Below, piece by piece: positions 1 through 64,000 of a stretch of 64,000 nt of DNA (the first letter of the stretch is position 1; each line of letters opens with the position of its first letter). Source of the stretch: Picocystis sp. L7 (lineage: Eukaryota > Chlorophyta > Picocystophyceae > Picocystales > Picocystaceae); assembly GCA_020975725.1 (NCBI GenBank), contig QXJR01000005.1:558001-622000 (forward strand), given 5' to 3'. Below the pieces are notes generated by a model, which saw only the letters and a list, made by a program, of their open reading frames with translations, was not told where the DNA came from and ran no database searches. A program made the translations under genes and the position numbers.

Positions 1-2450
1 GATGCGCCCACAATTTTCGTAACATCTTCGCCCGTCTTCTGCAAGGACATTGCCAGAACCAACTGCATCTTTGCTCCTCGACCTTGCAACTTGAGGGCAG
101 TGCGCATGCCTGAGCCAAACATAAAGATACAATCCGCAAGCAAAACACCCGGCTCGACGTGGGGGAACAACTTGGAGCATGTTAGATTCTCTTGGGACAT
201 GCACGGGCAAGTCGTTGATCCAAAAGTACAAGTGTCCCTTTCATCCTCCTTGTCCCAAGACACACAGGACGAATAAGGAGGGACGAAGGAGGGAGTTCAT
301 TTCTTTAGACCATTTCTCGATTTGTACGGCCATGTCCGTAAGCCATGAAGTTATTGCGCATGTGCCAGCCGTCAAGAAACACGACATCCACACTAGGCAT
401 GCCCCTTGGAACTTCGAATGAAATCTCGTACGGAGGGTCTGCAAAGCAGCCAGCTACTCTTTCAGCAGAGGAAATCAAGGGATATTTACATCAAGCAGCT
501 TCGTTCTATGGGGAAACCGTTGGATGCAATTTCAGGCGCAGGCAAACGGTCTGTGATTGTCTCCAGTTGTGTGGAGAACAGGAAAGATCGGTTCCTGACA
601 TTTAGTCATTCGTCATGTACATAGAAAAAAAAATTCATGACCCACAAGGCTGTCAGAAACCAATCGCTGCACGGGTGATACCCACGCGAGTATCTGCCTT
701 CTTGGTTCCATCGATGTGCCAACCTGCTCATGTTTGCGTACGCGTCACAACGCAATGCAACTTTACACTGCACGTTGCATCTGAATGGAGATTAGGAAGC
801 CTCGCATGGGAAAACCACGTGCTGAAATATTTTGATGCCCCAAGCATTGACAACACAGAATCCTCCGACATTGCCAAAATCTGCTACGGGGTAGATGTAG
901 GTTTCGCAAACGGATTCGAGTCGACAAAGCGAGAGATCGAACATTGCAGTCACAATGGCTATGGGCACGTGTTTCGTCCTCACCAAGTGATGGGCCAGTA
1001 TGTAGAAACAATGTTTTCCAAGGTGCCCGGCAAAATGCATCCCACATGCTTTCGGAAATCTTCCTTGGGCCATGATAGGGACAAAGCAGAAATCACACAG
1101 AAGCTTGCTCTACCTCAAGCAAGCCTTGTACCGATCTATTGTGGTGGTGCTTAATGCAAAATCCGTGACACCAAATGCGCAAGGAATGCTCCCCACTTCA
1201 ACGCGGGCTCTACATTTGATGTGCTTGACATGCGAGAAAAAGGTTGGCCCCACGATCGAATACGTCCCTCAAAGACAGCAGCGTATTCCTCGTTGTGGCC
1301 CCGTTTGCCACCTTTTTCCAGCACGTACCGGGCATCTTCGGATCACCAACAACACGGGCATGAGTCGATGCTGTTGCCACCTTGCATATGCCAGAAAGAC
1401 CTATTTACTTGCTGGGAACACAGATGCGGTTCTGTGGTGATCATTGGGAGCGTATATCTTTGTCTTCATAACGTTGTTCGTCGCTGCTGCTCTCCATTCC
1501 TCAGACAGGGCTGTGACCTAATGCTTTGTTTGCAGGAGTTCCGTTAGTTGCATGTGGTCCGCCAAGCTGGCCACCGTGTTACGCGCTCCAGCAAGGATGC
1601 ATCACAGAAATGCAGAAGGACGGCGGAGTCGCAAGCCAGTCTCCTAACAGGCACGTGTAAACTAGCCAGCAGCTGAAAGTCTCCCATTTCTTTGAAGCCA
1701 CTCTCTCGAACCAAACTTTGCCAAGGCTGCATTCTTCAGCTACGCACGCATCGTGTGGAGGCGGATGAAAAGACCCTCACCCAGGACCGTTGTACGTTTG
1801 CAAAGATCCTGCAACGTGCTTGGATAGGAAGACAAGCCATCCCAGGATCCCTTCCCACCCCTGTACAAGGGAACACAAAACCAACGACGATCCTTCTCTT
1901 CCAAGGAAGGCATCCAGGATGGTCTGGCTTGGACACGTCACTCCTGGGAAGGAATGCAAATCCGCACTTCCTTTGCGATGCTGGCATTCAAGGGCAGGCC
2001 AGAAAGCGAACGCGCGTTCTTGCATGTTCTGTTCTCAATCGGTCTCGATCCACGCGTCTTCATCCCATCCTCTCCGTGGCTTGTTCCTTGCACGAAAGAG
2101 AGCGATCCGACCCGACCAGGATGGAGGGTGCACGAACCTTCCTTCCCTCCTTTCGAGACGTGGATCCACCTCTCGAAGTTTCCCCGTCGAACCGCCGATT
2201 CCTTTCGAAGAGGAAGGCGCCACGTTTCTCTTTCCTGGCGGATGGCCTCGACGACGATCTTCCTCGCGATGAAGAAGCGGCCGTTTTCGCGTATGCGCGT
2301 CTTTTCGCTCCCAAAGAAAGCCCATCGTCGATCCTGCCTGCCTTGTCGTCCGATGTCGCTCGAGATGTGGAGGTTCCACGTCCATCGACACGCGGAGGCG
2401 ATGCCAGGAGAGACAAAAAGGCCAACACGTGCGTGCAAAGACGAACGAGT
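1..2450. other. intergenic, no supported gene
   Basis: No reading frame here has a recognisable domain. The first 1.5 kb has ordinary composition with only short overlapping frames. From about 1.7 kb the sequence becomes GC-rich, poor in TA-containing stops and full of TCGA/GATC words, so long frames open on both strands. That is a compositional effect, not evidence of genes. A minus-strand frame around 790-1070 contains a hydrophobic, His-rich stretch that could be a gene relic, but nothing ties it to a family. Confidence 0.5.
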
Positions 2451-3497
2451 TCATCTCTCTTGGTAGAGTCGAGCGGTGCATTCTTCTAGCTTGGTTTGAC
2501 GCTTGGAACTGTATCCGAGGTAATGCACTTGGAGGGGAGAGTCGGGAGCTGTCTCCAACAATCGTCGCACGAGACATACGAGGTCCAAGTAGAGTGGATC
2601 GAAGGGGTTCTTGGGTGGATGGAAACGGACCACGTGGAGCAAGGCCGTGTCGAACTCGCGGGTGAATTGCTCGTGGATGCAATGGAGTCGTCCGATCTCG
2701 TCCAGGACGCAATACCGTTTGTGTTCGTCTTCGTCCACTTCCACCAGGATCCCCCATGGCCTGGAAGAAGGGACACCGGAGTGGGACAATCGGAAGAGAA
2801 AATCCGGTCGATAGGCCTTTTCGCCTCGGTTTCGATGGTGGAAGGTTCGATCCTTGCGTAGGATCTGGGTGCCGAAACAATTGGAGAGATGGACGTCGAC
2901 CCACCATTCGAACCACTTGAACCGTTTCTTCCCCTTCTTACTCGTGGGGACAAGGGTCAACGGATCAGGTGGAAAGGAGGGTCGTTGCATCGGGATCCTT
3001 CCCATCCAGGGGGGGTCTTCAACGAATGGGTTCGTATTCTTTACGAGGAGGTCGGGAATGGAAGCAACAATCGCGCGCAATAGACACAAGCGAACGAAAC
3101 ATTTACACCAGAGCGGGAACGGTAGGATGGAACCCGCACGGGCCTTGGGCTTGGAACTGCTCCTTCTCGCGTCGACGATCAGGCACGTCTTGCATTCGCT
3201 TCGGCGCTCGTCTTGGTTTTTCTTGCGGAGGTCGAACGCGTCCACGCTCTTTTTCCGATGGGAGAGAGGACAGAGCTTCTGCTGGGGAAGCGCTTCGATG
3301 TGGCGAGACATGTCGGATAGGTGCTGGAGCCAATCAGTGCAAACGGGGTGCACGAATGTGCAAGAGGAAACGATTCGATCTTCGTAAGGCGAACGCGCGG
3401 AGGAGAGTCGGAAACAGTGCGTGTCCGATCGGCTCCGACGAGTTGTGACGTTCCTTGGAGGACCCAACACCTTTGTATACCCATGATCTCGCCCCAT
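2451..3497 (-). CDS. zinc-binding / PD-(D/E)XK-like endonuclease-fold protein
   Basis: About 348 residues from the ATG at 3497. The frame runs further back to a GTG at 3578, and a later ATG at 3312 just before the first cysteine is also possible. The middle holds a cysteine/histidine cluster, KLCPLSH followed about 25 residues later by CKTC. This resembles the small treble-clef fingers that precede nuclease cores in algal and giant-virus proteins. The C-terminal part reads RPDFLF, then ILVEVDEDEHKRY, then an ExxRLxxI helix and LLHVVRFHP. That order (PDF, V-E-V-D-E-x-x-H, then a strand ending R-F/Y-x-P) is the core of a nuclease-like family known from many microalgae and nucleocytoplasmic large DNA viruses. 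The acidic PD...EVDE residues would be the metal site of a PD-(D/E)XK fold. I infer nuclease-like function; substrate and role are unknown. The gene is intact and ends at a TGA. Antisense frames over the same bases are composition shadows. Confidence 0.68.
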   Translation of the reverse strand: MGRDHGYTKVLGPPRNVTTRRSRSDTHCFRLSSARSPYEDRIVSSCTFVHPVCTDWLQHLSDMSRHIEALPQQKLCPLSHRKKSVDAFDLRKKNQDERRSECKTCLIVDARRSSSKPKARAGSILPFPLWCKCFVRLCLLRAIVASIPDLLVKNTNPFVEDPPWMGRIPMQRPSFPPDPLTLVPTSKKGKKRFKWFEWWVDVHLSNCFGTQILRKDRTFHHRNRGEKAYRPDFLFRLSHSGVPSSRPWGILVEVDEDEHKRYCVLDEIGRLHCIHEQFTREFDTALLHVVRFHPPKNPFDPLYLDLVCLVRRLLETAPDSPLQVHYLGYSSKRQTKLEECTARLYQER

Positions 3498-6400
3498 ACA
3501 ACCCGTAGGAGGAACCGGGGTGGAAGCCGAAGGAAAGCCAGGAGGAATCGAGGGGATCGATCGCCCCAAACTCGCCACATCGTACCGAGCCTACCTGGAG
3601 CGCGATCGTTCGAACCTGTTTCGAAATCAGGATCGATGGTGTGCGTGGGCCAGGCTTCGCCGAGTCTGACCTCCTCCTTCTTTAAAGCAACGTTGAGGCA
3701 GAAAGCGTTCGGAACTTTGAGGGAGGATCATGCAGCGCCTGGGGATCACCCAGAAAGACACTCCAAACCCAAACCCATGATGCATCTCCTTCCAACAGTT
3801 GGGTAGGCGAGCTTCAAGAGCGCATGCAATGCACTCTAGAATCCGACACGACTTCAAAACAGCAATCTGATGGGCGTTTTGCGTCACATGCACAAGCAGA
3901 TGTCCTTTCATGTTGGCAGGGAAGTGCACTCTACATTCCACGTGGCTTGCACGTGCAGGCTTCTCTCCTGAAAAATAGAATAGATGTGCTCGACAGCAGG
4001 GAAAAGTAAACCGAGACGGTAGTAGGAGGTATCCGAAGATACGGAAACTTGCATGTCGAGCAAACGCAAGTGTACAATGTTCAAGTGACGGTGCATGAGG
4101 GACGTCGACTCCTCAACCCATGCCATCGTCCTTCCTGGAAAGATCCCATGGAAAGCACAGCAGATAAATACTCCCAGAGATACACCACGAGGATTCCACA
4201 TCTCTGATAGGTATGCTTTTCTAAGCATCAACGCATGGTAATGCACAAAGGTTCCCACTAGGAGGCGATCAAAGGCTCTCGCCATCTCCAGGACTGAGAA
4301 CCTGTGGAAGTATTTTTAACCAGCCAGAAAGCACGATCACTTTATCCCGCATCCAGCATCACCGCCAATGGGCCTGTATGAAGAATGTCCAGCTCCAGGA
4401 ACCAGGGACCTTCGGTGCCTCGCCTCGACCGTGCTACGATGAACGACCAAAGGTGACACCTACGGATGCAGTTCAACATACCTTGCGTGTCTCTTTGGAT
4501 ATTGCCGTGAGGGCCCTTTTATCCGTCTCACTGGCCAGTTTGGGTACCATCGTCTACTCCCTACCCGAGCCTTCTACCCTACCATAAAACAGACCGCTGA
4601 TTCAGGGTTGCTATCACATACATTGGAAATTTTGGTGTGGTTGTGCAGGTTGTAAGCAACAACAGAATCGTTGGATGGTGTTGCTTTGCCAGAGAAGGGA
4701 CCGAGCTGAGTTGTTCATGGGACACGTTACGAACTGGTGTCTTTAATTTACTCCATTGTCAGAACGAGACTGATAAAGTGGACTTACGTTCACATCAAGC
4801 TTCATGCATTGTTCATCTTTAAGATGAACTCAGCATGCTAGCCCACCCAGTAGGAAGATGTACGAGTGCTCAAGTCCTCTTCTGCTTTTGATTGAAAAAA
4901 GACAAAGACAAGAACAGCAGAACCATTGTCCTGAAATATGCAGATGTGACTGGTGGCTGCAAAGGTCAGGTTTCGATGTATGAAAATTGCTGTTTGGCGA
5001 GCATTCTGGAATGTATCTCATCGCTACGATGCGATTTGCAAAGCCACAGATCGCACCTGCAGATGCCAGCCCTGCACATGTGGATAGTCGGCAGGTTCAG
5101 TAGCACCAGCTTCGAACTCGACAGGGGTGCTTCTTGTGCGGAAGGGAATACACAAGGAAGGACGTATTTGAGGGTCCGACATTGCTCTGCATCCAACTCC
5201 ACGCAGCAAATTCGCAAACGAAAGAAGCACCTGCAGGATGGTGTATCAGAAAAAGGGAGGTCATACACGTTGGACAAGCAGCAGCTTTTCGGGCATGTTG
5301 TCCACACAATTTGCAGGCTTCCACCAAGCGGTCTCTTTTCTGCAACGATGTTAGATCTGAAGTTCTTCTCAAAGGAATCCTCCTTCCTTCCGTCGTTTGG
5401 ATCCACTCGACCTCTGCCTTTCTTGACCAAGCGCAATCGAAAGGATGCTTTTATTTATCGATTTCGCGATGCTTCGACGTCCCTTTTTGCTTCGGCGGGT
5501 GGCCTCCATGGATCCTCTGTCTTCTATCCCTGTGGATCCTCTCTCTTGTTCGTCTTCCACCCACGCGAGACAGCCTTGGCCGACACGCGTCGTCCTCCAT
5601 TTCCTCGCTTCCAAGCCTCTCCACATCCAGGTGCGAGGAACGCGTTCCATTTCCGTCGCCAAGTCGAAGAAGGATGTTGGGAATCGTCCCTGTTTTTTGG
5701 ATGGAGGCGAGTGCATCTCTTCCGTTGCTGTTTTCGCCGACTGCGGTCGTGCCCATCCTTTCTTTTCCTTCGAGAGACGATTCCGTCCAAGCCGTCGTGG
5801 TCTCCTTCTCGTCCTGTTTTCGGACGCGCATGCTTTTCGTTCGATTCTCCGATGCTTCCGCCCAGATCCAACCCTCGATGGTTGCGCTTTCAGGCTCGGT
5901 TCCCTCCAATTACAGATTTCTTCCCGGACGGTGCATGGAAAACGCGGACGCTTTCGTCCACTCCATCCGTCTTTTCACGAGCGCTGGTCCATCCAGGTGT
6001 TTGATTCGCTCGAAACCTGGTGGAGATGGTTTCGGACGGGACCGCGTGACACGCGTTTGGGAAGCGTTCGGTTTCGTTCCCTTCACGTGTCGGCACGTGT
6101 GGTTCGCCATCGGGAAAGACGGGACCAGGGGATGGAAGGGAGAAGGAACGAACGTGGGATCAACGCGCTCGTGTTTCGTGGCACGGTGTCTTCCCCTCCG
6201 CGTCTCCTTGGCCAGTGTGGATGTCCGAACGGGTCCCTGTCCGATCCCATCCTCGGTCTTCCAATCGAAGCCCAGGAAGGAACCACCACCCTCGTTCCGT
6301 CCTTCTTTCGAAACCCAATGCGCACATTCCGTCGACCTTGTCCCCCATCCATCCCCTGGCCCCTCTCTTCGTCGAAGGTTGCATGGAGATCGCCTCGGGT

Positions 6401-6997
6401 GTCCCCTCCCATCCACACGAGAATCGGGTTGGATCCATGCAAGGGAGAGGGGCGGTCGATCGATCGGGACGTCCAAAGGCGACCCAACCCAACCGTCCTC
6501 TTTTCGTAAGGCACACGAACCATCCAGGACCTCGAAACCCAACCGGGTCACCCTCCCTCCCATCCACTGGGGTCGACCCCATCGCAGTCGTGGTCCGCGG
6601 TTGGACGTAGGGATCCGGTGTGCACCGTTCGTGCGAGAGGTAGGGATGGCGAGAACGGGCACGTCGAACCTCGAAACGAAACAAAGACGCATGCAAGGGG
6701 ATGGTGGAACGAAGAACGATGGATGGCGAAGCTCCCGAACAAACCGCGACGGATGGGAATGGCCGTGGACCACCGCGACCTCTTCGCGATCGGTCGCAGG
6801 TGCTCCTGCGGACGCGGATGGGGAAACAGGGGCTCTGGATGGTGCGCTGACCCCTCCCTCTCTCGGATCGTTGCCCGTTCTTCTGCATCAAGGTCCGACG
6901 CAGGAGTTGGCAAGCACCTGGCGTCGCCCATGGTGCGTGATCGAAGATCGCCGTCAGTCACCCGGTGGGATATTCCGAAGCAAAGAAGAGAACAAGA
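3498..6997. other. intergenic, GC-rich, no supported gene
   Basis: The stretch between the endonuclease-like gene and the GT64 fusion. From 5.4 to 7.0 kb it is again rich in TCG/CGA words and nearly free of stop codons in several frames on both strands, the longest being 679 codons on plus. None of those frames shows a domain, a hydrophobic pattern or balanced composition. The part next to 6998 probably holds the promoter and 5' leader of the fusion gene, but I cannot name an element. Confidence 0.5.
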
Positions 6998-9040
6998 ATG
7001 ATTGCCCTTTGCAGAACCAAACGGCAAGTGGGACTGCGTATTCGACTCGTTGCCATTTCGGTTCTTCTCATGTTGAGTTGGCCATGCGCCAGTCTTGGCA
7101 ATCCTGCCATCGCCCGTCCGCACTCAATGAGGACGAGGAGATCGAATTTTACCCACCCAAGTTGCGGGAGTGATGCTGGATCGAGATGGTTCAGAAGCAG
7201 CGCACAAGCCAGGATACTGGAGTCGCAGTCCAGCGCCTTGCTGGACGGATATGTTGGGTTCGTGCAGCACCTGGACTTGCGACCGATGTATTGCCAGAGG
7301 TATCGCAATGCTATCTACAACTGTTCAGGTCTTACGTCCTGTTTTTCGAATTCTCAAAGAGTGGGTGCTGAATGCGTGCTGTCAAAGAAAGTAGAGTGGG
7401 CCCATTGGAAGAAGGAAGTTGAACCTTATGAGAATATAGCGAAAAGCGTGTTAAAGTACCTAGATGCAAAGCCGCATTCGATCCTGGAATTCGGCAGTGG
7501 CTTGGGAACCAACTTGCAGCATTTCTATGAGAATGGAGTTGGGCTTTGCGTTGGCTTGGAGCCAGTGCCACTTGGCAAGCTTGGGTGGTATACCAATGTT
7601 GAGGACTCCATTCAAGGTCCACTCCAGTTCCCCTTCCATGCCATGCAGCAAGAGTCCACTTTCCGAAATTTCAAACATCATGTGCTTGGAGACTGCAATG
7701 CTACATTTGACACTATCTTGATCTTGAATGAAGGACAAGAATTCTTGAAGCAACCTGCATGCCCAGTTTTGAACTTTCTCACGAGTCAGTCACAAAGTAA
7801 AACTACCATAGTTTCGGCCGAGCTAACAATGGAAAAGTGGCAGTATGGTAACCATAGTCAGCTTCGTCAGGTAAATCTCACACACGAGTGGATTTCTCGG
7901 GGTTTTAAAGTCCTCAAAGCTGCAGGAATGGAGATGAGGAGACTTCCAGCTGGATATCCCTCCTGGGAAGGCACGTTTGCTATCCTCCAGGCTACTTCGC
8001 AAGTCTCTAAAATCAATTGCCTTGTGAAATCACCGAAAGTTACGATGGATGGAATACATAACCAAACAGACCATGAAAACCAGATCGTTCCTTTTTTTTT
8101 TACTGAAGCCAATGAGAAGAGTAGGATGTCCAAAAAAGGACGGAATGGCTCGCTGTCCTTGAACCTGCTAGGGCGACGTGAGATGAGAAAAAACGTTACT
8201 GCTAAAGCTCATGTTACAGACACCGAACAGTGCATTGGTCCACCAATGAAGTTATCAGTTGCAATTGTGACCATTCACCCTGACAGAGCGCAACATCTTG
8301 TAAGGCACTACAATTCTCTCTGCATCGTGTCTGATGTACTTGTAGTCTTAAACAAGTGGACTTGGCCTCTTTTGCGTTTCAACACAACTTATAAGAAACC
8401 AGTCACAATAGTCCTGGAGAGGAATAACACCTTGAGAAACAGATATCGTCACTCAGAACTTCTGCTCAGCTCATTTGTGCTGCTCTCAGATGATGACTAC
8501 AAGTTTGACTCTCAAACACTGCTTGCTAGTCTAGAACTATTGTCCACAAAACCATATGCAGTTGTGGGCTATTCAAGACGTTGTGTCAAGTGGACAACCT
8601 GGGGATGGAAGTATGGCAGTCATTGCAGGAAGGACACTTTTCATATGGGTCTTGGGCAAGCGCGCGTGATACACAAGCATTGGATGGAATCGTTTCTTGG
8701 ACTTCCTGGGCATATGTTAGACTTCATTGACTCCAACAAGCCGACATGTGAAGATATTACATTTTACTTCATGGTGGGCAACATCACACGCTACTTCCCC
8801 GTGTCTGTTATGCCCATTCTTCTACAACCATGCAAGAAGGGGAAGGTTGGTGATGGCAAGGGGATGCACAACACTATAAAAGGTTGGGGCAAGCAACGTA
8901 CTAGTTGTATTAATCGTCTGGCTCAAGGCTTTGGAGGAATGATGCTACGCAATAACACAGGAATCTTCTCGTGTAAAGCATTATTCGACAGGCACCTGTT
9001 GAAGAGCACTCCTACCATGCTTAATGTAACTTTTAGATGA
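6998..9040 (+). CDS. methyltransferase-like domain fused to exostosin-type GT64 glycosyltransferase
   Basis: 680 residues, intronless, from the first ATG of the frame to TGA. Residues about 11-34 (RLVAISVLLMLSWPCASLG) form a signal anchor, so this is probably a Golgi type II membrane protein; several N-x-S/T sites follow. Residues about 160-320 look like a class I methyltransferase: motif I is ILEFGSGLGTNLQHF, followed by GLEPVP at the end of the second strand. Residues about 420-660 are a GT64 (EXT/EXTL C-terminal) domain: a NKWTW stretch early in the fold, then NNTLRNRY, the DxD-type metal/UDP-sugar site SDDDYKFD at about 498-505, VGYSRR, a MGLGQARVIHKHW segment and CEDITFYFMV near the end. 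GT64 enzymes transfer HexNAc or hexose from UDP-sugars onto glycan chains. The fusion suggests one protein that extends and methylates a surface polysaccharide. That is inference; the acceptor is unknown. Confidence 0.85.
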   Translation: MIALCRTKRQVGLRIRLVAISVLLMLSWPCASLGNPAIARPHSMRTRRSNFTHPSCGSDAGSRWFRSSAQARILESQSSALLDGYVGFVQHLDLRPMYCQRYRNAIYNCSGLTSCFSNSQRVGAECVLSKKVEWAHWKKEVEPYENIAKSVLKYLDAKPHSILEFGSGLGTNLQHFYENGVGLCVGLEPVPLGKLGWYTNVEDSIQGPLQFPFHAMQQESTFRNFKHHVLGDCNATFDTILILNEGQEFLKQPACPVLNFLTSQSQSKTTIVSAELTMEKWQYGNHSQLRQVNLTHEWISRGFKVLKAAGMEMRRLPAGYPSWEGTFAILQATSQVSKINCLVKSPKVTMDGIHNQTDHENQIVPFFFTEANEKSRMSKKGRNGSLSLNLLGRREMRKNVTAKAHVTDTEQCIGPPMKLSVAIVTIHPDRAQHLVRHYNSLCIVSDVLVVLNKWTWPLLRFNTTYKKPVTIVLERNNTLRNRYRHSELLLSSFVLLSDDDYKFDSQTLLASLELLSTKPYAVVGYSRRCVKWTTWGWKYGSHCRKDTFHMGLGQARVIHKHWMESFLGLPGHMLDFIDSNKPTCEDITFYFMVGNITRYFPVSVMPILLQPCKKGKVGDGKGMHNTIKGWGKQRTSCINRLAQGFGGMMLRNNTGIFSCKALFDRHLLKSTPTMLNVTFR

Positions 9041-11094
9041 ATTGCATTATGTCTAGCAACAAATCTAAGCAGGAGTTGGACCTCTACTTTAGTGAACTAT
9101 GCATACAAATACCATGCATGCCTGGGGTGGTTGTTTCTCGCTACCTTTGAAATATTGAAAGTAGGCCCTTGTTAAGATTCTGTCTATCTTGTATTTGCAT
9201 ACCTTTCACAGGATCATAGCAGGGTAGGACTTGTTCTTAATTTTTATTACTGGAAAAACACGGCCCACATAGTCACAATGTTCCATTGGGAAGCGAAGAA
9301 AAACTACTGAATTATAAGGGGAACCCTGCAAAAATCTGTTCCAGAACTGTTCACGCAGAATCGTAAACTGTACCCTACGTCTCCAAGTCTCTTGGAATGG
9401 ATCACTATCCAGGACAATCATCGCAGATCTCCTTCAAGAATATACCTCCCAAATGTAAGGAGAGCAGATTTTCAAGTCTGGCGAAAGTCCAGGGAACTGC
9501 ACCGAAATTGGGAGCGTTATCCGTGTTTCAACTTCACGCCATCATTATGCTCGTGCCACAGTAGGTTTCCAAAGCGATTCTGCTGTAGGCAGGTGCGCAC
9601 ACTTACTTAAAACAACATTAATGCTGCCTGTATGTCTGAAAGCTCCTTTATCTCGTGCAAGTCAGTAGAAGCACTCTTTACTGTTTGTTTAAAACGGTCG
9701 CAGGTCTTCTCTCTGGGTATAGATCCACCATGGGACGATTTTCGTATGTGTGGGAAGGATTTCTCTGGCTACAGAAGAGACAAGTCTTGATGGACCAAGA
9801 GACCAGTTTCCACAACCCTTCCATTGATTCAAACTGTTTAAAGTACTTGGACGTTGGAAGGTGGATGTAGGACTTGAAGGAAAGTTTGTAGGAGCCCACG
9901 AAGGACAAAAAGGAACAGATGCTTAAAGCAAGTTTGAAAGGGATGGAAGAGGAGCATGTGGCCGTGATCCATCGAGAAGGTAGGACAAGTAGACATGAAC
10001 CCTGGTCGAATCTCATACCTGGAAAGCCCGTCACGCGACAAACTTTAGGAACTCGAGCGGCTGGACTGGAAAGCAAGGCAACTGTCTTGAACGACGAAGG
10101 CAAGAAGAGACGCTCAAGTGCTGCTTGATGAATCGCATCCTGCGTCAAGCATGAATGTTCAAGGCACGGAAGGAAAGGTGCACCGATTCCCTATCCATGG
10201 TTACGCTGGTCCTTCGAAAGCAGTTCGATTGTGATTTCTCCTTCATCTTGAAATGCGGGTTCAGCACAAGCATGTACCCGTAGAGAGACTTCCAAGGTAG
10301 ACTTGAAGGCCGCGTCCAAGCAGAAAAATCGACACAAGGATGGCCAACGAGAGACGCAGGAAGGGCAATTCCATCGAATGGTTGTGTCAATCGTCCGTCC
10401 AAAGGTTACCACCTGGATGGGAAGGGTCCAACCTGCGCAAAACAAAACGAGGGCTCAAGAAGGCAGGATTGACAGAGACCTCGTCTTATCCATTGCCGCG
10501 TGCAAAGGCCAGTGGAGCAAGAATGCAACAACTTGCTGTCTCTACTGTTGAGTTGGATGGTGAACATCTGGATGGTAGGGTTCGCCCCGACCTGCTCGTT
10601 TTGTGGGGCGAAATACTGCCACACAGCGGCCACTTTCACACAAACATTTGGCACAAGTGCCCCGCGGCCTGGTGCGAGGACGAGACAACGGAGCCATTGG
10701 AAGCCTGAAGAACCGTCGTCTCGAGTGGGTCGTGTTTCGTTCCTGGGTGCGGACATCGAAGGAACCGATCCGCATCAACAGGTGTGTCAATCACATCCTC
10801 GGTGAAGACCTTGGAACGGGGGAACTTCCCTTCACGACTACGTGCAGCAGCGTTGGTTTCGCCCAGCAACCATCCACGAACCTAACAGATCAGACAAAGG
10901 AGACACACGTAGGAAAGTGCCGACACAAGCACCCCTGAATCTGCATCATTGCAAACGAGTTCTTGGAAAGGATTGGAAAAGCACACTTCCGCTGTCTCAT
11001 CCACTGCTCCACCCGAATTTCTCATCTCCTGGGATCAGATTGTGCGTTGTTGAACTCTTACCTATTGATAAACTATGCAAGAGCTTTATAGACC
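9041..11094. other. intergenic, no supported gene
   Basis: The 3' flank of the GT64 fusion and upstream region of the HEPN gene. A 71-codon minus frame at 9206-9421 has coding-like composition (WRRRVQFTILREQFW) but no family match I can defend. Everything else is short overlapping frames. No tRNA or repeat seen. Confidence 0.45.
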
Positions 11095-11733
11095 ATGTTT
11101 CGCCTCAGCGAGGGAAAGGAAGAGCGAGAAAGAAAAATCCTAGAATGCGCATCTACAGACCCGTTGCTTGCGTTGGTGATTTCCGTCATCCATTTTGAAT
11201 GGAATGTACTGCGTGCATGTATTGCCTTAAGCAAAGAGCCGAACGTCATCGTAAGGAAGCAATTGAAGGGATCACCAGGGCTACCAAGGCTGTCAAGCAA
11301 GTGGGAAGAAATCATTGATGACAGGTCCCTTCAGGACTTGCTGGGAGCCAATTTGTGGAAGGAGATGATGGGCGCTTACAAGACACGGAACAGACTTGTT
11401 CATGGAGAGGGGTCTTCCGGCCCCCACTTTGCGAGAGACCAGGTTACAGTGGTTTCGGATGCAGTAGAGAACGCTCGAGCTTATGCAGAAAGTGCTGGTG
11501 CAAACTTATATCAAAGACTTCAAGTTCGAAAACTCTCCACGGTCAACGCAACCATTATTGGACATCAGCTTACAGCAAGTGGCTCTTTGAAGAAGCTCCA
11601 CTTGCGGGACGACAGTGGATTGAGCTTTTCCTGCACTGTGGGAAGGATACCAAGCATCAAAAGGCAGATGCCATCCCTTCTGCATGGGATTGGTGTACGG
11701 GTGGTGAGTGGCTTTAGCAAAAGGAATGACTAA
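11095..11733 (+). CDS. HEPN-domain protein
   Basis: 212 residues, ATG to TAA, no intron. The first about 145 residues are predicted mostly helical: a charged first helix, then a long amphipathic helix (LLALVISVIHFEWNVLRACIALS), a loop, WEEIIDD and LWKEMMGAYKTRNRLVHGEG. The last piece, residues about 95-106, holds R-N-R-L-V-H, the R-x4-H signature of HEPN domains, usually followed by G as here. In HEPN families the Arg and His form an RNase site at the dimer interface. Many bacterial members act in defence or toxin systems, and eukaryotic ones occur in RNA processing and stress responses. The helix layout and motif support the fold; RNase activity is inferred. The C-terminal 65 residues (LHLRDDSGLSFSCTVGR onward) are not recognised. 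The gene is isolated, with no cognate partner within 2 kb. Confidence 0.62.
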   Translation: MFRLSEGKEERERKILECASTDPLLALVISVIHFEWNVLRACIALSKEPNVIVRKQLKGSPGLPRLSSKWEEIIDDRSLQDLLGANLWKEMMGAYKTRNRLVHGEGSSGPHFARDQVTVVSDAVENARAYAESAGANLYQRLQVRKLSTVNATIIGHQLTASGSLKKLHLRDDSGLSFSCTVGRIPSIKRQMPSLLHGIGVRVVSGFSKRND

Positions 11734-14160
11734 GGGTATCCCACACATGCTACGTTCGTGAGGGTACTGTCCGCTGTAGAAAATGTGTAGTCGGTGACTG
11801 TGTCTCCATGTGCAGTACTTCCTTCACTTGGGCTCCGAGCTCCTCCTGTAAGAAGTTGTACATCACATGCTTCCCGAATCACATGGGGATTCCACACGAT
11901 GCTGGGAAAAATTTGCTAAACTAAAAACTTTTGGCGGCACCTTGTGATAGGCCAGAGGAACCACTGTCCTTGCTGGAAGAGCACCATTCTCTTATGACAT
12001 ATTATTGCATACCTCTTTGGTCTTTGCATGTCTGCTGACCTGGAGTGAGCAAGCAAAATCAGACGATTCAGCGATGCTTGCTTGCTACAGTCTTGATGTC
12101 CGGTCCATCGCCCATGCTTTTGGAGCCTTCTATTGATTTTCCCTTCATTCCCTTTGGTTGATTTTTGCCTCTCCAATGGGACTCAAGAGTGCATGCCTAC
12201 ATTCCCATTCAGTAATATTTAGCACCGCCAGCAAGTGGGACTATCCCTACTTTTCCAAGGTTTTCCTACTTATTTCCGTTCGGTTCCTTTCTCCTCAAAG
12301 TTGGCATGGCCGAGTAAGATCGAACGATGGATGGGCCATCCATGTGAAGAGAAGGAACCATGTATCGCCAGAGGACGCAGTAGCTCTCTCTCATTCTCCG
12401 ATCGACCTTGCGTCGACGACGAGCGAGTGCTACCTCTTCCGCGAAGAAAGCGGTGGTTCTCTCTTGGATCTGCCCCTGTGGAAGAGTGTGTTTACGATTG
12501 TGATGCGTCCGTCCCCCTTTTGCCACGTCCAAGTCGTTGCATCCCAGAGGCGTTCGAATCTGACAGAGGAAGCACGTCAAGATCGCATGCGAGGGATGGC
12601 GTGCATCCATCCCATACCGCAACCTTCATCCCCCTTGTGTCCTTTATTCCGATGGCGAGGTCCTCACATCGGATGGGTTGGACGTGGCCATGTCCATCTG
12701 TGTCTCCCTGTTGATGGATCCATGTGGATCACGCCCAAGGACCCTGGGACCCTCCATGTGGGGATCATTCCACCACTCCCCATCGGAGAAGATTCTCCCT
12801 CGAAGGGGCAAGGAGGGTGGTGCAATTCGCGAAGACGAACCCAATCCATCCGCTTACATTCGAGGGATCCACACGAGCTGTTCCTCCCTTCCTTCGGACG
12901 CGTCGCGTGCGAAGGAGGGACACAAGCGCACGATGGATCGAACCAAGGGCGAGGCGAAACCCATAGCGAGGTATCCGGATCGTGTCCGACGGTCAAACAC
13001 GCGTGGAAAGCGCGGGGAACGGATGGACGATCCACGAAGACATGGCCGACTTGAAAGCGTTTGCCAATTCATACGTAGATGCGGGACCACTCGAAAGATG
13101 CAGTGCGATCGAAGCTGCCGAATTCAAGCGAAGAACACGCGGCTATGGACGAGGCCCAGGTGATGCGGATGAAACTCACGGCATCTAGGCGGAAGGACGC
13201 TCAGGCCCGTTCCTTCCTGTACGTTCGACATGCATGACGTCGAATGCACAAAATTCTGACCCGTCGTTTCGTCTGTGTTCTCTTCGAGTCCGCTCTACGG
13301 CTTCAAGCAAGCGATCGTGCAATGGCGATGCAAACCGATTGCCCATGGCATTGCCCGTGGTGGGCAAATTCCCGGGGAGAGGGACCTGCCCTGCCTTTTC
13401 CATGCAGCGTCTTGTCATAGGTGTGCTGGGCACGAGCTTCAAAACTTTGCCGACTCAAAGGGACACCGTCACAACGAACTTGGGAAATGCTTGTCCACAT
13501 TGTGCTCACCATCGTTGCATACTTTGTAGAAGACATGACAGCTCGTAAAGGAATGGACGTCCCCACCGTTGCAAGTCAACTCTACAACAAGTAAAGCCAG
13601 AATGACTGCGTGTGCCACAAAGTCTTTATCTCTTAGCGAGCAAATTGCATGTCGACGCTACTTCACCGCCAAGCTGATTTTTGAAGAAGAAGGCCGAAGA
13701 GAATTGCATGCGTCGATCCAAGGTACAATCAATTCCCCAACCCAGTCGAAACATGCTCCTTCTTATGGTTCGTGTTTCAAAAGGTCAATTTTCTGCTTTG
13801 AGCAGAAATATGCAAATTGGCAATCGAATGTTTCGTATTGCCTTGTTATTCAATGGATCTTCGAGATGGCTGATGGATCAACGTTTCTACACTCTCTTCG
13901 CGTCGCAAGTCGGTTTTCTCTTGCTGGTCGCAATTGACAAAGAGTATGCCCTGACGATCCACTGGTCACTGTCCTTCCAGCAGCCAACGTATGTCACAAG
14001 AGTGCTTCGCATTGATTCCGGATTTTTCTAGGTACTTTCATACCCTAGTAGAAGAAATGCCTCGTAACCAACGGATGTTTTGTCGGTGCGATAGATTCTC
14101 CCACTCGTAACCTGCAAAGAATTTGCAAGGTAACAACTGTAGCTTGAGCTACCCTTGATG
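11734..14160. other. intergenic, no supported gene
   Basis: Contains another GC-rich, stop-poor block (about 12.25-13.2 kb) with a 298-codon plus frame and overlapping minus frames, none with a domain or plausible composition. A plus frame at 13681-14031 has a hydrophobic segment (FYTLFASQVGFLLLVAI) and could be a relic of a membrane protein, but support is weak. Confidence 0.45.
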
Positions 14161-15555
14161 TCACAACTTTTCTCTTGGGATAAAGGACGGAACAGACCTC
14201 ATTGCGAACGGAGGATTGTAAGCATTGGCATGGACACAAAACTCATGGTGCTTATCCTCCAACAGAAGGTAGATTATACCCAACCCCAATAATCCCATAA
14301 TTGATGCAAAGGGCCGGTCCAAAGGTGTGGTAGGTTCTCTTTTGAAAAGGCCCTGTGGTGCAGCTTCAGGGCCAGACTGAAGCCATTGTCTTGACAGAAG
14401 CGCATATATATATGAGAGGAACGAGGCTTTCCTGTTGAAATGCATGTGTCCTGATTGATTGACCTTGGACTTCTGGCCCTTCTTGTACTTGTGCAGGATG
14501 GCGATCCAAACATGCGCCGAGAACTGGACAACAAGGGAATCGCCCCTCCTACCCTTCAAGTACTCGCAATTGCGGTGCATGCGCTGTTTCCCTGCGTTGT
14601 TCCTTACCTCGGCACCCGTGCTCGCATTCACCGCAAAGAGGTGCGGTTGCGCATTGTTCCCCCCCATCGCATCCATCAGCCAAACCAAATCGGAGTCGTA
14701 CTTGGGCCAGGCCAAGCCGTCGTTGCGCACCAACGGGACGGTGTTCCTCTTTCCCAATGCCGTAGAGGCCGTCCTCAACGGAATCGTTCGCGGACGTGCA
14801 GTCCTCTGACTCGGATTTTCTACAGGATCGTCGGAAGAAGGGTCCAACTGATCCAGGCACAGCAGACGGATTCCATCGCTCCTCCCCGCCACGGTGACCA
14901 GGCAAGCATGCGTTCCGTTCTTGGTTGCGCGGTAAAACAGCCGCACGTCCTGCACGCCACGCAAGCAGCACAGCGTCCGCTTCCACACGTCTCGATCCTG
15001 CACGCCTCCTTCGTACACCACGTGGGTGTTCCTGGCGGATTGGAGCGCCTCCTCGTACTTCTTGGCGGTGGTGAGAAGCGCCTTCACGTCCTTGCGATCG
15101 ATCGCTTCGTCCACGACGGCGTTTGCATCCACGACGTCTCTTGGTTGATCGGGCATCGCCATCTCCAGTACGGGCTGCTTTCGAAGGAGCTTGGTGACGT
15201 TGGCGGCATGCAGCACGCCCACCGCGGCGTTGTTTCCCCACCTCTGTCCGCCTTTGCCGTGTCCGCGCACGGCCACCAGGAACGCGTCCTCTTCCACTTT
15301 AGTCGGCACCCGCGTCATCGCCACGTTGCTGTAGGTCGCGGCGCATCGTTGGTGTCCCTCTCGTGTGGAATCGAACACCAGCGGCATGGATCGTCGTTCT
15401 TCCACCACCCAGAAGCGATGGGCCCACGGTTCGGTGCGATTGCGCTCGATCAAGACGGAAGGGAGCGCAACTGCCTTCCCACGCGTCCACGTCCAAGCGA
15501 TCCACCAGCACGTCCACGAGAGAGACGCGCGCGTCCGCACGCGCGCGTCTTGCAT
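14161..15555 (-). CDS. unknown single-pass membrane protein
   Basis: Open from 15786 to a TGA at 14161. I place the start at the ATG at 15555 because the frame upstream of it has the arginine-rich composition of the GC-rich spacer; the ATG at 15387 is an alternative. That gives about 464 residues. The body has balanced composition, unlike its antisense, and shows VEEDAFLVAVRGHGKGG, a helical stretch with AAVGVLHAANVTKLL and VVDEAIDRKDVKALLTTAKKYEEAL, a cysteine pair (TLCCLRGVQDV), and LVWLMDAMGGNNAQPHLF with the sequon NAST. A hydrophobic segment near the C-terminus (ASIMGLLGLGIIYLLLE) is a likely membrane anchor followed by a short tail with FCVHANAYNPPF. The HLFAVNASTGAEV stretch faintly recalls a PQQ-type propeller strand, but a single repeat is not evidence. 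I do not recognise the family. Confidence 0.5.
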   Translation of the reverse strand: MQDARVRTRASLSWTCWWIAWTWTRGKAVALPSVLIERNRTEPWAHRFWVVEERRSMPLVFDSTREGHQRCAATYSNVAMTRVPTKVEEDAFLVAVRGHGKGGQRWGNNAAVGVLHAANVTKLLRKQPVLEMAMPDQPRDVVDANAVVDEAIDRKDVKALLTTAKKYEEALQSARNTHVVYEGGVQDRDVWKRTLCCLRGVQDVRLFYRATKNGTHACLVTVAGRSDGIRLLCLDQLDPSSDDPVENPSQRTARPRTIPLRTASTALGKRNTVPLVRNDGLAWPKYDSDLVWLMDAMGGNNAQPHLFAVNASTGAEVRNNAGKQRMHRNCEYLKGRRGDSLVVQFSAHVWIAILHKYKKGQKSKVNQSGHMHFNRKASFLSYIYALLSRQWLQSGPEAAPQGLFKREPTTPLDRPFASIMGLLGLGIIYLLLEDKHHEFCVHANAYNPPFAMRSVPSFIPREKL

Positions 15556-16249
15556 CGCGAAAGGGAACGAGGAAGGCGCGTCGAAAGGAAAGCGAACTTT
15601 GCGACGTCGAGTTGGAAGGAAGGTCGTGGAACGAGAAACGTTCCTTTCGTTTCCTTTCGTAAAAGGTCGCCTCCGAAAAAAGGAACCACGAAACCGAGGG
15701 ATCGACTCTACGTTTCGACCCCTGAACGACTCGGTACCTCGATCGGGTTCGAAAGGATTCGATCGTTCCCACAACACCGATCCCATCGAAAGGGATCGAG
15801 GAACGGTAGGAGGGAGGACCCCGATCGGTCCAAAGAAGAGAAGCGAAAGGAAAAGATGGGAAGGTTACTGGTGGGCAAGACGGCGGAACGAGGAGCAAGG
15901 TCGATGACCAAAACGCGTGGGTGGTGTTCCAAGTCGAGGGAAAAGGATGGAATGGCCGTTCGAGGACAATCGTAGACGAAAGTCCATGGAATCGAGAGGG
16001 GAGGGTTCGTGCGTCGTCGAACGATGCGCTTTGCGAGAGCATGGGCGCATGGAATGGATGCAAAAGATTCGAACAAAGACGACATGACGATGCACTGCAT
16101 TCTATCATGCAACTAGTTTACACAAGGATGGACAAATGAGGCATGTCCCCCCGAGGTCGCTTGCATCGTCGGCTCTATCGCGAAGGCTTGTCATGTTCGA
16201 CACCCATCGTAGAGGTCAAGCATATCAAAGCGCAAAACTAACCTAGGCC
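15556..16249. other. intergenic, no supported gene
   Basis: Upstream region of the minus-strand membrane protein gene. GC-rich with TTTCG/CGAAA words; frames open on both strands for compositional reasons. No promoter motif that I can defend. Confidence 0.4.
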
Positions 16250-16479
16250 TGATTCGCGTTCCACCTTCGATGCATCCTCCACACGCAGGTGGTATCGACG
16301 CCCGACCCCCAAACCGCCGAATTCCACTTTGGTTCATGTTGCGATCAAGGTCGCAACATTCAAAGCCGAATGCAAGTCCAAGGCGTGCCTCTGATCCATT
16401 CCTTTCGGACAAAGTGAGTCGGAGGCTCCACGTGCGTCCAGTACCGATGTTGTTGCCCTCCATGAGCATCGTTGGCTTG

Positions 16480-16919
16480 TCAATCCACCCCAACAAAGTG
16501 CACATTGACCTTGTGCGAATTCAGGGTGAAAGTGAGTAGTGCTCTCATGGTGGGAACAGGGTGGAGTTGATCCATGTAGTAGACCACGTGATCCCTATTG
16601 TGACCTTGATAAGCGGGGGTGTTACAAGCCTCCTCTTTCCTTGCTTTCACTTCGATCACCACACGCTCTCCAACCTCTGTCCAAGGGTTTCCAATCGTCC
16701 ACACCAAATCTGCATTCGAACCGATACTTGTGTGAACTTGGGATTATAAAACAGCAGCTTGCGGGACTTATTGCAAGCGGTGTGGAGGAGCCGGCGCGAT
16801 GGATGGAACGGATGGTCGTAATGTGCAATCATGGATTGGAGTTTATTTTCAAGCTGGCGTTCGGTTAGCTGCAATTTCGGCTGCTCCTTCTTACGGATGA
16901 TCCATGCGCAATAGTACAA
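16480..16919 (-). pseudogene. decayed nuclease-like gene fragment
   Basis: Two overlapping minus frames together look like the remains of one host gene. The upstream frame (16919 to about 16710) has a lysine/glutamine-rich helix, LQLTERQLENKLQSM. The downstream frame (16707-16480) reads NPWTEVGERVVIEVKARK, then VVYYMDQLHPV, then HKVNVHFVGVD. The order E-V-K, then a tyrosine/glutamine helix, then a terminal strand, is that of YqaJ-type or other PD-(D/E)XK exonuclease cores, which are frequent in algal genomes. The frame changes in the 16710-16735 stretch, so it is either frameshifted or carries an unrecognised intron. Family assignment is tentative. Confidence 0.3.
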
Positions 16920-16932
16920 TTCTTGTACGATT

Positions 16933-17658
16933 TGTTACGCAAGGTCACGCTACCCCCATAGAGGGTAGCTCCCATTCAAAGGATAGACAGTAACAATTGC
17001 AATGAATAGTGGGGAGAGTCCTACCCTTAGTAAGGACTTACCCGGCTCTGAGCCCAATACTCTCGGCGAGACGGGAAGTCCCCCCAATCAAGACTGGGAC
17101 CGAAGGGACCAGCTTCAGGAACCCGGGTTCATCCCCCTTACTGATTGGGAAACAGACCCGGGCTCAGTCGGGGCGAATCTCCCCCCAAGTGGATCGAACG
17201 GTGGAATACCCTGGTGACCGGATAGGGTCGGCAACGACACAGCCCGAGGACCGTCCGATGGGGACGCGGGGGCCCACGTGGACCCCCAACTACCTGTTGA
17301 GCGGATAAGGAGGGCAGTTTCCACCACTCGTTCTCCTCGAGAGATCGAAAGAAGAAGGGGAGCAACCCACTTGCTAGAATAGAACTTTGCTTGAGCCAGC
17401 AACCGGCTGTCCCTTTCCCTCGTGAGCTTGGTGCGCCATTCTCTTCGGTCGCCAACTGCTCCGGACGACCAGCAAGAAGCTCTCCTACGACCCCAACCGA
17501 GAGGAACTCCTCACTTGAAAAAGAAAGCGAGAGAAGACCGGAAACTAGGGACCTCCCAAGGCGCTCTACGACCCTTTTTCCTCCAACAACCGGACAAGGA
17601 CAAGGTGCATAGGGAGAAAACGTGTGTGAAAAGTGTCCCTCACGGACGCTTGGTAACA
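16933..17658 (+). repeat. solo LTR, Gypsy-type
   Basis: A 726-bp segment beginning TGTTACGC and ending GGTAACA, with the direct repeat GATT immediately outside both ends (16929-16932 and 17659-17662). The 4-bp target duplication matches those of the two full Gypsy elements in this window. No coding sequence of its own, so it is read as a solo LTR. It carries a near-palindrome around a CACGTG core at 17265-17284. Its 3' end is shared with the LTR ending at 63770. Confidence 0.7.
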
Positions 17659-18049
17659 GATTCGAGGTGCATTGACCAAGGCAACAAAACCGTCCTCCTC
17701 TAGATCGTCGCTATTATCAGAGGATGGTTCCTCCACTTCGTGACAAGGGGTTTCGTGATACAGCGAAGAAACACCGATAATCTACGTGGCAAGTTCAACA
17801 AATCTTTTTTTGGCATCACTTGCCTGTTCCAACAAAGAGTTCCTAGTGTGACGTATGCCACTCCTCCTCCATTGTTTTCGGGTGAAACGGATCAATGGAA
17901 GTTGCACGATTTGGGCCACAGCCAGCGCGGAGTGTGGCCGCCTTATGAATCCATGCAAGCACATGGTGCTTGTCGCATTTGGACCTTTTTTTTGTAAGAG
18001 CAACCCGTTCTAGGATAGCAGCAGGGTAAGTGTCAGTGCAACCCAACAA
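17659..18049. other. intergenic, no feature recognised
   Basis: Short AT-richer stretch between the solo LTR and the dispersed repeat. No gene, RNA or repeat structure recognised. Confidence 0.4.
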
Positions 18050-18904
18050 GTCTTGAATTCGATGGATGTATTGGACTCGACAAAGACAAATCTGCTTCCC
18101 TTGGAACATCCCATAGTTGGTCACCAATGCAGTCCGAAGTTTTGTCACCGGATTGAAGCGAAAATTCGTGGTAAGCCGTCTTGGCAACCAATGGTTTCCT
18201 TTGTTTGGATCTTGCGGTGCTTCACCTTTGAGTGCCATCGATATTGCGGTTCTTGAAATCTTGGTAGTATTTCCGTGATCAGCTCCTTCATTGATTGCAA
18301 TGAGAAGAATTTGGAGAGCATGATGGAGCGATGTAATCGACGTTGTTCACGATCCATTCATTCACCATTCCGATGTGTTGCATACCTTTACTATCTCGGG
18401 GCACCCATCGAGTCCCGATTTGAACTAGACCAATTAGGAGTATCCACGTGGGGTCTCTAGAGACCACCCCCCTTTTATTGACCTGAAGTGACCCCAAACA
18501 GGCACGAGACTGCCACTTATTGTAAGGCGAGCAAGGGTCGAAGATCGTTCCGTTGCGAAGTAGAGCTTTTGCCCCGGAATCAGGGTCCATGGCACGGGCC
18601 TATGAAGCGTAACCTAGGGAAACAGGTTTCCCATCGGTGCGACTCGTGCCTAGGGAGCACTTTCCACTTGGCAGCCCTTCACGTAACCACGGTGCATGCG
18701 AGTGGGGCGCCAGGCTGTCGTGCCCATTCAAGGGGCAATACTTCTGCCATCATTGCTTCGTAATACATAAGAATCACTTTGCTTCGAGAGAAAAGACGTC
18801 CACTTGCCGTTCCCTCAAGAGAAAAGGAGCGTTGCCACACCATGTAATATTGCGCTTTGGATATGAACCTTTGCCTTGCTCACTCCACGAATTCTTACGC
18901 AATA
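18050..18904 (+). repeat. dispersed repeat, copy 1 (flank of the large array)
   Basis: Alignable over its whole length to 57560-58470 in the same orientation. Shared anchors include the stretch around GAATTCGATGG at the start, a GACCTGAAGTGACCCCAAACA block, and the GACGTC..ACTTGCCGTTCCCTCAA block just before the tandem units. In both places the repeat runs directly into 66-bp-type units, so array and flank form one repeated unit. No open reading frame or known family; possibly an old LTR-element fragment. Confidence 0.65.
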
Positions 18905-21900
18905 GTGTGAGAGAAGGGACAATTGGTCGTCTTTTTCTCTCGAGTCGAGTCCATTCCGTGCGTGTTTGAGTGAGCAAAGGGACAAGACGTAATAGTCCCG
19001 TTCTCTCGAGTCCAATCCATTCCATGGGTCTTTGGTGTGAGAGGGAAGGGACCATTTGTGGTCTCGTTCTCTCGAGTCCAATCCATTCCATGGGTCTTTG
19101 GTGTGAGAGAGAAGGGACGATTCCGAGTGTCGTTCTCTCGACTCGAGTCCATTCCATGGGTCTTTGGTGTGAAAGGGAAGGGACGATTCCGAGTGTCGTT
19201 CTCTCGAGTCCAATCCATTCCATGGGTCTTTGGTGTGAAAGGGAAGGGACCATTTGTGGTCTCGTTCTCTCGAGTCCAATCCATTCCAAGGGTCTTTGGT
19301 GTGAGAGGGAAGGGACCATTTGTGGTCTCGTTCTCTCGAGTCCAATCCATTCCATGGGTCTTTGTGTGAAAGACAAGAGACGATTTGTAGTCTCGTTCTC
19401 TCGAGTCGAGTCCATTCCGTGGGTCTTTGTGTGAAAGACAAGGGACGATTTGTAGTCTCGTTCTCTCGACTCGAGTCCATTCCATGGGTCTTTGGTGTGA
19501 AAGGGAAGGGACGATTCCGAGTGTCGTTCTCTCGACTCGAGTCCATTCCATGGGTCTTTGGTGTGAAAGGGAAGGGACGATTCGGAGTCTCGTTCTCTCG
19601 AGTCCAATCCATTCCATGGGTCTTTGGTGTGAGAGGGAAGGGACCATTTGTGGTCTCGTTCTCTCGAGTCCAATCCATTCCATGGGTCTTTGGTGTGAGA
19701 GAGAAGGGACGATTCCGAGTGTCGTTCTCTCGACTCGAGTCCATTCCATGGGTCTTTGGTGTGAAAGGGAAGGAACGATTCGGAGTCTCGTTCTCTCGAG
19801 TCCAATCCATTCCATGGGTCTTTGGTGTGAGAGGGAAGGAACGATTCGGAGTCTCGTTCTCTCGAGTCCAATCCATTCCATGGGTCTTTGGTGTGAGAGA
19901 GAAGGGACGATTCCGAGTGTCGTTCTCTCGACTCGAGTCCATTGCATGGGTCTTTGGTGTGAAAGGGAAGGAACGATTCGGAGTCTCGTTCTCTCGAGTC
20001 CAATCCATTCCATGGGTCTTTGGTGTGAGAGGGAAGGGACCATTTGTGGTCTCGTTCTCTCGAGTCCAATCCATTCCAAGGGTCTTTGGTGTGAGAGGGA
20101 AGGGACCATTTGTGGTCTCGTTCTCTCGAGTCCAATCCATTCCATGGGTCTTTGGTGTGAGAGGGAAGGGACCATTTGTGGTCTCGTTCTCTCGAGTCCA
20201 ATCCATTCCATGGATCTTTGGTGTGAGAGAGAAGGGACGATTCCGAGTGTCGTTCTCTCGACTCGAGTCCATTCCATGGGTCTTTGGTGTGAAAGGGAAG
20301 GAACGATTCGGAGTCTCGTTCTCTCGAGTCCAATCCATTCCATGGGTCTTTGGTGTGAGAGGGAAGGGACCATTTGTGGTCTCGTTCTCTCGAGTCCAAT
20401 CCATTCCAAGGGTCTTTGGTGTGAGAGAGAAGGGACGATTCCGAGTGTCGTTCTCTCGACTCGAGTCCATTCCATGGGTCTTTGGTGTGAAAGGGAAGGG
20501 ACGATTCCGAGTGTCGTTCTCTCGACTCGAGTCCATTCCATAGGTCTTTGGTGTGAAAGGGAAGGAACGATTCGGAGTCTCGTTCTCTCGAGTCCAATCC
20601 ATTCCATGGGTCTTTGGTGTGAGAGGGAAGGGACCATTTGTGGTCTCGTTCTCTCGAGTCCAATCCATTCCATGGGTCTTTGGTGTGAGAGAGAAGGGAC
20701 GATTCCGAGTGTCGTTCTCTCGACTCGAGTCCATTCCATGGGTCTTTGGTGTGAAAGGGAAGGAACGATTCGGAGTCTCGTTCTCTCGAGTCCAATCCAT
20801 TCCATGGGTCTTTGGTGTGAAAGGGAAGGGACGATTCGGAGTCTCGTTCTCTCGAGTCCAATCCATTCCATGGGTCTTTGGTGTGAGAGGGAAGGGACCA
20901 TTTGTGGTCTCGTTCTCTCGAGTCCAATCCATTCCATGGGTCTTTGGTGTGAGAGAGAAGGGACGATTCCGAGTGTCGTTCTCTCGACTCGAGTCCATTC
21001 CATGGGTCTTTGGTGTGAAAGGGAAGGAACGATTCGGAGTCTCGTTCTCTCGAGTCCAATCCATTCCATGGGTCTTTGGTGTGAGAGGGAAGGAACGATT
21101 CGGAGTCTCGTTCTCTCGAGTCCAATCCATTCCATGGGTCTTTGGTGTGAGAGAGAAGGGACGATTCCGAGTGTCGTTCTCTCGACTCGAGTCCATTGCA
21201 TGGGTCTTTGGTGTGAAAGGGAAGGAACGATTCGGAGTCTCGTTCTCTCGAGTCCAATCCATTCCATGGGTCTTTGGTGTGAGAGGGAAGGGACCATTTG
21301 TGGTCTCGTTCTCTCGAGTCCAATCCATTCCAAGGGTCTTTGGTGTGAGAGGGAAGGGACCATTTGTGGTCTCGTTCTCTCGAGTCCAATCCATTCCATG
21401 GATCTTTGGTGTGAGAGAGAAGGGACGATTCCGAGTGTCGTTCTCTCGACTCGAGTCCATTCCATGGGTCTTTGGTGTGAAAGGGAAGGAACGATTCGGA
21501 GTCTCGTTCTCTCGAGTCCAATCCATTCCATGGGTCTTTGGTGTGAGAGGGAAGGGACCATTTGTGGTCTCGTTCTCTCGAGTCCAATCCATTCCAAGGG
21601 TCTTTGGTGTGAGAGAGAAGGGACGATTCCGAGTGTCGTTCTCTCGACTCGAGTCCATTCCATGGGTCTTTGGTGTGAAAGGGAAGGGACGATTCCGAGT
21701 GTCGTTCTCTCGACTCGAGTCCATTCCATAGGTCTTTGGTGTGAAAGGGAAGGAAAGATTCGGAGTCTCGTTCTCTCGAGTCCAATCCATTCCATGGGTC
21801 TTTGGTGTGAGAGGGAAGGGACCATTTGTGGTCTCGTTCTCTCGAGTCCAATCCATTCCATGGGTCTTTGGTGTGAGAGAGAAGGGACGATTCCGAGTGT

Positions 21901-24900
21901 CGTTCTCTCGACTCGAGTCCATTCCATGGGTCTTTGGTGTGAAAGGGAAGGAACGATTCGGAGTCTCGTTCTCTCGAGTCCAATCCATTCCATGGGTCTT
22001 TGGTGTGAGAGGGAAGGGACCATTTGTGGTCTCGTTCTCTCGAGTCCAATCCATTCCAAGGGTCTTTGGTGTGAGAGAGAAGGGACGATTCCGAGTGTCG
22101 TTCTCTCGACTCGAGTCCATTCCATGGGTCTTTGGTGTGAAAGGGAAGGAACGATTCGGAGTCTCGTTCTCTCGAGTCCAATCCATTCCATGGGTCTTTG
22201 GTGTGAGAGGGAAGGGACCATTTGTGGTCTCGTTCTCTCGAGTCCAATCCATTCCAAGGGTCTTTGGTGTGAGAGAGAAGGGACGATTCCGAGTGTCGTT
22301 CTCTCGACTCGAGTCCATTCCATGGGTCTTTGGTGTGAAAGGGAAGGGACGATTCCGAGTGTCGTTCTCTCGAGTCCAATCCATTCCATGGGTCTTTGGT
22401 GTGAGAGGGAAGGGACCATTTGTGGTCTCGTTCTCTCGAGTCCAATCCATTCCATGGATCTTTGGTGTGAGAGAGAAGGGACGATTCCGAGTGTCGTTCT
22501 CTCGACTCGAGTCCATTCCATGGGTCTTTGGTGTGAAAGGGAAGGAACGATTCGGAGTCTCGTTCTCTCGAGTCCAATCCATTCCATGGGTCTTTGGTGT
22601 GAGAGGGAAGGGACCATTTGTGGTCTCGTTCTCTCGAGTCCAATCCATTCCAAGGGTCTTTGGTGTGAGAGAGAAGGGACGATTCCGAGTGTCGTTCTCT
22701 CGACTCGAGTCCATTCCATGGGTCTTTGGTGTGAAAGGGAAGGGACGATTCCGAGTGTCGTTCTCTCGACTCGAGTCCATTCCATGGGTCTTTGGTGTGA
22801 AAGGGAAGGGACGATTCGGAGTCTCGTTCTCTCGAGTCCAATCCATTCCATGGGTCTTTGGTGTGAGAGGGAAGGGACCATTTGTGGTCTCGTTCTCTCG
22901 AGTCCAATCCATTCCATGGATCTTTGGTGTGAGAGAGAAGGGACGATTCCGATTGTCGTTCTCTCGACTCGAGTCCATTCCATGGGTCTTTGGTGTGAAA
23001 GGGAAGGAACGATTCGGAGTCTCGTTCTCTCGAGTCCAATCCATTCCATGGGTCTTTGGTGTGAGAGGGAAGGGACCATTTGTGGTCTCGTTCTCTCGAG
23101 TCCAATCCATTCCAAGGGTCTTTGGTGTGAGAGAGAAGGGACGATTCCGAGTGTCGTTCTCTCGACTCGAGTCCATTCCATGGGTCTTTGGTGTGAAAGG
23201 GAAGGGACGATTCCGAGTGTCGTTCTCTCGACTCGAGTCCATTCCATAGGTCTTTGGTGTGAAAGGGAAGGAACGATTCGGAGTCTCGTTCTCTCGAGTC
23301 CAATCCATTCCATGGGTCTTTGGTGTGAGAGGGAAGGGACCATTTGTGGTCTCGTTCTCTCGAGTCCAATCCATTCCATGGGTCTTTGGTGTGAGAGAGA
23401 AGGGACGATTCCGAGTGTCGTTCTCTCGACTCGAGTCCATTCCATGGGTCTTTGGTGTGAAAGGGAAGGAACGATTCGGAGTCTCGTTCTCTCGAGTCCA
23501 ATCCATTCCATGGGTCTTTGGTGTGAGAGGGAAGGGACCATTTGTGGTCTCGTTCTCTCGAGTCCAATCCATTCCATGGGTCTTTGGTGTGAGAGGGAAG
23601 GGACGATTCCGAGTGTCGTTCTCTCGACTCGAGTCCATTCCATGGGTCTTTGGTGTGAAAGGGAAGGAACGATTCGGAGTCTCGTTCTCTCGAGTCCAAT
23701 CCATTCCATGGGTCTTTGGTGTGAGAGGGAAGGGACCATTTGTGGTCTCGTTCTCTCGAGTCCAATCCATTCCATGGATCTTTGGTGTGAGAGAGAAGGG
23801 ACGATTCCGAGTGTCGTTCTCTCGACTCGAGTCCATTCCATGGGTCTTTGGTGTGAAAGGGAAGGAACGATTCGGAGTCTCGTTCTCTCGAGTCCAATCC
23901 ATTCCATGGGTCTTTGGTGTGAGAGGGAAGGGACCATTTGTGGTCTCGTTCTCTCGAGTCCAATCCATTCCAAGGGTCTTTGGTGTGAGAGAGAAGGGAC
24001 GATTCCGAGTGTCGTTCTCTCGACTCGAGTCCATTCCATGGGTCTTTGGTGTGAAAGGGAAGGAACGATTCCGAGTGTCGTTCTCTCGAGTCCAATCCAT
24101 TCCATGGGTCTTTGGTGTGAGAGGGAAGGGACCATTTGTGGTCTCGTTCTCTCGAGTCCAATCCATTCCATGGATCTTTGGTGTGAGAGAGAAGGGACGA
24201 TTCCGAGTGTCGTTCTCTCGACTCGAGTCCATTCCATGGGTCTTTGGTGTGAAAGGGAAGGAACGATTCGGAGTCTCGTTCTCTCGAGTCCAATCCATTC
24301 CATGGGTCTTTGGTGTGAGAGGGAAGGGACCATTTGTGGTCTCGTTCTCTCGAGTCCAATCCATTCCAAGGGTCTTTGGTGTGAGAGAGAAGGGACGATT
24401 CCGAGTGTCGTTCTCTCGACTCGAGTCCATTCCATGGGTCTTTGGTGTGAAAGGGAAGGAACGATTCGGAGTCTCGTTCTCTCGAGTCCAATCCATTCCA
24501 TGGGTCTTTGGTGTGAGAGGGAAGGGACCATTTGTGGTCTCGTTCTCTCGAGTCCAATCCATTCCATGGGTCTTTGGTGTGAGAGGGAAGGAACGATTCC
24601 GAGTGTCGTTCTCTCGAGTCCAATCCATTCCATGGGTCTTTGGTGTGAGAGGGAAGGGACCATTTGTGGTCTCGTTCTCTCGACTCGAGTCCATTCCATG
24701 GGTCTTTGGTGTGAAAGGGAAGGAACGATTCCGAGTGTCGTTCTCTCGAGTCCAATCCATTCCATGGGTCTTTGGTGTGAAAGGGAAGGGACCATTTGTG
24801 GTCTCGTTCTCTCGAGTCCAATCCATTCCAAGGGTCTTTGGTGTGAGAGGGAAGGGACCATTTGTGGTCTCGTTCTCTCGAGTCCAATCCATTCCATGGA

Positions 24901-25167
24901 TCTTTGGTGTGAGAGAGAAGGGACGATTCCGAGTGTCGTTCTCTCGACTCGAGTCCATTCCATGGGTCTTTGGTGTGAAAGGGAAGGGACGATTCCGAGT
25001 GTCGTTCTCTCGAGTCCAATCCATTCCATGGGTCTTTGGTGTGAGAGAAGGGACAAGAGTTGGTAGTCTTGTTCTCTCGAGTCAAGTTTACTCCATAGGT
25101 CGTAGGTGAGAGAAGCGACAAGACGTGGTAGTATGGGATCCTGGAGTCAAGTCCATTACGTGAGTCT
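18905..25167. repeat. minisatellite/satellite array, 66-bp unit, about 94 copies
   Basis: Head-to-tail units of 66 bp, each with GTCTTTGGTGTGA, a GGGAAGGGAC-type stretch, and TTCTCTCGA followed by CCATTCCATG. Three main unit types differ in the middle: one with CATTTGTGGTCTC, one with GATTCCGAGTGTC plus CGACTCGAG, one with GATTCGGAGTCTC. They commonly follow each other as a trimer of about 198 bp. Rare variants recur at multiples of 66: CCATAGG at about 20540, 21728 and 23246 (18 and 23 units apart), ATTGCATGG at 19941 and 21195 (19 units). The outermost units at both ends are diverged, the core is homogeneous. Core unit length never leaves the multiple of three, so five of six frames stay open for thousands of bases. 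I read these frames as by-products. Confidence 0.95.
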
Positions 25168-25721
25168 TGTTGTGTTACGCGATGCTTAAGACTTACGAGA
25201 AGACGGAGGTGGCTTCGAGGAGAGGGTCGGGATGCGTCGAATCTGGTGGTGCTCACCAAATCGGCGCAAGTGGAAAATAATTTTACATGATGAGGTCTCA
25301 CGTGGGAGTACCGCGTCCCTTAGCCCTCGGGTTCGGAAAGGTGGTTGAGAGCCTGTCAAGCCCCGATCACGATGAGTAGATACGCTGTGGCTCGCGCACG
25401 TGGATCTCATGAGCTGATCCGACGAATGTACGACCTTGTTCGATCGTTCACGCAATCTCGATGGTCCCTTCTCGAGGCCTCGCCCCAGGGCGGTAGATCT
25501 GGTAAGGATCAGATGTTGAAAGTCCCGGGTTCCCAGTCGGGTAGCCCCGGGTACCCCGTGCAAAAGTCTCTTACTGTGGTATTAGGTTGTGTCGGGGCGT
25601 CTGCCATTGAAAGGGGGTCTATATCTCCATTCCCGTCGAGCGGGTATGCTGGAAGGTCGCGACCCTACCACGGCAAGGTCAGGGGCTCGCAAGGCCCCTC
25701 TTCAAGCACGGTTGTGCTAGA
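25168..25721 (-). repeat. diverged solo LTR of the methyltransferase-Gypsy family
   Basis: The reverse complement aligns along its length to the 558-bp LTRs at 34178 and 41042, starting TGTTGTGTTACGCGATGC and ending near GCACGGTTGTGCTAGA. It is clearly older than those LTRs, with many substitutions. It abuts the array on the left and the truncated MULE on the right. No matching target duplication is visible, so the ends may have been rearranged. Confidence 0.75.
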
Positions 25722-25863
25722 GGTCGTACAAACCGAGTCCCCATGGCTGCTATACGAGCAAGGTCGCGAGTTCGCATAGGGGGGTTCAATAGTTTGATTT
25801 CGGGGCTCTTTTATTTCGACAAAGGGGCTAGAAGTGTTAAGGGCACATTGCGATTGTAGAAGC

Positions 25864-27940
25864 ATGGATACATCTCTAAAATGTCCAACCCCAGAGATGG
25901 TGTGGCCATATGAGTGGGTGAGAAGGGCAACGTGTCCAATTTTCCATGGGCAGGGGCACCTTCACCTTTCTGATGAGGAACAACAATGGTTGACAGTAGA
26001 GCTTGCCAAATTGCAAGGGGATAGCTTGGCCAAGTGGGTCAAGCTTAGCTCGAAGGGTGCTGCAAAGGCCAAGTACTCAAACCTTGGTTTTGGATGGAGT
26101 CGCCAAATTGGGAAGATGGGTATGCAATGCGTCGTGTGTATGCGGATGCAAAGCTCAAGCATTGATGCAAAGAGAACTTTAAGGGACCTAGTATTGCTCT
26201 CGAAATGTGCGCACAATCATGAAATTGAGAAGATTCCAAAAGGTAGAAGACGGAGTCTTTCTCGTAAAATCAAACTAGATTTATTGAAATTTGTGGAAAG
26301 CGATTGGTCATCCCGAAAATCATTTGCCACTTAGAGAGTTCGGGATCCGAGTTGGAAGGAACCACCAAAAAGCAAGTGAAGAACTTTTTGGGTTACAAGC
26401 GGACGCTACTTGCAAGCAACAACAAGCTCGGAGATTTTATCACGACCATCAAAGAGGATGTCCACATGGAAAACAAAGCTATCCCAAGGACGAGTGCTTT
26501 GTGGTCAATCATGAAATTGGCGACAGATTCACAGACGAAGATACGTTCAAAATATTGATGATTAGGTTTTCATGCCCATTTATGGTCACATGGTTGAAAG
26601 AATACATGAAAAGAGGTGGAACTAGGCAAATAACAATTGATGCGACTTTCTAGATAGTTACAGGGGATGAGCATATCTTAATGGCAAGTGGTATCACAAA
26701 TCCACAAGGGCATTGGCTCCCGATACTTTATAGCATCGTGCCGGGAGAAAGTACAATTACAACCACCTTCCACTTGAATTCATTTGGGGACTTGTTGGGA
26801 GAAGATGCGAGTGCTTTTTTTTTATGGTGTTTATGTGTTGAAAGATGTAGGTTCAGCACTCCACTCAGGTGTGCACTCTTTCTTCAATTCGAACGGATGC
26901 AAATGGCATCAACAAGATTGTTATGCACCCTTGAGTCGAGTCGATGGCATCTTGCAACAAGCATTCAAGAAGTACCAAGTACCAAGTGCCATTGGAGTTT
27001 ACATTGCCGGAGTTGTGAGGCAAATTTCGTACTCACCAAGTAAAGAAGTTCGAGAGGTGTTGATGAAAATGTTTGAGAGAGAGTTTGAGAAGCACAAGGA
27101 CTTCATGAGGTGGTGGAAATCAACTTATGAAGGGCCATTCAAGAATTGGGCTAGATGTGACGCACCCGAAGGGTATCCAGTTAGCAACCAAGGTAATGAA
27201 AGTAACAACAACACCTTGAAGAAGGTACACATGCCTAGCAGATGTACGCAACGAAGAATCGACCTCCATAAATCAGTTGTGCCTTTAAAGAAAGCAATCT
27301 CATCTTTGGTGAGAGAAAAAGAAAGAGAATATCGGTGTGGTCACACAAATGAGTCATCAATGCCGCTCAAATTACGGGAAGAAGTAGAGCGATTCATGAT
27401 GTGCACGGATTGGTTTCTCCGACAGAAGTGAAGGACCTTGCATTGTTCCCATCGAAAAGAACAATAAAATCCACCATGAAATTGGCAATTCAGCGAACAT
27501 CCATACAATTCAAAGAATTGATGATCTACTCATTAGATGCAAACAAAGAATTGGTGGAAGAGATGGATTTACAAATGCATAAGTTGTTGTTGGAAGAGGC
27601 AAGCAGCTTCTGTGATGAAGGATTGTTGTCTCATCCTAATGAAACACTACAAAAGTTCTTTGAACGCGTAAGTGCTTGGGTGATGCTTGGCACAACTTGT
27701 CCTTGTTACACATTTCAAGATAAAGGCTTTTGCAAGCATTCCCTTCCTCGAAGAATCCACAACAATGAGCTTCAGATTCCAATCACCGCAAGACTGCTAA
27801 AGCATTCCAAAGTCGATCATCTGAAAGTGGCTAATGAGCAAGAGCGTACGAGGAAGCAAAAAGCAAGAGAGGCAGCCAACCTCCAACGCAAGAAGCGCTT
27901 CAAAGAAGGGATCCTAGAACATAACTTCCAAGGAGCTTGA
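25864..27940 (+). pseudogene. MULE transposase, degenerate
   Basis: Colinear with the intact 692-residue transposase at 43765-45843 and begins at the same Met (MDTSLKCPTP against MDTSVACPTP). The frame is broken: a shift near 26300, an in-frame TAG replacing a lysine codon near 26653, a shift in the T-run near 26815, and another near 27410. Recognisable parts are the N-terminal zinc-finger region ending AHNHEIEKIPKG, the first catalytic Asp in QITIDATF, the second in VLKDVG, and the C-terminal SWIM finger CPCYTFQDKGFCKHS. It can no longer make a working transposase. Confidence 0.9.
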
Positions 27941-28589
27941 TTGTCCGTCGCTTAGTGCTACGAATACCTACAATGCAAAGTGTATCGTTCATTCTCCGTC
28001 ACTCTATGGGTGGATCCAAATGTCCTAGCATTCGCAGCCTTCATTTCGCGTTCGATCCTTCCTGTCTTCGTCACGTTCGTTCCGTCCTATCGGCGCGACC
28101 GCGTTGGTGTGTCTTCGTCCTCCTTCCCCCACGTTGGTGTTCGCCCCCTGCCCTAGCCTGACGAGGTACCCAAGGGTGTCCAACGCAGTCGAGTTGGGTG
28201 CGAGTGCAGGGCCCATCGATGGCAGGGCCACAAATGTGCCGTGCATTCGCACGCTCCCACGTTTTCCCACACTCGTTTTCCCGCTTCCTTGCCACATGGC
28301 TTGATGCGTCTTGCCCATCCAGGTGCTCCTCCTTCTTCGTCTGCGGCGTCTTGACGTGCCGTGCGTCCTCTGCCCGCAACGAACGCCGTGTCATGTTCCA
28401 AACGTTCCGATGCGTCGGTCTTTTGTCTTCTTCTTGATCTAGGGCTGTGATTCGGGTCTTGGTCCTTTTTCCCTCGGTTTCGATTGGTTCTTTGAATCCG
28501 GTCCATTCCCAGTCGACCCGAAGTCCTATGGGTTGGACCTCTCCCTCTTGTTTCGATCCCTTCCATTCCCTCGGGGATCGATCGGAGTC

Positions 28590-29371
28590 CACCCCACCGC
28601 CACTTTGGGGAAGCGTGAGTCCTCGGGCTTTTCTTCGCATATTGCTTGTTTCCCGTTTTTTTTTGTGGTGTTTCTAGGTGAATCGACGAGGAGAATCGGA
28701 ATCTGAGCTTGGTTAGTCCTGGATCGTTTGTCTCCTGGGTGAACTCGGCGCGGCTAGCTTGGGGAGTTCTCCAAATTCATCCTTTTTTGGGCGTTTTGGC
28801 CAGGCGGTTGTCCATGCGCTTCATGGCAACAGGAGCATCGACTCTCGATGTGCTTTTTCTCATGAAGGTGTCCTATCTTTCCATCTTTCCTTTCCCCAGG
28901 TTTGACGGTCCGGTTCTTTGTGGATGCCTAGCTGCCGTTGGGAAGGTGCGAAGAAGCGGTGCCGTTTCGGCTTCCCACCACCTGCCGGTGGTTTCTTCCC
29001 TCTAGAAATCGCGGATGGCAGAGTTTGGCCGTTTTGAGAGCACTGTTCGAAAGATCGCGTCAAGATCTATTCAACGAGCCGTCGTGTTTTGGATTTCAAC
29101 CGATATTCGAAGAAGTACGCGCATCGAAAGAAAGGAGAACCCGCCAGGGGAAACGAGGCAGGATCCAGGACCAAAAGACCCTGGGACGTACGTGGGACTC
29201 CCGGCGCTTGCACGGGCCGAACCAGGCCGGGATCCATCGATCAAAACCGTGCAAAACAGGGTGCTCTACAACTTCGATTGGAATGACAATGTCCGGAAAG
29301 GCCCTCCCGAGGCTCCACGGATCCCGCGGCGACATCCCCTCTCCCTATGAAGAAAAAGTGGCGGTGGGGTG
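28590..29371 (+). mobile_element. 782-bp TIR element, copy 1 (CACTA-like ends)
   Basis: Perfect 14-bp terminal inverted repeats: CACCCCACCGCCAC at 28590 and its complement ending at 29371, with the 3-bp duplication GTC at 28587-28589 and 29372-29374. The uninterrupted target is visible in both terminal repeats of MULE copy 2 (for example near 46672), which proves the insertion. CAC ends with a 3-bp target duplication suggest the CACTA/EnSpm group. A sister copy lies at 58738-59522. It is too small for a transposase, so non-autonomous, but parts of its interior are conserved as protein between copies. Confidence 0.82.
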
Positions 29372-29411
29372 GTCCCCCTTCGACTTAATTCGTGGGAGAA
29401 GGGCGTGATCT

Positions 29412-29853
29412 TGTTGAAAAATATTTATAGCTCAGTTAACCTACACTGCCTTTGGTTGAGTGATTCTCTCGCACTTCTCCTCTAGGAGGTGCCCCTTCTC
29501 CTAAGTGGACCTTCGCTCTTTGGGTCTCGCTTGGAGGTGATGCTCCCGCGCCCGTTTGGTGTGGGATGCCTGACTTTGCAAAGACTCAACTGATCAATTA
29601 CATGCATGCTTGCTCCCTTATATAGGGTGGATGTATCTGCGCTACATTACATCGTCCCCCCAACCGTGCAGGACTATTCGTACAATCACAACACTATCAC
29701 AACTTAGTATCTCCCCTTTTAGAAGGTGGGTACCTTCCTTCTAGACCCACTCCCTTGACCGGGCTGGTCTTACATCATCCTGCTATAGCCAGTACGGGTT
29801 TACCGATCAAGTGTTTAAACTTCTCATGGTTGGAAACTTGTCACATTTTAACA
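29412..29853 (-). repeat. Copia 3' LTR
   Basis: 442 bp, TG...CA ends. Holds a TATA-like CTATATAAG on the minus strand at about 29618-29626, in the right place for the U3 promoter of a minus-strand element. The same box is present in the other LTR near 34040. Confidence 0.9.
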
Positions 29854-29883
29854 CTCCCGCCCAACCAGAGAAGTGACCATTCT

Positions 29884-32800
29884 TCACATCTGTCGTGCAC
29901 CAAGGTTCCGCACCAACTCATTGAACCTTTCGGGTCTCAATACCTTTGTCAAGTAGTCTGCCAGCATGTTTTCTAAAGGGCAGTACTTGTATACCATCTC
30001 ACCTCTCACTCCACGCTCTCTGACAAAATGATTTCTCACATGAATATGCTTTGTCCTGCTCACACAATTCAAATCCTTGGCCATATGAAGCGCGGGCTGG
30101 TTATCACAATATATGGGTACTGGTTGTGATGCTTTTCCAAGTAATTCTGCAAGCATTGTTCTGAGCCAAAGTGCCTTTTTCACACATTCTGCAAGTGTCA
30201 TATATTCAGCTTCTGCAGTACTTGTGGCCACTGTGGATTGTAGTTGACTTCTCCAATCAATTATGCTTCCATTCACCATGAACAGATATCCTGTTCTCGA
30301 TCGCCGTGTCTCTTTGTCTGTCGCAAAATAGGCGTCGCAATATCCTTCCAATGCTATTTCACTTGGGCCACTCTGCTTCGAATCTCCAAGAACAATTCCA
30401 TGACCTTTTGTTCCCTTGGGATAACGTAGCACTCCTTTTGCTACTGACGAGTGTTTCTTGCTTGGCTTACTCATGTGTCTTGAAAGAACTGCTGCGGCAT
30501 GTCCAAGATCCGGTGGTACCGTCGTGGATAGGTAGAGTAGCTGTCCAACCAATTGCTGATAGCTTGACACAATTTCTGGATCACATACTTGCTCTGGATC
30601 GCTCACGTCCTCACATATGGGTATCTTCTTCTCTTTAGCTTCACTCATTCCATACGCCTCTACCATTCTCTCAACCTTAGATGGTTCGCTGAGGTGTAAT
30701 ATTCTTTTGCTTCGGTCTCGTTTGACTTGCATTCCACAAAAGGTGTCAATCTCACCCTTCGTTCCAACTTTGAATCTCTCGCATATTTTCTTGACTAATT
30801 CTTGCATAATATCTTGGCAACTTGATGCCAATAGTATGTCGTCCACGTAAACGCACACAAAACAAACTTCGTCTTGTTTCTTGCATATGAGCAAAGTTTC
30901 ATCCACACTTACGCATCGGCATTCCAAATCATTTGACAAGAATGATATGAGCTCCTTGTTCCATTCTCTTGGCGCTTGTTTAAGTCCATAAAGACTCTTC
31001 TTAAGTTTGTAGACATTTCCTGGTTCTTCCTCGATGCCTTCCGGAATGTCCAAGTATATCTCTTCTCTGAGATTTGCATGGAGAAAGGCTGCCTTTATAT
31101 CTAGTTGCTGTATGTCGTAGTCTTTTATCGCTGCCACTGTCAAGAATAGGCGTACTGCTGGCTTCGAGACAATCGGAGAAAAAATATCCGTGTAGTCTAT
31201 GCCTTCACGCTGCTGATAGCCTTTCACAACTAACCTTGCCTTGTACCTTTCCACGTTCCCAAGTCCGTCTCTTTTCACCTTGAAAATCCACTTCGTTTGC
31301 AACGGTTTGCTACCTTGGGGCAACCTTGAAACTTCCCATGTTTCATTTTCCAATAGTGCTCGTTTCTCGTCTTCAATTGCTTCTTTCCACATGGACTTCT
31401 CGGGCCGTTCCATTGCTTCATGATAACCTGAAAATTCATCGGGTAGAATCGTGGCTTTAGCATTAAGTCCCTTGCTTGCCATGTGTTTGTAGTCCAAGGT
31501 TTTCCTCTCTCTCAAGTTGTATACGCTTGTTGGCTCGTTCATTGCTTCATCTTTATCTGCTTCATCATTGTCGTCGTCGATTGCTTGACTTTGATCTACC
31601 TCAGTCTCTCTCTGAGGATCCAAGCTTTCATCCATTTGTTGAACGGTCTCGCTATCCATAGTAGTCTTCACAGTTGCTTCACTTGGTGTTGTTGCTGGAT
31701 AACTACCTTCGTCATGACTTGGTTGAGAAATGATGTTGGGTTCCATGAGTAGCTCGGGCATCGTTCCACTCTTTAGGCTATCATCCATCCTGCCCGCTTG
31801 GTCTTCTAGGAACACCGAAGTGCGCGATCTCAACACATTCATCTTCACAAGAAAACGATAAGTAGTGCTGTTAGCATATCCAACAAAGATTGCGGGTTCC
31901 GCCCGTGGTCCAAGTTTCCCAACTTGCCGGTCTCGTGGTACATGCACGAGAGCTTTGCATCCCCAACGTTTGAGTTGTTTGTAGTTGGGATGCTTTCTAG
32001 CCAATGGCTCTAGTGAGCTCTTGCTTTGTTTTCCATTTATGTTGCATGGCTTCAAGTTTCTCACGTAGTTGACGGTTCGCATTGCTTCTCCCCAAAGGAC
32101 GGTGGGTAGCTGGGTGTCTTCAAGCAAAGCTCTAGTCCCTTCCATCAACGTGCGATTGAGTCGTTCCACTTGACCATTTTGTTGTGGCTCATATCCTGCT
32201 GTCGTCTCGTGATTGATCCCTTTCTCGCTCAACCGAATTCTCATATTCTCTTGTAGAAACTCTTTGCCACAATCGGTCCGTATGCATTTCACATGTTCTC
32301 CGGACAATTGTTCCAACCGTGTGATTGCTTGCTTTGCTGCATCTGTAGCTTGACCCTTGTTTGGGAGTAGTGTGACAAGACTGAACTTCGTTGCGGCGTC
32401 CACCGCTACAAGTGCATATGTTTGTCCTCCAACGGCCTCCGGTGTGACTGTTCCGATCAAATCCATTGAGATCCTGTCCAATGGTTTCTTCAATGTCTCA
32501 TCATGTGCATACGCTTTACGGCTTAGTTTTCCTTTGACACATGCTTCACACGATTTCATGTCATCCGGCAATCCAATTTGTTTCAATGTGTTGGAACTTG
32601 CATGGCACAATCGTTTATGCCATAGATCCGCCTCCGCTTGTAAGGCATGCACACCGTCCGTGTGTGCGTGCAACTCCACGATGTCTTGATCTCGTTGAAG
32701 TACGCAAGTTCCATCACTCCTCATAACTATGTTAGCTCCCATTTGGCGACCCATCTTTGTCGCGGAGATCAAGTTGTATGCCATGTTTGGAACATACAAC

Positions 32801-33819
32801 ACATTTGAAAGTCGAACCTCCAACTTTCCAATCTTGAGCGTCACATTTCCTTTACTTGCAATGGCCGTGCTCCGACCATCGGCCACCATAATTAGACCGC
32901 TTGCTTGTTTCAAAGTTCCCTCGTCGAACTTCTGTAGGTCTCCTGTCATATGATCCGACGCTCCACTGTCGAGTATCCAATCCCTTATGCTTGGACTGCT
33001 TTCCATTGTTACTCGCATACTCCGACCTTGCTTGTCGGTCTCGGTACCTTGTCGGCAATAACGGGCCATATGTCCTTGCTTACCGCACTTATAGCACTTG
33101 CCATTGAATTTCTTTTTCTTTTCCTCGGCATGTCCAACTCTCGCAACTAGTGGTTGGCTTCCTGTCTCACTTCGATCGTGGTTCACATTTGCTTGTTCCA
33201 TCACCACGTCGTCACCTTGCATGTTGTACTCTTCGTTTACGAGTATCATCTTCAATCGATCCAATGTTGGCATTTCACCGCTTGCATCGATCGTTGTCTT
33301 CACGAGATTGTAATCTCTCGGTAACCCATTGAGTGTTGTGGCGACTATGTCGGCTTCCGATATCTTCTCCTCACTTTCTCGGAGTTCGCTCGCTAGCGAG
33401 AGTGCCCTTGTGTAGTATTGCATCACGCTCTCGCTCGGCATTTTCTTCAATGTCCGATACTTCCCAAGTATGCGCATTGATGTTGCAGCATTTTGTATCC
33501 CATAGCTTGCATGTAGGCGGTCCCAAACATCCTTGGTAGAGAGCATCGTGTCTCGTTGCAATAGCGAGCGTTCTTCTTTGTTGACTCGCCGAAGCATTGC
33601 TGCTCGTACCATATTTGACTTTTGTTTGGTTTCGGCATCCATTTCATCATGCGACATTGCATTGTCCAGGACATCGTCGAGCCCTACTTCTTCCATTGCT
33701 AGGAGCACAGACCCTTTCCACAAGTTCCAATTTCCTTGTAAAAGGATTGGAATGTCACCCTTGTCTATCTTGTATCGGGCCATGATGTGTTCTTCCATTG
33801 TGTAGGTGTCTTCGGGCAA
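29884..33819 (-). CDS. Copia Gag-Pol polyprotein
   Basis: One frame of 1311 codons. In order: UBN2-type Gag, CCHC zinc knuckle CYKCGKQGHMARYC, aspartic protease ILDSGASDHM, GAG-pre-integrase (LWHKRLCHAS), integrase core with DLIG, IRTDCGKEF and the following Glu region, Copia reverse transcriptase (WIFKVKRDGLG, QLDIKAAFLHA, catalytic YVDDILLAS), and RNase H with STAEAEYM and the ADYLTK end. The order integrase before reverse transcriptase defines Copia/Pseudoviridae. It looks whole. Confidence 0.95.
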   Translation of the reverse strand: MPEDTYTMEEHIMARYKIDKGDIPILLQGNWNLWKGSVLLAMEEVGLDDVLDNAMSHDEMDAETKQKSNMVRAAMLRRVNKEERSLLQRDTMLSTKDVWDRLHASYGIQNAATSMRILGKYRTLKKMPSESVMQYYTRALSLASELRESEEKISEADIVATTLNGLPRDYNLVKTTIDASGEMPTLDRLKMILVNEEYNMQGDDVVMEQANVNHDRSETGSQPLVARVGHAEEKKKKFNGKCYKCGKQGHMARYCRQGTETDKQGRSMRVTMESSPSIRDWILDSGASDHMTGDLQKFDEGTLKQASGLIMVADGRSTAIASKGNVTLKIGKLEVRLSNVLYVPNMAYNLISATKMGRQMGANIVMRSDGTCVLQRDQDIVELHAHTDGVHALQAEADLWHKRLCHASSNTLKQIGLPDDMKSCEACVKGKLSRKAYAHDETLKKPLDRISMDLIGTVTPEAVGGQTYALVAVDAATKFSLVTLLPNKGQATDAAKQAITRLEQLSGEHVKCIRTDCGKEFLQENMRIRLSEKGINHETTAGYEPQQNGQVERLNRTLMEGTRALLEDTQLPTVLWGEAMRTVNYVRNLKPCNINGKQSKSSLEPLARKHPNYKQLKRWGCKALVHVPRDRQVGKLGPRAEPAIFVGYANSTTYRFLVKMNVLRSRTSVFLEDQAGRMDDSLKSGTMPELLMEPNIISQPSHDEGSYPATTPSEATVKTTMDSETVQQMDESLDPQRETEVDQSQAIDDDNDEADKDEAMNEPTSVYNLRERKTLDYKHMASKGLNAKATILPDEFSGYHEAMERPEKSMWKEAIEDEKRALLENETWEVSRLPQGSKPLQTKWIFKVKRDGLGNVERYKARLVVKGYQQREGIDYTDIFSPIVSKPAVRLFLTVAAIKDYDIQQLDIKAAFLHANLREEIYLDIPEGIEEEPGNVYKLKKSLYGLKQAPREWNKELISFLSNDLECRCVSVDETLLICKKQDEVCFVCVYVDDILLASSCQDIMQELVKKICERFKVGTKGEIDTFCGMQVKRDRSKRILHLSEPSKVERMVEAYGMSEAKEKKIPICEDVSDPEQVCDPEIVSSYQQLVGQLLYLSTTVPPDLGHAAAVLSRHMSKPSKKHSSVAKGVLRYPKGTKGHGIVLGDSKQSGPSEIALEGYCDAYFATDKETRRSRTGYLFMVNGSIIDWRSQLQSTVATSTAEAEYMTLAECVKKALWLRTMLAELLGKASQPVPIYCDNQPALHMAKDLNCVSRTKHIHVRNHFVRERGVRGEMVYKYCPLENMLADYLTKVLRPERFNELVRNLGARQM

Positions 33820-34177
33820 CCAAGGCTCTTAACCTGTTGAAAAACATTTATAGCTCAGTTGACCTACACTGCCTTTGGTTGAGTGAGTCTCTCGCACTTC
33901 TCCTCTAGGAGGTGCCCCTTCTCCTAAGTGGACCTTCGCTCTTTGGGTCTCGCTTGGAGGTGATGCTCCCGCGCCCGTTTGGTGTGGGATGCCTGACTTT
34001 GCAAAGACTCAACTGATCAATTACATGCATGCTTGCTCCCTTATATAGGGTGGATGTATCTGCGCTACATTACATCGTCCCCCCAACCGTGCAGGACTAT
34101 TCGTACAATCACAACACTATCACAACTTAGTATCTCCCCTTTTAGAAGGTGGGTACCTTCCTTCTAGACCCACTCCC

Positions 34178-34735
34178 TGTAGCACAGCCGTGCTTGGACA
34201 GGGCCCCTTCGAGCCCCTGACCCTGCCTCAGTAGGGTCGCGACCTTCCAGCATACTTGCTCAAAGGGAATGGGGATAAAGACCCCCATTCAACGGGAGAC
34301 GCCCCGGTACATCTTGATACCACAGTAAGGGACTATCGGACAGGGTACCCGGGGCCTCCCGACTGGGAACCCGGGACTTTCGATAGAAGATCCTCACCAT
34401 ATCTACCACCCCGGGGCGAGGTCTCGAGAAGGGACTATCGAGACTGCCTGGACGACCGAACTGGCTCGTACAACCGTCGGATCCGCACGTGGGACCCACG
34501 TGCGCGCCCCAGAGCGTGTCTACCCGTCGAGGGCAGGGCGTGACAGGCTGTCAGCCGCCTTCCTAAACCCGAAGGCTGGGGGGCGAAAGGGGTACTCCTA
34601 AGCGAGACCCCAACATGTAAAATCACTTTCCACTTGCGCCGACTTGGTGTGCGCCACCAGCCTCGACGCCTCCCAACCCTCTCTTCGAAGTCGCCTCCGT
34701 CTTCTCGTAAGTCCTGAGCATCGCGTAACGCAACA
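34178..34735 (+). repeat. Gypsy (methyltransferase family) 5' LTR
   Basis: 558 bp with TG...CA ends. Contains a 10-bp-arm palindrome with a one-base centre at 34484-34504, which places two CACGTG boxes back to back. The base sequence following the LTR does not start with the TGG usual for a tRNA primer site. Confidence 0.92.
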
Positions 34736-34756
34736 GTGTCTAAGCTTTACGAAAGC

Positions 34757-36013
34757 ATGAGTGACGGCGAAGAAGAGAACCCGTTGGGAACTGCCACTCG
34801 CATGCAACGATTGCGAGAAGAGCTCACACGAGAGCAACAGGCCCGTGCCACGCTTACAGAGCAAGTGCGCCTCCTGGAAAGTCAGCTACAACGTCAACGA
34901 ACTCAAACTACCCCTTTTGAGGACGTGCCTCAAGATACCAAGGAGGACGGGACGGAAGACGCCCGTTCCTCCGAAGAAGATCAGCCTCTCCTAGAAGAAG
35001 AAAATGCTCTCCCGCCGGTCGTTGTTCAACCGCTGAATGAGGAAGGTCTTCAGAGCCTTACAAAGCTCTACAAGTCCATGGGGGAATCGCAACGCTTGCA
35101 AGGCGTCTCGTTGGCGCGACCTTCCAACTTCTCAGGCTTGGAGGTTGTTGAAGACCCGTACGCCCTTACCCATTGGTACCGCGAGGTATCTTGCTGGGTA
35201 CAGGGCTACGCAAAGGACCCCATTCAGCAGGTGGTTCTGGCCTTGCAGACTTTGAAAGGTACAGCCAGAATCATGGTTGACAACATCATTATGTCAGACC
35301 CCAAGAGAGTGAGTGATTTGATATCACTCTTCAAGATCCTCAAGGAAACCTTCCAGCGCCGAGACCCAGGTCCTGACGCGTGGAAAGAGTTTCAGAGAGC
35401 GCGACTCTGCACAAACAGAGAGAATGTTATCGGCTTCTTGAATCGCTTGTTGTTGCTGAGTTTCGTAATCAACATGAGCGAGGATCCTACATGCCCGACG
35501 GTCAGTGAGAGCGACATCGCGACTAAACTGCGGATGGGACTGCCTTACAACATCAGCAACCAGCTAGAACAACACATGCAACTGATGGTTGATGTGGGCA
35601 GCGTTCCGGACATTTCTCCCTGGGGCATCGCTGCCACCGCCCTCAAGGTTGAGGCACAGGAACGCGAAAAGTCACGGATGACCAATCGTCAACCCCGGCC
35701 CGCTGAAAATAAGGTCAACCGGACCCTAATTACAGCTGCTGTCCATGCCTTACCGGAACGCTCGCCTACGGAGGACCGTCCAAAGTGGAGCACCAGCGGC
35801 CGCGCAGCAAAAAGGTTCCGAGACCTACCAGAATCTCTCCAGAAAAGGATCGTGGAGCTCCAAAAGGAACTCCAGGACTTGCCGTTGGGAGCTACACTGA
35901 CCCCGGACCAGCAGCAGCGATGCGCCAGCAATTCTCTGTGTATCAGGTGCCGACGTTACGGTCACGATGCCCGGAACTGCCAGCAAACCAAGCCTATGAT
36001 ACCAAAAAACTGA
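34757..36013 (+). CDS. Gypsy Gag
   Basis: About 418 residues from the first ATG, 21 bases after the LTR. The N-terminus is acidic and then forms a coiled coil (MQRLREELTREQQARATLTE). The centre is a Retrotrans_gag capsid domain (VEDPYALTHWYREVSCWV, LFKILKETFQRRDP). The C-terminus holds the CCHC zinc knuckle CIRCRRYGHDARNC. It looks whole. It would form the particle that packages the element RNA. Confidence 0.85.
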   Translation: MSDGEEENPLGTATRMQRLREELTREQQARATLTEQVRLLESQLQRQRTQTTPFEDVPQDTKEDGTEDARSSEEDQPLLEEENALPPVVVQPLNEEGLQSLTKLYKSMGESQRLQGVSLARPSNFSGLEVVEDPYALTHWYREVSCWVQGYAKDPIQQVVLALQTLKGTARIMVDNIIMSDPKRVSDLISLFKILKETFQRRDPGPDAWKEFQRARLCTNRENVIGFLNRLLLLSFVINMSEDPTCPTVSESDIATKLRMGLPYNISNQLEQHMQLMVDVGSVPDISPWGIAATALKVEAQEREKSRMTNRQPRPAENKVNRTLITAAVHALPERSPTEDRPKWSTSGRAAKRFRDLPESLQKRIVELQKELQDLPLGATLTPDQQQRCASNSLCIRCRRYGHDARNCQQTKPMIPKN

Positions 36014-36199
36014 ATTGGCTCCTCCTGACAGAAGAGGCTGTCAGGATGGAGCCAGGAGAGGCATCATCAATAGACGCATGGTCAGACCTTTCTTGCCTCA
36101 ACAACCTTTATCCTGACCAGGTGGTGCCTCTACGAGCGTCGCCGAATCCTCGACCCCGCTGTGAGTTTCTTACTGCGGACGGCTATATAGGACCTGCAG

Positions 36200-38160
36200 G
36201 GTCCAGTGAACTTAAAACCCAGGCGTACGTAGATACCCTGGCCAGCAACTCCTTTCTCAGCAGAGAATACTTTGAGGAATTACAACGCAGTGGTCCCCTA
36301 CGCGTCACATGGAGACCTACAAGACAATACTTCAATTTCAGCCTGGCCGTGGGAACGGCAGTGCATCGAGCCCATGTCATTGAAGCCCAGTTGACCATTG
36401 GAACCTTCCAGGTGCAACACGAATTCGGGTTAGCCCCCATTGAATCCTTTGATTGCATTCTTGGTGTAGACTTTTGCCACAAGTTCTTAGTGCAGCTGAA
36501 TTGGCAGGAACAGATCATGGAGTTGAGGGACCATCAAGGAAAAACTCACCGAGTTCAGGGCGACAATGCCTTTATCAAGTCTCGCAAGCTTGATTTGATT
36601 GTCCCTGCTTCAGAGGTCCCTGACGCTGTTACGTCAGACGGATGCCTCTTGCTGATGGTCCAGCCGCTGGACACCACATATGAGCTCACCGCTGAAGAAC
36701 TGGATACCGCTGCGTTCCGCAGTCGCCTCAGCAATGCCTGCAACCTCACTTCTGATGAGGAACAACGCTTACAGAAATTACTGGAGAAACACCAGAAGTG
36801 TTTCCAGAAACGCACGAATATACCGGCAGAACGAACTCCAGGCGAGTCCTTTAAAATTCATGTGGAACCTGGAACACAGCCGGTGCATCGCAACTACTAT
36901 CGGCTCTCGCCCCAGCAGCAGGAAGCCTTGCGAGAACTACTTACAGAATATGTGGATGCGGGGAAGATGGATATATGCGCCGGGTCCAGTTGGGGTGCCC
37001 CGGTACTCCTCATCCCCAAGAAGGATGGAGGTTGGAGAGTCGTTTTCGACTACCGCATCCTTAATGCAGCAACCATTAAGGACCGATACCCTCTCCCCAG
37101 AATTGACGATCATCTGCAGAATTTAGGGCAGTCCTGCATATTTTCCTCCGTAGATGCGCTCGATGGATTTCACCAGATTCCTATGGACCGCAACGACATA
37201 GACAAGACAGCAGTGGTAACGCCTTTTGGGAGCTACGTTTGGAAGGTCATGCCTATGGGACTGGCCAACGCACCGGCCATGTTCCAGCGAATGATGAATC
37301 GCATCTTTGGTAACTTGCCCTTCCTGAAAGTATATATGGATGACATATTGATCCATTCTGCTGATAAATTGGAGCACTTCCAACATTTGGAACAGTTCCT
37401 ACAGGTGTGCCAGGATAACGACGTACGACTCAAGGAGTCCAAATGCCACTTTTTCCAGCAGACCTTGGAATGGGTTGGATTCAGGATCCAAAGCGGACAG
37501 CTCAGCTGTGCTGACCATCTGGTAGAGCGCATCCGTAAATTCCCCCGACCAGTTACGCACAAACAGAACCTGGCTTTCCTGGGACTATGCCAGTTCTATA
37601 TGCGCTTCGTGCAGAATTATGCGGAACTCGCAGCGCCCCTCACCGAGCTTACGCGCAAACAGTACAAGCATGACTTTCAACACTATTGGAAGGATCAGCA
37701 TGAGAGGTCCTTTAAGGATTTAGTACAGCATCTTACCGCAGGACCTGTTCTGCAGTTGTTTGATGAAGATCGATCCATACGTGTGGAAACCGATGCATCA
37801 GACCTGGGCATGGGTGCTGTCCTGCTACAAGAATCCACTCCTAACAATTGGCTACCAGTGGAATATTGGTCCAAGAAATTCAACTCCGCACAGCGTAATT
37901 ACCATCCTGCTGAAAAGGAAACCTGTGCGATAGTATATGCACTCCACCATTGGCGCCACCTGCTGTTTGGACAACCTTTCACCGTATTGACAGACAACAA
38001 AGCCAGCATGTATCTACAAACCAAGTCTGCGGAACAGCTGAGCCCGCGCGATCAACGATGGGTTGCGAAGTTGGCTTACTTTGCTCCCTTTGCAGTAGAA
38101 TACCGGCCTGGACCTGAAAACATAGCAGCAGACTACCTATCGCGACAAGGCTTAGGGACT
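36200..38160 (+). other. Gypsy protease, reverse transcriptase and RNase H part of pol
   Basis: Protease region with AYVDT near 36.23 kb. Reverse transcriptase from about 36.87 kb with WGAPVLLIPKKDGGWR, FSSVDALDGFHQI, VMPMGLANAPAMFQR and the catalytic YMDD at about 37333. RNase H from about 37.78 kb with VETDASDLGMGAV and TVLTDNKA. Typical Ty3/Gypsy order. Positions are approximate domain limits. Confidence 0.9.
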
Positions 38161-38164
38161 GGTT

Positions 38165-39060
38165 ACCCGCTCATCAGAATATTGGATCTTTGTGCAGGCA
38201 TGGGGACTGTTCTGCGCGCCTTGTGGCATCTGCTTCCCGCAGGGTCCCCAATACAGATCGATTACATCGCTGTGGAATTAGAACAAGATGCCCGCCAGGT
38301 CATTGAACGGGTATTCGCAGATATACACCTGGACCGACCAGGGCTGTTCACCCGTACCGATATTTTTCGATATGGGAACGATGTCCGATCTCTGGTTCAC
38401 CGACGCAAACTGCCAAAAATCGATGTGCTAATAGCAGGAGTGCCCTGCCAACCCTTCTCAAAAGCAAACACATCAAAACAGCACCCTAGTTACGGATTAC
38501 GAGATGAAAGAGAGCTGTTTACCACAGTACACAACATACATTGCCGCCTGGGTTCACCTGACTACATTATTGAGTGCACCCCTTTTGCTGGTCATCTACA
38601 AGAAGACTTCCTACAAATTGCAGAAATGTTTGGGGAACCGACACTACATGACCTGTCCTTGTTTTGCCCTCAGAAACGCATGAGGTACTGTTGGACTTCC
38701 CTTCCAACCATTTCCCAGGTCCATCATATTCCTGGGTTACCTATGACCTGGGCTGAATGCCTCGAGGACGGCGCTTCACCGCCCACAGATTCCCTCAAGC
38801 AGCCAATACAGAAGTGTCCCACTTTGATGGCATCCGTTAATTCACACAGCGATCGCAGTAAGGCAACCTGGGTGTACGATTGCCAGGGGACTGCCCGTCC
38901 ATTGAATATATCAGAAAAGGAAAGACTTACAGGCATGGAGGTAGGGGACACCGCTGCCTTGAAGGTAACGGAGGCCGCTCGACACCGGATGTGCGGTAAT
39001 GCTTTCCCCGTAGCCTGGATAGCCCATCTGCTGGATTTGCTTATCATGAAGCACGCAGGA
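38165..39060 (+). other. DNA cytosine-5 methyltransferase domain inside Gypsy pol
   Basis: About 300 codons between RNase H and integrase, in the pol frame. Visible C5-methyltransferase motifs in order: motif I ILDLCAGMGTV (AdoMet binding) at about 38180, a following AVELEQDA strand end, motif IV VPCQPFSKAN (catalytic Cys) at about 38440, motif VIII-like QKRMRYCW at about 38670, an ERLTGME stretch, and motif X RMCGNAFPVAWI at about 38985. The family methylates cytosine in DNA. Known retroelement-borne methyltransferases of charophytes and dinoflagellates show that such domains can be functional. Here I infer, not show, that the element could methylate its own or host DNA. The spacing between motifs IV and X leaves room for a target-recognition region. 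Confidence 0.88.
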
Positions 39061-39349
39061 ACGCTTAGACCGCTAGCTAGCCGCAGTCTCGCAGAGACTG
39101 TGTGTGTTCAAAGCAAGCCAACTGCTGTGCTGTCCGCGCTTACGGAACCGCAACCCGCATCATACATACAGCGCTTGCGTTCAGCGGCCCAAAAGGACTC
39201 AGAATATACTGCGAAACTGGAAGCCCCCCCTCCATACCTTCGGGCCGTCGATGGATTGTTGTTTCATAAACCAGTACCAAACCAGCAGGGATCCTATGAA
39301 GGACCTGCTGTTGTACTGGTGCCAGAGGACCGTGCACTGCGACAAGACC

Positions 39350-41007
39350 TGCTCCACCTGGTACACGATCAATCACACTTTGGAGCTCAGCGCACTTATA
39401 TGACTGCCAAAAGACATTTTGCATGGAAGGGGATGAAGGGACACGTGCAGGCCTTTGTCTCACAATGCCCCACCTGTCAACTCCAGAAACCAGGCAATAC
39501 CACATCCTAACAGCCTCTGTTCCCAGAAACAAGGTTCTACCCATATGCATTTCACACAGTGGTTTTGGATGTGGTGGAGGGCCTGCCCCTCACCTCTAAA
39601 GGGCACAATGGAGTCCTAACCATAGTGGACAGATTCACAAAATATGCTATTTACCTTCCCATACACACTTCATGGAGCGCATTCCGCCAAGCCCAATGCA
39701 TAATGTATGCACTTGTGTACAAGTTTCATACTCCACAGCGCATACACACAGATAACGGGCCAGCATACCGGGAGCTGTTTCGGGCCTTTTGCGCAGCACT
39801 CGGAACCCAGCATGTTACAGGTACTCCTTACCACTCACAGTCGCAAGGTGGAGCAGAGCGACAGCATCGCACTTTGCTCCAACAGTTGCGCGTAACTTGT
39901 GATGACCGCAGAAATTGGGATGATTACTTACAGGCTGCAGCACACGCGTACAACGACAACGCGCACGCGGTCACCAGAGTAGCCCCGTTTGTCGCCTTGT
40001 ACGGATGCCATTCCAGACTTCCTTGGCACCTACAACTCTTGACCCTATCAGAACCTAGTGTTTCTCAGCTGGTCTCCACTCATGACGAGAGGATCCATTC
40101 CTTCCTGGAAAAACAACGAGCAGTGTACAAGCAGATCCTTAAACACCTATGCGCACAGGCCGAAAAGATGCAAGCCCAACTTGCCAACCTGCCTGCCCGA
40201 ACATTCAAAGTAGGAGATCAGGTCAAGGTACAGTATGGTCTGAAAGGAGCAACGGACAAACACAAATTGGATCCTTACTATGTGGGGCCATTTACGATTG
40301 CGGAGGATCTGGGCAATGGGGCATACAAATTACATATCCCCCCAGAGTCACCCTACTCGGACAGATTCAATGCAGACAGACTAGCCTTGTGGATTGATTC
40401 AGACTTGACGCTGTTTCCTGCTCCACACAATATTGGAAACTCGCCAGCCCGCTTGCCACCAGATTGCCGGGTGGAACCACCCATCGCCATTCGTCGATAT
40501 CTGCTGAGAGATTATCGCTACTTCCCGCAGAAACCGGTCCGTTACTGGGTACAGACAGACTCTGCGGAAACGCCCTACGTATGGGTGGACGAGTCCAGCG
40601 ACTTGTTGGATGAATTCCTCAGTCTAGAGGAAAATAATGGTTGTATCCCAGAAAGGGGTATCAGTGATGAAAACAAAGAGGCAGTGAAAACACACAAACA
40701 GCAGATCTACTTACAATACCCGAGCCCAATACTTGTTAATACCTCGACCTCCGCCCGATTACCACTGCAAACCCGAAAACGGCCAGCGTTCAAGCCGCCG
40801 CAGACACTACTGAATGCTATTGTGCAGCAGCTTTTCCACATATCCGAGACTAATCAAGCATACTACCAGGGCCTGGTTATCAAGGTGAAGAAACAAACCT
40901 GCACCATACAGTGGACGGATGGGCATAAAAGCCAACACACGCATGCAGAAGTTCGTTCGATGCTTTATGACCCAGTGAGTCAGGTCTATGATTTCCTCAG
41001 CCAGTAA
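39350..41007 (+). other. Gypsy integrase and C-terminal modules
   Basis: Zinc-binding HHCC part (HLVHDQSHFGAQRT with CPTCQ) near 39.36-39.49 kb. Integrase catalytic core about 39.56-39.9 kb with LDVVEGLP, HTDNGPAYREL and GGAERQHRT. The DNA-binding SH3-like part is near 40.2-40.35 kb (VGDQVKVQYGLKG, YVGPFTI). Beyond it two further modules follow, one with YLLRDYRYFP and WVDESSDLLDEF, one with YYQGLVIKVKKQTCTIQWTDG that resembles a chromo/Tudor barrel. Both modules recur in the second Gypsy at 48458-57344, showing shared ancestry. Confidence 0.87.
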
Positions 41008-41041
41008 TGTGTGTCAATGGATACGACAGAAGCCAGGAGAG

Positions 41042-41599
41042 TGTAGCACAGCCGTGCTTGGACAGGGCCCCTTCGAGCCCCTGACCCTGCCTCAGTAGGG
41101 TCGCGACCTTCCAGCATACTTGCTCAAAGGGAATGGGGATAAAGACCCCCATTCAACGGGAGACGCCCCGGTACATCTTGATACCACAGTAAGGGACTAT
41201 CGGACAGGGTACCCGGGGCCTCCCGACTGGGAACCCGGGACTTTCGATAGAAGATCCTCACCATATCTACCACCCCGGGGCGAGGTCTCGAGAAGGGACT
41301 ATCGAGACTGCCTGGACGACCGAACTGGCTCGTACAACCGTCGGATCCGCACGTGGGACCCACGTGCGCGCCCCAGAGCGTGTCTACCCGTCGAGGGCAG
41401 GGCGTGACAGGCTGTCAGCCGCCTTCCCAAACCCGAAGGCTGGGGGGCGAAAGGGGTACTCCTAAGCGAGACCCCAACATGTAAAATCACTTTCCACTTG
41501 CGCCGACTTGGTGTGCGCCACCAGCCTCGACGCCTCCCAACCCTCTCTTCGAAGTCGCCTCCGTCTTCTCGTAAGTCCTGAGCATCGCGTAACGCAACA
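41042..41599 (+). repeat. Gypsy (methyltransferase family) 3' LTR
   Basis: Second copy of the 558-bp LTR, differing from the first at about one base. A purine-rich tract (GAAGCCAGGAGAG) sits immediately before it, as expected for plus-strand priming. Confidence 0.92.
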
Positions 41600-41811
41600 T
41601 CCCTTGACCGGGCTGGTCTTACATCATCCTGCTATAGCCAGTACGGGTTTACCGATCAAGTGTTTAAACTTCTCATGGTTGGAAACTTGTCACATTTTAA
41701 CAGATCTTCCCAAACGAGGGTGCATCTCGGAGGGGGGGAAATTGAGTCGAGGGGGGGGTGCAAAATTCAGTCGCAACCCCCCTCCTGCCGTGCCTTCGTC
41801 TGTCCATGGGT

Positions 41812-42240
41812 AGGATGTCGGCGACCCACTAGCACCTCGTCGATTTCGTCGTTTCGATTTCGATGGCACTGAATTTTAACGTGCATCCCTCTATAGACCC
41901 ATCCAACGAAGGTGGCATGGTCCGTTCGTCCCGTTCGCATCGCTTTCGATACCGACTCGAGGCCCCTCCTGGCCCGCCTTCGCCGGTCCTGGTGCGGGAT
42001 GTCGACGACCCACTAGCACCTCGTCCATTTCGTCGTTTCGACTTCGATGGCGCTGAATTTTAACGTGCATCCCTCTATAGACCCATCCAACGAAGGTGGC
42101 ATGGTCCGTTCGTCCCGTTCGCATCGCTTTCGATACCGACTCGAGGCCCCTCCTGTTCCTCCCTTCGTCGCTCCAGGTGCGGGATGTCGACGACCCACCA
42201 ACCTTCCTCCAATTCTTTCGCCACCGCTCCAACGACGCTA
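41812..42240 (+). repeat. short tandem duplication, unit about 184 bp, 2.3 copies
   Basis: GATGTCG.CGACCCAC starts at about 41815, 41998 and 42184. The units share TAACGTGCATCCCTCTATAG and a TTTCGATACCGACTCGAGG stretch with few differences. Apparent frames in it are repeat shadows. It lies just outside the end of MULE copy 1. No known family. Confidence 0.75.
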
Positions 42241-42982
42241 AATTTTTGCATCCACCCGTTTTCGAGCACGTAGAATCCAGTGGTAGCGTTCGTTTGGCTC
42301 ATCGCATCGCCAGTCGAAGCGTACGCGATGCCTGCTGGTCGCTCCATCGGATGTTTCGCCGACGAGGGACCAGGAGTCCACCGAAACCGGTCGAACGGAC
42401 GAGGCGGGATCGAATTTCGTTTCGAAACATGCTCTTGTATTACAAAGAAAAGATTCCGACGTTCGTAGCTCGAAAAACGATCGCCCTTATGTCCCTTCGA
42501 TCCCGTCGGTCGCGGTCGGGCCGACCTCCGTGGCGTCGGCCGTCCGTGGCGCTGCGTCGCACGGACCGTACGCGGTGCCACGGGCGCGCGAGACGCTCCG
42601 TACGCACGCGTCGACCCCCCACGGAGGAGGATCGACGGCGCGTGCGCGTCGCGCGCGTCCGTGGGACCGCGTCTGTCGGTGTCGCGTTCGCGCGCTGGTT
42701 CGGTCGCGCTTCGATTACCGCCTCTCCCCCTGTCCCTCTCGCGATCGCGAATGCCCCCCCTGGCCCCCTCAAACCCCCCACAAACCCCCCGACCCCCTGT
42801 ACCCCCCTTTCCCCCCTGCGCCTCACCCCCCCCCCCACCCCCATGCGCGCCCGACGGGGTGGGATGCGCCCCACGCGCGATGGCGATGGAGGGGCCCCGC
42901 CGACGCCCCCACCCCGCTCCCCGACCGAAAGGACGCCCACGAACGAGGTCCCGGGGCGATGGCGGGTTCCGCGCCCCCCCAC
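42241..42982. other. spacer with C-rich low-complexity tract
   Basis: Begins with ordinary sequence and ends in long C-runs (about 42750-42850). Several long frames open on both strands, with arginine/proline-rich translations and no domain. I see no gene. Confidence 0.5.
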
Positions 42983-42993
42983 CCGAATCCCCC

Positions 42994-43658
42994 GGTTGCG
43001 ACTGAATTTTGGCCCCCCCCTCGACTGAATTTTCACCCCCCCCCCAGATGCACCCTCGTTTGGGAAGATCACACCCTTGTCCCACGAGTTAAGTCGAAGG
43101 GGGACTCCGATCGATCCCCGCGGGAATGGAAGGGATCGAAACAGAAGGGAGAGGTCCAACCCATAGGACTTCGGGTCGATTGGGAATGGACCGGGTTCGA
43201 CGTACCCATCGAAACCAAGGGAAAAAGGACCAAGACCCGAATCACAGCCCCAGATCCAGACGAAGAAAAAAGACCGACGCATCGGAACGGATCGGAACGC
43301 GACGCGGCGTTCGTCGCGGGCAGAGGACGCGCAGCAGGTCAAGACGCCGCAGACGAAGAAGGAAGAGCACCTGGATGGGCAAGACGCGTCAAGCCATGCG
43401 GAAAGGACGCGGGAAAACGAGTGTGGGAAAACGTGGGAGCGTGCGAATGCACGGCACATCTGTGGCTCTGCCATCGATGGGCCCTGCACTCGCACCCAAC
43501 TCGACTGGGTTGGACACCCCTGGGTACCTCGTCACGGTAGGGGAGGGGGCGAAAAGGGGGCGAACACCAACGTGGGGGGAGGACGACGAAGACACACCAA
43601 AGCGACTGCAACGACGGGACGGATCGAACGTGACGAGGACAGGACGGATCGAACGTGA
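42994..43658 (-). repeat. MULE copy 2 left terminal inverted repeat
   Basis: About 660 bp, the inverted partner of 46115-46773 with very few mismatches. The outer 60 bases are rich in G/C homopolymer runs. Inner anchors are the GATCGATCCCCGCGGG stretch and the GGATCGAACGTGAC block. Confidence 0.88.
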
Positions 43659-43764
43659 GAGGAAGGCTGTGAATGCTAGGATATTTGGAACCACCCATAG
43701 AGTGAAGGAGAATGAACAATACACTTTACAGTCGTAGGTATTCGTAGCACTAAGTGATGGACAA

Positions 43765-45843
43765 TCAAGTTCCTTGGAAGTTATGTTCTAGTATCCCTTC
43801 TTTGAAGCGCTTCTTGCGTTGGAGGTTGGCTGCCTCTCTTGCTTTTTGCTTCCTGGTACGCTCTTGCTCATAAGTCAGTTTTAAACGATCGAATTTGGAA
43901 TGCTTCAGCAGTCTTGCGTTGATTGGAATCTGAAGCTCATTGTTGTGGACTCTTCGAGCTAGGGAATGCTTGCAAACACCTTTATCTTGAAATGTGTAAC
44001 AAGTACAAGTTGTACCAAGCATCACCCAAGCACTTGTGTGTTCAAAGAACTTTTGTAGTGTTTCATTAGGATGAGGCAACAGTCCTTTCTCACAATAGCT
44101 GCTTGCCTCTTCAAACAACAACTTGTGCATTTGTAAGTCCATCTCTTCCACCAATTCTTTGCTTGCATCTAATGAGTGGATCATCAATTCCTTGAATTGT
44201 GTAGATGTTCGCTGAGTCGCCAATTTCATGGTGGATTCTATTGTTCTTTTCGATGGGAACAATGCAAGGTCCTTCACTTCTTGTCGGAGAAACCAATCCG
44301 TGCACATCATGAATTGGTCTACTTCTTCCCATAATTTGAGTGGCAATGATGACTCATTTGTGTGACCACACCGATACTCTCTTTCTTTTTCTCTCACCAA
44401 AGATGAGATTGCTTTCTTTAAAGGCACAACTGATTTATGGAGGTCGATTCTTCGTTGCGTACATCTGCTAGGCATGTGTACCTTCTTCAAGGTGTTGTTG
44501 TTACTTTCGTGACCTTGGTTGCTAACTGGATACCCTTCGGGTGCGTCACATCTAGCCCAATTCTTGAATGGCCCTCCATAAGTTGATTTCCACCACCTCA
44601 TGAAGTCCTTGTGCTTCTCAAACTCTCTCTCAAACATTTCCATCAACACCTCTCGAACTTCTTTACTTGGTGAGTATGAGATTTGCCTCACTACTCCGGC
44701 AATGTAAACTCCGATGGCACTTGGTACTTGGTACTTCTTGAATGCTTGTTGCAAGTTGCCATCGACTCGACTCAAGTGTGCATAACAATCTTGTTGATGC
44801 CATTTGCATCCCTTCGAATTGAAGAAAGAGTGCACACCTGAGTGGAGTCCTGAACCTGCATCTTTCAACACATAAACACCATCAAAAAAAGCACTCGCAT
44901 CTTCTCCCAACAAGTCCCAAAATGAATTCAAGTGGAAGGTGGTTGTAATTGTACTTTCTCCCGGCACAATGCTATAAAGTATTGGGAGCCAATGCCCTTG
45001 TGGATTTGTGAAACCACTTGCCATTAAGATATGCTCATCCCCTGTAATTATCTTGAATGTCGCATCAATCGTAATTTGCCTAGTTCCACCCCTTTCCATG
45101 CATTCTTTCAACCATGTGACCATTAATGGGCATGAAAAACTGATCATCAATGTTTTCAACGTATCTTCATCTGAGAATTCGTCGACATTTTCATGATTGA
45201 CCACAAAGCACTCGTCCTTGGCATAGCTTTTGTTTTCCATGTGGACATCCTCTTTGATGCTCTTGATAAAATCTCCGAGCTTGTTGCTGCTTGCAAGTAG
45301 CGTCCGCTTGTAATTCAAAAAGTTCTTCACTTGCTTCTTTGTGGCTCCTTCCAACTCGAATCCCGAACTCTCTAGGTGGCAAATAATTTTCGGGACAATC
45401 AAATCGCTTTCCACAAATTTCAATAGCTCTAGTTTGATTTTACGAGAGAGACCGTCTTTTCTACCTTTTGGAATCTTCTCGATTTCATGATTGTGCGCAC
45501 CTTTCGAGAGCAATACAAGGTTCCCTTGGGGTTCTCTTTGCATCAATGCTTGAGCTTTGCATCCGCATACACACGATGCATTGCATACCCATCTTCCCAA
45601 TTTGGCGACTCCATCCAAACCAAGGATTGGGTACTTGGCCTTTGCAGCACCCTTTGAGCTTTGCTTGACCCACTTGGCCAAGCTATCCCCTTGCAACTTG
45701 GAAAGCTCTACTGTCAACCATTGTTGTTCCTGATCACAAAGGTGAAGGTGCCCCTGCCCATGGAAAATTGGACACGTTGCCCTTCTCACCCACTCGGATG
45801 GCAACACTGTCTCCGGGGTTGGACATGCCACGGATGTATCCAT
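43765..45843 (-). CDS. MULE transposase
   Basis: 692 residues from the ATG at 45843; the frame continues upstream only from a TTG, and copy 1 starts at the same Met. Domains in order: a Cys/His region ending LLSKGAHNHEIEK (FLYWCH/WRKY-like DNA-binding finger); the Mutator DDE nuclease with the first Asp in ITIDATFKI, GHWLPILYSIVPGES, the second Asp in VLKDAGSGLHSG, and a HQQDCYAHLSR segment just before the all-helical insertion; then a C-terminal SWIM finger, CTCYTFQDKGVCKHSL (CxC...CxH). It would bind the long terminal repeats and cut the element out of DNA in the nucleus. Length and order match plant and protist MULE transposases. No break seen. Confidence 0.93.
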   Translation of the reverse strand: MDTSVACPTPETVLPSEWVRRATCPIFHGQGHLHLCDQEQQWLTVELSKLQGDSLAKWVKQSSKGAAKAKYPILGLDGVAKLGRWVCNASCVCGCKAQALMQREPQGNLVLLSKGAHNHEIEKIPKGRKDGLSRKIKLELLKFVESDLIVPKIICHLESSGFELEGATKKQVKNFLNYKRTLLASSNKLGDFIKSIKEDVHMENKSYAKDECFVVNHENVDEFSDEDTLKTLMISFSCPLMVTWLKECMERGGTRQITIDATFKIITGDEHILMASGFTNPQGHWLPILYSIVPGESTITTTFHLNSFWDLLGEDASAFFDGVYVLKDAGSGLHSGVHSFFNSKGCKWHQQDCYAHLSRVDGNLQQAFKKYQVPSAIGVYIAGVVRQISYSPSKEVREVLMEMFEREFEKHKDFMRWWKSTYGGPFKNWARCDAPEGYPVSNQGHESNNNTLKKVHMPSRCTQRRIDLHKSVVPLKKAISSLVREKEREYRCGHTNESSLPLKLWEEVDQFMMCTDWFLRQEVKDLALFPSKRTIESTMKLATQRTSTQFKELMIHSLDASKELVEEMDLQMHKLLFEEASSYCEKGLLPHPNETLQKFFEHTSAWVMLGTTCTCYTFQDKGVCKHSLARRVHNNELQIPINARLLKHSKFDRLKLTYEQERTRKQKAREAANLQRKKRFKEGILEHNFQGT

Positions 45844-46114
45844 CCTTCTGAAATCGCAATGCCCGGTCAACACTTCTAGCCCCTTTGTCAAAATGGAAGA
45901 GCCCCGAAATCAACCTGTCGACCCCCCTATGCAAACTCGCGACCTTGCTCGTACAGCAACCGTGGCGACTTGGTTTGTACGACCCACTTCAGGACCCCCG
46001 TTTTGAACAACCTTTTTGGCGGGAAAGAATCGCTGCCGATGTAGGTACCCACGATGTACTTTGACTCGACGACTCCTTCGGACAGTTGCGCTACCTTACC
46101 CAGAGTCGGCACGT

Positions 46115-46773
46115 TCGATCCGTCCTGTCCTCGTCACGTTCGATCCGTCCCGTCGTTGCAGTCGCTTTGGTGTGTCTTCGTCGTCCTCCCCCCACGTTGG
46201 TGTTCGCCCCCTTTTCGCCCCCTCCCCTACCGTGACGAGGTACCCAGGGGTGTCCAACCCAGTCGAGTTGGGTGCGAGTGCAGGGCCCATCGATGGCAGA
46301 GCCACAGATGTGCCGTGCATTCGCACGCTCCCACGTTTTCCCACACTCGTTTTCCCGCGTCCTTTCCGCATGGCTTGACGCGTCTTGCCCATCCAGGTGC
46401 TCTTCCTTCTTCGTCTGCGGCGTCTTGACCTGCTGCGCGTCCTCTGCCCGCGACGAACGCCGCGTCGCGTTCCGATCCGTTCCGATGCGTCGGTCTTTTT
46501 TCTTCGTCTGGATCTGGGGCTGTGATTCGGGTCTTGGTCCTTTTTCCCTTGGTTTCGATGGGTACGTCGAACCCGGTCCATTCCCAATCGACCCGAAGTC
46601 CTATGGGTTGGACCTCTCCCTTCTGTTTCGATCCCTTCCATTCCCGCGGGGATCGATCGGAGTCCCCCTTCGACTTAACTCGAGGGACAAGGGTGTGATC
46701 TTCCCAAACGAGGGTGCATCTGGGGGGGGGGTGAAAATTCATTCGAGGGGGGGGCCAAAATTCAGTCGCAACC
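46115..46773 (+). repeat. MULE copy 2 right terminal inverted repeat
   Basis: Inverted partner of 42994-43658. It also contains the uninterrupted sequence (GTGTGATCTTCCCAAACGAG at about 46690) that shows the Copia element split the same site in MULE copy 1, and the uninterrupted target of the 782-bp TIR element near 46672. Confidence 0.88.
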
Positions 46774-46784
46774 CCGAATCCCCC

Positions 46785-46990
46785 ACGCCCGAAAAAAAAA
46801 GGAACGAACGAAGGACGGGGGAGCTGCCCCACGAGAAGCGGAAGAAAAAAAGGGGGGCACGGACGATTTCAGAAAGGGGGGCAAGCATCTACTTTGCGCA
46901 ACTCAGCTTAGCTCGACCTCCAGCAACTACTTTGCGCAACTCAGCTTAGTTCGAACCGTTTTGGAGCGGAAATCTTCAATACCTAATACC
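46785..46990. other. spacer with a 39-bp-spaced direct repeat
   Basis: Two copies of CTACTTTGCGCAACTCAGCT start near 46889 and 46928. No gene. Confidence 0.5.
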
Positions 46991-48457
46991 TAAGGGTACC
47001 CAATCGCAGTCGCAAAAGGCCTCTACCTAAACCGTAGCTTTTCCTCGCTGGCATGCCCCAGTCGTTCGTGCCAGAGTTGCGCTGGGGCAGAAAGGGCGAA
47101 AACGTTCCCAAGGCACAAGGGGGCGTCCAGGACCCTGCCTGCACAGGAGATTCGATAGTGACCCTTCGAAAACTGGAAATCGGCACCGGCCTCCATGGCT
47201 GCCTTGACAGAGATGAGGTTGTGCGCCAAACCAGGGATGAACAAGACATTCAGCAATCGAATGTTTGTTCCATTTGGAGCTGTAATATGAACTGTTCCTT
47301 TGAATCGACTCGACAGCACAGTCCCGTCCGCGGTCATGATGTCCGAAACACGAAGGTCTGTGGTACCTTGTTCTAGGAGACCCAGATCTCGTGTCATGTG
47401 ATAAGAGGCTCCTGAATCAATGATCCAGGGCTGGCACGGATCTCCCTCTATTGTGCTGGTGGTCTTGAGCATATGGCTGGCCTGATTGACCATAGAAAAG
47501 GCCATTCCATCGCAGGGGCTGTTGGTGTCCGGAGGTTGCGTGTCGGCGAGACGGTCATTGGCTGTGGTGGTCAATGAACTTGCTACCTTCTCCCTTGCCC
47601 GTTTTTCTTGGAGTTTGTGGCAGTTGTCAACTGTGTGACCTTGCCTCTTGCAGTACTTGCAGAAAATCACCCTGTCCAGTGGTGAGGAGGTCTGTGAGCC
47701 ACTATAGAGGCTCTTTGACCTGGAATTATGCAACTCATGCCGAATGAGTGCGTTTCGCACGAGGTCCACGGTAGGTTCGATGCCGTTGTTCTCTAGGACA
47801 GTGCACACAATATTGTAGCTTGTAGAAGCCCACGAAGAATGGCAATGGCCACAGTGGAGTCCGTAACGGGATTGCCGGTCTCCCGCAACATGTTGGCCAA
47901 CTCCATGGCTCGGTTCACATAAGACTCGATGTCCTCCACGTCGAGTTTTCGAAGATTGTGAAATTGCTTTTGAAGAGAGATGGTTTGCTGAATAGACTTT
48001 TGTCTATTAGGATGCTGAAGCTTCGCCCACACTTGATGTGATGTTTCGCAATCGATCACATGTGGGAGGAGCTTGTTTGACACTTGAAGCAAAATTTTTG
48101 CTTTTGCTTTGGAAACCGAACTGAATTTCAATTTGTCTTGGTCAGTGAATTGAGTGGTGTCATCAGTGGAGTACACCGGTTCACTTTGAGTAACATCCCA
48201 AAGGTCTGAAATGACCAAGCTTGATTGCATGCGGACGGACCATGTGGTCCAATTGTGAGAGTCCAATTCTGGGACTCCGAAGTTGTCCACCATTGAGTTT
48301 GACATGGCTTCAGATCTCTCTTGGTGAGACTTCAAGGCTCTAAACGTGTTGAAAGGATCCGCTGTTTAACCGCAAGGTTAACAGGCAGCGTTGGAGGACC
48401 TGGGTTCGTGAAGGTCCTTGGGAGTTCGGAGCACGGAGGAGCGAGGTTGGAAAGAGT
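46991..48457 (-). mobile_element. truncated Copia element, second family
   Basis: A broken Copia fragment with several breaks. Reading right to left: part of a 5' LTR from 48347 (plus-strand TGTTGAAAGG, like the first Copia), a primer-site-like TTAGAGCCTTG, a UBN2-type Gag with WTTWSVRMQSSL, a CCHC knuckle CKYCKRQGHTVDNC, a protease stretch IIDSGASYHM and the GAG-pre-integrase motif LWHERLGHAS. Integrase, reverse transcriptase and 3' LTR are absent. Its LTR continues beyond the inserted Gypsy, probably to about 57540. Confidence 0.85.
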
Positions 48458-49221
48458 TGTGGCGCTTGCGCGCCCACCTCCTTTTCCTGTGGCGCGAAGA
48501 CGACGAGGGTGGTGGCGTCGGCGTGCGTTCGCGCTCGTTCGCTCGTGCGTTCGTGTCGCCGCGGTGCTCGAGACCGTTGGGCGGAACGTTGAGGAACGTT
48601 GTTGTTGTTTTCGTTCCCCTCCGCCGCAATTAATATTACATCTTAACTCCATTGGGGAATCCGCCCGTGGCTAAGCCACGTATTTATCCGGTTCATCGGC
48701 CACAGAGCCCTTATTAGAAAGGGGGACAAACCGGTCCCTATTCGGGTTAGTCCTGGCCCTGCATCCGCCTAGGGACATGGCTAAGGAGGACGTCCCAGTG
48801 AGGGGAAGGCAAGGGCCTTCCTTGGGCATCCGAGAATATTCCCTCATGCCTCCCTAGTACCTCCTGGTAGGTAGCGAGATGCTGCAAGCGAGGGAACCAG
48901 GGAGCCTTTGGCCAATGCGGAGTGATCATGGTCACAAGGGCTCTAGGTTCGGCCTCCAGCTTGCTTATCACGGAGTCAATTAGGCAACAGGGTGGGTGTG
49001 CCCATAGGTTGCCAAGACTAGCCCATTCTTGGGCGAGAGCATTGGTCTCCCGTGTAAAGAAGGCCGGACATTGGGTATTGTTTGGCGAGGCAAACAAGTC
49101 CCAAGTGAATGGCCCGAATATAATTGAGAACCTCTCAAAAGCCTCACGATTGAGTGCATATTCCTCATCGTCGAAGGACAACCTCGGCAAGACAGGTGTC
49201 TCGAGAGGGCTGGGCGCAACA
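48458..49221 (-). repeat. second Gypsy 3' LTR (encodes polyprotein C-terminus)
   Basis: 764 bp. The last about 158 codons of the polyprotein lie in it. The purine tract that should prime plus-strand synthesis (GGTCCGGGAGGG on the minus strand, next to 49221) is therefore inside coding sequence. A CGTGGCTAAGCCACG hairpin lies near 48667-48681. Confidence 0.9.
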
Positions 49222-52200
49222 CCCTCCCGGACCACCATTAAGCGCAACTCAGCCCGATCGTCGAGTGGCTCTGGCGAGACGAGGGAAGCTTGGCCGTACA
49301 CGGCCGCCACAGGATCAAATAGGATCGTGTGTGCGTCATCGGGACGGTAGGAGGAAGTAGCCCCGTCCGTCCACCGGATGACGTAAGCAGCGGGAGAAGA
49401 TTTCGCCGCTTTTCGAAAGCGTTCCACAAGGCCAGTCCAAAACTCTAGGCGAGTTGAGCCGTCCATGAGCTCGAGCAAGAACCTTGCTTGCACGACTTGC
49501 CCAACCAAGTTCGTACTTGGCGGTTTCGCAAAGCGCGGTTTCCTTAGGCTAGTGTATGGCAGAGCGTACGGCCACGTATCCTTTAGGATGGGCCTCTTCT
49601 GGTGATAAAATTTGGACTTGTAGCGAGACACGCGACTCTTGTTACGTGCGGTGATGCCTTGCTCGGGGAAATGCCCGAGGAGTTCCTCGATCTCACAAAC
49701 GTGGTCGATGAGATCCGACGTTTCCTCTACGAACCCGCGATGTTCGTGAAGAGGGGCATCGGCGCTACAAGCAAATTGGACATAGTACCTAGGTGGAAAA
49801 GTGGTCCAATCACGTATGTAGAAGCGCTCTACCTGGAAACGAGTTTCCTCTGATCCATTTGGGAGAGGAACCGTTTGAGGTTCAGGAGTAAGTTCGCGAT
49901 GGGGGAACTTTGAATGGTCGCTCTCATGCCAGGGATGCAGTCGTTCGATATTGACTGTGGCGGAATGTCGAGTGCCGTCGGGTAGAACCAAGCGGTAAGC
50001 TCCCTTTGGTAGCACCTCCCCAATGGTGTACGGCCCTACAAAGTAGCTCTCGAGCTTTCCTTTGTCCCTGGAGGACTTCAGACCGCGTTGCAGTTTGACT
50101 TTATCCCCGACGCGAAAGCGTCGAACCTGCCTTTGGCGGTTCAATCTATCTTCAACTTGTTTTTGATAGAGGGCGTGTCGTTTTTGCACTTGAGCATAAA
50201 GCTCTCGGCGAGCGTCAAACAGCGAATGGAGTCGCTTGCACGCAGGGTCTGCATTCTCTCTCAGGAGGGAATATGTCCACGGCAAACTGGCGTTTGTACC
50301 GAAGAGGACGTAATGAGGAGAGTAGCCAGTAACTCTATGCACCGATGTATTGTAGGAGAAGGACGCTGTTTGAAGCAGCTCGTCCCACTCTACATCTGGC
50401 CGTGATGTTGCCAATGCCCGAAGGGTGGATAAAAGGGTGCGGTGCTGCACCTCCACTCCTCCTTGTGTCTGGCTATGGTAAGGCGCGCCGCTTTTATGCT
50501 TGGCCCCGAGCTCGATCAGGAATTGATCAAAGAGCTCGCGAAATCGGGGCCCGTTGTCGGTGAGGACAACTCGCGGACTTCCGAACTGATGGATTACTCG
50601 GTCCATGAGCACCTTGGCAACGTCGTGCGTTGTCCAATCAGTGTGCATCGGGAAGTAGAGAGCGTACTTGGAAAACCGGCATGTGACGGTTAGTACCGCG
50701 TTGTGACCTCTCGAAGTGGCGGGAAGCCCGACAACTTCGTCTACCGCAATCGTGTGGAAAGGGTAGGGGAAGATCTCTTGCATGTGGACGAGATGCTTCG
50801 CGGGTCGATTGCTCGGCTTGAGGAGCTGGCAACGAGGACAAGTACGGACAAAGTCGATAATGTACGACTTCATACCTTGCCAAACAAAATGTTGTCGGCA
50901 TTGCTCATAGGTGCGTTGAGCGCCAAAGTGGGCATCCGCGTGGACACGGTCCACAAGTCGTTGTCGCACGGCAACATCATTCGGCACCACCAGGCAAACA
51001 CGATCCGTCTCGGGATCGATGCGCCACACGAGGTTGTCACGAACTTCGTGCTTCGTCGGTGGTGAAGCTACAAGAGCCTGATAAGCTTTGTCTTTCTCAC
51101 CTGCTCGTTGCACCAATGTATACAAATCTTCCTCCTGGGGGTCAACCGATGGAATCTCAAGGGAACCACCCATAGCTCGAAGAGCTGGCCCGGGAGGCGG
51201 CTGAACGAGTGCTGGGATGGTGAGCAAAGGCATCGACCGCCGGAGGAGGTCTGCTAAGGTGATCAGCCTGAGATCAGTACCTGGGTTGACTTGCAACGTG
51301 GTGCGCACGGTGAGACCGGACGCAAGCCTATAGGACTTGGTAGCACGGGCGCACGTTCCATTATACGTGGCCGAATGAATCACATGGGTAGAGGCAGGCA
51401 ACCTACTAAGGAGTCGGTCGCAAGCGGGAAGGTCAAGGTGCTTGTCATCAGCGAGGAGCACTACGTGAGCCTGCGGGAGCCGCTTGCGGTTGGCTACCTC
51501 CGCGAGGGATGTTGTCTCAAAGCGGAGGGGACGGCTTGTACGCCATCGAACGGGGGCCTTAAGGCGTGCCCGATCATATTGCAGCATCCAACGTTCGCGA
51601 GCAGCTTTCGATCGAAAGGTACCAATGACCGCTAGATCGAGGGAGAGCATAGGCTCGATCAACAAGATCTCTTCCAAGGAGGGAATCAAGTCTTCCGCGG
51701 GTGGCCCAACATGGAGGACACGAAAGACTTGGCCCCTGTCCCAATCGGTGCGACTGAGAGCGTCCGCTCCAGGGTTGGCGACGCCTTGACGGTACTGGAC
51801 CTCGAAAGGGGTAAACTCAGCCAAGGCGTCTAGCCAGCGGATCTCCCGAGAGGAGAGTTGATCAGCATTCTTCGTTTGCAAGTATTTGGACGCAGTGTTG
51901 TCGGTTAAGACAGTGAAAGAGCGTCCTTGCAGAAGATGCTTCCACTTGACGAGACTTTGCAAAATAGCAAGAGTCTCTTGCTCAGCTGTGGAGTAGTTGC
52001 GTTGGGCATCATTGAATTTTCGCCCATAGTAAGCAACCGGATGCCACTTGCCATCCTCATGTAGTTGAGAAAGGATCGCGCCGGTAGCGATCTTACTAGC
52101 ATCCGTCTCTACGCGCGTCTCTCTGTTCGGATCGTATTGGACGAGGACGGGCTCTTGAACTAGAGCAGCCTTGAGGCGCTGGAACGCGTCCTCTTGAACC

Positions 52201-55200
52201 TCAGTCCAGGAGCCAACGAAGTCTCCTTTAAACGCCTTTCTATTGATGTCCGAAAGAGGAGCAGCAAGAGTGGGGAAGTCCTTAATGAAGGAGGAGTAGT
52301 AATTGCACAAGCCTAAGAAGCTTTGATTCTCCTTGATGCTAGTTGGCCGGGGAAAGTTCTCAATTTTCTCCACGAGACGCTTTTGCATCATCACTCGGCC
52401 ATCGCCAATATGGAATCCGGCGTAGTCGAGGGCTTTCTTAAAGAGCGCCGTCTTCTCCTTGGCGAGCACGATATGCTCAGCCTTGCAGCGTTGGAAGAAA
52501 GCCTCGAGGTGATCCAAGTGATCAGCCTCTGACCCAGAGTGGATGAGGATATCATCCATGTACGCCTTGGTGTTCGTTAAGGGCGACACGATGCGGTTCA
52601 TCATGCGCTGGAAGATAGAGGGGGCGTTTGCCAGGCCCATCGGCATGACACGCCAAACGAATTGACCAAACGGCGTCACGCATGCTGTTTTGTATTGATC
52701 CTCGGGGGCCACAAGCATATTGTAAAACCCGTCTTTCACGTCAAAGGACGAGAAGAACTTCGAGGTGCTCAAGTCTAGGAGCAAGTCATCGATCAAAGGA
52801 AGAGGATATTTGTCCTTGATCGTGAGGTTGTTCAGCATGCGGTAATCAAAGACAATACGGTATCGCCCATCCTTCTTCGGTATGAGGAGTACCGGGGCTC
52901 CAAATGGCGATCCGGGCGAATGCGCCATCTTGCCGTCTTTGAGTAACTGGTCGATGAGCTCTCGACATGCCTTGGTCTTCTCCGGGGAGAGACGGATAGG
53001 TGGCCGACTTTTGGGACCGTCTTTTGCGACGTCCAAGGGTATGCGACACACCTCTCCCGACACTCGTTCGGGAGGCAAGGCAAAGCTTTCCTCTTTGCCT
53101 CGGAAGACCGATGCATATTTATGGAGGAGCTTGTCGAGCCGTTTCTTGCCTTGGGAGGTGAGAGAGTGATCTTCGGAGAGAGTAAGGCTAGCTATCCTTT
53201 TTCCGAGATCATCCTCCTCATGTTCCAAGTCGGGTAGACGTTGGATGAGCACGAAAAGGCTACCTTCACGAGCCTTGCGGCTGGAACGTAGGATTTGGGC
53301 GGCTTCTTGCATAGAGCAGAATGCATCCATCCCATGCTTCGAGGCGAAGTTCGAATCGCCGCGAAGCTCATGCTTTCTCCCTTGATGGCGAAACGTCAGA
53401 ACGTTCCTTGGGAACTCTAAGCTCGCGTGGAACGAGACCAGGAAGTCCATCCCCAACACCACGTCATAAGTATTGAGGGGACACACCGCAAAAGGCCTCT
53501 CGACCTTCTCCTTGTCGATGGTGAAGGTCAAGTTCACGACCGGTGCCTTGTGCAACGTCTCACCAACGCCTAAGCGGTACGTCAGATTTTCTCGCTTGGG
53601 GGTGGATGTACGACCACTTGGGTCGGCCTGGCACACACGATCGTGGAAGCGACAGCTTATGAAGTTGTGGGTAGCACCCGTATCGACAAAGGCTTTTGCC
53701 GATAACCCTGCTATGGAAAGCATCACGACCATGCTTGTGCATAGTCCCGAGCTAAACTCACATAGCGTACCGATGGTAGACGGGAGGTTCGCGCTCAACG
53801 GAGTCGAGTGAAGGGGAGAGTGAAACTCTCCCGGACTTAGTGGGAACTCTGGGGGTGCGTCCACCTTGGGAGTTTCCACCGGGACCGAAGTGTGCAATGG
53901 AGGAGGGCAAGGATAGCGGTTTTCACAAGCACAATTATCCAAAGTCCTATTACATAGTGCACACTTGGGTGCTTCACGATATGTCGCACGGCAAGGGGGA
54001 CTTACATGCGTCCTTTTCCTTTGCCTTGGCACAGACATAGTGAGCAACTCACCGTCAGTCATCAGGTTCGAGTCGTCGAAGGCCTCGTGGGTCTCCTCGG
54101 AAACTTCGCTGCTCCACAACCTACCTTTTTGTGCGGAGGTGCCTCGGCGGGTTTTCTTCTTGCCGCCGGGCTTGAAAGCTCGCTGATGCGGTGCCATCGG
54201 AGCTTGAGGAGGCGCTCCTTGGGGCCTTGTCCAACCTTGGGCGGCTTGGAGCTGCCCGAAGGTCAATGCCGAGGCTGGGATTTGCACCATGGCCTCCTGT
54301 GGCAACCCTTGGGGAGCCGGGGACGGAGCGTAACGAGGTTGGCCGCTTCCAGACCCTGCCATTCGCGCATAGGTGGGACCCTTTGTGAGGGGTGGCATGA
54401 GAGGAGATTTTCCTTTGCCTTTACCACCTCCCTGATGCCCTTGGGGCTCGGAGGGGAGTTGCCCTTCGAAATGTTTCACCTCTCGGAGAAGTTGTTCCCC
54501 ATTGACAATCTCCTGTCCCACTCTCTGAGCGTGACGGATATGATTGTCGAGGAGCCTCCCCAACTGTGGTCGGAGTTTGGCTCGAAACATAATCAAGAAG
54601 AATTGCTCCCAGAACCTCCTTTGGCCATCCGGGGTGCGCAAGGCACGGAGGAATGGATCGGTGGATTCCATGGCCCCTTCAACTTCCTTGCGCATGCGCA
54701 AGTAGAAGTCCTCCGCACTCTCGCCTTGGCGTTGGTAGCCACGGGCGAGTTCAAGGACACACTCCCATCCGACATCGTCAGGGTAGTAGTGTCGTCGCAA
54801 CACACTTGAAAATTGTTTCCAAGTAGTTGGCGGATGGGCTTGAGTGGCCAATTTATAGAACCTTTGTGCGCTCCCTATGAGGTAGCGTGCGGCAAGCGCA
54901 ACTTGCGCTTCTTCCTTGTCCGAATGACCGGAGGTGAAGTCTCGGACCGATTGAAGCCAATCCCTCAAGGAATGGCGGTCGAGTTTCGTACCGTCGAAGG
55001 TCGGAGGCAAGGGGAGTGTGGCGCGCGTGATCCTTTCGGGATCAAGGGCGGTCGCCGTAAGGGGGCGCATCTCGTGCGGCTCCTCCACCACTCCAGCACG
55101 AACCAAGGCACGTTCAATGAACTTGTCGCGTGGTCCTTGGCTCTCCTCATGGAGAGGATCTACCAAAAGATCGAGCGCGGATTCTTGGAATGCCGATCGA

Positions 55201-56600
55201 GCCAGCTGAGTCAAGGACCCTTTCGGTTGCGACTCTCGTAGGAAGTCGAACAAGTCCATCGCACTGTTGAATAGCTTATGAGCCTCGGCTGGAGAGAGCG
55301 CGGCCATGCTACGCAAGCTCTCGCTGCGGTCTCTTACAAAGCCCGCAATCTCACGTTGCCGCTCAAGCTCAATGCGTTCCCGCTCTTTCTCGATGGCCAC
55401 CTCACGGTAGGCGAGCTCGTGTTCACAAAGCTTTTCGAGTCGGGCGAGGTCTTGCATCATGTGGGTGCGAGACCTCTGGATGGAGTGTTTCTTCTCTTCG
55501 GAGGTAGCAGTAGCTGCTCTTCGGGCGAGCAAACGGCACTCGCGGGAGTAGGAGTTTTTCAACTCCTTGACGGCTTGAAGCTCGTCGTCGGTGAGTCGAC
55601 GTGGGTCGGCTCCCCACTCCATGATCCAAACGGGTAGAGGCCGATTCACGTAGCGGAGTGTCTCCTCCACGTGTGGATCCTGCAAGTCCTTCAGAGGACC
55701 TTGCTTGGCTCGGGCCTCCCCTTCGTCGGAGAGAAGATTCTCGAGGTGGATGGGCCTTAGGCTCTCATCCTCACTCTCATCCATGGACTTGGTCCCTGAT
55801 CCCTCGGCCGGGGGCAGAGCCTCTCTCGCTCGGTTTGCCCTGGCCCGGGGCTTGCCGGGATCGGTAGCCAATGGGGCTGCCCCAACAGGGGATCCAGCCA
55901 ACGGCGAGCCCCCAACAGGGGCGTCTGCCTGGAGCGAGCTCCCAGATCCTGCTTCGGCCAATGGCGAGCCAGGATGAGGGGCATCAGCCAATCGGATCGT
56001 TCGATCAACGTCGCCGCGCGCGCGCGCGATGGAGCGCGCATGATCGGCACGATCGGTGCGACCGACGGGCCGATCGGCGCGTGCGACGGGTCGAACAGTA
56101 GCCTCGGAGGCACGGCGCAGTTTCCGTGCGTCCGAGGAGGCCAGATCGGCTTTCGCAGCCGATCTTTTGGCCTTCTTCCCACGGTGCTCGAGGGTTTCGA
56201 AACCCTCGAGCGCACCGTCGTCCGGAGACGCCATGGCCAAGGCCGTGGGGGTGCGAACGGTTTCGTTAGCCTCTCGACCACCTCCAGAAGCACGAGGCTT
56301 CTTCTGCTGGGAGGTGGGAGCGGCGAGCGTGGCTTTCGGAGCCATTTCTCGCTCTTTTTCGTTCGCCTCCTCCACGAAACCCTCGCGAGCGGTTCGTGGA
56401 GGCACGGCGCCTCTCTCCGGGCGCGCGCGAGATCGCTCGGCGTCGGCATTGCCGACAGCCACCACCGCAGGAGCGGCGAGGGGACGTTGGCCGTCGGCGA
56501 TGCCGACACGTCCCTCGCTCTTTACTTTTTTCTTCGCCATCGTCTTCGCCGCCACTCGCGGGCGGAAACTCGTTGAACGGTGTGGCGCTTGCGCGCCCAC
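48747..56600 (-). CDS. second Gypsy Gag-Pol polyprotein with extra modules
   Basis: About 2.6 k codons. The first Met of the frame lies in the 5' LTR; MAKKKVKSEG, 20 codons on at 56540, is the likelier start. A basic, Ala/Arg-rich N-terminus of several hundred residues precedes the Gag capsid domain (WLQSVRDFTSGHSDKEEAQV, near 54.8 kb). Then protease (AFVDTGATHNFIS, 53.68 kb), reverse transcriptase (YMDDILIHS, 52.56 kb) and RNase H (VETDASKIATGAI, 52.1 kb). Next comes a diverged Rossmann-like segment at the place of the methyltransferase in the other Gypsy (51.75-51.35 kb). Then integrase (HFGAQRTYEQC, LTDNGPRFREL, GGVEVQHRT; 50.95-50.3 kb) and a chromo/Tudor-like module (YVIRWTDG, 49.38 kb). 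A final DLFAS...PWFP module (49.08-48.75 kb) resembles the segment after RNase H in DIRS-type elements. It looks whole. Confidence 0.93.
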   Translation of the reverse strand: MGAQAPHRSTSFRPRVAAKTMAKKKVKSEGRVGIADGQRPLAAPAVVAVGNADAERSRARPERGAVPPRTAREGFVEEANEKEREMAPKATLAAPTSQQKKPRASGGGREANETVRTPTALAMASPDDGALEGFETLEHRGKKAKRSAAKADLASSDARKLRRASEATVRPVARADRPVGRTDRADHARSIARARGDVDRTIRLADAPHPGSPLAEAGSGSSLQADAPVGGSPLAGSPVGAAPLATDPGKPRARANRAREALPPAEGSGTKSMDESEDESLRPIHLENLLSDEGEARAKQGPLKDLQDPHVEETLRYVNRPLPVWIMEWGADPRRLTDDELQAVKELKNSYSRECRLLARRAATATSEEKKHSIQRSRTHMMQDLARLEKLCEHELAYREVAIEKERERIELERQREIAGFVRDRSESLRSMAALSPAEAHKLFNSAMDLFDFLRESQPKGSLTQLARSAFQESALDLLVDPLHEESQGPRDKFIERALVRAGVVEEPHEMRPLTATALDPERITRATLPLPPTFDGTKLDRHSLRDWLQSVRDFTSGHSDKEEAQVALAARYLIGSAQRFYKLATQAHPPTTWKQFSSVLRRHYYPDDVGWECVLELARGYQRQGESAEDFYLRMRKEVEGAMESTDPFLRALRTPDGQRRFWEQFFLIMFRAKLRPQLGRLLDNHIRHAQRVGQEIVNGEQLLREVKHFEGQLPSEPQGHQGGGKGKGKSPLMPPLTKGPTYARMAGSGSGQPRYAPSPAPQGLPQEAMVQIPASALTFGQLQAAQGWTRPQGAPPQAPMAPHQRAFKPGGKKKTRRGTSAQKGRLWSSEVSEETHEAFDDSNLMTDGELLTMSVPRQRKRTHVSPPCRATYREAPKCALCNRTLDNCACENRYPCPPPLHTSVPVETPKVDAPPEFPLSPGEFHSPLHSTPLSANLPSTIGTLCEFSSGLCTSMVVMLSIAGLSAKAFVDTGATHNFISCRFHDRVCQADPSGRTSTPKRENLTYRLGVGETLHKAPVVNLTFTIDKEKVERPFAVCPLNTYDVVLGMDFLVSFHASLEFPRNVLTFRHQGRKHELRGDSNFASKHGMDAFCSMQEAAQILRSSRKAREGSLFVLIQRLPDLEHEEDDLGKRIASLTLSEDHSLTSQGKKRLDKLLHKYASVFRGKEESFALPPERVSGEVCRIPLDVAKDGPKSRPPIRLSPEKTKACRELIDQLLKDGKMAHSPGSPFGAPVLLIPKKDGRYRIVFDYRMLNNLTIKDKYPLPLIDDLLLDLSTSKFFSSFDVKDGFYNMLVAPEDQYKTACVTPFGQFVWRVMPMGLANAPSIFQRMMNRIVSPLTNTKAYMDDILIHSGSEADHLDHLEAFFQRCKAEHIVLAKEKTALFKKALDYAGFHIGDGRVMMQKRLVEKIENFPRPTSIKENQSFLGLCNYYSSFIKDFPTLAAPLSDINRKAFKGDFVGSWTEVQEDAFQRLKAALVQEPVLVQYDPNRETRVETDASKIATGAILSQLHEDGKWHPVAYYGRKFNDAQRNYSTAEQETLAILQSLVKWKHLLQGRSFTVLTDNTASKYLQTKNADQLSSREIRWLDALAEFTPFEVQYRQGVANPGADALSRTDWDRGQVFRVLHVGPPAEDLIPSLEEILLIEPMLSLDLAVIGTFRSKAARERWMLQYDRARLKAPVRWRTSRPLRFETTSLAEVANRKRLPQAHVVLLADDKHLDLPACDRLLSRLPASTHVIHSATYNGTCARATKSYRLASGLTVRTTLQVNPGTDLRLITLADLLRRSMPLLTIPALVQPPPGPALRAMGGSLEIPSVDPQEEDLYTLVQRAGEKDKAYQALVASPPTKHEVRDNLVWRIDPETDRVCLVVPNDVAVRQRLVDRVHADAHFGAQRTYEQCRQHFVWQGMKSYIIDFVRTCPRCQLLKPSNRPAKHLVHMQEIFPYPFHTIAVDEVVGLPATSRGHNAVLTVTCRFSKYALYFPMHTDWTTHDVAKVLMDRVIHQFGSPRVVLTDNGPRFRELFDQFLIELGAKHKSGAPYHSQTQGGVEVQHRTLLSTLRALATSRPDVEWDELLQTASFSYNTSVHRVTGYSPHYVLFGTNASLPWTYSLLRENADPACKRLHSLFDARRELYAQVQKRHALYQKQVEDRLNRQRQVRRFRVGDKVKLQRGLKSSRDKGKLESYFVGPYTIGEVLPKGAYRLVLPDGTRHSATVNIERLHPWHESDHSKFPHRELTPEPQTVPLPNGSEETRFQVERFYIRDWTTFPPRYYVQFACSADAPLHEHRGFVEETSDLIDHVCEIEELLGHFPEQGITARNKSRVSRYKSKFYHQKRPILKDTWPYALPYTSLRKPRFAKPPSTNLVGQVVQARFLLELMDGSTRLEFWTGLVERFRKAAKSSPAAYVIRWTDGATSSYRPDDAHTILFDPVAAVYGQASLVSPEPLDDRAELRLMVVREGVAPSPLETPVLPRLSFDDEEYALNREAFERFSIIFGPFTWDLFASPNNTQCPAFFTRETNALAQEWASLGNLWAHPPCCLIDSVISKLEAEPRALVTMITPHWPKAPWFPRLQHLATYQEVLGRHEGIFSDAQGRPLPSPHWDVLLSHVPRRMQGQD

Positions 56601-57344
56601 CTCCTTTTCCTGTGGCGCGAAGACGACGAGGGTGGTGGCGTCGGCGTGCGTTCGCGCTCGTTCGCTCGTGCGTTCGTGTCGCCGCGGTGCTCGAGACCGT
56701 TGGGCGGAACGTTGAGGAACGTTGTTGTTGTTTTCGTTCCCCTCCGCCGCAATTAATATTACATCTTAACTCCATTGGGGAATCCGCCCGTGGCTAAGCC
56801 ACGTATTTATCCGGTTCATCGGCCACAGAGCCCTTATTAGAAAGGGGGACAAACCGGTCCCTATTCGGGTTAGTCCTGGCCCTGCATCCGCCTAGGGACA
56901 TGGCTAAGGAGGACGTCCCAGTGAGGGGAAGGCAAGGGCCTTCCTTGGGCATCCGAGAATATTCCCTCATGCCTCCCTAGTACCTCCTGGTAGGTAGCGA
57001 GATGCTGCAAGCGAGGGAACCAGGGAGCCTTTGGCCAATGCGGAGTGATCATGGTCACAAGGGCTCTAGGTTCGGCCTCCAGCTTGCTTATCACGGAGTC
57101 AATTAGGCAACAGGGTGGGTGTGCCCATAGGTTGCCAAGACTAGCCCATTCTTGGGCGAGAGCATTGGTCTCCCGTGTAAAGAAGGCCGGACATTGGGTG
57201 TTGTTTGGCGAGGCAAACAAGTCCCAAGTGAATGGCCCGAATATAATTGAGAACCTCTCAAAAGCCTCACGATTGAGTGCATATTCCTCATCGTCGAAGG
57301 ACAACCTCGGCAAGACAGGTGTCTCGAGAGGGCTGGGCGCAACA
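56581..57344 (-). repeat. second Gypsy 5' LTR
   Basis: 764 bp, TG...CA on the plus strand. Because the LTR includes the end of the polyprotein, it repeats the DLFAS module, giving a 163-codon minus frame (56870-57361) upstream of the element's own start. As in the other Gypsy, the base sequence next to it lacks a TGG primer-site start. Confidence 0.9.
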
Positions 57345-57348
57345 GAGT

Positions 57349-57559
57349 GTAATGCATGCATTCAAGGCGTGGCCCCTTAGGCCCAAGTAGCCGCCACAAT
57401 GCCTACGTGGCATTGTGGATCGGGTATTCTATCCACAACCGCGGTCGACCGTGCGGCTGTCCTGGTCGGAGGGGACGACCTGCACGACCAGTCCCTCCGA
57501 GAATAAACTCCACAGAACTAGTCCTGCACTTCACTTTTCAATACTATCTCCGCAATCCA
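57349..57559 (-). repeat. remaining part of the truncated Copia LTR (probable)
   Basis: By position this is the continuation of the LTR that begins at 48347 and was split by the second Gypsy. It is GC-rich with a GTGGCATTGTGG stretch and a CA at 57540 that could be the outer LTR end. No independent copy is present to confirm it. Confidence 0.4.
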
Positions 57560-58470
57560 ATAGGTCTCGAATTCGATGGTTGTATTGGGCTCGACAAAGA
57601 CGAATCTGCTTCCCTTGGAACATCCCATAGTTGGTCACTAATGCACTCAAAAATTTTGTGACGATATTGAAGCAAAAATCTATGGAAAGCCGTCTTGGCA
57701 ACAAATGGTTTCCACTATTTGGATCCTGCGGTGGTTCACCTTTCCAATGCCATTGATGTTCCCTTTTTGGAATCTTGGCAGTATTTCCGTGATCGGTTCC
57801 CTACTTGATTGCAAGGAGGAAGAATTTGGAAAGCATGGTGAAACGATGTAATCGGCATTGTTCACAATCCATTAATTCACCATTCCGATGTGTTGCATAC
57901 CTTAACTATCTCGGGACACCTATCGTGTCCCGATTTGTATCAAACCAATTAGGATCATCTAGGAGAGGAGGGACCCTACTTACTACTATGGACACCACTC
58001 GGTTCCCCGGTAGGGTCTCTAGAGAATCCCCCCTTTTTATTGACCTGAAGTGACCCCAAACAAGCCCGGGACTGCCCCTTATCATTGTAGGGCGAGGAAG
58101 GGTCGAGGATCATTCCGGGGCAAAGAAAAGCTTTTGCCCCGGAATGAGGGTCCTTGGCTCGCGCCGGTGGGGCCTCACCCCTGGGTAGCAGGTTTCCCAT
58201 CGGTGCAATTCTTGCCTGGGGAGCAATTTTCACCTGCCAGCCCCTCACGCGACCAGGGTGCATGCGAGTGGGGCGCCAGGCTGTCGTACCCATTCAAGGG
58301 ACAGTGCTTATGCCATCTTTGCTTCGTAGTGCATGAGAATCAGTGTGTTTTGAGAGTAAAGACGTCTACTTGCCGTTCCCTCAAAAGAAAAGGAGCGTAG
58401 CAGCACCGTGTGGGAAAACGCTTTGGACGTGAGCCTTTACCTTGCTCACCCCACGGAGGCTTGCGCAAAG
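57560..58470 (+). repeat. dispersed repeat, copy 2
   Basis: Sister of 18050-18904 in the same orientation, with many substitutions and small indels but continuous alignment. It too leads directly into 66-bp-type units, here only a few. Confidence 0.65.
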
Positions 58471-58672
58471 GTGTTAGAGAAGGGACAATGTGTGGTCTCG
58501 TGCTCTCGAGTCAAGTCCATTCCATTTGTCGTAGGTGAGAGAAGGGACAATGTGTCGTCTCGTGCTCTCTAGTCGAGTCCATTCCATGGGTCTTTGTGGG
58601 AGAAAAGGGACAAGAAATGACATTGTTGTTCTCTCGAGTCAAGTCCATTCCATGGGTCGTAGGTGTGAGAGG
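58471..58672. repeat. short degenerate array of the 66-bp unit, about 3 copies
   Basis: Units with GAGAGAAGGGACAATGTG, CTCTCGAGTCAAGTCCATTCC and GTCGTAGGTG. The GTCGTAGGTGAGAGAAG form is also found in the diverged edge unit of the large array (near 25097), so both arrays share an ancestral edge type. Confidence 0.8.
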
Positions 58673-58737
58673 TGTTACGTTGGTGCGCCTGGCTCTCCTT
58701 TGAAACCATGCACCTAGAGTTCCAAGAGTAGTGAGAG
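58673..58737 (+). repeat. LTR start fragment
   Basis: Begins TGTTACG and then matches GCCTGGCTCTCCTATGAAGCC of the LTR at 63116 with few changes. The LTR is cut off by the TIR element starting at 58738. Confidence 0.5.
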
Positions 58738-59522
58738 CACCCCACCGCCACTTGGGGAAAGTGTGAGTCCTCGGCCTTTATATCTACATCAGATTCATCC
58801 GGCGTTCCTTTTTGTCGCGTGCCTGAGCGATTCGACGAGGAGAATCCGAATTTGAACTTTGTTGGTCGTAGATCTCTCGACTTTTGGGTGAACTCGGCGC
58901 GGCTGGCTCGGGGAGTTCTCCAAATTCACCCCTTTTCGGGCATTGTAGCCAGGCGGTTGAACATGCGCTTTATGGCACCGGCGGCATCATTTCTCGATCT
59001 CGTTTTTCTCGTGAACGGGTCCTATTTTGCCGTCTTTCCTTTTCCCGGGTTTGGTGTTCCGGTTCCCTCTGGGCGCTCGGCTGCCATTGGGGAGGTGTGA
59101 AGAAGCGGTGCCGTTTGGGGTCCCCACCACCTACTGGTGGTTTCTCACCTCTAGAAGTTTTGCCAGGCAGACTATGGACGTTTTGAGAGCAACGTTTCAA
59201 AGAACGAGCCGAGATCTACCCAATGAACCATTTTTCGCTCCGTTTAAGCGCATATTCGAAGAGATACGCACATCCAAAGAAAGGAGAACCCGCCAGGGGA
59301 AACGAGGCAGGATCCAGGACCAAAAGACCCTGGGACGTACGCGGGCCTCCCGGCTCTTGCACGGGCCGAACCAGGCGGGGATCCATCGATCAAAACCGTG
59401 CACAACGGAGTGCTCTACAACTTCGATTGGAACGGCAACGTCTGGAAAGGCCCTCCCGAGGCTCCTCGGATCCCGCAGCGAAAACTGCCCTCACCCGATG
59501 AAGATAAAATGGCGGTAGGGTG
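58738..59522 (+). mobile_element. 785-bp TIR element, copy 2
   Basis: Starts CACCCCACCGCCAC and ends GGCGGTAGGGTG, so the right end has drifted. No matching 3-bp duplication is left (GAG left, GGG right). The interior aligns throughout to 28590-29371. Conserved protein-level stretches shared by the two copies include VNSARLA.GVLQIHPF followed by ARRL.MRFMA, then NEP...F..IFEE.R.SKERRTR, then in another frame VLYNFDWN.NV.KGPPEAP. Confidence 0.75.
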
Positions 59523-59821
59523 GGGCGTGCGTATTGCCGAAGTTCCTCCCTGGTCTCGCTTTGTTGCAGAATGGGTATTTGCACCAACCCCGTGAGAGAA
59601 GAACAAACAGGAAGGACTGCTGCTATTGCAGCTAAAATTCAATGGAAATCATTCCAACTTTTACTGCCACTGCACACTGCATCAATTAAGAATAGGTAGG
59701 GATTTCAACGAAACCAGCCAATTAGGTGCGATCCCAAAATCATTACCATCCTCTCCATTCCAAATCGCAGAAATCTTCGCCCGGCTTGGCGTACGAGCTT
59801 GCAACGATCCTAAGTGACTTG
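59523..59821. other. spacer downstream of the GT4-type gene
   Basis: Short 3' flank of the minus-strand glycosyltransferase. No further feature seen. Confidence 0.4.
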
Positions 59822-61243
59822 TCAAATTCCAAGATATTGGCAAAGGATGTTCCTCAACATCTGCCCAGTATACCGTGGGGAGAACTGGGGACAGCAAACA
59901 GTGGGACGTTCTGAGTAACGCCAATGCTGAACGATTGACCCAATGAGCTGTAAATGGATCAATGACTCACTTGCACTTGGTTTCGTGTAGAGTTGGGCAG
60001 CAGGATTGCACAGAACCTCTGGTAGAGAGCCAACTGCTTCGTGTAGCACAGGAGTGCCAAGACAGTTTGCTTCCACCAGAGCAGATCCAAATGTTTCCAT
60101 GTAATTTCCAGGATAAAACACTGCAAGACTACTTGCAACATGCCTACCAAACAAAGAGGAATTCAATGCTCCAACGATGGTAATTTTTTTCATTATGCTG
60201 CTGTTATTCTTAGAAAACCGTTCTACTACAGACTTTGCTGCATGAAGACTGTATCCAGGGGAAAGGATGAACAGTTCATAAGAAGGATCCTGGTTGTCTA
60301 GGTATTCAAAAGCTTCAACAGCATTCACTAACCCCTTCGACGCAGCAGATACAAATACTAACTTGTTTCGTCTGACTCTTGCTTTAGGATTTGCCGCAAC
60401 CTCGTTGGAAATCACAATAGGATTGTAGACGAACGATGCGTAATCTGGCAGCCAAGCTTTGAAATTTCCCTCGATTTCCATGTGAAATTTTGACTTTCCA
60501 TACATAAGGAAAGTACCCATTTGGCGACGCAAATACTTCCAGGAGACGGATGAAAATCCCTTGCTTGTTGGCTTTGGGCGAATGTTTGTACGCATGACAA
60601 TTACATTGCTACCTGCATACAAATGCAAGGTTCTCCGTAGGCCACCAGGTTCGAAGCATCTGCACCTATTGCAAAGACAACTCTCAGTGATGAAAAGCAA
60701 CAAAGATTTTGGATTGCCAACTACTGGGAGAGTGCGACTGACTGTCAGATTGAAACTCAAATCGTATTTAGGTGAAAAGTACTCTATGGAGTATAAATAA
60801 GTCCAAACAATTTCGGGAAAGGCTGCGACTTGCTGAAGAGTATAAAGAATTGCTTTCTCGGATCCTGATAATGCGCTTGTGTTCAGCTGTTCTAATTGTA
60901 GGGATCGGTCAATGATCCACAAGGCCTCAGAAACTGATGACAGCTTACATTCGGTAGATGCCGGTTCGAACGGATCAAGAGTTCCACCAGCGTTGGCGAC
61001 CGTTGTCGCTACTCCCAAACAGACAATCAGCAGGTCAATAAAGGATGTTACTCCCGTGGCTGACGGGGCATGGTGAAGCGCCGTTCTCCTTGACTTGAAT
61101 ACTCTTCGTCCATTCTTTTCCTTCTTGACTTGGTTGTCATAGACGGTGCTCCGGAGCAAACAGGAGGTCGCTACCGATGTAGGTGACACTTGACTCATCG
61201 CACTGTCTTTACGGCTACGGATGTATAGTGTAACGAAGGTCAT
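59822..61243 (-). CDS. GT4-type glycosyltransferase, membrane-anchored
   Basis: 473 residues from the ATG at 61243 (the frame opens slightly further back at a GTG) to a TGA. A basic N-terminal tail precedes a hydrophobic segment, residues about 64-86 (FIDLLIVCLGVATTVANAG), which would anchor it as a type II Golgi protein. The C-terminal half is a GT-B fold: NKLVFVSAASKGLVNAVEAF, where retaining GT4 enzymes begin the donor-binding domain, then YELFILSPGYS, ITIVGALN, and METFGSALVEANCLGTPVL, whose E-x7-E is the donor-site signature of GT4. A nucleotide-sugar-dependent transfer onto a surface glycan is likely; donor and acceptor are unknown. The N-terminal acceptor domain (residues 100-270, with paired Cys in CLCNRCRC) is family-specific and not recognised. 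No intron. A TATA-like TTTTATA lies about 75 bp upstream of the ATG. Confidence 0.78.
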   Translation of the reverse strand: MTFVTLYIRSRKDSAMSQVSPTSVATSCLLRSTVYDNQVKKEKNGRRVFKSRRTALHHAPSATGVTSFIDLLIVCLGVATTVANAGGTLDPFEPASTECKLSSVSEALWIIDRSLQLEQLNTSALSGSEKAILYTLQQVAAFPEIVWTYLYSIEYFSPKYDLSFNLTVSRTLPVVGNPKSLLLFITESCLCNRCRCFEPGGLRRTLHLYAGSNVIVMRTNIRPKPTSKGFSSVSWKYLRRQMGTFLMYGKSKFHMEIEGNFKAWLPDYASFVYNPIVISNEVAANPKARVRRNKLVFVSAASKGLVNAVEAFEYLDNQDPSYELFILSPGYSLHAAKSVVERFSKNNSSIMKKITIVGALNSSLFGRHVASSLAVFYPGNYMETFGSALVEANCLGTPVLHEAVGSLPEVLCNPAAQLYTKPSASESLIHLQLIGSIVQHWRYSERPTVCCPQFSPRYTGQMLRNILCQYLGI

Positions 61244-61523
61244 AATCACTCCCACCACGTTCGCCGATTTTCACCGTATCAGTTTCATACCTGTGTCAAT
61301 TCATCAAGATGAAGTATAAAATACCGCTGCGCGCGTGCCACAGTTACTTCTACGGAGAGGCAAAGTTGCTAGGGTTCAGTCGAGCTCCACGCATACATGC
61401 GATTCCAGAAGAATTTCTTTCAGTGGAATTCGTTTGTGGGAAAAAATGAAAAATTGGCCCTCGAAATTCACGAATCTATCCGTTGCCCGGAATTTTCCCA
61501 ACCCCGCAATGTCGAAAAACCCG

Positions 61524-61550
61524 AAAAACGTCCTTATTAAGGACGTTTTT
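61524..61550. repeat. perfect 13-bp inverted repeat
   Basis: AAAAACGTCCTTA, one T, then its exact complement. The centre reads TTATTAA. It may be two transposon ends placed head to head or a footprint; the Harbinger relic starts 190 bp to the right. Confidence 0.8.
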
Positions 61551-61735
61551 GGGGGTGTCCTCTGAGTCGTGAACAAAAGTCGGTCCAAAACCATTATTAC
61601 TCATAGCAAGATTCGTTTTCTTCGCCATATGCTACAAGCAATCGAGCGTCCTCGACCACGGGAGGGCAAGCTCGACCATCCTCGACGGGACGTAGCCCAT
61701 CAAAAGAACGCGGGAAGGGAGATCCACGGGAGGCT

Positions 61736-62795
61736 ATGCCACAGCGGAAATGGAGGGCACTCGAGCTCATGAACGTGACGATGGCGATGCAAGAGATCGA
61801 AGTCATGCGAGACTTCGTCCGGCTCGAGTTCGATGACATGCCGGAGCTACTTGCAGCGATGGAAAAATGTCTAGAAGAGAATTTGGGCGAATGTAGGGCT
61901 GAGGAGAAGGAGCTCATGGCGTGGTGGAATCCTCGTGTCGTGGTTGCAAACGAGGCGCGTTGGATAGACGGGTTCACCAAGGACGAATAGCGAAGGTGCT
62001 TCCGGTTTGGCGCGGATCAACCCAGCGAGCTCATGGGCCTCCTCGAAACCCCAGCGTTCTTGTAGGCGCGAGGCAACACACAACGGTTCCGTGGCTAGGA
62101 GGCCTTCCTCCTCTTGTTGCGTAGGCTTGGGGGACGCGAGAAGGGTGTGCACCATGCGTTTGTGTTCGATCGATCGCCACCTACCCTCTCCGAGATGTAC
62201 AACGTCGTCCTACATCACGTGTGCCAACACGCTAGGGTTGCAATGCGACTCGAAATGTGGGAAGAGGCCCTCCTTTTGTTCGCGGACAATTTGCATGGGT
62301 GTGGTTGTCCATTGCTCCATCGCTTCGGCTTCATTGACGGGACTATGCTTGATATTTACAAGCCAGTAGTTGGACAAAATGCCATGTACAATGGCTGGAA
62401 GAGCAAGCATAAGGTAAAATATCAGTGTGTGGTCTTACCAAATTTCATGATCGGCGATTGGTACGGATTGGCAATTGGCCGTGCCAACAATGCAACGATG
62501 CTGGACGATTCTCATCTTGTTCCTCGACTTGAAGGCATGCGCGCTCGGCTTGGACAACAAACTTGCCTTTACAAAGACAAGGCGTATCCGACCTGCGAGG
62601 TGCTGCTACGCGCGCCGAAGGTGAACAACGCGAACGTGGAAGAACTTCGGCTAGCAAAAAAAATGTCAAAGTATCGAGAAAGCATGGAATGGATATTTGG
62701 AAAGTTGGGTGAGTTGTGGCCTTTTGTCACCGACGTGATGAGGAAAGCAACCGGCTCTCGAGGCACGGGTGAAGAAGATTGCGTGGCGGGGCATT
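61736..62795 (+). pseudogene. PIF/Harbinger (DDE_4) transposase, broken
   Basis: Colinear remains in one frame. The N-terminal part reads WIDGFTKDE, then CFRFGADQPSELMGLL, then EAFLLLLRRLGG, then LSEMYNVVLHHV, the usual lead-in of Harbinger nucleases. The catalytic part has the first Asp in FIDGTM, the Q-x3-Y-x-G-W-K stretch QNAMYNGWKSKHKVKYQ, GRANNATML, the second Asp in YKDKAYP and the Glu in SMEWIFGKLGELWPF. Three in-frame TAG codons (at 61988, about 62062 and about 62095) separate the N-terminal part, and the 3' end is cut by an LTR fragment at 62796. A plain DNA transposon, inactive. The usual Myb-like partner gene is not seen. Confidence 0.82.
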
Positions 62796-63060
62796 TGTTA
62801 CAAAGCGTCTGTGGAGGACGTTGGACACACGGTGGGCACTTGGGACCCTCGACTCTCCACGTGGAGGGAAGACACTCTTCCTTTTCGTTGGGTCCTCTCG
62901 CAGACAGCCAACGCTTTTCCACTCCCCTTCTTCCGGAGGGAGGGCTTGTTCACGACCTCTTCCACGCCTCTTCCGGCGTGCTGATGGTGCGTGTTCTCTG
63001 CTGGTGGTGCACCGCGGACGTCACCTCGTTGAGCAAGTTGACAAGTGTGTTACAACGCAA
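62796..63060 (-). repeat. LTR fragment, inverted
   Basis: Starts TGTTACAAAGCGTC on plus and aligns to the reverse complement of the end of the LTR at 63116-63770 (63700-63770 best), then drifts. It truncates the Harbinger relic. Confidence 0.55.
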
Positions 63061-63115
63061 AGGGGGACTACTATGTCCCCCTCTCTCTTTCTCCCTCACC
63101 GCCTCTCACTAACGG

Positions 63116-63770
63116 TGTTACGCCGGGTAGGCCTGGCTCTCCTATGAAGCCATGCCCCTAGAGTTCCAGGAGCAGTGGGGGGCAGGACCCCGACAATCGG
63201 CCGGTCAATCGAGTGAGCCCCGGACTAATCCCCAGGTTAGTCGGACGGAATAGTCCGAGCGAACCGGACTCAGACCGACCGACCCCCGGGCCAAATCCCC
63301 TCGAAGATTCGAGAAGGGGGTACGAAGGGTGGAGATGTTGTGTGGAAGATTCGGTCGGCTTAGGAGCTGAATCTTGGCCGTCCGATGGATGAGGTAAGCA
63401 ACACGTGACCATCAGCCGCCGCGATTCAGTTGAGGGGGCTACGTACGAACCCCTCAAGCTTCAAGGGGAGGCTCTTAAGGGGCCTCCCTAGCATGTAGTG
63501 GAGGAGAACTTGCTTGACCCCACGACGTCCACGGCGCCTCTCCCACGGATTTTCGCGAGCCATCAGCACTTTCCGCGCCAGAGAAGCAGCGCTCCAAGTC
63601 TCTCCAAGTGCCGGAGGAGGCACAGCCGAGCCAAAAAGGGGACGGACGCCGCTCTCGCCAACGAGAAATGCGCCACCCCAAAGAAGAAGAAACCGCCTCC
63701 ATTTCGTGAGGGGTCGAAGTTTCCAGGAGCAAACCGTGTGTCCAACGTCCTTCACGGACGCTTTGTAACA
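63116..63770 (+). repeat. solo LTR, related to that at 16933
   Basis: About 655 bp, TGTTACGCC to CTTTGTAACA. Flanks ACGG (63112-63115) and GCGG (63771-63774) differ at one base, consistent with a slightly aged 4-bp duplication. Ends match those of the solo LTR at 16933-17658. Confidence 0.6.
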
Positions 63771-64000
63771 GCGGTTGGCAATCGGAGCAAGCGGAGCGTT
63801 GTGGCAACCCACGTGCTCCCTAAGGTTACATCTGGCCGTCCGTCTTTGCTCGCCCCGAGGCGAACGTGAGCTTGCAATCGCATTGTCACCGTTCGTACCC
63901 CCAGCCCTACCATCTCGAAGGATGGATAGGGGTGGGGTCGGGCCATTCGGTCGGTCTGTCCCGGTCGAACTGCCCAGTATCCCTTTCAGGACCTCGTTCT
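63771..64000. other. window edge, no feature recognised
   Basis: GC-rich with GGTCGG/CCGACC words, possibly the edge of a further repeat that continues beyond the window. Confidence 0.35.

Follow-up and report, generated by a model that had tools for sequence, protein, structure and literature searches.

Why a transposon should carry an enzyme that makes its own silencing mark has been a standing question since 2018, and it is posed again by a retroelement in the window analysed here, a stretch of 64,000 nucleotides from the green alga Picocystis sp. L7. An earlier note, made from the sequence letters alone, had placed a cytosine-5 DNA methyltransferase (DNMT) inside the pol of a Gypsy element between RNase H and integrase. 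The Pfam matches bear this out, with RVT_1, RNase H, DNA_methylase and Integrase_H2C2 following one another in a single open reading frame (ORF). With moderate confidence, we propose that this Ty3/Gypsy Pol carries a full DNMT3-type de novo C5 methyltransferase between RNase H and integrase, and that the enzyme methylates the cDNA of the element. The element, here called DNMT-Gypsy, occupies positions 34178-41599 of the plus strand and is composed as follows.

34174..34177, no strand: target-site duplication TCCC on the 5' side, from comparison of the element flanks
34178..34735, plus: 5' LTR (TGTAGC...GCAACA), identical to the 3' LTR at 557 of 558 positions
34736..36013, plus: gag-like ORF of 425 aa, overlapping the pol ORF in another frame
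35785..39510, plus: first part of the pol ORF, with protease-like stretch, reverse transcriptase (RT), RNase H, DNMT and integrase zinc finger (Pfam)
36214..36477, plus: weak gag-asp protease-like stretch (Pfam E 0.0017, below the curated cut-off)
37012..37488, plus: reverse transcriptase RVT_1 (Pfam 2.9e-37)
37687..38082, plus: RNase H (RT_RNaseH_2 / RT_RNaseH, Pfam)
38167..39060, plus: DNMT3-type C5-cytosine methyltransferase domain (motifs, Pfam and fold model)
39328..39492, plus: integrase zinc-binding domain, H2C2 (Pfam 1.2e-17)
39559..41007, plus: second part of pol, with integrase core (rve) and SH3_Tf2-1 (Pfam)
41042..41599, plus: 3' LTR, from LTR alignment
41600..41603, no strand: target-site duplication TCCC on the 3' side, from comparison of the element flanks

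Direct LTRs with TG and CA ends and a short target duplication place the element in Ty3/Gypsy, as does a Pol in the order protease, RT, RNase H, integrase, in which the protease is weak and the DNMT is intercalated before the integrase. The LTRs are 558 bp long, and alignment of 34178-34735 with 41042-41599 gave the single difference that the earlier note had estimated. No Pfam family was found in the gag-like ORF at E <= 0.01, and the Pfam scan of pol recovered neither an ADD nor a PWWP domain. The two pol ORFs share one frame and are separated by a stop codon at 39510, which splits the pol of this copy downstream of the integrase zinc finger and ahead of the integrase core. Judged from its sequence, the integrase of the window copy looks interrupted despite the near-identical LTRs.

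The methyltransferase motifs that had been read by eye all lie, in order, in the frame of 35785-39510: motif I (ILDLCAGMGT) starts at 38179, motif IV (PCQPFS) at 38443, the motif VIII-like QKRMR at 38671 and motif X (GNAFP) at 38995. Motif VI of the window copy is ECT and retains the Glu, and the best domain bounds are 38167-39060. The Pfam DNA_methylase match (3.9e-9, 36.8 bits, cut-off 22) agrees with the presence of motifs I, IV (Pro-Cys), VI (Glu), VIII (RxR) and X (GN) in one Rossmann-type domain, as expected for PF00145. A search of the domain against DNMT families, which the earlier note had proposed, returned DNMT3 as the nearest relative over most of the domain, both by sequence and by predicted fold; the structural model matches DNMT3 over 260 residues. 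The motifs run from I to X and not in the order of DRM enzymes, in which the C-terminal motifs precede motif I. Compared with the catalytic domains of DNMT3A and DNMT3B, the two best rows, the element domain has 25-27% identity and carries ECT where these enzymes have ENV in motif VI. The NCBIfam search of the domain gave only sub-threshold dcm matches, and the domain of one divergent member (L035) scored best against HhaI and not DNMT3. Given 135 matches in the same genome and a predicted model of mean pLDDT 93.2 that resembles DNMT3, the match to a DNMT domain is not a product of chance. Viral and bacterial origins of the domain were considered and rejected. The 32 viral loci share 23-51% identity with it, mostly over short stretches, and the viral models match with a query-normalised TM of 0.68 or less, both weaker than DNMT3; at least 32 GTDB loci share 25-44% identity, again mostly over short stretches.

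We searched the same genome (20,525,659 bases in 30 contigs) with the domain in six frames, an approach that yields lower bounds. At least 135 matches were recovered at E <= 0.001 with 47-100% identity, 118 of them free of stops in the matched stretch and 57 having a stop-free domain within an uninterrupted frame of at least 1650 aa, unlike the window copy. The divergent member L035 retrieved 18 additional places, for a total of at least 153 in 20.5 Mb, and seven further places found by PF00145 only (one of which, L083, was inspected) raise this to at least 160 in all. Among the 136 matches listed for the RT of the window element (identity 66% or more), 123 are followed on the same strand by a DNMT match at a distance of 0.3-1.6 kb. 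Found in all but a few of the matched copies, the domain is a regular component of this Gypsy clade and not the one-off that would have spoken against the earlier note; as in known DNMT-bearing retrotransposons, it lies inside the coding ORF in many copies.

Conservation also extends through time. Across 27 elements (351 pairs), distances in the DNMT and in the RT-RNase H region are correlated with a rho of 0.943, and within the main clade alone (190 pairs) with a rho of 0.758. The catalytic residues are near-invariant down to approximately 31% DNMT identity, the value reached by the most distant element (P0032), whose RT identity is 28%. From these sequence comparisons we read the parallelism as long common descent and not as repeated or recent capture. 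A single recent capture, which the earlier note had named as a counter-argument to its proposal, is disfavoured because DNMT divergence parallels that of RT down to these values.

Codon models (IQ-TREE, GY) were fitted to 29 loci, with L021 excluded for its position at a contig end, identical rows removed, and any locus with two or more stops in the segment dropped (eight for RT-RNase H, none for DNMT, seven for integrase). Across families, omega was 0.121 for DNMT (27 rows), 0.051 for RT-RNase H (20 rows) and 0.100 for integrase (20 rows). Fixing omega at 1 for the DNMT lowered lnL from -6466.5 to -6926.6, even with the most favourable of the four values of kappa. Within families, omega was 0.345 in A, 0.461 in B (2dlnL 4.6, weakly below 1) and 0.163 in C; saturation of dS between families makes the value of 0.023 obtained with one row per family unusable as a number. 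The DNMT is under purifying selection. The dN/dS below 1 that the earlier note had looked for over copies is present, weak in family B alone, and the neutral ratio that it had set against its proposal was not seen. These data bear on the possibility that the domain is a passenger, i.e., a captured gene without a role that was retained through recent amplification. Omega only moderately below 1 within families and stops inside the domain in 17 of the 135 matches would be expected of such a gene, but the low omega across families, the near-invariance of the catalytic residues in distant members and the co-occurrence with 123 of the 136 listed RTs make a passenger very improbable.

A different history would be recent capture from the DNMT genes of the present host, and the published retro-DNMTs are indeed held to be host-derived (PMC5890265). 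Five host loci were located.

L031 (P0058): DNMT1-type gene with BAH domains
L032: DNMT of 415 aa, the size of DNMT2
L033: chromo-domain DNMT
L034: PWWP-DNMT
L082:1137-2342 (C20), minus: DRM-type gene in which the motif order is rearranged (7.5e-38 to 4onq, followed by DRM2 entries)

None of the five is among the 135 domain matches. The sole DNMT3-class host gene found is the DRM, with rearranged motifs as opposed to the I-to-X order of the element, although host genes were located as six-frame exon matches and a further DNMT3 may be missed. Together with the parallel DNMT and RT distances across 27 elements, this leaves recent capture from the host with hardly any likelihood.

The host genes themselves deserve some comment. 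PWWP-bearing ChloroDNMTs are described from chlorophytes and charophytes, and DRM is reported only from streptophytes in the account of PMC12344493. Here, a DRM-type gene occurs in a host whose DNMT1-type protein falls outside the rows of core chlorophytes. For that protein, the best 120 of 1805 hits comprised a metagenome protein (94%), a record named Camellia (58%) and then, as named relatives, green algae at mostly 64-71% and land plants at about 59-64%. In a quick tree, for which long branches were flagged, it stands apart from the rows of trebouxiophytes, chlorophyceans and ulvophyceans, close to land plants and two rows without a name. From its DNMT genes, we take the host to be an alga of the green lineage that lies beyond the sampled core chlorophytes. 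Although of green-lineage type, the DNMT1-type protein is 100% identical over the searched region to a EukProt entry labelled as the haptophyte Pavlova lutheri. The same label is attached to 13 of 25 and 2 of 32 hits in two protein searches. It is likely that this EukProt label reflects mislabelling or a mixed culture in the public set. A haptophyte host is improbable, the next named relatives of this DNMT1 being mostly green algae, and a red algal host was discarded because the host DNMT set and the DNMT1 hits are green.

If the enzyme placed 5-methylcytosine on CG sites of its own copies, these sites would mutate to TG or CA faster than others. Between copies of families A-D no excess of C>T at CG was observed (97 of 1446 CG sites, 6.7%, vs. 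424 of 6245 other C sites, 6.8%; a site was scored if the change was shown in at least one copy, with L021 and L025 as well as L028-L030 excluded). The four CG contexts rank 4th, 6th, 10th and 11th of the 16 NCN contexts for C>T, and a first count by copies had put the ratio of CG to non-CG at 1.20 in family A, 1.03 in B, 0.86 in C and 1.52 in D, the last including L028. Copies of a neighbouring Gypsy element with a Dam-like domain (Dam-Gypsy, below) have C>T at 18 of 548 CG sites and 22 of 1464 other sites, an approximately twofold excess at CG. At 0.76, the observed/expected CpG of DNMT-Gypsy falls inside the span of four host loci (0.60-0.97), though it is lower than in Dam-Gypsy (1.00) and in the ORF of a Copia element in the window (0.85). 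In DNMT3A, the arginine R836 reads the CpG guanine. In the DNMT3A alignment of the element domains, none of the 62 ungapped rows has Arg in the R836 column (S/T/A throughout), and the R882 column is mostly not Arg (E in 32 of 61 rows). Because there is neither a C>T excess at CG nor an arginine in the R836 column, these sequences do not support CpG as the target context, and it should not be assumed. The absent footprint would fit new copies, repair or a non-CG context alike, and suggests that a CpG footprint is not a necessary consequence of a retro-DNMT.

An absent CG footprint would also be accounted for if the domain modified RNA, either that of the element or its tRNA primer, in the way that DNMT2 modifies tRNA; action on RNA has been discussed for SymbioLINE-Dnmt (PMC5890265). 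However, sequence and predicted fold are closest to DNMT3, a DNA enzyme, and not to DNMT2, and we consider RNA as the substrate unlikely. Somewhat more plausible, if still a minor possibility, is that the domain acts on the DNA of the host where the element inserts or close by: travelling with the integrase, the DNMT would methylate target chromatin, and the element would settle in or create silent chromatin, limiting its own harm. The domain directly precedes the integrase zinc finger, slowing of an element's own spread is an option named by de Mendoza et al. (PMC5890265), and a mark once made could be kept by the host, with its DNMT1-type gene with BAH domains, chromo-domain DNMT, PWWP-DNMT and DRM. 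On the other hand, the copies bear no CG mutational footprint, and the position of the domain suits methylation of cDNA equally well.

Methylation of cDNA, the reading that we prefer, would proceed in a few steps. As part of Gag-Pol, the DNMT would be packaged together with RT and integrase and would encounter the newly made double-stranded cDNA. There it could methylate cytosines before or at integration, in a context that is not evidently CpG. The methylated copy might then pass as host-like DNA, or be taken up into chromatin in a state that helps it to persist.

A relative of the element lies in the same window.

48458-57344, minus: Dam-Gypsy, near-intact, with a 2617-aa ORF, LTRs identical at 763 of 764 positions and target-site duplication GAGT

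Its Dam-like domain (PF05869, 45.3 bits, cut-off 28.1) is at the C-terminus of the ORF and inside the LTR. PF05869 has 101 matches in the genome, many of them paired about 8.1 kb apart, as would fit elements with the domain in each of two LTRs. The RT of Dam-Gypsy shares 55% identity with that of DNMT-Gypsy, and in an RT tree with a midpoint root and long branches Dam-Gypsy stands beside the main DNMT clade (82/86), with the DNMT-bearing P0021, L035, L037/P0026, P0030/31 and P0032 outside. In an hhalign comparison (probability 4.4%, P 0.0092, at most 2.5% in 30 shuffles), its spacer between RNase H and integrase is colinear with the first half of the DNMT and is without the PCQ loop; a plain HMM search of the spacer for DNMT gave E 2.1. 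The signal is no more than suggestive, and we take the spacer, with modest confidence, to be a decayed DNMT. A history that would unite these observations, which we put forward tentatively and as an improbable one at present, is that a Gypsy lineage gained a DNMT3 before the present families split, with methylation as a standing replication step acting on cDNA outside CpG; the Dam-Gypsy branch would have lost the C5 domain to a decayed spacer and bears a Dam-like domain, the chemistry having perhaps been swapped within the clade.

Two further loci bear on a combination of both kinds of domain. An apparent dual DNMT and Dam element (L071, C18:151800-160300), with both domains in a 1586-aa frame, was rejected as such: a Dam-Gypsy end, as found in its LTR, is inserted in frame into a DNMT-Gypsy, a nested insertion that forms a single ORF by chance. 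In the divergent DNMT-Gypsy L037 (C4:1055000-1061513) / P0026, some 95 aa of Dam-like sequence lie between protease and RT; in P0026 this stretch matches the Dam domain of Dam-Gypsy with 43.9 bits in BLAST and was not called as Dam by Pfam. By sequence, this could possibly be a case of two methyltransferase-like domains in one element.

Other repeats and ORFs share the window. A tandem array at 18935-25083, which repeats a 66-bp unit about 93 times (93% matches) with a higher order of 198 bp, contains long open stretches in several frames on both strands and is probably a non-coding satellite. The Copia pol ORF at 29884-33819 (minus) is stop-free over 1311 aa with RVT_2, gag and integrase. An ORF at 62114-63112 (plus) encodes a DDE_Tnp_4 transposase, which we take to be Harbinger-type, and one at 43765-45891 (minus, 708 aa) is MULE/FAR1-like by eye and without a Pfam match.

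For the question of why a transposon carries such an enzyme, the case offers many open-frame copies, several divergent lineages, a related lineage with a seemingly decayed domain, a compact genome of 20.5 Mb and at least five host DNMT genes. These features make the question addressable by methylome maps and simple enzyme assays.

A DNMT in a Gypsy-type Pol is already a known kind, as described by de Mendoza et al. (2018, PMC5890265), who reported a Dnmt3 within the Pol of a Klebsormidium nitens element of Gypsy type and, in Symbiodinium, DNMTs carried by DIRS and LINE elements. In the open-licence PMC literature, no other report of DNMT-bearing Gypsy elements was found by title or abstract start; two protein searches, in which most hits are without names, returned no hit named Klebsormidium. 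As described, KnitGypsy-Dnmt3 resembles the present element in its Gypsy-type domain set, in a Pol ORF that includes a DNMT of the Dnmt3 class, in the conservation of key residues and in purifying selection. It differs in that its repeats, according to a figure legend, are arranged as in DIRS elements, whereas plain direct LTRs and a 4-bp duplication are found here, and its copies in K. nitens are described as fewer than those in Symbiodinium, compared with 153 or more matches to the domain in the 20.5 Mb analysed here. The KnitGypsy-Dnmt3 domain was inactive in yeast, a result that its authors call inconclusive (PMC5890265). SymbioDIRS-Dnmt3 and SymbioLINE-Dnmt share with the present element a DNMT within a retrotransposon ORF, many copies and purifying selection, and SymbioDIRS also the Dnmt3 class, but they are reported as a tyrosine-recombinase DIRS and a LINE, respectively, and not Gypsy elements. 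SymbioLINE is further reported to have fewer CGs than elements without a DNMT, the depletion being significant for SymbioLINE only and so no general trait of these elements (PMC5890265); here, no C>T excess at CG was seen. Dam-like retroelements, i.e., the published ones of the DIRS class (PMC5890265) and the Dam-Gypsy of the window, likewise carry a DNA methyltransferase-like domain in the polyprotein. However, theirs is adenine-type, and the Dam-Gypsy copy has it C-terminally, inside the LTR, with a spacer that lacks the C5 catalytic loop, whereas the domain of the present element is C5-type. New here are the host lineage, the plain LTR structure, the position between RNase H and integrase as established from sequence, the depth and number of lineages, the absence of a CG footprint and the Dam-bearing relative.
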